Shown here piece by piece: positions 1 to 32,406 of a stretch of 32,406 nucleotides of DNA. The notes under the pieces are model-generated. The model did no database searches and was not told where the DNA came from. It saw nothing but the letters and a program-made list of their open reading frames with translations. Made by a program: the position numbers and the translations under genes. Within the stretch, counting starts at the first letter, position 1. Each line of letters opens with the position of its first letter. The stretch is from a virus. Location of the stretch: IMG/VR virus record IMGVR_UViG_3300025131_010135, positions 1-32,406 of that record. One strand, given 5' to 3'.

Positions 1-1
1 C

Positions 2-259
2 ATTGCTATAAGTTTTATAACGCTTCTTACAATCTGTACAGTGTCGTTATGTACCTTTCTTGCTTGTTCAGGGGCAGAATTCAAACCAGTCACAGATTCA
101 GGCCAATATATTAGCAACAATTTACAATACATGACTCCAAATCCGGAAACTCTTCAAGATTCCAGAATCGCATACACCCTAAAGATCACTATGTATGATG
201 AAGAAGGTGAAGAAAAAGAGTTTTTGTTGTATAAAGAACCGGTTCAAAAGTTAAAATGA
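2..259 (+). CDS. Small exported or lipid-anchored protein (5' end outside window)
   Basis: The reading frame is open from base 2, so the true start probably lies left of the window; a GTG at 41 would cut off a hydrophobic leader. Read from base 2, the first 18 or so residues are strongly hydrophobic (many I, L, T, V) and end in FLAC followed by SG, which looks like an imperfect lipobox with the Cys as lipidation site. The rest, about 62 residues, is polar and ends in a charged segment with a run of Glu. I do not recognise a family. A small lipoprotein in a phage could be an outer spanin or a superinfection-exclusion protein, but nothing specific supports either. The leader is clear; the function is unknown. 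Confidence 0.5.
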   Translation: MAISFITLLTICTVSLCTFLACSGAEFKPVTDSGQYISNNLQYMTPNPETLQDSRIAYTLKITMYDEEGEEKEFLLYKEPVQKLK

Positions 260-302
260 AAATTTACGCCTACTTATTATAGAGTCAACAATAGGTTTTA
301 AA

Positions 303-1625
303 ATGGCGAAGAAAACGTATGTGCTAGATACAAATGTGTACCTGACAGATGGACACTCTATAAAAACCTTTGGTAATAATGACATATTAATACCTTTCAA
401 GGTCTTAGAAGAGATAGATAAACATAAAAAACGTCAGGATAGCGTGGGCTTAAATGCCAGAATAATAATAAGAACCTTGGACGAGCTTCGATCTAAGGGC
501 AATCTAAAAAAGGGCGTTAGAATAGGAAAAGGCAAAGGTATAGTCTTCGCCCGACCTCATGATTTAAAGTTGCTGCCAAACGAATTGGACAAGGACGATG
601 CAGACAATACCATTATCAGTACTGCATTAGCGGAAAAGACTGAAAATCCAAATAAAAAGGTTATTGTTGTTACTCGTGATATCAACATGAGAGTACGCTG
701 TGATGCAATCGGACTACCGTCTGAAGATTTTCAAGCACAACAAACAATAGCAGACAGTCAGTATTTATACTCAGGCTTCGCAGAACATTTAGTTGATGAA
801 CAAATTATAGATCAATTTTATGCAGATGAAGAGATTGAAGTCTCAGAAGAAGATATTAAACTTCACACAAACCAGCTTGTAATGCTTGTATCAAATTCCA
901 ACAACAAGAAAACAGCCATCGCGAAGTTTACTAGATACGAAGAACCACTTAAAAAAATTATGAATTATGATGGTGGAGTTTGGGGCGTACGCCCACGAAA
1001 TAAAGAACAAGCATACGCACTGGACATCTTAACAGATCCAGAAATACAAGTCGTGACTTTGGTTGGTAAAGCTGGTTCAGGCAAAACCCTGTGTGCTATA
1101 GCAGCAGGTCTAGAACAAGCCTTAGAACAGTCCGATGAAGGAAGAGGAAATTATAAGAGGATTATCGTTTCCCGCCCTATACAACCAATGGGCAAGGACA
1201 TAGGATATTTACCAGGTTCTATGGAAGAAAAAATGGCGCCCTGGCTAGCTCCAATTCAAGATAATCTAGAATTTTTGATGGGTAATAAAAAAACACTTGA
1301 CATGTACATAGATGATGGTATAGTTGAGGTAGAGGCACTAACTTATATTCGTGGACGCTCCATCGCAAACGCCTTTATTGTAATTGATGAGGCTCAACAG
1401 TTAACAAAACATGAAATAAAGACTATACTTACTAGAATTGGTGAAGGGACCAAAATTGTTTTCACTGGAGATATTGAACAGATTGACAATGTATACGTCG
1501 ACGAGACTTCAAATGGTCTTACTTATGTTGTCGAAAAATTCAAAGACCAAGAGTTTTCCGGCCATATTATATTACAAAAAGGCGAAAGATCAAAAGTGGC
1601 CACAGTAGCAGCAAAAATATTGTAA
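303..1625 (+). CDS. phoH: PIN-PhoH protein (PhoH-like ATPase with N-terminal PIN RNase domain)
   Basis: The 440-residue protein has two domains. The N-terminal PIN domain (about 5-150) begins with VLDTN at 7-11 and has further acidic residues at E36/E37, D98-D101 and D126, as expected for a metal-dependent RNase. The C-terminal PhoH ATPase domain (about 225-440) has Walker A GKAGSGKT at 255-262, Walker B IVIDEAQ at 359-365 and the FTGDIEQID segment near 387-395. Length and order match bacterial PIN-PhoH (PhoH2-type) proteins, which are proposed to couple ATP-driven RNA unwinding to cleavage. Phage PhoH proteins are often only the ATPase domain, so the fusion is notable. The ATG at 303 is the natural start because the PIN motif begins 6 residues later. 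It leads a run of small early-type genes. The family is certain; the role in infection is not known. Confidence 0.95.
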   Translation: MAKKTYVLDTNVYLTDGHSIKTFGNNDILIPFKVLEEIDKHKKRQDSVGLNARIIIRTLDELRSKGNLKKGVRIGKGKGIVFARPHDLKLLPNELDKDDADNTIISTALAEKTENPNKKVIVVTRDINMRVRCDAIGLPSEDFQAQQTIADSQYLYSGFAEHLVDEQIIDQFYADEEIEVSEEDIKLHTNQLVMLVSNSNNKKTAIAKFTRYEEPLKKIMNYDGGVWGVRPRNKEQAYALDILTDPEIQVVTLVGKAGSGKTLCAIAAGLEQALEQSDEGRGNYKRIIVSRPIQPMGKDIGYLPGSMEEKMAPWLAPIQDNLEFLMGNKKTLDMYIDDGIVEVEALTYIRGRSIANAFIVIDEAQQLTKHEIKTILTRIGEGTKIVFTGDIEQIDNVYVDETSNGLTYVVEKFKDQEFSGHIILQKGERSKVATVAAKIL

Positions 1626-1627
1626 CA

Positions 1628-1834
1628 ATGAGAATAGAAAAAATATCACCGGTAATGGCGCCGATAAGAATACCATATGAGCACCTGAAATGGTGCGGTG
1701 TTCAAACCGAAAAAAAACAAAAAGATGAAAAACCAAAGGTCGATATAAGCTCTGGAGACTTTACACTTTATGATTCTTGTGGTAAAATAGTAGTATACAC
1801 AGACAAAAAGGAGTCATATAATGGCAGATGTTGA
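1628..1834 (+). CDS. Hypothetical protein, 68 aa
   Basis: This small frame starts two bases after the phoH stop and its end overlaps the next gene by 14 bases, a tight packing typical of real phage genes. The product is 68 residues, basic in the middle (a KKQKDEKPK stretch) and has two cysteines near positions 23 and 51. There is no signal peptide or membrane segment, and I recognise no family. No strong ribosome site precedes it, so translation is probably coupled to phoH. It could be a false call, but without it there would be a gap of almost 200 bases in otherwise gap-free DNA. Confidence 0.6.
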   Translation: MRIEKISPVMAPIRIPYEHLKWCGVQTEKKQKDEKPKVDISSGDFTLYDSCGKIVVYTDKKESYNGRC

Positions 1835-2096
1835 TTTCAAAGACACTGACGTCGAAAATCCACTACTTAAAGAGGCTGTAATGCAAGAAACAGAAATGAA
1901 AACCTGGTTGGTTGAATATGTTGGAGAAAAGTCTAGCCCTGAAAACAACAACGTGACTGTTGAAATGATCGTTGAACAAATGGCCAAAGAATTTCCAGAA
2001 TTTTTGATGGCTGTCGCTGAAGAAAATTTCATGAGAGGGTATGAGCAGGCCTTAACAGATATTCAGGACTTAGCTAAAAGTGAGACAGATGTCTAG
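1821..2096 (+). CDS. Hypothetical acidic protein, 91 aa
   Basis: An AAGGAG ribosome site at 1808-1813 lies 7 bases before the ATG at 1821, so this start is well supported. The product is short, acidic and mostly helical in character, with segments such as MIVEQMAKEFPEFLMAVAEE that suggest amphipathic helices. There is no membrane segment, zinc motif or recognised domain. Its last 8 bases overlap the start of the metallopeptidase-like gene, suggesting coupled translation. The function is unknown. Confidence 0.75.
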   Translation: MADVDFKDTDVENPLLKEAVMQETEMKTWLVEYVGEKSSPENNNVTVEMIVEQMAKEFPEFLMAVAEENFMRGYEQALTDIQDLAKSETDV

Positions 2097-2787
2097 GAAC
2101 ACAATAGAACAGAAAATTAAAAACTCACACAAAAAAACACTTAAAGAACAAAAACAATATCACCTTTATAAAGATCAAGTTCCAGTTTTTATAAAAGAAA
2201 AGCTTCCAAGTGGGTTTAATATTCGAAAGGCAATATCTACTCTAGAAAGAATGGTACCGGCCCATCTCTTTTACAATGTCGATATTATCATAGTTGGTCA
2301 GTTTGATGAGTTTGAACAAAGACAGGTAAACGCAATGTATCAAAACGGAGCCATCTATTTGAGTAACGAGCAAGAAAACGAATCAGATATGATAGATGAT
2401 ATTATTCACGAACTGGCTCACTCTATTATTGAAGGAAATAGCGAGCTTATCTTTGGTGATGGCACTCTAGAAAGAGAATTTTTAGGAAAAAGAAAAAGAA
2501 TGCTTGACATTTTAGAACAAGAAGGTTATAATATAGGAGCACATGATTTTTTAGACTCTAGTTTTTCTCTAGAGTTTGATCAATTTCTATTTTCTGAAGT
2601 TGGATATCCAGCATTAACTATGTTAGTGATGGGGCTTTTTGTGTCTCCATACGGATCAACATCTTTGGATGAATATTTTGCAAATGGTTTTGAAAAATAC
2701 TTAATGAACTACGATAATCGAAAATACATCCAAAAGATAAGTCCTGCCCTACATGGTAAAATAGAACAAATAATTGAGGTAGAATAA
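2089..2787 (+). CDS. Putative zinc metallopeptidase with HELAH motif
   Basis: The 232-residue product (ATG at 2089; a GTG at 2080 would add three residues) contains HELAH at 107-111, the HExxH signature of zincin metallopeptidases, preceded by an acidic MIDDII helix. About 85 residues later comes DEYFANGFEKYL (194-205). This resembles the downstream helix in gluzincins such as the anthrax lethal-factor-like (ATLF) group, where a Glu in an E-[YF]-F-A-x-x-F pattern is the third zinc ligand. The N-terminal 40 residues are basic. No signal peptide is visible, so it would act in the cytoplasm or be packaged. It lies between small unknown genes and the Fe-S nuclease. It could be a prohead-type or toxin-like protease, but the substrate cannot be inferred. 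The motif pair is seen directly; activity is inference. Confidence 0.7.
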   Translation: MSRNTIEQKIKNSHKKTLKEQKQYHLYKDQVPVFIKEKLPSGFNIRKAISTLERMVPAHLFYNVDIIIVGQFDEFEQRQVNAMYQNGAIYLSNEQENESDMIDDIIHELAHSIIEGNSELIFGDGTLEREFLGKRKRMLDILEQEGYNIGAHDFLDSSFSLEFDQFLFSEVGYPALTMLVMGLFVSPYGSTSLDEYFANGFEKYLMNYDNRKYIQKISPALHGKIEQIIEVE

Positions 2788-2788
2788 A

Positions 2789-3196
2789 ATGACATTAAAC
2801 GAAAAAGATTTTGAAGTATTTGATATTAAAACTTCTAAAGACAAAAAGACTCTAACTTTGAAGGTTAGGGCTAAATTAGAAGGCGAAGACCTGCCTGAAC
2901 ATGGTGAGAACAATAGATTATCCTTTTCTCCAAATCCAAATTTTAAAAAATGGAGGACCGGTGATCTGCGTAATCACTTGAAAAGTAAAGGCTTTTTAAT
3001 TAAAAAGCAGATAAGTTGTGAAAAAACATGTATCACAAACGGCAATGCAGAAGAATTAGAAAACACCATTGTATATGAACTAGAAACAAAAACAAAAGTA
3101 AGACAAAATGAACAAAGCAAACCTACAACCACAAAAAAAGAAAGCACAACCACAACAAGGCAGCCAAGAGCAACCAAAACAACAAAGACAAGTTGA
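2789..3196 (+). CDS. Hypothetical protein with Thr/Lys-rich tail
   Basis: The ATG at 2789 follows the previous stop by one base and has GAGG at 2776-2779. The first about 105 residues look like a small folded domain of mixed strands with paired cysteines (SCEKTC, near 72-77). The last about 28 residues are low complexity, rich in Thr, Lys and Arg, and probably disordered. That tail is encoded by the same DNA as the N terminus of the following nuclease, in a different frame. I recognise no family. The tail may bind nucleic acid through charge, or may exist mainly because of the overlap. Confidence 0.75.
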   Translation: MTLNEKDFEVFDIKTSKDKKTLTLKVRAKLEGEDLPEHGENNRLSFSPNPNFKKWRTGDLRNHLKSKGFLIKKQISCEKTCITNGNAEELENTIVYELETKTKVRQNEQSKPTTTKKESTTTTRQPRATKTTKTS

Positions 3197-3968
3197 ACAT
3201 ATTTCTTTCTCTGCAATTAAAAATTGGGCGAAGTGCCCATTCTATCACAAGTTAACTTATCTTGATAGAATAAAGGGTTTCGTAGGGAATGAATATACAG
3301 CTTTTGGCTCTGCAGTACACAGTGTTGCAGAAAAAGTACTTTTAGAGGAAAATATAGATCCTCCGGAGTATTTTAAGCACATGTTTTCAGAAAACCTTAA
3401 AGAGCTTAGTGCAGATGGCATAGAGGTGAGACAAGACTTAATTAATCAAATGCACCGACAAGGTGTCGAACTTTCGACTTTAATTAAGGAATCTGTCAAA
3501 GAATACTTCGGAGAAGAATATGAAGTTGTCTCTGTCGAAGAGCGCTTACAAGAACCTATCAAGGAGTTCGTAGAAAAAGAATACGACTTCAAAGGTTTTA
3601 TAGACCTGGTATTAAAAACACCAGATGGTAAGTATCACGTTATTGATTGGAAGACTTGTTCCTGGGGCTGGGATGGAAAAAGAAGAAGTGAGCCCATGAA
3701 TACTTATCAGTTAATTTTCTATAAGCATTATTTCGCACTCAAGCACAATATCGACCCAGAAGATGTCGATGTGCACTTTGGATTATTGAAGAGAACTGCT
3801 AAAAAAGATAAGGTTGAGTTGTTTAAAATTACTAGTGGCAAAAAAAGAACTGAAAATGCTATTAAACTTTTGAACAAAGCATTGTATAATATTACCAATG
3901 GCCACTATATAAAAAACAAATTGGCTTGTCGTGGCTGCGAATTCTACAAGACCGAACATTGCACATAA
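3108..3968 (+). CDS. PD-(D/E)XK nuclease, Cas4/RecB-like, with 4Fe-4S cysteines
   Basis: The 286-residue protein has the signature order of Cas4/AddB-type nucleases. ISFSAIKNWAKCP includes C43. H71 in GSAVHSVAE is followed by D166 (GFIDLVL), D180 and K182 (VIDWKT), and the helix Q201-Y205 (QLIFY). Three C-terminal cysteines follow at 274, 277 and 285. One N-terminal plus three C-terminal cysteines is the usual 4Fe-4S layout that staples these domains closed. It probably cuts DNA ends as a 5'-3' exonuclease in phage recombination or host DNA breakdown. The first 30 residues are Gln/Lys-rich and precede the conserved domain. The ATG at 3108 lies 89 bases inside the upstream gene and has no clear ribosome site, so the exact start is uncertain. 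The family call is strong. Confidence 0.9.
   Translation: MNKANLQPQKKKAQPQQGSQEQPKQQRQVEHISFSAIKNWAKCPFYHKLTYLDRIKGFVGNEYTAFGSAVHSVAEKVLLEENIDPPEYFKHMFSENLKELSADGIEVRQDLINQMHRQGVELSTLIKESVKEYFGEEYEVVSVEERLQEPIKEFVEKEYDFKGFIDLVLKTPDGKYHVIDWKTCSWGWDGKRRSEPMNTYQLIFYKHYFALKHNIDPEDVDVHFGLLKRTAKKDKVELFKITSGKKRTENAIKLLNKALYNITNGHYIKNKLACRGCEFYKTEHCT
3125..3192 (+). repeat. T-free A/C-rich dual-coding tract with A7 run
   Basis: These 68 bases contain no T on the + strand and few G. They encode a Thr/Lys-rich tail in one frame and a Gln/Lys-rich N terminus in another. An A7 run lies at 3133-3139. The transcript here should be almost unstructured. Confidence 0.8.
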
Positions 3969-3977
3969 GAGGTAAAA

Positions 3978-5237
3978 TTGGATAAAAAAATAAAGGTTCT
4001 TACGTTGAGTGATCACCCGTTATCACCTTCAGGCGTTGGAACGCAAACAAGATACGTTATAGAAGCTCTACTAAATACCGGCAGGTATGAGGTTATTAGC
4101 CTAGGCGGGGCCATTGGTCATCATGATTATAAACCGCAAAAAACTGACGTCTATGGGGACGACTGGATAATATACCCTGTCGATGGGTACGGAGGTCAAG
4201 ACGATATTAGAGCGATTCTAAGAAACCAAAAACCAGATATTGTTTGGTTTATGACGGATCCAAGATTCTGGGGCTGGTTATGGCATATAGAAAATGAAAT
4301 TAGACCACACGTTCCTATGATATATCACCATGTTTGGGATAATTATCCTTATCCACATTTTAACAAGCCTTATTATGATTCAAACGACGTCATCGTTACA
4401 ATTTCTAAAGTAACCGATGATATAGTGAGAACAGTATCTCCAGACGTAGAATGCGTTTATAACCCACATGCAGTCAATTCAGAGATTTTTCGACCCCTTT
4501 CTGATGGTGTTATAAACACATTTAAAGCAAATACGTGGAAAGAGGATGCTGGTAAATTTACTTTTTTCTGGAATAATAGAAATGCTCGTCGCAAATTGAG
4601 CGGCAGTATTGTTTGGTGGTTCAAAGAATTTCTTGATAAAGTTGGTCACGACAATGCAAGATTAATTATGCACACAGATCCTGATGATGTACATGGACAA
4701 GATTTGTTTGCTATAATCCATCAACTTGGTTTGACAAATGGAGAAGTCTCTTTTTCTCAAGCGAAGGTAACACCAGAAGAACTATCAATGCTTTACAATA
4801 GTGTCGACTGTACAATTAATATTTCAGATGCAGAAGGCTTCGGCCTCGCAACTTTGGAATCTTTGTCATGCGGCGTACCAATCATTGTCAATATGACTGG
4901 TGGGCTTCAACAACAGGTGACTGATGGCGAGGAGTGGTTTGGTATAGGAATTGAGCCGGCTTCGAAGGCCGTGATTGGTTCTCAAGATGTACCTTACATT
5001 TATGAAGACAGAGTGTCAAAAGAAGATTTTATCAATGCTCTTCTAAAAATGTATAATATGAGCAGAGAAGAAAGAAAAGCACTAGGTAAGAAAGGTCGTG
5101 AATACGTTATGAAGAACTATAACTTTGAAAACTTTAATAAAAAGTGGATTGAAATTTTTGATAACACTTATAAAACACACGGCGCGTGGGAAAGTAGAAA
5201 AGGTTATAAAAGCTGGGAACTATTGGAGGTTGTTTAA
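3978..5237 (+). CDS. GT-B glycosyltransferase (GT4-like)
   Basis: The start is TTG at 3978, with the ribosome site AAGAGG at 3967-3972; no upstream in-frame ATG fits. The 419-residue product begins with a Rossmann-type strand and a glycine loop, VLTLSDHPLSPSGVGTQ (7-23), as in GT-B retaining transferases. It carries DAEGFGLATLESLSCG (284-299), whose E286 and E294 form the EX7E motif that binds the nucleotide-sugar. The basic NNRNARRK segment (199-206) supplies the usual phosphate-contacting R/K. It opens the 14 kb sugar island and ends with TAATG overlapping the next transferase, so the two are probably made together. The acceptor and donor cannot be read from sequence. Confidence 0.9.
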   Translation: MDKKIKVLTLSDHPLSPSGVGTQTRYVIEALLNTGRYEVISLGGAIGHHDYKPQKTDVYGDDWIIYPVDGYGGQDDIRAILRNQKPDIVWFMTDPRFWGWLWHIENEIRPHVPMIYHHVWDNYPYPHFNKPYYDSNDVIVTISKVTDDIVRTVSPDVECVYNPHAVNSEIFRPLSDGVINTFKANTWKEDAGKFTFFWNNRNARRKLSGSIVWWFKEFLDKVGHDNARLIMHTDPDDVHGQDLFAIIHQLGLTNGEVSFSQAKVTPEELSMLYNSVDCTINISDAEGFGLATLESLSCGVPIIVNMTGGLQQQVTDGEEWFGIGIEPASKAVIGSQDVPYIYEDRVSKEDFINALLKMYNMSREERKALGKKGREYVMKNYNFENFNKKWIEIFDNTYKTHGAWESRKGYKSWELLEVV

Positions 5238-7318
5238 TGAAGAAAGTTTTTGTAAAGGGACCCATATTTTCAAGATCTGGATATGGTGAGCAAGCAAGGT
5301 TTGCCTTAAGGTCTCTTAAAAAATATCCAGATAGATTTGATATTTATGTTGAAAATATCCGATGGGGAAACACCGGATGGATTGCTGAAGAAACCGAAGA
5401 GAGAAGGTGGATTGATAAATTAGTTTTAAAAACTATGGATCATTTACAGAGAAATGGGGACTTTGATATATCAATTCAAATAACAATCCCACAAGAGTGG
5501 GAAAGATTAGCCCCTATTAATATTGGTTATACGGCAGGTACAGAGACAACTAAGATGTCAGACATTTGGGTGCAAAAATCAAATATTATGGACAAAATTA
5601 TTGTTCCGTCTGAACACTCTAAGTTCGCATTTGAAAATACTGTTGCACAAACGTATAACGAAGCTACAAGACAGGAAATGCAAACCAGGTGTGAAACCCC
5701 AGTAGAAGTCGTTAACTTCCCAGTTAGAAAAACTGGAACGACAGATATGAATTTGAACTTAGAACCAGATTTTAATTTTCTAGCAGTATCTCAGTGGAGC
5801 ACTAGAAAGAATATAAAAAAGACAATAAAATGGTTCTTAGAAGAGTTTAAGAATGATGAAGTTGGATTAGTTCTCAAGATTAACACTGCAAATGATTCAA
5901 TAATGGATAGAGGCAGGACCTTAAATAAGGTTAAGAAGTACGTCAATGACAGTGAGTTCGAGGGTAAAAAATGTAAGGTTTATATTTTGCATGGTACCTT
6001 GACTGAACAAGAAATGAACGGATTATATACGAATCCAAAAATTAATGCATTCATCAACATTTCTCATGGAGAGGGCTTCGGCCTTCCTGTGTTTGAAGCA
6101 GCCCATAATGGTTTACCAGTTATTACAACAAATTGGGGAGGGCAAGTTGACTTTATGAACGCACCCAAGAAAGACAAAAAAACCAAGAAGGTTCGAAATC
6201 GCCCGCACTTTGCGACAGTTGATTATGATATACAACCAATACAAAAAGGCGCAGTTTGGGAACCAGTACTAATTGAAGGATCGATGTGGTGTTTTCCGAA
6301 AAAGTTCAGTTATAAAAATGCCCTAAGAAACGTATATAAAGATTATGGCACCTATAAAAGCCAAGCTAAAAAACTACAAAAACACATATTAAAAAATCTA
6401 GAAGAGCAAGGTCAATTTGACAAATTTGCAGATGCTATTTCCGAGGGTGAGGACCTGAGTGATGTAAAATATGTTTTTGTGAGTGATTATTTCGCACAAG
6501 AACTACAGGGAGGAGCAGAACTCAGCTTGCAAACGCTGATAGAGATTTGCCCTGCAAAAGCACTTGGTGTGAAATCCCTAAGCGTAACGCCGGAATTAAT
6601 CGAACAACTTAAAGAAAGCAGGTGGGTATTCACGAATATATCCCAGCTAGACGCATCGATGTTTGACGTATTGAAAGAACATGATGTGGAGTATTCCTTT
6701 ATTGAATACGATTATAAGATGTGTAAACACAGAAATCCTGTTCTTTATGAGTTTGTCGAGGGCGAAAAATGTGACTATGCTGAAACAGAATTAGGACAAA
6801 ACATCAAAGACTTTATGCTCAATGCAAAAAGTGTCTTCTTTATGTCGGAAAAGCAAAAGCAGATTTATTGCGAGACTTTTTCTGAATTAAATAATCACAA
6901 TACACATGTCTTGTCTTCTATGTTTAATGATCAGTCTTTGGATTATATTCAAAAGCTTAACGAGAAGGAATATGAAAGAGAAAAGTGGGTTGTGTTAAAT
7001 TCCAATAGTTGGGTTAAAGGAGTTGATGCATCGGAACAATGGTGCAAAGACAACAACCTTGAATATGAACTAGTCGGAGGACTAGGATATATTGACTTTC
7101 TTAAGAAAATGAGGCGAGCGAAGGGAGTTTGTTTTATGCCAGATGGTTTAGATACTTGTCCTAGGTTTGTAATCGAAGCCAAGCTTTTAGGTTGCGAGTT
7201 GCAACTTAATGAAAATGTGCAGCATGTTGAAGAAGAATGGTTTACAGAATCAAGTACACATATGGTCAGTTATCTCAGATCACGAAAGGATTATTTTTGG
7301 CAGAAGGCATTTAATTAA
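5237..7318 (+). CDS. Two-domain GT-B glycosyltransferase, 693 aa
   Basis: The product is about twice the length of an ordinary GT4 enzyme and has two GT-B-like halves. Half one (1 to about 400) starts with VKGPIFSRSGYGEQAR and has SHGEGFGLPVFE, with E279 and E287 in EX7E spacing. Half two starts near 409 (KYVFVSDYFAQELQGGAE), another N-terminal GT-B loop. It carries MPDGLDTCPRFVIEA (634-648), in which D639 and E647 occupy the same spacing. Half two may be a complete second transferase or a degenerate one. Its start overlaps the previous stop by one base, and its own stop overlaps the next start (TAATG). A bifunctional enzyme adding two successive sugars is plausible. Confidence 0.88.
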   Translation: MKKVFVKGPIFSRSGYGEQARFALRSLKKYPDRFDIYVENIRWGNTGWIAEETEERRWIDKLVLKTMDHLQRNGDFDISIQITIPQEWERLAPINIGYTAGTETTKMSDIWVQKSNIMDKIIVPSEHSKFAFENTVAQTYNEATRQEMQTRCETPVEVVNFPVRKTGTTDMNLNLEPDFNFLAVSQWSTRKNIKKTIKWFLEEFKNDEVGLVLKINTANDSIMDRGRTLNKVKKYVNDSEFEGKKCKVYILHGTLTEQEMNGLYTNPKINAFINISHGEGFGLPVFEAAHNGLPVITTNWGGQVDFMNAPKKDKKTKKVRNRPHFATVDYDIQPIQKGAVWEPVLIEGSMWCFPKKFSYKNALRNVYKDYGTYKSQAKKLQKHILKNLEEQGQFDKFADAISEGEDLSDVKYVFVSDYFAQELQGGAELSLQTLIEICPAKALGVKSLSVTPELIEQLKESRWVFTNISQLDASMFDVLKEHDVEYSFIEYDYKMCKHRNPVLYEFVEGEKCDYAETELGQNIKDFMLNAKSVFFMSEKQKQIYCETFSELNNHNTHVLSSMFNDQSLDYIQKLNEKEYEREKWVVLNSNSWVKGVDASEQWCKDNNLEYELVGGLGYIDFLKKMRRAKGVCFMPDGLDTCPRFVIEAKLLGCELQLNENVQHVEEEWFTESSTHMVSYLRSRKDYFWQKAFN

Positions 7319-8067
7319 TGAGCGTACATTTCACCATTATTATACCTGCCTATAATGTGGAGAAGTGGGCTGAAAAGAATCTAAAATCTGCACTAATGCA
7401 AAATTATGAAAACTACAGCATATTTTATGTTGACGATGCATCTACTGATAATACGAGTCGTATTGTAAACGAAGCGCTCGATAAATACAGTGATACAAAA
7501 GCTAAATTTACAATGTTTAGCAACAAAGAAAACAGAAAAGCACTAGCAAACATAATCAAATGTGTTAAATTAGCCAGAGATAAAAGTGTTATTTTAACTT
7601 TGGACGGTGATGACTGGTTACCAAACCCAGACGTTTTAGCTACGTTGAACGAGGTATATAGTAATGAAGACGTGTGGATGACAACTGGGTCTTATTTAGA
7701 GACAACAACTGGGGAAATAGGCCCACCACGCGTCGGCCCAGAGTTTTGGGAAGGAAATATTCGACATAAGATATGGGTTTTTTCTCACTTGAGAACATTT
7801 CGGAAAGAACTATTCATGAAAATTGACAAAGCAGATATGACAGATCATGATGGTGAGATTTATAAATGCACCTTTGATCAAGTAATGATGTATCCGATGG
7901 CAGAAATGGCCGGCCCAAAACACTACAGATCGATTAATCAGGTACTGTATATATATAATAGAGCGAACCCCTTGTCTGTTGACCGAGTTCAAAGACCAGA
8001 CCAATTGAGAATTGAAAAGGAAATAAGAAATAAGACTCCGTATGAGAAAATGGAGAGCCTCCGATGA
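7318..8067 (+). CDS. GT-A glycosyltransferase (GT2-like)
   Basis: This 249-residue protein starts with the GT2 core: FTIIIPAYNVEKWAEKNL (5-22), FYVDDASTDNT (37-46) and the metal-binding LTLDGDDW (93-100). DGDD corresponds to the DXD site that holds the nucleotide-sugar diphosphate through a divalent metal. There are no membrane segments, so it is a soluble cytoplasmic transferase. Length is normal for a minimal GT2 domain. It is translationally coupled on both sides: TAATG with the upstream gene and a 4-base ATGA overlap with the 2OG oxygenase-like gene. Donor and acceptor are unknown. Confidence 0.92.
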   Translation: MSVHFTIIIPAYNVEKWAEKNLKSALMQNYENYSIFYVDDASTDNTSRIVNEALDKYSDTKAKFTMFSNKENRKALANIIKCVKLARDKSVILTLDGDDWLPNPDVLATLNEVYSNEDVWMTTGSYLETTTGEIGPPRVGPEFWEGNIRHKIWVFSHLRTFRKELFMKIDKADMTDHDGEIYKCTFDQVMMYPMAEMAGPKHYRSINQVLYIYNRANPLSVDRVQRPDQLRIEKEIRNKTPYEKMESLR

Positions 8068-8789
8068 CAAACAGAGGGCAAGAATTTAATACAAAATTTG
8101 ATTTTTATATGCCCTTCGGCCCAGGCCTCGGCCGATTCGAGCTGCCTCGACATGTCGTCGATGCTCTGATACATGTAACTGACCAAATACTGGCCGATGA
8201 AGACAGGGAAAGTATGGGTAGTAATCTAGCGGGCCAGATTATGGAAGAGTCTTTAATACCTGCGAACGTCCTGAAAAAAACAGGATTAGAAGGGGTGTTC
8301 GAACTTCTTACAAAAAATTATGTGGAACAATTTTATAATCAGAATGTCTATAACACAGACACTGCCCCCGTGGAAGCAAAGATTGATGTGGGTCCATGTT
8401 GGATTGTGAGTCAGTATGAAAATGAATATAATCCAGCACATTTCCACACGAAATGTACACTTTCTTCTGTATTATATTTGAAAATACCAAACAATGAGCG
8501 CAGAGAAATCCCCAACAAACCAGATCTAGACGGCGCCATCGAATGGATCCATCATTCAACAGTTCCTGGTACTTTAGAAACTGGCACTTTTGGGTGCAAA
8601 CCAGAAGTGGGGGTTCTCTATATCTGGCCATCACAATTGTTACACACTGTATACCCATTCCAGGGCTCAGGCGAAAGAAGAAGCGTTTCTTTCAATGCTA
8701 CTCATACAATTGTAGGAGACGATATTATGGAAATGATGAAGGAAGAAATGAGTAGCATTGAAGACAAACGCAAAAAACAAAAGAGTTGA
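8064..8789 (+). CDS. Putative 2OG-Fe(II) oxygenase-like protein
   Basis: The 241-residue product shows features of the phage 2OG-Fe(II) oxygenase group. AHFHTKCTLSSVLYLKIPN has H126 and H128, and LYIWPSQLLHTVYPF brings H194. GERRSVSFNATH contains R206, the likely 2-oxoglutarate-binding arginine. The usual iron triad is HX(D/E)...H; here the middle residue appears as H128 rather than Asp, as happens in this subfamily, so catalytic competence is uncertain. It sits between a GT2 and a methyltransferase in the sugar island and could hydroxylate a sugar or a protein side chain that is then glycosylated. Such proteins are common in marine T4-like phages. The fold is fairly secure; the substrate is unknown. 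Confidence 0.7.
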   Translation: MTNRGQEFNTKFDFYMPFGPGLGRFELPRHVVDALIHVTDQILADEDRESMGSNLAGQIMEESLIPANVLKKTGLEGVFELLTKNYVEQFYNQNVYNTDTAPVEAKIDVGPCWIVSQYENEYNPAHFHTKCTLSSVLYLKIPNNERREIPNKPDLDGAIEWIHHSTVPGTLETGTFGCKPEVGVLYIWPSQLLHTVYPFQGSGERRSVSFNATHTIVGDDIMEMMKEEMSSIEDKRKKQKS

Positions 8790-8791
8790 CA

Positions 8792-9409
8792 ATGAAAAAA
8801 AATTACTGTATAAAAGAAGGTTACGTTTCTAGAGAAGAATATCACCAGAATGTCCAAATTGGCTCTGACGATACATTTCAGGATGAAGTTTATGCACATG
8901 CAAGGAAAATATTAGACAAGCACGGCTATAACAGGGTGCTTGATATTGGATGTGGTTCAAGCTTTAAACTGATTAAATATTTCAGGGATAAACCTTTTAC
9001 CGGTTTGGATCTAGAGCCCAATCTTAGTTGGTTAAAGGAGACATATCCATATTTTGATTACAGGTTATCTGACTTTGGCAATCCACCAAAAGACGATTTC
9101 GATCTTGTTATTTGCTCAGACGTAATTGAACATGTGCTAGATCCCGATCAAATGATGGAATTCTTTAATACTATTAATTTCAAGCGCCTAGTATTATCAA
9201 CACCAGAAAGGGCAATTATCCAACAGGTGCAAAGACAAATGGGCTGGGATGTAGAGGAAAACGGACCTCCTGCAAATGTTTGCCACGTAAGAGAGTGGGC
9301 AAAAGATGAATTCGCACACTATACTTCTCAAACATTCGATATTGAGGAACATTTTATAACACCAAAACAAGTAGAGTGTCAGGTCGTTGTAGCTACAAAG
9401 AAAAAATGA
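8792..9409 (+). CDS. Class I SAM-dependent methyltransferase
   Basis: The 205-residue product starts at ATG 8792; a TTG at 8786 would add two residues and is less likely. Motif I is RVLDIGCGS (48-56), followed by the post-I strand GLDLEP (71-76), VICSDVIEHV (106-115) and LVLSTPER (133-140). This is the standard order of Methyltransf_11/23-type enzymes. The EHV motif is typical of small-molecule and sugar methyltransferases. It overlaps the next gene by ATGA and lies among glycosyltransferases, so a sugar hydroxyl or a lipid-linked acceptor is the likely substrate. There is no membrane or DNA-methylase motif (no DPPY or PC), which argues against DNA modification. Confidence 0.9.
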   Translation: MKKNYCIKEGYVSREEYHQNVQIGSDDTFQDEVYAHARKILDKHGYNRVLDIGCGSSFKLIKYFRDKPFTGLDLEPNLSWLKETYPYFDYRLSDFGNPPKDDFDLVICSDVIEHVLDPDQMMEFFNTINFKRLVLSTPERAIIQQVQRQMGWDVEENGPPANVCHVREWAKDEFAHYTSQTFDIEEHFITPKQVECQVVVATKKK

Positions 9410-10332
9410 ACATATTCCTAGAAAATGTGGTATTGGGTTCGAACACAGGCCCAAATCATTTCGGCGCAAAGCTAGCTCGATACGCAGAAAAGAAAGGGCA
9501 CCCCTGTTTTGTACAAACAGACTTGCTTTTTTCTGGAATCGATGTGCATTTAAGTTTTATAGAATCACACAAGAGATTAGCACATATACCGATGATCCAA
9601 CGTCTAGATGGTATATATTTTGATAGTGGGAAAGATTACATGACACAGAACAAGAGGATTATTAATACATATAGATCTGCAGACGGTATTATTTTCCAAT
9701 CGGAATATAGCAAAAATTTATCGTTTAAACATTTTGGTGAGTGTGACAATTATACAATTATTAATAATGGAGCAGACATAGAGTTTATTAATACAATTAA
9801 ACCATTAGAAAACAAACAACTAGAATCATATGATAATGTGTGGTGCTGTGCATCAAACTGGAGAGGGTGGAAACGAATGCCTGATAATATCAGATATTTC
9901 CTGGAGTTCTCTGGGGACAATGATTGTTTAATAGTTGCCGGTAACCCTCTGCAAAACGAGATAATAGAACATGAAAGAGTTTTTTATACGGGCCAATTAG
10001 ATCCAAAGACACTGTTTTCTATATTTAAAAAATCAAAATATTTTATACATCTAGCTAGATACGATGCATGTCCTAATGTCGTTGTGGATGCAAGAGCGGC
10101 AGGTTGCCATATTATATGTTGTTCCGAAGGAGGAACAAAAGAAATAGCAGGAAAGGGCGCAACTATCGTTGTTGAGGAACCATGGGATTATAGTCCCGTT
10201 GATGTCGATAGTCCTCCAAGATTAGAATTTAATAATATCGTAGAAAATGATATAATGTCTAATATACATATGGATAATGTAACAGATAGATATATAAAAT
10301 ATTTAAAACAAATAAAGGAGAACACAAAGTGA
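9406..10332 (+). CDS. GT-B glycosyltransferase with Asp in place of EX7E
   Basis: The ATG at 9406 overlaps the methyltransferase stop (ATGA) and fits a GT-B N terminus, MNIFLENVVLGSNTGPNHFG. The 308-residue protein has IFQSEYSK (96-103), NWRGWKR (151-157) with the R/K pair, and LARYDACPNVVVDARAAG (216-233). In that last block the usual E...E of the EX7E motif is D220 and D228 at the same spacing. The protein is shorter than a typical GT4 enzyme (about 370). A ribosome site (AAAGGAG) for the next gene lies in its 3' end. It is likely an active or specialised transferase, but the Asp substitutions leave some doubt. Confidence 0.8.
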   Translation: MNIFLENVVLGSNTGPNHFGAKLARYAEKKGHPCFVQTDLLFSGIDVHLSFIESHKRLAHIPMIQRLDGIYFDSGKDYMTQNKRIINTYRSADGIIFQSEYSKNLSFKHFGECDNYTIINNGADIEFINTIKPLENKQLESYDNVWCCASNWRGWKRMPDNIRYFLEFSGDNDCLIVAGNPLQNEIIEHERVFYTGQLDPKTLFSIFKKSKYFIHLARYDACPNVVVDARAAGCHIICCSEGGTKEIAGKGATIVVEEPWDYSPVDVDSPPRLEFNNIVENDIMSNIHMDNVTDRYIKYLKQIKENTK

Positions 10333-11174
10333 GAGTACAACAATATGTCGACAATTTTAAAATGGCCTTAGATTTAGCAGACAATGGAATATCCAGGGTG
10401 CTATATCAGGTCGGAGGCCGAGAACACGCGTTTATGGGCCTTTTAAAGGACACGGTAAAGGAAGGTATGGTTTGCCTTGATTTAGGCGCTAATATCGGCT
10501 ATACAACGCTCTATATGCTTAAAAACGTTGGGGAATCCGGATTTGTTTATGCAATAGAACCAGATACACACAACGTTGAATTGCTAGCACAGAATGTCGA
10601 AGGCAATAATTATGATGATATTTGTGAGATTACAGAGGGCGCCATATCTTCCGAGGATGGAACGTTAGAATTTTGGTTGGCAGACGCTCCCAATCTGAAT
10701 AGTTTTAAAAAGACACACAGAAGCACACATAAGATAAGTGTTAAGTCATATACTTTAGAGACCTTTTTGAAAGATAGAAAGTTTCCTAATTTTATCAAGA
10801 TGGATGTCGAGGGACATGAAGTTGATATTTTCAAGGGTGGCTTGAACTATTTTAAAAACAATGCTGGTCATTGCAATATCTTATTGGAGGTGCACCCATC
10901 TTTGTATGGACCTGATAATGACTTCGCTGCGATACTGAGAGAATATTTCTCTATTGGATTCAAGCCGAAATTTGTAGTCACAACACCAATTCCGCAACCT
11001 AAGCTATTCAAAGATGCCGGCTACGAACCAATCAAAGCAGTGCAAACAGATGGGTTCCACAGAGGAGTCTATGGACCCATCTCAGAAGATCATCTTGTTG
11101 AATTTGCATGCAAAGAAAATCCAGAAGGCAACAGTAAGAAAATCGTTCGAAGTTTCATGTTAACAAGGGACTAA
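10329..11174 (+). CDS. FkbM-family SAM methyltransferase
   Basis: The start is GTG at 10329, overlapping the previous stop (GTGA), with AAAGGAG at about 10314-10320. The 281-residue product has VCLDLGANIGYTT (48-60) as motif I, YAIEPD (74-79), and the FkbM signature FIKMDVEGHE (155-164). FkbM enzymes O-methylate sugars and polyketides, and they are common in surface-polysaccharide and NDP-sugar clusters. The setting among glycosyltransferases fits methyl capping of a glycan. The C-terminal 90 residues beyond the Rossmann fold are not recognised. Confidence in the family is high; the acceptor is unknown. Confidence 0.92.
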   Translation: MRVQQYVDNFKMALDLADNGISRVLYQVGGREHAFMGLLKDTVKEGMVCLDLGANIGYTTLYMLKNVGESGFVYAIEPDTHNVELLAQNVEGNNYDDICEITEGAISSEDGTLEFWLADAPNLNSFKKTHRSTHKISVKSYTLETFLKDRKFPNFIKMDVEGHEVDIFKGGLNYFKNNAGHCNILLEVHPSLYGPDNDFAAILREYFSIGFKPKFVVTTPIPQPKLFKDAGYEPIKAVQTDGFHRGVYGPISEDHLVEFACKENPEGNSKKIVRSFMLTRD

Positions 11175-11609
11175 ATGTATTTTCCTAATGATTTAGATAG
11201 TTTTGGTAATTCTGATCTGGCCAAACAATTTGTGTTAGATTATAATGAAGAAGCCGACAGTAACCGATCTTATGCCGGAAATCAACAGGTTTTAAAAAGA
11301 CTATTCAACAACTATAAAGATAACGAAGAGTTTAAATATTATTATTTAGATAAAAAATACTGCTTTTGGGAATTTGAAGAGCATGCGAACTCATTATATG
11401 AACCGCCTCGACGTCTAAGCCACACCAATCTCCCCCGGATATCTAAGATTTCCTTGGAGCAGAGAGTTAAAATGTTTGAAAGAATAATTTCTGGCGCATC
11501 AATTATTGCAGCCCGCCGCCCAGGCCAATTTATCGCAGCAGATCAATTCCCAGAAATATTAAAAAAACAGAAGGAGACAAAAAAGAATGAAGATAATGTC
11601 GCATTGTAA
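11175..11609 (+). CDS. Hypothetical protein sharing its N terminus with a later gene
   Basis: The ATG directly follows the FkbM stop. The 144-residue product begins MYFPNDLDSFGN, nearly the same as the first 11 residues of the sialyltransferase-like protein at 12711 (MYFPKDLDNFG). At DNA level 32 of the first 36 bases agree. After that the two diverge. The rest is polar with an aromatic-rich stretch (KYYYLDKKYCFWEFEEH, 55-71) and a basic segment ending in KKQKETKKNED. No domain is recognised. Its end overlaps the next gene by 23 bases. It may be an accessory protein of the sugar island or a remnant of a duplicated transferase. Confidence 0.7.
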   Translation: MYFPNDLDSFGNSDLAKQFVLDYNEEADSNRSYAGNQQVLKRLFNNYKDNEEFKYYYLDKKYCFWEFEEHANSLYEPPRRLSHTNLPRISKISLEQRVKMFERIISGASIIAARRPGQFIAADQFPEILKKQKETKKNEDNVAL

Positions 11610-12705
11610 TTTTGGATATTTTAAATATTGCGACGGCCTGGTAAAAAGTATACGGCACTCAGGAAATGATCACCATATAATATTAAAATTATTAGACTTT
11701 AATAAAGAACAAAAAAAGTTTGCAAAATCTCAGCTCAAAGATATTAAAGATATCGATTTAGATTTTATTGATTCGAAAGAGACAGAATTTTGGCTTGAAA
11801 CTAAATCTAACTTGAACGCCAACACAGAAAACCACCCCGGCGCCGCCACCCTGACCTGGACCGCAACCGAGGATGACACACACAAGGCTAAAGTATTTAA
11901 ACTCTATACAGACTGTCGTCCTTTTCTGATATATGACACTTTAAGAAAATATGATGATGATATATTGGCAATTTGTGCCAACTCTTTAGTATTGACAAAA
12001 TTAGAAGATTTGGAGGCCACTCTCAAAAAAAAGGATCTTGTATTTAAAGAACGAGAAACTTGGTTTGGATTAAAAACAATAGAAGATGTTGCAAATCTTT
12101 CCAAGGGAAAAAATCTGGAGGCAAGCCTCCTAGATTGTCACACCGCAATGATCGCCGGCGCCCACCCGTCACATGAAATAAATGAATATGTGACAATGTG
12201 GGAATATATGAAACAAAAAGATGGCAAATTAAATCTTGAACAAACATGTCACTTGCCAATTAGTAGGGTTGTCCTCATCGGCGCCTTAGGAATAGCAAAC
12301 AATCCATTGACTAAAGAATTTATAAAAACTTGGAAAGATTATATTTTACAGGAAAGAGAATTACATGAACCATTTTTTGCCTCTTTTATGGCAGGGGGAA
12401 CATTAAATGAATTCTTCCGTGATCAGCTTGGCCCAAATCAAAAAATTGAAATAGTCGGAACGGTTGCGGATAATACCCGCGAGGACGATTCTTTTATTAG
12501 AGCTTATATTAATGTTGGGCTCTCTGGTCATTTTGGTCGTAAAATGACAAAAGAAACAAATCTATGGGATGGCAACATTGTTGATTCATCCTGTACTAGT
12601 AATAAAATATGGTTCGCTAAAGGTTCAGTTAAACACGGAGGCGGCAGTGATGAGAAAGGCAAAAGATATCTTGAAAAATTAAAATATTTTATTGAAGGAG
12701 AATAA
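11587..12705 (+). CDS. Putative nucleotide-sugar transferase (GT-A-like), 372 aa
   Basis: The ATG at 11587 follows AAGGAG at 11571-11576 by 10 bases. The product starts MKIMSHCNFGYFKYCDGLVKSIR, a pattern seen at the N terminus of GT-A enzymes that begin with a short strand and a helix (CNxGY..Y...L..SI). A run KYDDDILAICANSLVL (near 119-134) could hold a DXD-type metal site. Late in the protein, FFRDQLGPN and SVKHGGGS resemble acceptor-side loops. These are weak signals, so the call is tentative. It sits just before the sialyltransferase-like gene. An unusually GC-rich patch lies inside it at about 11832-11875. It could be an unrelated structural enzyme. Confidence 0.5.
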   Translation: MKIMSHCNFGYFKYCDGLVKSIRHSGNDHHIILKLLDFNKEQKKFAKSQLKDIKDIDLDFIDSKETEFWLETKSNLNANTENHPGAATLTWTATEDDTHKAKVFKLYTDCRPFLIYDTLRKYDDDILAICANSLVLTKLEDLEATLKKKDLVFKERETWFGLKTIEDVANLSKGKNLEASLLDCHTAMIAGAHPSHEINEYVTMWEYMKQKDGKLNLEQTCHLPISRVVLIGALGIANNPLTKEFIKTWKDYILQERELHEPFFASFMAGGTLNEFFRDQLGPNQKIEIVGTVADNTREDDSFIRAYINVGLSGHFGRKMTKETNLWDGNIVDSSCTSNKIWFAKGSVKHGGGSDEKGKRYLEKLKYFIEGE

Positions 12706-12710
12706 ACTAT

Positions 12711-13409
12711 ATGTACTTCCCTAAAGATTTAGATAATTTTGGTATCGTATTAAAAGGTTCAAGCGTTAAACATCTTGGTGATTATGCTGACAAATTTGAT
12801 CATTGTTTTATGGTCAATAACTTTGATAGAAATAACGATAACAATAAATCTGAATGGTCGACCGTTGCACCTCACTTAAAGGGCAAGGATATTGTACATT
12901 TTGTAAATAGATTAACAACTGCTCCGCTTTTAGAGAAACATTATAAAGAATTGAATATAAGACATGTACAATTTTCTAAAACAGATATTGATTCCGCCTT
13001 AGCAATTGTGAAGCCTTACTATGAACAATGCGGCCTAAGATGCCATTTTCTACCGAAAGAGGCGCTTAAATATAATGACTTTTTTGATGACAAATATTAT
13101 CTTAAGCCTGGTGATTCTAACTACAAGACAAAACACCCAAACACGGGAGTCTTGGCAATAATTTATGCAGCAGGTCTTTTAAAGCCAAAACACCTGTGGG
13201 TTGTGGGCTTAGATTTCTATCAGAGCGACTATCTTTTCAGAAGACCATGGCAAACTTCATTAGAGAATCAACAGCTTAAAATGCTCAACACAGACATGAC
13301 TGGCCATTTTATAGATATGGTTAAAAGAACCCCGGATGTTCAATTTCACTTAGTAACAAAAGCAACAACTGTTCCAGAAATGAAGAATCTAGAAGTTTTT
13401 CAAGTTTAA
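12711..13409 (+). CDS. Putative sialyltransferase (GT42-like)
   Basis: The 232-residue product resembles bacterial GT42 sialyltransferases (Cst-I/II type) in motif order. A GIVLKGSSVKHLG loop (11-23) stands where GT42 has its NGPSL loop. It is followed by HCFMVNNFD (31-39), where GT42 has the F-R-x-N-x-F strand. Then comes HPNTGVLAI (142-150), leading into HLWVVGLDFYQ (161-171), matching the STG...I-L-G-I-D-F-Y block that binds CMP-sialic acid. The next two genes encode a sialate synthase and a CMP-sialate synthetase, which strongly supports the assignment. The protein is shorter than GT42 enzymes (about 260-290). The start ATG at 12711 has AAGGAG at 12694-12699. Linkage and acceptor are unknown. 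Confidence 0.65.
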   Translation: MYFPKDLDNFGIVLKGSSVKHLGDYADKFDHCFMVNNFDRNNDNNKSEWSTVAPHLKGKDIVHFVNRLTTAPLLEKHYKELNIRHVQFSKTDIDSALAIVKPYYEQCGLRCHFLPKEALKYNDFFDDKYYLKPGDSNYKTKHPNTGVLAIIYAAGLLKPKHLWVVGLDFYQSDYLFRRPWQTSLENQQLKMLNTDMTGHFIDMVKRTPDVQFHLVTKATTVPEMKNLEVFQV

Positions 13410-13434
13410 GATTTTTTAATATTTGTGCTATAAT
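13406..13434 (+). promoter_or_regulatory. Sigma70-like promoter with extended -10 before neuB
   Basis: TATAAT at 13429-13434 is a perfect -10 box with the extended-10 TGC just before it. TTAAGA at 13406-13411 matches the -35 TTGACA at 4 of 6 with a 17-base spacer. Transcription would be expected to begin 6-8 bases after the -10, at about 13440-13442, which is the start codon of the next gene. No ribosome site precedes that codon. The box also partly resembles a late promoter (ATAATATA). Confidence 0.5.
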
Positions 13435-13440
13435 ATATTC

Positions 13441-14133
13441 ATGGCAATTACAATTATTTCCGAAATTGGAATAAATCATAACGGCGACTTCCGGAAAATA
13501 GAAGAGCTTATACGTCAATCAAAAACCGGTGGTGCAGATTATGCAAAATTCCAGCTTTATGATTCCATCAGGGTTTTTGGAGATGAATCTAGAAAGCAAA
13601 ACGAGTTTACTTTTCAACAAGTTGAGCGAGTTAAGAAGATATGTGATCACTATCAGATTGAATTTTTTGCTTCTGTTTTCGATGAAGAAAAACTGGATTG
13701 GTGTGAAAAACTGGATGTTAATTTGTATAAAATAGCTAGCCGAACTGTTGTTAAGGAACCTGACTTGTGTAGGCAGATTATAGCAACAAATAAACCGGTT
13801 TATATATCTTTGGGCTTTTGGGAAGAACCCGGGTTGCCATTCGAGGCAAAAAACATAAAGTATTTAAATTGTATATCAAAATACCCAACAAGTATTTTAG
13901 ATTTTAAAAATTTTGAATATAATGATAATATTATAGGTCTAAGCGATCATTCTTATGGAATCTCATTTCCTTTGTTTAATATAGCTCAAGGGGCAAGGGT
14001 AATTGAAAAACATTTTACCCTCAATAAAGGCATGCCAGGAAATGATCATATTGGGTCAATGAATCTTAAAGAATTACGATTGCTTAGAGAATATGGAGAT
14101 CAAGTTGAAAGTATTGGGCGTAATATTAGCTAG
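13441..14133 (+). CDS. neuB: Sialic (nonulosonic) acid synthase, NeuB-like, lacking SAF domain
   Basis: NeuB enzymes condense phosphoenolpyruvate with a 6-carbon N-acyl amino sugar to make a nonulosonic acid. The 230-residue product keeps the TIM-barrel motifs: SEIGINHNGD (7-16), DYAKFQ (33-38), LYKIASR (95-101), LNCISKYPT (142-150), LSDHSYG (167-173), VIEKHFTL (187-194) and DHIGS (202-206). Metal-binding histidines and the catalytic-region Lys and Glu appear intact. Normal NeuB proteins are about 340 residues and end in an antifreeze-like SAF domain, which donates an Arg to the partner active site. That domain is absent, and the next gene begins 41 bases before this stop, so it is not simply displaced. 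The ATG at 13441 is fixed by the family N terminus. Confidence 0.9.
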   Translation: MAITIISEIGINHNGDFRKIEELIRQSKTGGADYAKFQLYDSIRVFGDESRKQNEFTFQQVERVKKICDHYQIEFFASVFDEEKLDWCEKLDVNLYKIASRTVVKEPDLCRQIIATNKPVYISLGFWEEPGLPFEAKNIKYLNCISKYPTSILDFKNFEYNDNIIGLSDHSYGISFPLFNIAQGARVIEKHFTLNKGMPGNDHIGSMNLKELRLLREYGDQVESIGRNIS

Positions 14134-14812
14134 AGGCGGCTCCAAAGGAGTCCCAAAAAAGAATATAAAAGAAATCAATGGAAAACCTTTGATCGCACAC
14201 ACAATAGATGCTGCCTTAAGATCTGAAGTCTTTGATCAATTAGTTGTTAGTACAGATTCGGAAGAAATTGCAAATGTAGCCGCAGACCATGGCGCCGAAG
14301 TCCCTTTTATGCGTCCAGATGAATTAGCACAAGATCATATCTGGTCTCGTGACGCTCTGAAGCATGCCGTGTTGGAGTCTGAAAAAGTTTACAACAATGT
14401 TTACGACTATGTAATTGAGTTACCTTGTATTGCTCCGCTTAGGAACGAAACACATATTAGAGAAGCGTACGAAAAATTAAGAGATAATGCTTGTGATAGT
14501 GTAACATCCTTTGTTCAAATGCAAGATAAGCACCCCGTTCGTATGAAAAGGATAATTGATGATAGGATTTATGATTTTTGCAGAGAATATCCTGAAGGCG
14601 AAGGAAGCAGAAGACAAGATTTAGAGCCGTGTTATATTAGGAACGGTGCCATATATGCAATGACAAGAGACTGTATCGTGGAAGAATTTTCAAGACACGG
14701 CAAAGTGTGTTTACCATATGTAATGAAAGAGTCAGAGTCTGTGAATATCGATACAATGTTAGATTTTAAATTAGCAGAAATTTTATTAAAAGAGAAAACA
14801 AATGAGAGTTAA
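14093..14812 (+). CDS. neuA: CMP-N-acylneuraminate cytidylyltransferase
   Basis: This enzyme activates a nonulosonic acid as CMP-sugar using CTP. The 239-residue product has the signature LARGGSKGVPKKN (12-24), VSTDSEEIA (52-60), RPDELAQD (74-81), SRRQDLEP (172-179), IRNGAIY (182-188) and ESVNIDTMLDF (215-225), all in the expected order and at full length. The ATG at 14093 lies inside neuB; a TTG at 14105 is an alternative start, but either choice overlaps. The 41-base overlap and the neighbouring GT42-like gene indicate a synthase, activation and transfer set. CMP-legionaminate and CMP-pseudaminate synthetases share these motifs, so the exact sugar is open. Confidence 0.95.
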   Translation: MEIKLKVLGVILARGGSKGVPKKNIKEINGKPLIAHTIDAALRSEVFDQLVVSTDSEEIANVAADHGAEVPFMRPDELAQDHIWSRDALKHAVLESEKVYNNVYDYVIELPCIAPLRNETHIREAYEKLRDNACDSVTSFVQMQDKHPVRMKRIIDDRIYDFCREYPEGEGSRRQDLEPCYIRNGAIYAMTRDCIVEEFSRHGKVCLPYVMKESESVNIDTMLDFKLAEILLKEKTNES

Positions 14813-15722
14813 ATTTGATTGCCCTATAAGCTTTATATGTGTTACAAGCTTGACAAGAACCATGGTCCAGAATAATATGTACATGGCACTAGATGATCCG
14901 GAGTGCGTTATTGTCAATCCAGGAACAAAACAATTTTTAAGTAATGATTATTTTGATAAATTTCCATCTCTAAGAGTCGTCGGTACACCTTCGACTGGAG
15001 TAAATCACTTGGACATGGAATATCTTAATAGAAGGGGAATTGTTGTCAAAAGTTTGCTAGATGATAGACAAACTCTGGAAAATATTCATGCTTCTGCAGA
15101 ATTTACTTGGTTGCATATTATGAATGCCTGCAGAAAGTTTAGTTTAGCGTTATACTCGAAAGAAGACTGGCGCTCCACGGAAAACGAAAATTACCTAAGA
15201 TCACATGAATTGAGCGGTAAAAAACTTGGTATCGTTGGTATGGGGAGAATAGGTCAAAAACTAGTAAAATATGCAAGAGCTTTTGGTATGGAGGTGTTTT
15301 GGTATGACCCATATGTAGAAGACGATGAAAGACTGTTTTGCAAATTCTCAAATAAAGTTAAGAGCTTAAATGATCTGAGTCATTGTGACATATTATCAAT
15401 TAACTGTTATTTGACGAACGAAACTAAGGAATTAATCACTTATGAATCTTTGGATGATTTTAAGACTGGCTTGGTAGTGGTTAACACTTCAAGAGGAGAA
15501 GTGGTTAATGAAGATTATATCTATGATTTGGTTGTTACTGACGAAATTATATACTCGGCCGACGTTCTTTGCAACGAACAAGACTTGGGAACACTTCATC
15601 ACTCGAAGCTTTTCTGTCTAGAGCATGATGGAATTACAATAACCCCTCATGTCGCTGGAGCCACTTACGAAAGTCAGATGAAAGCACTGGAATCAGTATT
15701 AAAATTGTGTGCAAATGTATAA
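14802..15722 (+). CDS. D-isomer-specific 2-hydroxyacid dehydrogenase
   Basis: The 306-residue product belongs to the NAD-dependent D-2-hydroxyacid dehydrogenase family (as in SerA, phosphoglycerate dehydrogenase). It has PSTGVNHLD (63-71), the Rossmann loop GIVGMGRIG (143-151), NTSRGE (228-233) with the catalytic Arg at 231, and TPHVAGAT (281-288) with the catalytic His at 283. There is no C-terminal ACT domain. It overlaps neuA by 11 bases. In this setting it may interconvert a 2-keto and 2-hydroxy acid that becomes a sugar substituent, or reduce a sugar precursor. A housekeeping serine role is less likely for a gene embedded in a phage sugar operon. Confidence 0.9.
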   Translation: MRVKFDCPISFICVTSLTRTMVQNNMYMALDDPECVIVNPGTKQFLSNDYFDKFPSLRVVGTPSTGVNHLDMEYLNRRGIVVKSLLDDRQTLENIHASAEFTWLHIMNACRKFSLALYSKEDWRSTENENYLRSHELSGKKLGIVGMGRIGQKLVKYARAFGMEVFWYDPYVEDDERLFCKFSNKVKSLNDLSHCDILSINCYLTNETKELITYESLDDFKTGLVVVNTSRGEVVNEDYIYDLVVTDEIIYSADVLCNEQDLGTLHHSKLFCLEHDGITITPHVAGATYESQMKALESVLKLCANV

Positions 15723-16395
15723 AGTAACTGTTGGCATATGCTGCTATAAGCAAAAAGAGTGGCTTTATCGATGTCTTCGAAGTTTGTCAAATCAAACAAT
15801 CCCAAAGGATGATTTCGAAGTTATTGTTGTAAATGACGATCCAACAGATAATTTAGAAGAGGTTTGTAAGCCTCTGAGACAATATATCAATATAAAGTTG
15901 ATCAATAATAAAAGAAACTTAGGCTTACCCGGATCTCTAAATGAGATTCTTAAAAATTCACTTGGTAAATATTTTGTGAGGGTAGACTGCGATGATTATG
16001 TTTCAAGACATTTTTTATATTTTTTATCTACATTTTTAGATATGAATTCAGGACCTAGAGTTATGGGAACAGGGCAGAGCTATCAAGCAGTTGCATGTGA
16101 TTATTTTAAAGTTAATAATGCTGGAGAATTTTTAAGTCGACATTTATCTAAACAAGAGCCTATTGCATGTGGTATAATGTTTACTTACGAGTCTCTTTGC
16201 AATATCGGCTTTTATAACGAAAACTTTAAAATGCGCGAAGGGCACGATCTATTAAAACGATATGAAAATAAATACAACCTATACAACTTGCCTCTTCCTC
16301 TATACAAATATAGAATGCACAAAAACAACAGAACAAACAACGAAGAAGAAGTGGCAAAATACGATAACAAATTAAAGGAGAACAATAATGGCTAG
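15715..16395 (+). CDS. GT-A glycosyltransferase (GT2-like)
   Basis: The ATG at 15715 is preferred over a GTG at 15709 because MYKVTVGICCYK starts the GT2 fold. The 226-residue product has CCYKQKEWLYRCLRSL (9-24), VIVVNDDPTDN (37-47) and the metal-binding VDCDDYVS (90-97). GHDLL (176-180) is a candidate for the catalytic-base region. It overlaps the dehydrogenase end by 8 bases and the next gene start by 8 bases. No membrane segments are present. It is a second GT2 enzyme in the island, clearly different from the one at 7318. Confidence 0.9.
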   Translation: MYKVTVGICCYKQKEWLYRCLRSLSNQTIPKDDFEVIVVNDDPTDNLEEVCKPLRQYINIKLINNKRNLGLPGSLNEILKNSLGKYFVRVDCDDYVSRHFLYFLSTFLDMNSGPRVMGTGQSYQAVACDYFKVNNAGEFLSRHLSKQEPIACGIMFTYESLCNIGFYNENFKMREGHDLLKRYENKYNLYNLPLPLYKYRMHKNNRTNNEEEVAKYDNKLKENNNG

Positions 16396-17275
16396 GTGCT
16401 TAGTTACAGGACATAAAGGGTATATTGGAAGCAAATTACATGATGAATTGGTAAAACAAGGACACGAGGTGATGGGCATAGATAAGGCTTCAGCTGAATC
16501 AGATAATATATTATTAACATCAGCAGGACTTAGAGGTGATAATGCTTTGAAATCTGCGTATGGTAAATTCAAGCCAGAATACATTTTTCATCTAGCATGT
16601 ATTCCCAGGGTTGCTTATAGTGTTGAAAACCCTGTTTCGACTATGGAAAACAACATATTAGCCTCTAGCATTGTTTATGATTTCGCAAGAAAGGTTGGCG
16701 CCAAACGCGTAATTTATTCAAGCTCTTCCTCGGTAGTAGGGAACGGCGACGGCCCAACTAGCCCATATGGACTTCAAAAGCTCGTATCGGAAATGGAATG
16801 TAAACTATACGCTGATTTGTATGGCGTTGATACAGTTGGGCTAAGATACTTTAATGTATATTCAGAAGATCAAACTGTGGATGGCCCTTATGCAACCGCT
16901 GTTGCAAATTGGATGCACTTTATCCGACAAGGACAAGATCCGTTTATTACTGGAAACGGCGAACAAAGAAGGGACATGTTATATGTTCACGATGCTGTGT
17001 CTGCTAATATTTTTTGTATGAATCGAAAAGAAGATTTTAAGGGCGCCCATTATGACGTCGGAACAGGCACTAATATCTCTCTAAATGAAATGAGAGAAAT
17101 AGTCTGGAAACATCACCCAAAAGTGATTTTTAAATATAAGGACGCCCGAGCCGGCGACGTTTTATATACAAAGGCCAACACAAAACCACTGGGCGAGTTA
17201 GGATGGAAGGTTGATATGACATTAAGCAAAGGCTTAGATCGTTGTTTTAAGGGAGTAAGAAATGGGAAAGCTTAA
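16388..17275 (+). CDS. NAD-dependent sugar epimerase/dehydratase (extended SDR)
   Basis: The ATG at 16388 follows AAAGGAG (16375-16381). The 295-residue product has the SDR dinucleotide loop TGHKGYIGS (7-15), the catalytic Ser cluster YSSSSS (110-115), and SPYGLQK (125-131) providing the Tyr and Lys of the YX3K site. Extended-SDR signatures follow: LRYFNVYSEDQ (152-162) and GNGEQRRDMLYVHD (189-202). This fits a UDP-hexose 4-epimerase or a dehydratase making a nucleotide sugar for the island's transferases. The usual G-x-R-Q after FNVYG is changed to SEDQ, which may mark different specificity. It overlaps the UDP-glucose dehydrogenase-like gene by 14 bases. Confidence 0.92.
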   Translation: MARCLVTGHKGYIGSKLHDELVKQGHEVMGIDKASAESDNILLTSAGLRGDNALKSAYGKFKPEYIFHLACIPRVAYSVENPVSTMENNILASSIVYDFARKVGAKRVIYSSSSSVVGNGDGPTSPYGLQKLVSEMECKLYADLYGVDTVGLRYFNVYSEDQTVDGPYATAVANWMHFIRQGQDPFITGNGEQRRDMLYVHDAVSANIFCMNRKEDFKGAHYDVGTGTNISLNEMREIVWKHHPKVIFKYKDARAGDVLYTKANTKPLGELGWKVDMTLSKGLDRCFKGVRNGKA

Positions 17276-18125
17276 TATTGGAATTATAGGGAACGGCTTT
17301 GTGGGCCAGGCCATCGCCTTTGGGTTTAGTCCAGTCGCGAGAGTCAGGATTTACGATGTAGATCCAATCCGTTGTGTTGATAGTTTTGACGAAACCGTAA
17401 ATCGATCTGACATTTTATATGTTTCGGTACCGACACCCATGAATTCGGATGGCACAATTAACCTAGATATTGTGAACAATGTTTGTGAAAATATAATGGA
17501 AGCGAGAACGAGAAAGGACAATGTTATTGTTCTTAAGTCCACCATGATTCCGGGAACAACCGACAAACTAGCAGAAAAGTTCCCATCTCTTGATTTTGTA
17601 TACAATCCTGAATTTCTTACTGAGAGAAAAGCTAAATTTGATTTTTTAAACCAAGCTAGAATCGTTCTTGGAGGCAATTATAAATCAGTACAAAAAGTTA
17701 AGGAATTGTACGTTAAGAGATTTAAACACTGTAATTTTGTTGAGACTGATTACAAAACAGCAGAGTTTATAAAATATTTAGGAAATGTATTTTTTGCATT
17801 AAAAGTTTCATTCGCAAACGAAATGTCGCTTTTGGCAAACGAAATAGGAGTTGATTGGGATAAAGCACTTTATGGTTTTGTCTCAGACGGGAGAGTCGCA
17901 GACTCTCACTTACAAGTACCAGGCCCAGATGGAAGACTTGGCTTTGGCGGAAGTTGCTTCCCCAAAGATTTAAATGCTTTCATAGCTTTAGCGAATGATG
18001 TTGGCGTCAACGTTAACACACTTAAAGCTGCCTGGCAAACTAATTTAGAGGTCCGCCCAGAAAAAGATTGGGAAAAACTTAAGGGCCGTGCTGTAACAAA
18101 GGAGAAACAAAATGAGCGACACTAA
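17262..18125 (+). CDS. Short UDP-glucose/GDP-mannose 6-dehydrogenase-like protein
   Basis: The family oxidises a nucleotide-sugar C6 alcohol to a uronic acid. The 287-residue product has the NAD loop IIGNGFVG (8-15), SVPTPM (55-60), NPEFL (115-119) with the catalytic-region Glu, FIKYLGN (169-175) with the conserved Lys, and GFGGSCFPKD (228-237) with the catalytic Cys at 232. Full enzymes run to about 390-450 residues; here the C-terminal UDP-binding domain is missing and the protein stops soon after the central helix. AAGGGAG at 17249-17255 supports the ATG at 17262. It may use a different substrate or form a reduced catalytic unit. Confidence 0.85.
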   Translation: MGKLNIGIIGNGFVGQAIAFGFSPVARVRIYDVDPIRCVDSFDETVNRSDILYVSVPTPMNSDGTINLDIVNNVCENIMEARTRKDNVIVLKSTMIPGTTDKLAEKFPSLDFVYNPEFLTERKAKFDFLNQARIVLGGNYKSVQKVKELYVKRFKHCNFVETDYKTAEFIKYLGNVFFALKVSFANEMSLLANEIGVDWDKALYGFVSDGRVADSHLQVPGPDGRLGFGGSCFPKDLNAFIALANDVGVNVNTLKAAWQTNLEVRPEKDWEKLKGRAVTKEKQNERH

Positions 18126-18363
18126 TCTAAATGAACTACATCTTTCTGATCAGGCTTTAGGAGCAGTTATGATGGCGTTACAAAAAAGTCTTCTGGAACA
18201 AAGTGATATTGTTCCCGTACTGAAGGGCTTTAAACTTGTCAATGATGGTACAAATCAATTGGTTGTAACAAACCCGCCACTTGTCAAGGTATCACATGAT
18301 GATATGGAGACTCTTGAAGCTGCAACTGAGGAAACCTTTATTCGTTCTGAAGAAGATCTATAA
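18112..18363 (+). CDS. Hypothetical protein, 83 aa
   Basis: An AAGGAG site at 18100-18105 precedes the ATG at 18112 by 6 bases, and the start overlaps the sugar-dehydrogenase stop by 14 bases. The product is acidic, with a Leu-rich first half (LSDQALGAVMMALQKSLLEQ) likely to be helical and a strand-rich middle. There are no cysteines, membrane segments or known motifs. Its end shares one base with the zinc-ribbon start (TAATG), so it belongs to the same transcript, but whether it relates to the sugar island or to late regulation is unclear. Confidence 0.8.
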   Translation: MSDTNLNELHLSDQALGAVMMALQKSLLEQSDIVPVLKGFKLVNDGTNQLVVTNPPLVKVSHDDMETLEAATEETFIRSEEDL

Positions 18364-18632
18364 TGCCTAGGTATTCTTATGTTTGTGAGAAGTGCGAAAA
18401 GCAATTTTCCGCTTTCCACTCAATGAATGAGAAATTAGAAACCTGCGACTATTTCAAGTGTGAAGAAAATGGAAAACTAAGAAAAATCCCGTCTTTATTC
18501 ACAAAAAAAATTAAAAAGGAAAAAGTGGTTGGCGAAGTTGTAAAGCAGTTTATTGAGGACGCAAAACAAGAAGTAAAGGAAGAAAAGAAAATGTTACAAC
18601 AAAAAGAATATAAAGACGAGGAAAAAACATGA
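18363..18632 (+). CDS. FmdB-type zinc-ribbon protein
   Basis: The product starts MPRYSYVCEKCEKQF, the classic opening of FmdB-family putative regulatory zinc ribbons. Cysteines at 8 and 11 form the first CXXC; the second pair is at 28 and 33, with spacing wider than the usual CXXC. About 40 charged Lys/Glu-rich residues follow, likely helical. Such proteins are widespread in phages and bacteria and probably bind nucleic acid or protein, but none has a firm role. It overlaps the next gene by ATGA. Confidence 0.8.
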   Translation: MPRYSYVCEKCEKQFSAFHSMNEKLETCDYFKCEENGKLRKIPSLFTKKIKKEKVVGEVVKQFIEDAKQEVKEEKKMLQQKEYKDEEKT

Positions 18633-18940
18633 GTTTAATTTTAGCGTTATTATTATCATTAGCTTTAAATGTTCTTCTAGTCTGGTATTTAAAGAAAGTA
18701 CTGTTTAAGCTGTTGTTTATATCGGATAATATAGACAACTTGTTAACAACAATGCAGGATTTTACTGCTCATGTTGAACGAGTGAACGGCATGGAAACCT
18801 ATTATGGAGATGAAGTTCTCCAAGGTCTAGTTAATCATTCCAAAGATATTGTTGAGGCGATTGAAGAATATGAAGGCGTTTATACAATAACCAGATATAT
18901 AAATGACGAAGAGGAAGAGTATGCCGAGGAAGAGGGCTAA
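18629..18940 (+). CDS. Membrane-anchored small protein, 103 aa
   Basis: The first about 30 residues (SLILALLLSLALNVLLVWY and on) form one clear transmembrane helix followed by a KK pair, giving an anchor with the rest in the cytoplasm. The soluble part is helical and ends in a strongly acidic tail (DDEEEEYAEEE type). No family is recognised. It is coupled to the zinc-ribbon gene (ATGA), and its end overlaps the late sigma factor start by 20 bases. That makes it part of the same transcript as the regulator, though a function with it is only a guess. Confidence 0.8.
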   Translation: MSLILALLLSLALNVLLVWYLKKVLFKLLFISDNIDNLLTTMQDFTAHVERVNGMETYYGDEVLQGLVNHSKDIVEAIEEYEGVYTITRYINDEEEEYAEEEG

Positions 18941-19613
18941 AAAAAATAGTAGATATTATTTCACAAAAGATCACGAAGAAGCGGTTGTAAAATATGCAAG
19001 AAGCAATAATAGAGAAGAAAAATCAGATATCTATATTGCAATGATTCAGCCGGCCTTTAGTGAGATGGTGGATAAAATTGTTTACACTTATAATTTCTCC
19101 AATTTAGCTAATATTGATATTTTGAGAGAAGAATGTAAGATATGGCTTACGACTATTTTGGATAAATATGATCCAGATAAGGGTTCGAAAGCATTTTCTT
19201 ATTTTAGTGTAATTACAAAAAATTGGTTTATCCACAAGGTCAAAAAAGACTCTCAAAGAAAGAAGAGAGAGGTAAATTTTGACAATATTTCTAAATCCCA
19301 AGAACAAATTCATTTATCTACGGATGAAAATTATGATAACCTAAGAGAAATCCAAGAGTTTTGGGAAAAACTATGGGATGAAATTCAGTCTTGGGACACA
19401 GATGATTTAAAACCAAACGAAAAAAAGGTTTTGGAAGCAATTAAGATTTTATTACAAAGCTCTGACAAAATAGAAATTTTTAATAAGAAAGCGGTCTATT
19501 TATATCTCCGAGAATTGACGGGCCTAAATACTAAGCAGGTCGTTAATAGCTTAAACAAGATGCGTACAAGATATAGAAGATTTAAGAAAGACTGGAATAG
19601 CGGAAAAATATAA
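18921..19613 (+). CDS. 55: Late-transcription sigma factor, T4 gp55-like
   Basis: The ATG at 18921 is chosen over an in-frame ATG at 18903 because GAGGAAG lies just before it at 18911-18917. The 230-residue product begins with a basic tail, then RYYFTKDHEEAVVKYA (11-26) and IQPAFSEMVDKIVYTYNF (42-59). It has the signature YDPDKGSKAFSYFSVITKNW (83-102), as in T4-family gp55 and the region-2 core of sigma factors. A further stretch (about 187-220) reads like a helix-turn-helix. T4 gp55 is about 185 residues, so this one has an extended C terminus. In T4 it directs host RNA polymerase to TATAAATA late promoters, and a TATAAGTA box follows at 19631. Confidence 0.85.
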   Translation: MPRKRAKKNSRYYFTKDHEEAVVKYARSNNREEKSDIYIAMIQPAFSEMVDKIVYTYNFSNLANIDILREECKIWLTTILDKYDPDKGSKAFSYFSVITKNWFIHKVKKDSQRKKREVNFDNISKSQEQIHLSTDENYDNLREIQEFWEKLWDEIQSWDTDDLKPNEKKVLEAIKILLQSSDKIEIFNKKAVYLYLRELTGLNTKQVVNSLNKMRTRYRRFKKDWNSGKI

Positions 19614-19630
19614 GCAAATTCTATTTATTG

Positions 19631-19638
19631 TATAAGTA
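19631..19638 (+). promoter_or_regulatory. Late-promoter-like box TATAAGTA
   Basis: TATAAGTA matches the T4 late consensus TATAAATA at 7 of 8 positions. It lies in one of the few gaps between genes (19614-19650), right after the late sigma factor gene and before the baseplate genes. The start codon at 19651 is only 13 bases downstream, so the leader would be very short; this lowers confidence. Confidence 0.4.
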
Positions 19639-19650
19639 AGGGTTTTTATT

Positions 19651-19950
19651 ATGAATAAAACAGAGCTAGAAAAATATCTCAATGAAGCGATAGAAAATAT
19701 ACATGAGGACAGAAAGGTCACAGGAGATCTTCTAAAGGACCTCATGCAGCACATTGCACAAGGCCAGGTAGAACATACACGAGTCGGCCAAACAGCAGCA
19801 AAATATGTAGAAACCTTGCAACGCTCAAACGAACAGCTTGTTAAAATTGTAGCTCTTTTGCAAAAGAGAGATTCTAAAACAGACGGCCTATCAAGTCAAG
19901 ATAAACAGGAATTGTTTGATTTAATTCAAGGTGATCAAGAAGATGGCTAG
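19651..19950 (+). CDS. Hypothetical helical protein, 99 aa
   Basis: The ATG at 19651 follows AAGGG (19638-19642) by 8 bases. The product is almost entirely helix-forming residues with heptad-like spacing of Leu and Ile, for example LEKYLNEAIENI and LLKDLMQHIAQG. It may form a coiled coil. There are no cysteines, signal or membrane segments. It overlaps the hub gene start by 8 bases and so is probably a structural or chaperone partner of the baseplate module. The function is not recognised. Confidence 0.75.
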   Translation: MNKTELEKYLNEAIENIHEDRKVTGDLLKDLMQHIAQGQVEHTRVGQTAAKYVETLQRSNEQLVKIVALLQKRDSKTDGLSSQDKQELFDLIQGDQEDG

Positions 19951-21532
19951 TAAAACGCCGCAGGAATTGTTGGCTCAACAAGTCGCTTCTTTATCAAAAC
20001 ACCAATCATTAAATCCGGTAGAAAGTTCTGAATTTAACCAAACGTTTGATTCAGATTCGAGCTTCATTGGCGCAGCAAGAAGGGCTATAATCGACAATGC
20101 GAAAGACGATGTATTCGATTATATGGGCGATATCAAAGCTGTCGTTTTACACGCTTGGAGAGAAGACTCGACTTTATTGGGATATGATAAGAAAGTTGTT
20201 GTTCACGTTAAAGCACGCGTCCCCGGCCTGGATTTTGTACCTTTACCAGTTGGGTTGCCACTTAATAATGATCGCGAAGATAAATTGGCAGATTGGCCTG
20301 CTATAAATAGACATGATACTTTTGTTGCGAAAGAAGAATATTTACCTCTTCCTAGCCCTGGTGATATTATAGAAGTTTCTTTTGGAAACCCTAACCAAAG
20401 AAGAGACCCCGTGTATTTGGGGATATTATCAAAGAATAAAACCCCTGGCTCTTTCGGAAGCCCTCCAAGTCAGAATTTTCATTCCGGAGAATGCAAGGAA
20501 GAAAGAAATGAAAGTTTTGACCAAGAAACCAAGCCCACAGAAACACCAGAGGTTGAAGTCCCCGAAACCAAGCCCTCAAAAATTGAACCAATCCCACCCG
20601 ATAAAACCCCAAAGGTTGGGCTTTATGTGGGTTCTACAGCACATCGTATATATAAAGAAAGTTCAAGCAAGCACTCTGGAGTCTTTAAAAGACGTAAGGA
20701 TTATAGTTGGGTTTTAGATGTTGCTAAAGCGGGCATAGACTATCTCGATTATAAAGTTAAAGGTGGCACCAGAACTCAAATTCATTACACAAAGAAAATG
20801 TCTGGAGGAAGAGAAGTACCAGAAGAAGCAGTTTATGTGCGTGACCACGCCCGGGCCAACGGTTTTCCAAATTTTGAAGTACATTTTTGGAATGCTCCAA
20901 GATATTTCAAGGGCGATTCCCCACACAGTGTAAAAAATAGTGAGTTCCAAAAAACAATATTACCAAGAGTCATAAAAGACGCAGAAGAGATGGCGGAATT
21001 CATTAACCGCGCACAAGGCAAAATTTTAGATTTTCACTGGAATGTGGAAAGGCATGCATACGTATCCACAGGCTCCAATCGGAAAACCCTAAATACAATA
21101 ATTGCTACCACATGGGCTCAAACTTTTCGCTCTGCATGTAAATACCCTGTTAGATTGTGGTGGAATGGTTTTAGTCCCTTCATCCAGAGTTATGATACAG
21201 AAAAAGTATTTGCAGCTTTCGATATAATTCAGGGCCAACTCTGGCCAGGTAAACATAGACTAATGGATTTTCTTAGGGCACAAGGAAGCAAACTCCCTTC
21301 GCCCTCGGAGAAGAACTTTAGTGTTACTTATAGTGCGGGAAATTATGGAAATTTGGCAGCCAGAAAAAAGAAAATATCAGATATTGATAGTGCATTAATA
21401 GAAAACAGAGCTTCCATATGGGGCGCAGAGTTGTTTACTCTAAGTTCTTTCTTATACAAAGGTTATTATAATATCCCCTCCATTCCTCAGAGGGTAAAAG
21501 CTTTTAAAGATCAAACCGGTTGGGATGAATAA
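19943..21532 (+). CDS. Baseplate hub-like OB-fold protein with extra C-terminal domain
   Basis: The ATG at 19943 is preferred over a GTG at 19931. Residues about 58-165 resemble the gp5/VgrG OB fold: strands KVVVHVKARVPG and PLPSPGDIIEVSFGNP, and an exit strand DPVYLGIL. A Pro/Glu/Lys linker follows (about 166-224). Residues 225-529 form a second domain with alternating strands and helices (VGLYVGS, FEVHFWN, KILDFHWNVE, PVRLWWNGF, DIIQGQLW) that looks like a TIM barrel. DFHWNVE (363-369) offers acidic residues where a glycosidase would have them. In T4, gp5 carries a lysozyme; here a different hydrolase may be the cell-wall-cutting part of the hub. The OB call is moderate; the hydrolase is inference. 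Confidence 0.6.
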   Translation: MASKTPQELLAQQVASLSKHQSLNPVESSEFNQTFDSDSSFIGAARRAIIDNAKDDVFDYMGDIKAVVLHAWREDSTLLGYDKKVVVHVKARVPGLDFVPLPVGLPLNNDREDKLADWPAINRHDTFVAKEEYLPLPSPGDIIEVSFGNPNQRRDPVYLGILSKNKTPGSFGSPPSQNFHSGECKEERNESFDQETKPTETPEVEVPETKPSKIEPIPPDKTPKVGLYVGSTAHRIYKESSSKHSGVFKRRKDYSWVLDVAKAGIDYLDYKVKGGTRTQIHYTKKMSGGREVPEEAVYVRDHARANGFPNFEVHFWNAPRYFKGDSPHSVKNSEFQKTILPRVIKDAEEMAEFINRAQGKILDFHWNVERHAYVSTGSNRKTLNTIIATTWAQTFRSACKYPVRLWWNGFSPFIQSYDTEKVFAAFDIIQGQLWPGKHRLMDFLRAQGSKLPSPSEKNFSVTYSAGNYGNLAARKKKISDIDSALIENRASIWGAELFTLSSFLYKGYYNIPSIPQRVKAFKDQTGWDE

Positions 21533-21586
21533 TAAAAACTTAAATATTTTATACATTTAGAGTATTTATAGAAGGTAGAAAACATT

Positions 21587-22525
21587 ATGGCAGAGACAAC
21601 ACAAAACGTCGATTTAAGTGGGCTAGATTCAGAAGTTGCGAGAAAGAACGACAACGACCAACTGAAATACGCAGGAGTCAATGGGGATAGACTCATTGAA
21701 CCTGTACCGAGTTTTATCCAAACAGAATCTGAACATGTTATTAGTAATTCCAACAATGCTTGGATTGTTCTTGGCCGAGACCGCTGTGGTAGTAACCAAA
21801 CAGGTTACGGTGGTAGAGGCGATACTCAAGCAGCATCAGTCGATATTGTCTGCGGCCGCATGGCAAAATCTCCAAACGACAAAGCGTACGTTGATCCAGA
21901 CTTTAAAATCGATGCTGCAAGAGTTTATATTAGTCAAAAAACAGATATAGATGCAAACTTTGGCATCGCTGAGGGCGTCGTAGGTTCCAACCCGCCAATA
22001 CCCAGCCCTGATTCTAGGCCAATGTCTGGAATCGTGATGAAGGCAGACGGCGTTAGGTTATGCGCAAGAGACGGCGGCATAAAACTAGTTACCGGCTTAG
22101 ATTCTGTAAATTCGCAAGGTAAAGCTGTTTCTGGTGGAAATTATATTGGTGTCGATTTGATTGCCGGAAATGACGATAGAGACATGCAGCCATTAGTCAA
22201 GGGCGAAAACATGATGGCCTGTATGAAACAGATCAATGAAGATCTGAAGGATCTGGCAGGTCAAATTGACTTTGTTGTACAGGAAATAATGACTTTGCAA
22301 TTCGCATTAGCGCTTCATACACATATATCTTTCTTTCCAGGTGGTCCAACCACTCCGTCGCTTGATTTAATGCCAACAGCCATCACCGGAGTATTGAAAT
22401 TAGGGTTGGTTTCAAAAGTAAATATGGCAACGTTTTCTGTAAACCGCGCATCGTTTGAACACAAATTTTTAGAAGCAAACACAGGAGGCCTTTATATTTG
22501 TAGTGAATATAATCACACAAATTAG
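21587..22525 (+). CDS. Putative baseplate spike/structural protein with HxH motif
   Basis: GAAGGT at 21571-21576 precedes the ATG by 10 bases. The 312-residue product has short repetitive strands in its middle (ARVYISQKTD and GIVMKADGVRLCARDGGIKL, 111-166) that resemble a beta-helix or trimeric spike. HTH at 244-246 is followed by FFPGGPTTPS, as seen in metal-binding tips of phage spikes. A helical part lies at about 205-240. It sits right after the OB-fold hub gene and before the giant protein, where a central spike or hub extension is expected. I do not recognise a named family; a general virion structural role is likely. Confidence 0.5.
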   Translation: MAETTQNVDLSGLDSEVARKNDNDQLKYAGVNGDRLIEPVPSFIQTESEHVISNSNNAWIVLGRDRCGSNQTGYGGRGDTQAASVDIVCGRMAKSPNDKAYVDPDFKIDAARVYISQKTDIDANFGIAEGVVGSNPPIPSPDSRPMSGIVMKADGVRLCARDGGIKLVTGLDSVNSQGKAVSGGNYIGVDLIAGNDDRDMQPLVKGENMMACMKQINEDLKDLAGQIDFVVQEIMTLQFALALHTHISFFPGGPTTPSLDLMPTAITGVLKLGLVSKVNMATFSVNRASFEHKFLEANTGGLYICSEYNHTN

Positions 22526-22533
22526 GATTTTTT

Positions 22534-25500
22534 ATGTCAGCATCAAATTGGACAAAAAATAACGTAGGCGAAGTATTTAAAGACGCACAAGGTATGATGA
22601 GCGTTGTTATTCTCCGTGAGGCTCCAGGCGAAGATATGTCTCAACTAGCTCAAGATCTGGATTATATTGTTTTCAACGAGGGTAGTGTTGTTAAAGAAGG
22701 TGTAAGGGCGATTCTCGAACAACATGGCAAAGAATGGCCCGCAATGAACGTAGTATTGAGCCCGGCCAACTTAAATAACCAACTCGCCAAGTTCCCAGAA
22801 ATTGAAGCTTCTGCAAACGAAGCTTGGAAAGACATGGGCACTACCTGGGACTGGAATCGCCGCGGCGAAGGCAGCCAGATAAGACAGCTTCTTCATATCG
22901 CAGGGTTGCCACCAGGCGCACTTCCTAATTGGTCAAGATTCGGTAGCACAAAGGCCATCAAAGGTACTCGTCATTTAGACTGCGTAGGCCCGCATTTCGC
23001 CCAAGCCGGCGCCGTCTTGTTTAAAGTCTGCATTCACCCGAGTATTTTCAATCGCGAAGAAGCAGCTAATAATCCTAATGAGCCTGCACCCACCATCGCA
23101 ATCCAGGGAAAGACTTTTAAAGAGCGCACTCAAGAAATTTTACAAAAAGGACTCTCATCTTACAAAGAAATAGAGTTCAGTAACTACAGCGAACTTGAAA
23201 AACAATTGTTAGAAATTTCAGCGACTCTAAAGGAATATAAGAGAGAGCATGATAAATTACAAAAGGGTGTGAAAGATAAAAAAACCAAAAAGACATCTTA
23301 TAAACGCTTTGAAGGCCCAGTTGCAACAGATAAGTATCCTTATACAGAAGATGCAGAAAGACCTCTTGGAGAAGTTTATGGTACCTTAGATTTAGAAGAG
23401 CAATCCGACAGACTAGAAAAACTAGCCGAAAATATAAAAAAGCTTCTTGTAACAAACGGAATTGACCCGTCAGAAGATAAAATAGCAGTAGGCTTTTATC
23501 CAGTTCCCAAGGCGGCAAACCCTGCCACCTCGAACAAGGATGTTGAACCTGAGGTTGTAGGAACTCAGACCGGTGAATATGAACTTACAATTACTGCACA
23601 GCCAATACAATCTAATTCTTTCAATAAAATTACGGTGCGAAGTGAAAACCCAAAACAATACTCAAATAAATATAGCCGCTCCGCCGGCGAAACTTTGTGG
23701 GACATAACTTCATTTTATTTAGGCAACGGCACAAGATGGCAGGAAATTGTAGAATTAAATCAATCTACCTCGGTGTATAGAAAACGCGGCTGGCTATCAG
23801 CCGCAGAGATTTCTGCTATAACAAATAAAGATCAACTAACAGCGGCCGACCAAAAAAAACTTGATAAAGCAGAAAATCCAGAATTAAAATCAGGAGATGT
23901 GTTAAAAATACCAGTTTCATGGCTTGAGGAAATAGCCAATGATCTCGCTTGGTACAAAGCTCACGATACGGCTAAAGGGTCAATAATCGTTTACAGCCCT
24001 TCTTTAGTAGCTCCGCCAGCCCCACCTGAGATACCTTCTTATACTGATGATGGGGTTAGTTATATAGCAGCAGAAGACCCTTGGTTCGATTATAATAAAG
24101 ATTCGATTTACAAAACTTCTGTTGGCAAAGGTCAAATCGCTTATATAAGAAGATCAACCCCAGAATTTGAAAAAACCTTAAAAAGATATAAAAGTGCGAA
24201 AAGCAACCAAGAGAAAGCACAGTCTGGGAAAGATCCAGATCCAGAACAACTGTCTATGTATGAAAATGTGACTGAAAACACAAAAGCTGCGTTGAATAAA
24301 GTTGCAGCAAGTAACAGAGTATTTTTATGGCCAGGCTTTTTACCACTTGTATACTCTCCCGAAGCAATAGACTACAGAACAGTTCATTTTTTGACAAACA
24401 TGGACATTGTTATTCGCGAACCTGGAGTTGTAGGATCTTTAGCAAGGTTTTGCAGTGGTTCAAAGAAGCCGCCAAAATCAAAAAAGAAAATACGCGCATT
24501 TGTTAGAAAATATATTTATGACGCCCCTATCTTAGTTGATTTTGTTCCACGAGGCGTAGACGAAATAATTGGGTTTTATGAAACAAACGCTCAACCACCC
24601 CCAGCAGGTGCCACCTCCAAACCTAAAACAGAAAAAGAATTAAACACTTGGAACAAAATTACAAAAGATCCGATCACTAAAGAAATTTTATCTAAGAGAA
24701 ATGTGAAACTTAATTCTATAGCAGGGGATATGGTTTTTGCATCGATGCCAAGGTCCGTCAACAAAATTAATACTTTATCTGACGTTCATAAATATATCTT
24801 GGGAAGATTGAGTATTCCGCAAATGGCTGCAGAAATCTTAAAATGTCTTGGCTTGTCCATGTCAATTGACGATTTGATAGAAGCTCTCTGTGACGGCTTC
24901 CTGAGATCAATCGGAGCAGACCCAAACAAAATAGATGAATTTTTTGAGATCTTAAATAATGGCGACTTCAATGTCGATATTAAAGGTATAGAACTCTTTG
25001 ACACAGCCGATTTTGTACACAATGTACAACGCGATTTAGCAACGATGATTGCCTCCGGTGTTGATGATCCGTTTTATAATGCGATGATAAAACAAAATAT
25101 AGGGAATGCACAAGGCAAAAGAATAATATGTGAGATCATAATGGGTGCAATGTTTGCAATGGCCGATATGTTGGCTAATTTGGATAGCACTGTGGATCCA
25201 AGAGAAAGACCAGATAAAAAGTGTTCTATTAGGTTTTCATTGCCGAAAATTCCGCCTTTTGGAAGTATCATTGAACCTATATGGAAACAAATACAAAAAA
25301 GATTATATGCATGGCTGGAAGAACAAATCAGAGACGTTGCAAAAAATATTATAGAAAACATTATTGAATTCTGCGCCGAAGAAGATCCGGTCTTCGCAGC
25401 AGAGATTCCTCAAGTTATCGATGAAGAGGCTCTTGCCACAGCTTTAGCACCCCTAAACACAGAGCCTAGAGATTTCTTATCTCACCTATTATCAACCTTA

Positions 25501-28500
25501 ACCGCCGGCGAACTTTGCCAATTGGTTGAGGGCACCGCAAGAAAACCGCTTTTGTTACAAGTACGAAAATTTATGAAGTTTAATTATCCAGAAAGCTTTT
25601 ATCTTTTTTCAACCGACTACAAAATATTATCATTCTTTAAAAATCTTCAAGGTGTATTGGACTTAAGTTCTTGTAGAGGTGTGCCAAGAGAAATGGTCCT
25701 TGACGATTTATGTAAAGACGGCGAAACCCCTCGCGAGGCTGCACTACGAAGATCCTTGTTGGCTAAAGGTTTAACGCCAGAACAAGCCGAAGAACAGTTA
25801 GAAATACAAAGGCAAATTAAGAAAGACATAGTTAGTGATCTAGTAACTCAAATTGTGCCCTCAGATAAGCTTGCTGGAGCCATGGAAGCGCTGGACATTA
25901 ACAGTGTAATATCAGAATCTGAATCACTGAACAAATCAAACGGGATCGCCGTTTCTACTGTATTTGACGGTGTACAAAATAGTATATATCTAGAAATAGG
26001 CAACTTCATTCCAACAATTTTCACAGAGATTGATAAACTTAAAAAAGAGGGAAATTATGAATTTACAAAACTTCCTTTATTTGATGTCATTTATGCCTCG
26101 GCCCACCGACTAAATTGGGAGTTTAGAGTCAATAGTAATTCCCCAACAAATAGAAATAAAATCACCTTAATACCTCCAACGATAAACTACAAGCCAGGAG
26201 AATACAAAGTACTCTTTCCAGGTACTACTCAAGAAAAAGTCATTGATAAAAAAGGTCAGATGCAAATAGACTTTAAGATGAATAAAAAATTAGTTTATAG
26301 CGATGTGAAGACAAATGATCCTCTGAACACTGACGGAAAAGATGATATTTATATTTTCGACGTTTACAAAGGAGTCCAACCAAAATTTACAAGTGTAAAA
26401 GGATCTGAGGGTTTCGATATTAAAGATGAGGAACTGAAAGAAATTTTAGATGAGTATAGTCTTGTCTATAATCACCTCTCGAAAAGAATGGACATATTCG
26501 GCCAAATTTTAAAGAAGAAAGTCGAAGAACAATATGATTACACACTAGAGACCATTGAGGAAACTTCAACTTATTGCACTGATGGTTCAAATTGTTTAGA
26601 TTCTGAAACAACCGCGTTCGCGCAAGAAGCGTTAAGTTTACAATTAAAAACCGTAAACCAAGCACTAGAAACTTATGGCGGATATCCTGGAACTCAATAT
26701 TTGAGTTCTAATGTCGCGCCAACAGAGGGTGTACTTTGGTTTTTATCCGAATATATCTACGACGTAGCATACGTTTCGATTATAGACAGGATTATGGCTG
26801 TAATCGCAACCTCTGAATATTACGATGTATCAATGACTAGTCCATTGAGAAAACTTGACTTTTTAAAACAAAAATTTGGAGAGTTAAGTGATGTAAAAAA
26901 TAGCACAAACACAAAGATATCTGAATATATGGGAAATCATGATTTTATGACTGGTGAGCCGCCAACTTATATGGGGGAGGCAATATTTGAAGGCCTTGTG
27001 CAATCTATAATAAAGTCGTTAATGATACAAGATCTCATGAGAACAGTCTTCGTGTTTTCTAAATTTAAAATTGCCGACGCGTTCTCGGATCCAGTTTTGT
27101 CAGAATATCTAGCTGCAGCGTTTAAAAACGTATCTAATGGTCAAATTTATTCGGCATATAACGACTATATGACAAAGAAAGAAATTAGAGTCCGAGAAAA
27201 GTTAGAGTTGATCGGACCCTCATCGACACCGCCAGCAAAAACTTTAACTGAAGATGAGATTGAGGAAGAAATAAAAAACCAAGTATTTGGCGGCTTGGCG
27301 GATAATGCAGAAGAATATTTGTTAGAATTGATTGGGCAAACCGCAGAGCTTATGAAAGGAAAATTAATATCTGTTTTCAATTTAAAACTGAAGGGTATTG
27401 ATCAAAAATTCGAACTTGGTGAAAATGGCGTGACACAAGACTTCCAAACTATAGCGTTGGATGGTCAAACAACAAATGTTATGAATCATATACATGAATA
27501 TGTGATTGATGAGAACGGCAACGGCATAGCTAAAATGGCCTATCACCCCGAAAATCCAGAAATAGGACATGAACATGCAATAGAAAACTTCGCAGTAGCA
27601 GAGGCACAAAACGAAGCTCTTGGAGCCCATGCACATGAATTACAGTTAAAGGATTTCCCACAGCTAGCTGTTAACACGATCACGACTCTAAATTCAGATC
27701 TAAACAGTGAAACCTGGAGAAAATCGACAACTTCAAACACCCGGCTGAAACCAGCGGTAGGCACATCAACTTGCATGCAGGAGCATTTTAATGGCGGAAC
27801 ATTGATTCAAATACCGCCTGGTGTCACTTTGTCTCCTGGAACAAATTGGGATCCCGGTGAAAGGGTGTTAAAAAATCTTGATTCACCGGCGGAAAAAACA
27901 TTGAAAGCGTCATATGCAGCGCCAGCTGGAACTTATAAATGGAAGGAGAAATACGGCGGCTTCAGCGCCACACCCTTCGAAGTAACTGGCAAAGGTGGAT
28001 ATACCGACGGCAATATAGGGACAAAAAAAGCTATAAAACAAGCAAAGAAATGGCTTGAAGGTAAATTCAAGGGCCTTTGGAATCCTATGGGCCCAACATT
28101 TCCAAGTTATGATCCAGCTATTTGGGATGATTTAGCAAATGTCGACTGGGCAGGAGGTGAATACTCTTGGACGGAAGACAACCCATTTGAGCCTATGCTT
28201 GGAGTTGCTATGTGGTGGGAACCGTCTTCTTTATCGTTCGCCATCATAGGCACCAGTATTACTTCTCCTCCACCAACAGGATATAAAATTCGTGTTAGAC
28301 GAACTATCGAGTATGAAAAACGTGATAAAGGCCCTCGAAACAAAGAAGAATATCATATTTTTTCATCTACTAAAACCACCGGCGATGGTGTTCCCCAAGT
28401 ATTAGTCAAGAGCGGCGACGGCTTTTATTTTGGACAGCACTGGCAACCTAAGGAAGGAGACACTTGGGGCAAAGGTTATATTCATAGGGACGAAGGGCAG

Positions 28501-30816
28501 CCATACCCAATGATAAGGTTATCGGTACCGACCCGCGGAACTGGAGATATTGACATAGAAAAAGTCACCGAAATCAATTTTAAAATAAATGGCGAAAACA
28601 TACATCAAAAACCCAGAGTTATTCTTGTAGGGCAAACCTATGGCCGAGTATATGAACTTCAGGTCAATAGTGTTGAAGGATTACAAGAACATGAAAATGG
28701 GTTTTCTTATGGAAATGTTATAAATGTAACGATTCCAATTGCACAAACCAGCTATAAACTGGTATCCGGAAAACTTGAGTCCAAAGGACCATTACACCCC
28801 GAAGGCAAATCTTCCGTGCAGATTACAGATTCCTTAAACAATGCCCTCAAACTGCCATACGGCCATGGCCACGTTGATTTCATTAACGGCAAAAAAGTTG
28901 AAGATGATGTGTTTTACTTGATAGTAGAAAACCCAGAAAGTGGAGAAAGAGCAGCTGCACCAGTTCAATTTCATACGTTTACGCCATTTGGAAGAGGGCA
29001 CAACTCTGCTGATTCTTTAATTCATTATACTGGAGGTGGTTACGATACCACAGTCAGTGGTGTCTCCGTCGGCAAGTCGTATTACACCAGCCGCCTGGTG
29101 CCATCTTTCGAAGAGCGCTTCGGTGCCGGGATGTCACCTATTTGGAACACTGAACCAAGTGTTAATTTCCCATTCTTTTTGGGTCCAAAACCGGACACAG
29201 GTGTTTACGATTTCTTTCCTTTAACTATGTATGAGGACGAAAACGAACCCGCGATTGAGTATAAAGAGACAACAAAGAAAAACGCAGATGGCGAAGACGA
29301 AATAACCGAGGTACCTTATTCAACCCAGCAGGCCTGGCCAGTTGTTGATGTAGCTGACCCTCTTGGTATAAGGTCCTATGATAATGGTAGAGCAACAATT
29401 CTTGTGTCACCAAGATTAACAAGAACCGATTTATTTCCAAAGTTTAGAAGATCAGGCAACTTCGTAGTAGAAAAATATATAAAAATCAAGTTTAAGCCCT
29501 TTGGAGTATTAACAAGTATGGTGAGCACCGCTTTCGCATTGAAACTTTACCATCATTATGCCGGCGCCGGTCTCCAGACACAATTAGATAGGACCAGTCT
29601 TGGGTTAGGCGCCGCAGAGGAAACTCTGGGCGTCGATAAATTTGGGAATGTACCAGGTCTCACAGTCCGGGCATCTATACCTCAGAAATTATCCTCGAAC
29701 TCTTTTAAGAGATTACAGCAAGAACTACTGGGCTACAAAGATGAGATAAATCCTACAACTGGCTTGCCCACGGGCACAAAAACGGTTAAAGAGGGGGACG
29801 AACTTTATTTAAATTCGAATCCATTCGCCGGCCCCAATGGAATTCTAGATGAGGTCAGCTATGGACTAAGGGTGAGTTACGTTCTGCCGTTTGATATATC
29901 ACAAAATGTGGTAGACTATTCTCCAAACCAATCAAACTCCTTGATATTTAATAATTTAAAAGAAATGTTTTCTCCGACTCTTGACGAAAACCAATTTAAA
30001 AATACAGACTCTTTCAGACAACACTATATTTTAACCCAAGCTCAGAATAAAGTTTTCCACATGCAGGAATATCTTGGAGATACTAATACTTTAAATGCTG
30101 GTATGTATCAACTACCTGATATTTTTGAAGCCAAACCATGGGGCGGCTACGGATCACCGTCCTCAGTACAAGATGTGTTTTTATTCCCGCTCGTAGAAGT
30201 TGAAATGGACAAAGATGATCCAAGTTTTCCAACTTCTATAGTTACCTTCCAGGATCTCCTTGCGGGGTACCCCGACGACGACCCAGCAGGAATTTCTGCG
30301 TACGGCAAAGGGGTATACGAAGAACTTTATGTAAGGTTAAAAAGCAGCCCTGAATTTAAATTTCTTTTTGATTATGTGATGCCTACTAAAAGAGCTTTGG
30401 CGCTGGCTACTATTTATAATATGTTGGCTTTTGATGATGTTTTCCCAGACCCTTGTAAATTTCAAGCGTTGTTCAGTACTTCGACCAAGGTTCAGTCGTC
30501 TCTTATGGAGAAACTGGGGCAAGATTTAACCCTTCTTTCTGTAAGTTCCGATGCTGATTTCGATATTGCTGAATTAATAAGAGAAGCAAATGGCTTTAAA
30601 GTAAGTTGCTCACCCGGCCCCGATTCCGCGTTACTCAAAACAATAATGGGGCAACTACCCGAAGGCTTCGCAGATCTTCCAGCAATGCAAGCTATTCAGG
30701 CCGCAAAAGAGGAAACAGATGAAATGGTGGAAACAGCAAAGAACATGGTCGGTGGCCTTTTACCACACTCAAACCTTGGAAACCAGTTTGAAGGCTCAGA
30801 CGAAGAGGAGGAATAA
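22534..30816 (+). CDS. Giant virion protein (2760 aa) with LysM domain and HxH cluster
   Basis: An AGGA site at 22524-22527 precedes the ATG. The 8.3 kb frame is uninterrupted. Visible parts are: an N-terminal domain (1 to about 190); a Lys/Glu-rich probable coiled coil (194-262); a LysM domain (about 383-463) starting SAGETLWDIT and ending SGDVLKIPVSW, with an insertion of about 35 residues; and an HxH cluster at HIH (1652-1654), HEH (1679-1681) and HAH (1699-1701), typical of metal-binding tail proteins. A Trp-rich segment (1840-1895) comes next, then a long strand-rich region and an acidic C terminus ending in EEEE. The position between hub and gp25 genes indicates a baseplate or tail protein. 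LysM would bind peptidoglycan. It may fuse several T4 baseplate functions; exact role unknown. Confidence 0.7.
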   Translation: MSASNWTKNNVGEVFKDAQGMMSVVILREAPGEDMSQLAQDLDYIVFNEGSVVKEGVRAILEQHGKEWPAMNVVLSPANLNNQLAKFPEIEASANEAWKDMGTTWDWNRRGEGSQIRQLLHIAGLPPGALPNWSRFGSTKAIKGTRHLDCVGPHFAQAGAVLFKVCIHPSIFNREEAANNPNEPAPTIAIQGKTFKERTQEILQKGLSSYKEIEFSNYSELEKQLLEISATLKEYKREHDKLQKGVKDKKTKKTSYKRFEGPVATDKYPYTEDAERPLGEVYGTLDLEEQSDRLEKLAENIKKLLVTNGIDPSEDKIAVGFYPVPKAANPATSNKDVEPEVVGTQTGEYELTITAQPIQSNSFNKITVRSENPKQYSNKYSRSAGETLWDITSFYLGNGTRWQEIVELNQSTSVYRKRGWLSAAEISAITNKDQLTAADQKKLDKAENPELKSGDVLKIPVSWLEEIANDLAWYKAHDTAKGSIIVYSPSLVAPPAPPEIPSYTDDGVSYIAAEDPWFDYNKDSIYKTSVGKGQIAYIRRSTPEFEKTLKRYKSAKSNQEKAQSGKDPDPEQLSMYENVTENTKAALNKVAASNRVFLWPGFLPLVYSPEAIDYRTVHFLTNMDIVIREPGVVGSLARFCSGSKKPPKSKKKIRAFVRKYIYDAPILVDFVPRGVDEIIGFYETNAQPPPAGATSKPKTEKELNTWNKITKDPITKEILSKRNVKLNSIAGDMVFASMPRSVNKINTLSDVHKYILGRLSIPQMAAEILKCLGLSMSIDDLIEALCDGFLRSIGADPNKIDEFFEILNNGDFNVDIKGIELFDTADFVHNVQRDLATMIASGVDDPFYNAMIKQNIGNAQGKRIICEIIMGAMFAMADMLANLDSTVDPRERPDKKCSIRFSLPKIPPFGSIIEPIWKQIQKRLYAWLEEQIRDVAKNIIENIIEFCAEEDPVFAAEIPQVIDEEALATALAPLNTEPRDFLSHLLSTLTAGELCQLVEGTARKPLLLQVRKFMKFNYPESFYLFSTDYKILSFFKNLQGVLDLSSCRGVPREMVLDDLCKDGETPREAALRRSLLAKGLTPEQAEEQLEIQRQIKKDIVSDLVTQIVPSDKLAGAMEALDINSVISESESLNKSNGIAVSTVFDGVQNSIYLEIGNFIPTIFTEIDKLKKEGNYEFTKLPLFDVIYASAHRLNWEFRVNSNSPTNRNKITLIPPTINYKPGEYKVLFPGTTQEKVIDKKGQMQIDFKMNKKLVYSDVKTNDPLNTDGKDDIYIFDVYKGVQPKFTSVKGSEGFDIKDEELKEILDEYSLVYNHLSKRMDIFGQILKKKVEEQYDYTLETIEETSTYCTDGSNCLDSETTAFAQEALSLQLKTVNQALETYGGYPGTQYLSSNVAPTEGVLWFLSEYIYDVAYVSIIDRIMAVIATSEYYDVSMTSPLRKLDFLKQKFGELSDVKNSTNTKISEYMGNHDFMTGEPPTYMGEAIFEGLVQSIIKSLMIQDLMRTVFVFSKFKIADAFSDPVLSEYLAAAFKNVSNGQIYSAYNDYMTKKEIRVREKLELIGPSSTPPAKTLTEDEIEEEIKNQVFGGLADNAEEYLLELIGQTAELMKGKLISVFNLKLKGIDQKFELGENGVTQDFQTIALDGQTTNVMNHIHEYVIDENGNGIAKMAYHPENPEIGHEHAIENFAVAEAQNEALGAHAHELQLKDFPQLAVNTITTLNSDLNSETWRKSTTSNTRLKPAVGTSTCMQEHFNGGTLIQIPPGVTLSPGTNWDPGERVLKNLDSPAEKTLKASYAAPAGTYKWKEKYGGFSATPFEVTGKGGYTDGNIGTKKAIKQAKKWLEGKFKGLWNPMGPTFPSYDPAIWDDLANVDWAGGEYSWTEDNPFEPMLGVAMWWEPSSLSFAIIGTSITSPPPTGYKIRVRRTIEYEKRDKGPRNKEEYHIFSSTKTTGDGVPQVLVKSGDGFYFGQHWQPKEGDTWGKGYIHRDEGQPYPMIRLSVPTRGTGDIDIEKVTEINFKINGENIHQKPRVILVGQTYGRVYELQVNSVEGLQEHENGFSYGNVINVTIPIAQTSYKLVSGKLESKGPLHPEGKSSVQITDSLNNALKLPYGHGHVDFINGKKVEDDVFYLIVENPESGERAAAPVQFHTFTPFGRGHNSADSLIHYTGGGYDTTVSGVSVGKSYYTSRLVPSFEERFGAGMSPIWNTEPSVNFPFFLGPKPDTGVYDFFPLTMYEDENEPAIEYKETTKKNADGEDEITEVPYSTQQAWPVVDVADPLGIRSYDNGRATILVSPRLTRTDLFPKFRRSGNFVVEKYIKIKFKPFGVLTSMVSTAFALKLYHHYAGAGLQTQLDRTSLGLGAAEETLGVDKFGNVPGLTVRASIPQKLSSNSFKRLQQELLGYKDEINPTTGLPTGTKTVKEGDELYLNSNPFAGPNGILDEVSYGLRVSYVLPFDISQNVVDYSPNQSNSLIFNNLKEMFSPTLDENQFKNTDSFRQHYILTQAQNKVFHMQEYLGDTNTLNAGMYQLPDIFEAKPWGGYGSPSSVQDVFLFPLVEVEMDKDDPSFPTSIVTFQDLLAGYPDDDPAGISAYGKGVYEELYVRLKSSPEFKFLFDYVMPTKRALALATIYNMLAFDDVFPDPCKFQALFSTSTKVQSSLMEKLGQDLTLLSVSSDADFDIAELIREANGFKVSCSPGPDSALLKTIMGQLPEGFADLPAMQAIQAAKEETDEMVETAKNMVGGLLPHSNLGNQFEGSDEEEE

Positions 30817-30819
30817 AAA

Positions 30820-31206
30820 ATGGCAGGAATATCAGTTAAATTACCATTATCAGTAAATGACGCAGATGGTCATTATACTTTAAATAAAACTTTTATGGAA
30901 GTTACAAAACAGAATTTTAAGAATTTAATTTTAACAATCCCCGGGGAAAGGATTATGAATCCTGACTTTGGTGTAGGAATAGCTCAGTATTTGTTTGAGC
31001 AAGACGTGGAAGAGACCAGGGAGATGATTACAGCGAAGATCCACGAACAGGTTCAGATCTATATGCCGCACGTTATAATACAAGAAATATCATTTTCGAG
31101 CGTCGAACAAAGCAGAGAAATTGGCTCACATGTTTTGTCCGTTGCTATAACATATGCTGTAACGCCTTTAAATGAAACAGATATTTTAGATATAAAAATA
31201 GGATAA
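30820..31206 (+). CDS. 25: Baseplate wedge protein gp25
   Basis: A strong ribosome site (AGAGGAGGAA, 30804-30813) leads to the ATG at 30820. The 128-residue product has the gp25/GPW signature: a central FKNLILTIPGERIMNPDFGVGI (34-55) and then QYLFEQD, followed by the helix EETREMITAKIHEQV and strand IIIQEISF type ends. In T4-like phages gp25 forms part of the inner baseplate wedge near the hub and helps trigger sheath assembly. Related proteins occur in type VI secretion (TssE). The next gene is gp6, its structural partner, as in T4. The assignment is secure. Confidence 0.93.
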   Translation: MAGISVKLPLSVNDADGHYTLNKTFMEVTKQNFKNLILTIPGERIMNPDFGVGIAQYLFEQDVEETREMITAKIHEQVQIYMPHVIIQEISFSSVEQSREIGSHVLSVAITYAVTPLNETDILDIKIG

Positions 31207-31231
31207 AACTATTTAAAAAGAGGACTAAAAA

Positions 31232-32406
31232 ATGGCTAAGAAAACCCCGCCAATAAAATATACGAGCAGAGATTTCGATTCAATCAAGAGAGATCTCGTC
31301 GAATATGCAAAAAGATATTACCCAGATACGTACAAAGACTTTAGTGAAGCATCGTTCGGAGCGATGATGTTAGATATGACAGCATATGTTGGCGATATTT
31401 TATCTTTCTATTTAGATTATCAAGCAAACGAGGGCTTTTTACAAACTGCTACGGAATACGATAACATAGTAAAAATGGCTAAGCAGATGGGGTACAAATT
31501 CAAATCTACAGGTTCCTCAACTGGTATAATTTCTCTTTTTGTCACGGTCCCTGCGACCAACGCCGGAACACCGGATACAAGGTATATGCCAATTTTAAAA
31601 AAAGGTTCTGTATTTGCTTCTTCTGAGGGCGCCTCTTTCGTATTAATCGATGACGTCGATTTTTCCGATTCAGACAACGAAGTAGTGGTTTCAACTACGA
31701 ATGAGTTTGGAAATCCAACTTTTTATGCAGTCAGGGCCCATGGGAGAGTTGTATCGGGTATTTCAAACACGGAAGTTAAAACCGTCGGAGAATTTCAGAA
31801 ATTTAGAAGAATCAAATTAGACTCCAGAAACATAACAGAAGTAATCTCTGTCTTAGACACAGAGGGACATGAGTATTATGAAGTTGAACATCTCTCTCAA
31901 AACGTTGTTTATTTACCAGTTAAGAATAGAGCTACGGACGCCTCAAAGGTACCAGAATTGATCAAACCTTTTGTTGTCCCCAGGAGGTTTACAGTTGAAA
32001 ATACTAGACTTGCAACGTTTTTGCAATTTGGTTATGGCTCGACATCTGAGTTAACAAATGATTCTCTGGTTGACCCAGCACAAGTTGTTCTGAATATCCA
32101 CGGTAGAGAACATGTAACTGATACAAGCTTTGACCCAACCAAGTTAACAACAACAGATAAATTTGGAGTTTCTCCAACAAACACAACACTGACAATCAGT
32201 TATAGAGTGAACGACTCTGACAACGTAAATGTTGCGGCAGAAGCATTGACAAGTGTTATTTCTCCTATACTTCAATTCGAAAATCAATCAGATTTGACCG
32301 TTGCTAATATGGACATTGTACAAAGTAGTCTGGAATGCACAAACGAGGAGCCAATTATTGGCGACGTACAGCTTCCCGATACGCAGGAATTAAAACAGAG
32401 AATACG
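31232..32406 (+). CDS. 6: Baseplate wedge protein gp6-like (3' end outside window)
   Basis: The ATG at 31232 follows AAGAGG (31218-31223) and the frame is open for 391 codons to the right edge. The N terminus, KYTSRDFDSIKRDLVEYAKRYYP followed by DFSEASFGAMMLDMTAYVGD and LSFYLDYQANEGFL, is typical of gp6/J-type baseplate wedge proteins. T4 gp6 is about 660 residues, so a large C-terminal part is missing here only because the window ends. In the baseplate it dimerises to form the inner ring together with gp25 and gp53. The strand-rich middle (about 85-330) fits the wing domain. The start lies 25 bases after the gp25 stop. Confidence 0.88.
   Translation, partial: MAKKTPPIKYTSRDFDSIKRDLVEYAKRYYPDTYKDFSEASFGAMMLDMTAYVGDILSFYLDYQANEGFLQTATEYDNIVKMAKQMGYKFKSTGSSTGIISLFVTVPATNAGTPDTRYMPILKKGSVFASSEGASFVLIDDVDFSDSDNEVVVSTTNEFGNPTFYAVRAHGRVVSGISNTEVKTVGEFQKFRRIKLDSRNITEVISVLDTEGHEYYEVEHLSQNVVYLPVKNRATDASKVPELIKPFVVPRRFTVENTRLATFLQFGYGSTSELTNDSLVDPAQVVLNIHGREHVTDTSFDPTKLTTTDKFGVSPTNTTLTISYRVNDSDNVNVAAEALTSVISPILQFENQSDLTVANMDIVQSSLECTNEEPIIGDVQLPDTQELKQRI

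Follow-up and report, generated by a model that had tools for sequence, protein, structure and literature searches.

A 16-gene glycan island with a nonulosonate-type branch in a T4-like phage, and the nuclease-glycosyltransferase anchor that it shares with related phages

The window analysed, meaning the whole stretch of DNA, is a complete IMG/VR record of 32,406 bases. According to the ORF listing, 16 plus-strand ORFs fill positions 3978-18125 exactly, and nearly all of them overlap or lie within 15 bases of each other. The island and its flanks are given below; genes are referred to by their start positions, and percentages are those of the counterparts in related viral contigs (G002, G003 and G004 where named).

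303, left of the island: PhoH-like gene
3108..3968, + strand: PD-(D/E)XK nuclease, T4-like exonuclease (Pfam PF12705, E 3.4e-20; phrog_69)
3978..5237, + strand: GT4a, anchor glycosyltransferase 1 (PF00534, E 1.3e-11)
5237..7318, + strand: GT4b, anchor glycosyltransferase 2 (PF00534, E 1.9e-6)
7318..8067, + strand: GT2 glycosyltransferase (PF00535, E 8.3e-21)
8064..8789, + strand: 2OG-Fe(II) oxygenase (2OG-FeII_Oxy_5, PF13759, E 3.6e-19; phrog_81)
8786..9409, + strand: SAM methyltransferase (Methyltransf_23, PF13489, E 1.2e-9; 75-80% in G002 and G004)
9376..10332, + strand: GT4 glycosyltransferase (PF00534, E 1.5e-7)
10329..11174, + strand: FkbM-family (sugar O-)methyltransferase (PF05050, E 8e-19; TIGR01444 above cut-off)
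11175..11609, + strand: 144-aa protein (ORF listing)
11587..12705, + strand: 372-aa protein (ORF listing)
12711..13409, + strand: remote GT42-like (CstII-like) putative CMP-sugar transferase (profile against PDB, hhalign)
13423..14133, + strand: NeuB-type synthase, TIM-barrel catalytic core only (PF03102, E 1.4e-37)
14093..14812, + strand: NeuA/PseF-type CMP-sugar cytidylyltransferase (CTP_transf_3, PF02348, E 1.9e-25)
14802..15722, + strand: D-2-hydroxyacid dehydrogenase (2-Hacid_dh_C, PF02826, E 9.7e-37)
15709..16395, + strand: GT2 glycosyltransferase (PF00535, E 3.7e-24)
16388..17275, + strand: SDR nucleotide-sugar epimerase/dehydratase (Epimerase, PF01370, E 1.1e-45; 72-74% in G002-G004)
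17262..18125, + strand: UDP-sugar dehydrogenase-like protein (UDPG_MGDP_dh, PF03721 and PF00984, motif GFGGSCFPKD)
18903..19613, + strand: late sigma factor-like protein, flanking the slot on its right (phrog_234, E 1.2e-4; 77-85% in relatives)
30820..32404, + strand: baseplate wedge genes, gp25-like and gp6-like (30820 and 31232; phrog_261/43 and phrog_10646/219)

Thirteen of the 16 island proteins matched glycan-related Pfam families above the cut-off, mostly with strong scores, and the products of 11175, 11587 and 12711 were without a Pfam match. The sequence-only reading had described a co-directional, overlapping run of 16 glycan genes with early genes on its left and baseplate genes on its right. 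The run was borne out by the ORF listing, the Pfam families and the recurrence in relatives, and the flanks by PHROG and Pfam matches (PhoH and nuclease versus late sigma factor, gp25 and gp6). Each of the sugar-modifying enzymes it had named, i.e. the SDR, the UDP-glucose dehydrogenase-like enzyme, the 2-hydroxyacid dehydrogenase, the two methyltransferases and the 2OG oxygenase, was matched by Pfam. Its count of about seven glycosyltransferases held for five clear Pfam cases; 12711 is only remotely GT42-like and 11587 matched no library.

GT4b (693 aa) consists of an N-terminal GT4 part and a C-terminal domain of approximately 300 aa. In 17262, the N-terminal and central domains are present and the C-terminal UDP-binding domain is missing, with equal protein length in all relatives. 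GT4 9376 occurs in two copies in G004. No orthologue of the 8064 oxygenase was found in the closest relatives, G002 and G004. The 11175 protein had neither a Pfam nor a PHROG match, and no counterpart was found in relatives. For 11587, no match was obtained in Pfam, PHROG, NCBIfam or the PDB, and a related-locus search seeded with it returned nothing; its position is taken by a different ORF in G002 and G004 and by a 57% counterpart in G003. An AF2 model of this protein built from 2 sequences was discarded (pLDDT 31).

The PhoH-like gene and the nuclease on the left, together with the late sigma-like gene and the gp25/gp6-type baseplate on the right, indicate a T4-like myovirus. The closest cultured baseplate was that of Flavobacterium phage immuto (35%). 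Upstream of gp25, positions 22534-30816 encode a 2,760-aa protein without a family match. It was 34-40% identical in relatives, compared with mostly 60-80% for their other genes, and a LysM-like stretch was seen by eye near residue 390. This protein is a candidate acceptor of the glycan. A further ORF at 2080-2787, which is kept in relatives, carries a HELAH zinc-peptidase motif and matched a metallopeptidase-type Pfam domain (ATLF) below the cut-off (E 7e-5).

The same block, which the earlier reading had proposed to look for in related phage genomes, was found entire at the same slot in two viral contigs, G002 (44.8 kb) and G004 (185 kb). G003 (40.7 kb) contains the right half, beginning at the 11587 gene, and G001 a more distant, rearranged version. 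Fourteen island genes recur at the same place in independent contigs, the exceptions being 8064 and 11175; megablast of the island against phages gave no match. Most island proteins were 62-82% identical in G002 and G004. The dN values of most genes were about 0.11-0.30, and because synonymous sites were saturated in most genes, dN/dS was not computable and only dN and the saturation were used. These values point to purifying selection. The recurrence in independent contigs and the selection together indicate that the island is old and selected, and not a product of chance or misassembly.

The interior of the island differs between relatives. In G003, identity to the window was 45% for neuA, 33% for the dehydrogenase and 30% for neuB, and the order of these genes was different, whereas the neighbouring GT42-like, SDR and UGDH genes were 76%, 72% and 75% identical. 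The comparison indicates that the sugar-making trio of G003 has been exchanged, the 2-hydroxyacid dehydrogenase moving along with neuB and neuA; the dehydrogenase stands beside neuB and a CMP-transferase gene in all of G001-G004. G002 is without NeuA and has in its place a 590-aa NeuB-CTP_transf_3 fusion (L020:1338-3107), which contains a second NeuB-type domain. The extra genes of G004 encode a methyltransferase, a 694-aa nucleotidyltransferase/HAD/kinase-like protein and a transaldolase (PF00923). The transaldolase-family and 694-aa proteins lie on the minus strand between the GT42-like gene and neuB (L027:10047-10763 and 10747-12828) and possibly form an unusual precursor route. The neuB of G001 (L002) is split over two reading frames near residue 40, by a frameshift or a sequencing error. 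NeuB was detected in 7 of the 12 records tested (G000-G005 and LR756508) and was not found in the other five, immuto, Mel-JY01, RM378, G018 and G019. This patchy distribution indicates that NeuB is cassette content.

The left end of the island is of a different kind, the GT4 pair being far more widespread than the other island genes. The nuclease, GT4a and GT4b lie together in eight relatives (G001, G002, G004, L043, L044, L045, immuto and Mel-JY01), and nuclease 3108 is the conserved left flank of the slot. The cultured phages immuto and Mel-JY01, which infect Flavobacterium and Microcystis, respectively, have at most one gene between the nuclease and GT4a. The GT4a orthologues of slot-bearing phages were 25-73% identical, and GT4a was also found in LR756508 and in Rhodothermus phage RM378. 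The N-terminal half of GT4b adjoins GT4a in L043-L045, L051, immuto and Mel-JY01. Behind this anchor the content changes: the 158-kb contig L043 has two DegT aminotransferases and SDRs, immuto has WecE-type aminotransferase, GT2 and WcaG genes, and L051 has almost nothing between the GT4 pair and the late sigma/baseplate genes. Transketolase-like halves were seen by eye behind the GT4 pair in the same slot of L045 (15998-17734). The glycan block of immuto (vB_FspM_immuto, KNV73_gp183-gp169) shares the slot, the nuclease, GT4a (31%) and GT4b (33%) with the window. After the anchor it continues with GT2, aminotransferases, a methyltransferase and an epimerase, i.e. a WecE-type aminosugar cassette with no NeuB, and its late sigma and baseplate genes are roughly 20 kb away, whereas those of the window are adjacent. 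Judged by these gene orders, the island is not peculiar to this phage but fills a slot that is conserved in a clade of large T4-like phages, with a constant start and exchangeable cassettes. The conserved nuclease-GT4a-GT4b anchor is the most useful new fact of this analysis.

The presence of neuB and neuA, claimed by the sequence-only reading, was confirmed by family (PF03102 and PF02348) and by the active-site residues of NeuB. In the PDB, the NeuB profile matched only NeuB, PseI and SpsE structures (1e-28 to 1e-55). The best PDB match was 6ncs, a 290-residue 'sialic acid synthetase'. Residues E14, K42, K103, H176 and H197 aligned with E25, K53, K129, H215 and H236 of Neisseria NmNeuB, which are residues of the PEP/metal site, and all five were invariant in the NeuB alignment (A3). 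The SAF (antifreeze-like) domain PF08666 was absent from the window and its relatives, the 236-aa NeuB stopping after the barrel. The nearest cellular homologues were 27-33% identical and mostly 276-302 aa long, and most of them are likewise too short for a SAF domain; therefore, the short NeuB is no artefact. Many of these homologues have a cytidylyltransferase gene nearby.

Both proteins scored below every curated equivalog cut-off. NeuB reached 133.8 of 399.65 with NeuB_NnaB and 113.1 of 340.25 with PseI. The best NCBIfam model of NeuA was PseF, with 165.6 bits and a cut-off of 205.7, and KdsB models were matched weakly. As the earlier reading had noted for the window, a NeuC-type precursor gene is missing: none of nine records, the 185-kb relative among them, contains the epimerase family PF02350. 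In bacterial loci for nonulosonic acids (sialic, pseudaminic, legionaminic), the NeuB-type synthase also adjoins a CMP-sugar cytidylyltransferase. In several bacteria the NeuB beside NeuA is short, with 276-302 aa compared with 228-236 aa in the phages. Unlike these loci, the phage version lacks both NeuC and export through the membrane, and has a 2-hydroxyacid dehydrogenase linked to it.

The sialyltransferase-like protein (GT42) of the earlier reading, 12711, withstood the analysis in part. A profile of five phage sequences, run against 177,635 PDB sequences, had six CstII entries as its sole matches with E<=10 (E 0.046-0.062). The alignment spans the G-[IL]-D-F-Y motif (GLDFYQ in 12711 and GIDFYQ in CstII) and places H199 of 12711, conserved in all but one of the 5 sequences aligned, opposite CstII H188, which is the general base (PMC4202792). 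In hhalign, 12711 scored 29.3 with an independent bacterial GT42 protein from another genome, versus at most 21.5 with 104 unrelated proteins and at most 20.7 with 100 shuffles. On the other side, E stayed near 0.05 and 12711 had no family match in Pfam, PHROG or NCBIfam; the CST-I family PF06002 gave nothing even at E 10 in the window or relatives. The AF2 model from 5 sequences was poor (pLDDT 61.5), and with it Foldseek returned only Rossmann-fold proteins (E>0.004, TM about 0.3) and no sialyltransferase; the model was treated as uninformative. A profile scan added no further members to the family, and no 12711-like protein was found in 11 bacterial genomes with a short NeuB. The 12711 protein is thus best described as remotely similar to GT42, and not as a proven member.

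Of the proposed sialic-type sugar block, the following remains: the genes form a coherent unit under selection, which includes a synthase and a cytidylyltransferase of the nonulosonate type and a plausible transferase for the CMP-sugar. The evidence falls short of sialic acid in its narrow meaning, given the scores below the NeuB_NnaB, PseI and PseF cut-offs, the missing SAF domain and the weak GT42 membership. Since NeuB and NeuA fall below the equivalog cut-offs and SAF is missing, a different ulosonic acid is conceivable as the product. Kdo8P synthase, too, has no SAF domain. A keto-octulosonate or other Kdo-like ulosonic acid, or a secreted small molecule, would fit either a virion or a host-surface acceptor, and agrees with the KdsB matches of NeuA, with the breadth of 'NeuB/NeuA' as family labels and with the G004 transaldolase, which suggests an unusual aldol-type precursor. 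However, the best PDB matches of the NeuB profile were NeuB, PseI and SpsE, the best model of NeuA was PseF and the transferase gene 12711 is GT42-like, and we regard such a product as rather improbable. The chain probably ends in a sialic-acid-like sugar.

T4-like phages are already known to carry large glycan clusters, and it is the nonulosonate branch that is rare. The polysaccharide clusters of T4-like cyanophages of the P-SSM2/S-SSM6a type are large, co-directional and polymorphic between relatives (PMC7824862). Likewise, the island lies in a T4-like genome, combines multiple glycosyltransferases with enzymes that modify sugars, and varies between relatives; SDRs, several glycosyltransferase families, methyltransferases and 2OG oxygenases are common to both. 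In contrast to those clusters, the island follows a fixed nuclease-GT4-GT4 anchor and has a NeuB/NeuA/GT42-like branch, whereas neither NeuB nor sialic acid appears in that description (PMC7824862). Among 50,697 phage records, relatives of NeuB occurred in three, one of which was a bacterial contig, and NeuA occurred only in that contig. The Moritella 'phage' match, a bacterial capsule contig within the phage collection, was ignored. No report of phage NeuB/NeuA islands was found in the open-access literature, subscription papers being outside the scope of the search.

Two further loci were noted in the course of these searches. The 484-kb uncultured phage LR756508.1 (L003) encodes three GT29 sialyltransferase proteins flanking a NeuB (19256-19885, 21987-22667 and 22651-23328; PF00777, E 1e-26 to 1e-32). 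Five such places exist in that genome and none in the other phage records searched; GT29 is listed for animal enzymes (PMC4202792). At 13125-15700, the single-cell Kyanoviridae virus MH319754.1 (L004), with a cyanophage-like genome, has an unannotated NeuB, with three SDRs and a gene resembling a cytidylyltransferase close by.

The following order of events is proposed. GT4a and GT4b, encoded beside the nuclease, would begin a short sugar chain by priming it, and its outer sugars would come from the variable cassette. The hexosamine precursor would be provided by host metabolism and condensed with PEP by the SAF-less NeuB; NeuA would activate the product with CTP and the GT42-like 12711 would transfer the CMP-activated sugar. 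The GT2 and GT4 enzymes may lengthen the chain, with modification by the methyltransferases, the SDR/UGDH enzymes and the oxygenase. The acceptor would be a virion protein of the tail, baseplate or capsid, and the benefit may be antigen-like variation or masking.

In comparison with a Wzx/Wzy-type locus, the initiating polyprenol transferase (Bac_transf, PF02397) was absent from nine records, and no strong transmembrane segment was found in the 16 island proteins. As the enzymes look soluble and the initiating membrane transferase is missing, the chain is probably built in the cytoplasm, with a protein of the virion as the likeliest acceptor, although the initiating enzyme could be borrowed from the host. 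In the mycobacteriophages Che8 and Rita, capsid glycosylation has been described (Freeman et al. 2023, cited in PMC11256854). These unrelated phages share with the window phage-encoded glycosyltransferases and the virion decoration proposed here; that account describes a few glycosyltransferases and mentions neither a dedicated island for sugar synthesis nor a nonulosonic acid.

Modification of the host surface is a close rival to virion decoration. The island would then remodel LPS, O-antigen or capsule and block competing phages or the re-binding of virions to debris. This is the published reading for the 15-gene P-SSM2-type cyanophage clusters (PMC7824862) and for pelagimyophage glycosyltransferases (PMC7029224). 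Loci for surface polysaccharides typically contain FkbM, GT2, GT4, UGDH and SDR families, and the varying content among close relatives is what surface diversification would predict. However, without an initiating transferase or a strong transmembrane segment the island proteins include no flippase or polymerase, and an anchor kept in very divergent phages, with hosts such as Flavobacterium and Microcystis, is more in keeping with an acceptor carried by the phage than with diverse host lipids. We consider host-surface remodelling a credible reading that probably does not hold.

The adjacency of the anchor to the PD-(D/E)XK exonuclease in relatives could also mean that the anchor belongs to DNA metabolism and that the glycosyltransferases decorate phage DNA (a hypermodified base) against restriction. 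DNA glucosylation by phages is known from T4. However, no thymidylate-synthase/dCMP-hydroxymethylase family protein was found in G004 (185 kb), G018 or G019, the only TS-family gene among relatives being that of LR756508, and no Tet/JBP match was obtained in a search run without a positive control. To our knowledge, no DNA glycosylation system is as large as this set of 16 genes, which includes sugar methylation and a CMP-sugar branch. DNA as the acceptor is very improbable.

A virion protein is favoured over the host surface and DNA because there is no export machinery and because the anchor is kept across phages of unrelated hosts; the preference is tentative, at a little under an even chance. 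We give about an even chance to the broader reading of the island as one filling of a serotype-like glycan-assembly slot with a fixed GT4 start and exchangeable sugars, which would probably decorate the virion. Virion decoration might extend to a clade-wide serotype system on the phages' own particles, the constant GT4 pair priming a virion glycan and swappable cassettes writing the outer sugars. By analogy with the exchange of O-antigens among bacteria, the phages would then diversify through the exchange of their sugar cassettes. This extension we hold to be unlikely on balance.

For years, glycan clusters have been recognised in phages without any knowledge of their targets. The anchor is present in the cultured phages immuto and Mel-JY01, and thus the choice between virion, host surface and DNA can be tested with isolates. 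Should the acceptor prove to be the virion, the sugars of phages would vary in the manner of antigens, and the sugars that bacterial viruses make themselves would come to include nonulosonic acids.

Follow-up and report, generated by a model that had tools for sequence, protein, structure and literature searches.

A giant modular protein encoded beside baseplate wedge genes represents an undescribed family in uncultured T4-related phages

A 2760-residue protein encoded in a 32,406-base IMG/VR virus fragment (the window, by which we mean the whole stretch of DNA analyzed) belongs, judging from sequence comparison and gene order, to a large, undescribed family that is known here from uncultured viruses only. 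We suggest, with somewhat more confidence than doubt, that this giant forms part of the structure of the distal contractile tail in a large, uncultured group of phages related to T4, and that it bears modules which engage the envelope. The label "tail protein" derives from its neighbors and from the context of its family, and we infer that the protein would be present in the virion, located at the baseplate and able to bind the envelope.

Results

The giant gene and its neighbors

The window, which ends inside gp6, carries in order PhoH, a glycan-synthesis island, a weak late-sigma-like gene, the genes for a 533-residue and a 312-residue protein, the giant gene, gp25 and gp6 (Table 1). The giant reading frame begins with ATG and contains no internal stop, whereas stop-free runs reached 212 codons at most when the window was shuffled 60 times, which confirms the claim of an earlier note on this DNA that an 8.3-kb gene encodes one protein of this size. 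Family members are under purifying selection, with synonymous changes far exceeding non-synonymous ones in related pairs of giants: one pair had dS of 1.24 and dN of 0.18, and three further pairs had pS of 0.76–0.79 and pN of 0.13–0.22. Because the AGGAGG of gp25 lies within the last codons of the giant gene and gp25 starts at 30820, just past the giant's stop, both proteins are probably made from a single late transcript. Residues 201–300 of the giant are highly charged, which is consistent with a coiled coil.

The 312-residue protein is 34–49% identical across the lineage. Its reading as a gp5-type spike gained no statistical support from a profile comparison with gp5-like proteins, which was not significant, so that motif and position are what remains for it. 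The 533-residue protein gave no family match. The slot that it occupies, before the 312-residue gene, is filled by differing cell-wall-type enzymes across lineages: a peptidase-domain protein in L021 (1978–3141), a VanY-like protein, by reading only, in L013 (2284–5220), and the window's own version at 19931–21532.

Table 1. Features of the window discussed in the text (aa, residues of the giant).
Feature	Position	Strand	Remarks
533-aa protein upstream of the 312-aa gene	19931..21532	+	Equivalent slot in L021 holds a peptidase-domain protein
312-aa conserved partner protein	21587..22525	+	Spike-like by motif and position only
Giant ORF, 2760 aa	22534..30816	+	Homologs L052, L053, L054 (=L022); family of 77
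Block b1 (about aa 283–323)	23380..23502	+	30/77 giants; position read from consensus
LysM with insert (aa 362–470)	23617..23943	+	phrog_380; window's clade only, 4/77 giants
Block b2 (aa 615–796)	24376..24921	+	Predicted helical; 75/77 giants
Block b3 (aa 859–1160)	25108..26013	+	Predicted helical; LTxxELxxLLxG; 75/77 giants
Block b4 (aa 1382–1570)	26677..27243	+	Predicted helical; 66/77 giants
HxH module (aa 1640–1710)	27451..27663	+	Three HxH pairs and DxxGNG loop; conserved in clade
Trp-rich segment (aa 1801–1900)	27934..28233	+	By Trp count; clade-specific
Strand-rich region (aa 1980–2340)	28471..29553	+	Clade-specific; low-confidence model
Block b5 (aa 2363–2540)	29620..30153	+	GLRxSYVxP motif; 30/77 giants
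Block b6 (aa 2548–2661)	30175..30516	+	FxYxxPxxR motif; 55/77 giants
gp25-like wedge protein	30820..31206	+	Pfam GPW_gp25, E 2e-11; directly after giant
gp6-like wedge protein	31232..32404	+	phrog_219, E 1e-16; cut by window end

A family defined by gene order

Direct searches of GenBank phages and IMG/VR with the window's giant returned no homolog, and an alignment-based scan with it matched L022 alone. The giants of the window, L013, L024, L059, L100 and L021 likewise had no homolog among 50,697 GenBank phage records; gp6, used as a positive control, matched 362 phage records. A gp6 search yielded 24 IMG/VR loci, and wherever the upstream flank sufficed, gp25 was again preceded by a very large gene. 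With the 312-residue protein as bait, at least 592 IMG/VR relatives were found (one of the matches lies on a bacterial MAG contig), and 80 loci were fetched. Giants were selected by position, as the first open reading frame of at least 300 residues after the 312-residue gene, without using similarity to the giant. That frame was giant in nearly all of the 80 loci, and the frames ending inside their locus had a median length of 2202 and a maximum of 3279 residues. Among the 71 loci whose flank was long enough for the test, gp25 and gp6 come next in 68; in the other three the giant is encoded by two genes, and the conserved blocks are distributed over both. The window's giant has all blocks in collinear order, the 312-residue protein upstream, and gp25 and gp6 downstream, and it shares 39.5% identity with the giant of L052, 34–35% with that of L053 and 34–39% with that of L022.

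The two-gene giants are split after b3 in L065 (10516–16557) and L093 (10920–16864) and between b2 and b3 in L111 (1286–7170). Sequencing error was considered and set aside for L065 and L093, which are 56% identical; at least that split looks real, since it falls at the same site in both, with the genes abutting or overlapping. Because a few relatives carry the giant as two adjacent genes, gene arrangement indicates that parts of the giant have fused with or split from one another.

Conserved blocks and a helical core

An iterative HMM, seeded by the window's giant and its three closest relatives, was run over 77 giants (75 clusters at 80% identity, the HMM counts including some partial and near-identical proteins). 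Up to six blocks per giant were found, collinear in every protein, and b2 and b3 are shared by 75 of the 77 giants even though these were picked without regard to homology. Variation in length falls between the blocks: the distance from b4 to b6 ranges from 100 to 1098 residues, and that from the N-terminus to b2 from 129 to 1187.

The core (residues 590–1580, 51 sequences) is modeled as almost all helical, with a less certain strand region near residues 1210–1290 (mean pLDDT 69.6, pTM 0.47). Pfam, PHROG and PDB gave no match to it. When the model was compared with the PDB, the best Foldseek hit had an E of 0.74 and VIA-align reached Z of at most 5.6, the background level for helical models, and PDB sequence profiles for the core, the C-terminal half and the 312-residue protein revealed nothing convincing. 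The predicted core did match A0A1B1IUZ9 (E 6.5e-6) and A0A516MAR9 (E 2e-3) in BFVD with probability 1.00; both are structurally like it, but both are unnamed viral proteins.

Modules that turn over between lineages

Four parts of the giant are confined to the window's clade, namely the LysM and residues 480–600, 1160–1341 and 1710–2340. The LysM matches the PHROG endolysin family phrog_380 over residues 363–462 (E 3e-7). Against Pfam LysM (PF01476), the window's giant scores 12.4 bits, under the cut-off of 20.9, and its clade relative L053 scores 29.8 bits, over it. In each of the four clade members (the window, L052, L053 and L022), an insert separates the second helix of the domain from its last strand, which bears out the interrupted LysM described in the earlier note. 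Other lineages carry three PG_binding_1 domains between b2 and b3 (L127, E 2e-43) or an SH3_3 domain before b2 (L081, over cut-off), and three kinds of peptidoglycan-type domain are thus found across lineages. Most of the family is missing a recognizable cell-wall domain, with about two of 19 sampled giants having one.

The proposed HxH cluster and Trp-rich segment are both upheld. Three HxH pairs, at residues 1652, 1679 and 1699, are kept in the window's clade, in the pattern HxHxYx(I/V)DxxGNG followed by two more HxH pairs, and residues 1801–1900 hold eight Trp, compared with about one per 100 elsewhere in the giant. As for the strand-rich region, strands are predicted around residues 2010–2150 in a low-confidence model only, the C-terminal half of the giant being poorly modeled (mean pLDDT 48.6).

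In the family, the HxH module lies mostly between b4 and b6, and after b6 in L074. It was found in 117 IMG/VR stretches, and the 80 that were read comprised 31 family giants and about 49 other phage reading frames. Many unrelated phage proteins, from 72 to more than 2000 residues long, contain this 55-residue HxH/GNG module (L140–L219), which may be an unnamed mobile metal-binding domain. HxH pairs are iron-binding in T4 gp37 and have been reported for marine phage fibers (PMC11705849), and the giant resembles these in having such pairs in a phage tail-region protein; unlike gp37-type fibers, for which the metal would be held by HxH pairs from three chains, it has three pairs and a GNG loop packed into 55 residues of a single chain.

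Separate baseplate, hub and tape measure genes in a relative

On G001, the 185-kb contig of relative L022, sheath and tube genes were identified by reading, and profile matches point to a gp26-like protein (phrog_150, E 6e-21) and to a tape measure (phrog_167, E 4e-5), all as separate genes. A tube-initiator-like 299-residue gene was recognized by reading, and a hub-like 1066-residue gene, which had no profile match, by reading and position only. Between these two lies a small gp53-like LysM gene, and the same holds for G009. The gp53-like, hub-like and tape measure genes are known as separate genes from relatives only, the window being a fragment. After gp6, G001 encodes proteins of 667 and 4138 residues related to proteins in the same position in Flavobacterium phage immuto and Microcystis phage Mel-JY01. 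The larger one, a second giant at 115229–127645 (locus L133), is partly similar to the 1265- and 1336-residue proteins of immuto and Mel-JY01. Descent of the giant from the small genes that precede gp25 in immuto or Mel-JY01 was considered and dropped, because similarity was missing. The same contig has at 36908–38476 a reading frame that reads as a GroEL-type chaperonin.

In profile comparison, T4 gp53, gp5–gp12, gp27 and gp29 showed no significant similarity to the giants, nor did the giants match tape measure profiles. The T4 proteins that the earlier note names for comparison, gp7, gp10, gp53 and gp27, are among these, and the core has no PDB fold match; a distant kinship with gp6, gp7 or gp10 would be compatible with both results. 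Cyanophage S-SM2 gp7 (about 4150 residues) is likewise a very large protein in the gp25–gp6 cluster, but giants of that type lie downstream of gp6, whereas those of the window's family lie upstream of gp25; G001 has one at each site (2775 and 4138 residues).

Discussion

The ancestral part of the giant would be a mostly helical scaffold, made up of blocks b2, b3, b4 and b6, which may assemble with the products of its neighbors, the spike-like 312-residue protein and the gp25/gp6 wedge. In a fast-evolving family, the loops between blocks would accept extra modules, and those of the window's clade (the LysM, the HxH module and the strand-rich region) might be displayed in such a way that the baseplate, at about the time of adsorption and contraction, could engage peptidoglycan or surface glycans. 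Lineages differ in the modules that they carry, and such turnover fits what is expected of host-facing parts.

The idea that the LysM holds the tail to peptidoglycan gains indirect support, because other lineages carry unrelated peptidoglycan-type domains on the same scaffold and a relative encodes a gp53-like LysM protein separately. We regard the giant's LysM as probably an additional domain, since the hub-like, tape measure, tube-initiator-like and gp53-like LysM genes are all separate on the relative's contig. It is more likely to be a binding module than a structural gp53 part, because that relative has the structural gp53-type part separately.

LysM folds of the gp53/BW4 type are, however, often purely structural in baseplates. 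Published descriptions present them as conserved in all contractile baseplates and, in several phages, as joined to other proteins of the baseplate (PMC10811340, PMC10966104), and a LysM fold in a contractile baseplate gene cluster is common to T4 gp53/BW4, PA0627, the Milano BCP C-terminus, A-1(L) gp16 and the window's giant. The giant might be read as a fused T4-type wedge, uniting gp53, gp7 and gp10, in which the LysM would be the structural gp53/BW4 lock of wedge, hub and tube initiator. This reading could also draw on phrog_975, which combines LysM-like and gp25-like parts that are each weakly matched in the window, and on the three relatives in which the giant is two genes. We nevertheless consider it unlikely. 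A gp53/BW4 counterpart would have its LysM throughout the family and be the sole wedge protein of that kind in its phage, whereas LysM is found in only four of the 77 giants, is clade-specific and contains an insert, and G001 and G009 have a gp53-like LysM gene of their own, between the tube-initiator-like and hub-like genes. The gp7-position genes are separate too and are related to their counterparts in immuto and Mel-JY01, and T4 gp6–gp12 and gp53 have no similarity to the giants. The earlier view of a fused baseplate machine that replaces several T4 genes finds no support in G001, where the hub-like, tube-initiator-like, gp53-like, gp26-like, tape measure, gp25, gp6 and gp7-position genes are all separate; what stands of it is a giant modular protein with a LysM in a baseplate gene cluster.

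Ejected proteins are commonly large, helical and variable, a character that the giant shares, and its peptidoglycan-type domains would suit a role in crossing the cell wall. It could thus be an internal virion protein of the head or tail lumen that is released into the wall, with its wall-binding domains aiding passage. We also give this a low probability, for its position always adjoins baseplate genes and a relative has a separate tape measure. That the giant is a tail-assembly scaffold or chaperone, absent from mature virions, seems slightly less probable still: T4 baseplate assembly proteins such as gp51 are encoded among baseplate genes, and the helical core has no known fold, but a pure scaffold would hardly be expected to carry lineage-specific inserts with wall-type domains and an HxH module.

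We therefore return to a structural protein of the distal tail as the reading that we prefer. The family appears to be represented on hundreds of IMG/VR phage contigs (at least 592 with the partner gene), yet for the members tested its backbone was undetectable in Pfam, PHROGs, PDB and 50,697 GenBank phage records. Tentatively, and with rather more reserve, we propose that abundant, undescribed contractile-tailed phages have one further baseplate component that is universal among them: a giant helical scaffold whose envelope-binding modules are interchangeable, and for which no contractile injection system characterized so far has a counterpart. Should the giant indeed belong to the baseplate, its family would show that a very large and variable scaffold can be added to the contractile tail module, and would offer ready natural experiments in which one backbone is combined with different wall-binding modules.

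A large aquatic phage lineage described previously (PMC12619734) has gp25, gp6, PhoH and several glycosyltransferase genes in common with the window and could be the same group. At 13423–14812, the window encodes a NeuB-family protein and a CMP-sugar-type cytidylyltransferase, in an island that also holds epimerase, UDP-glucose dehydrogenase and glycosyltransferase genes and is likely a nonulosonic-acid pathway, judging from these gene assignments. By reading, G001 has a comparable glycan island at the same place.
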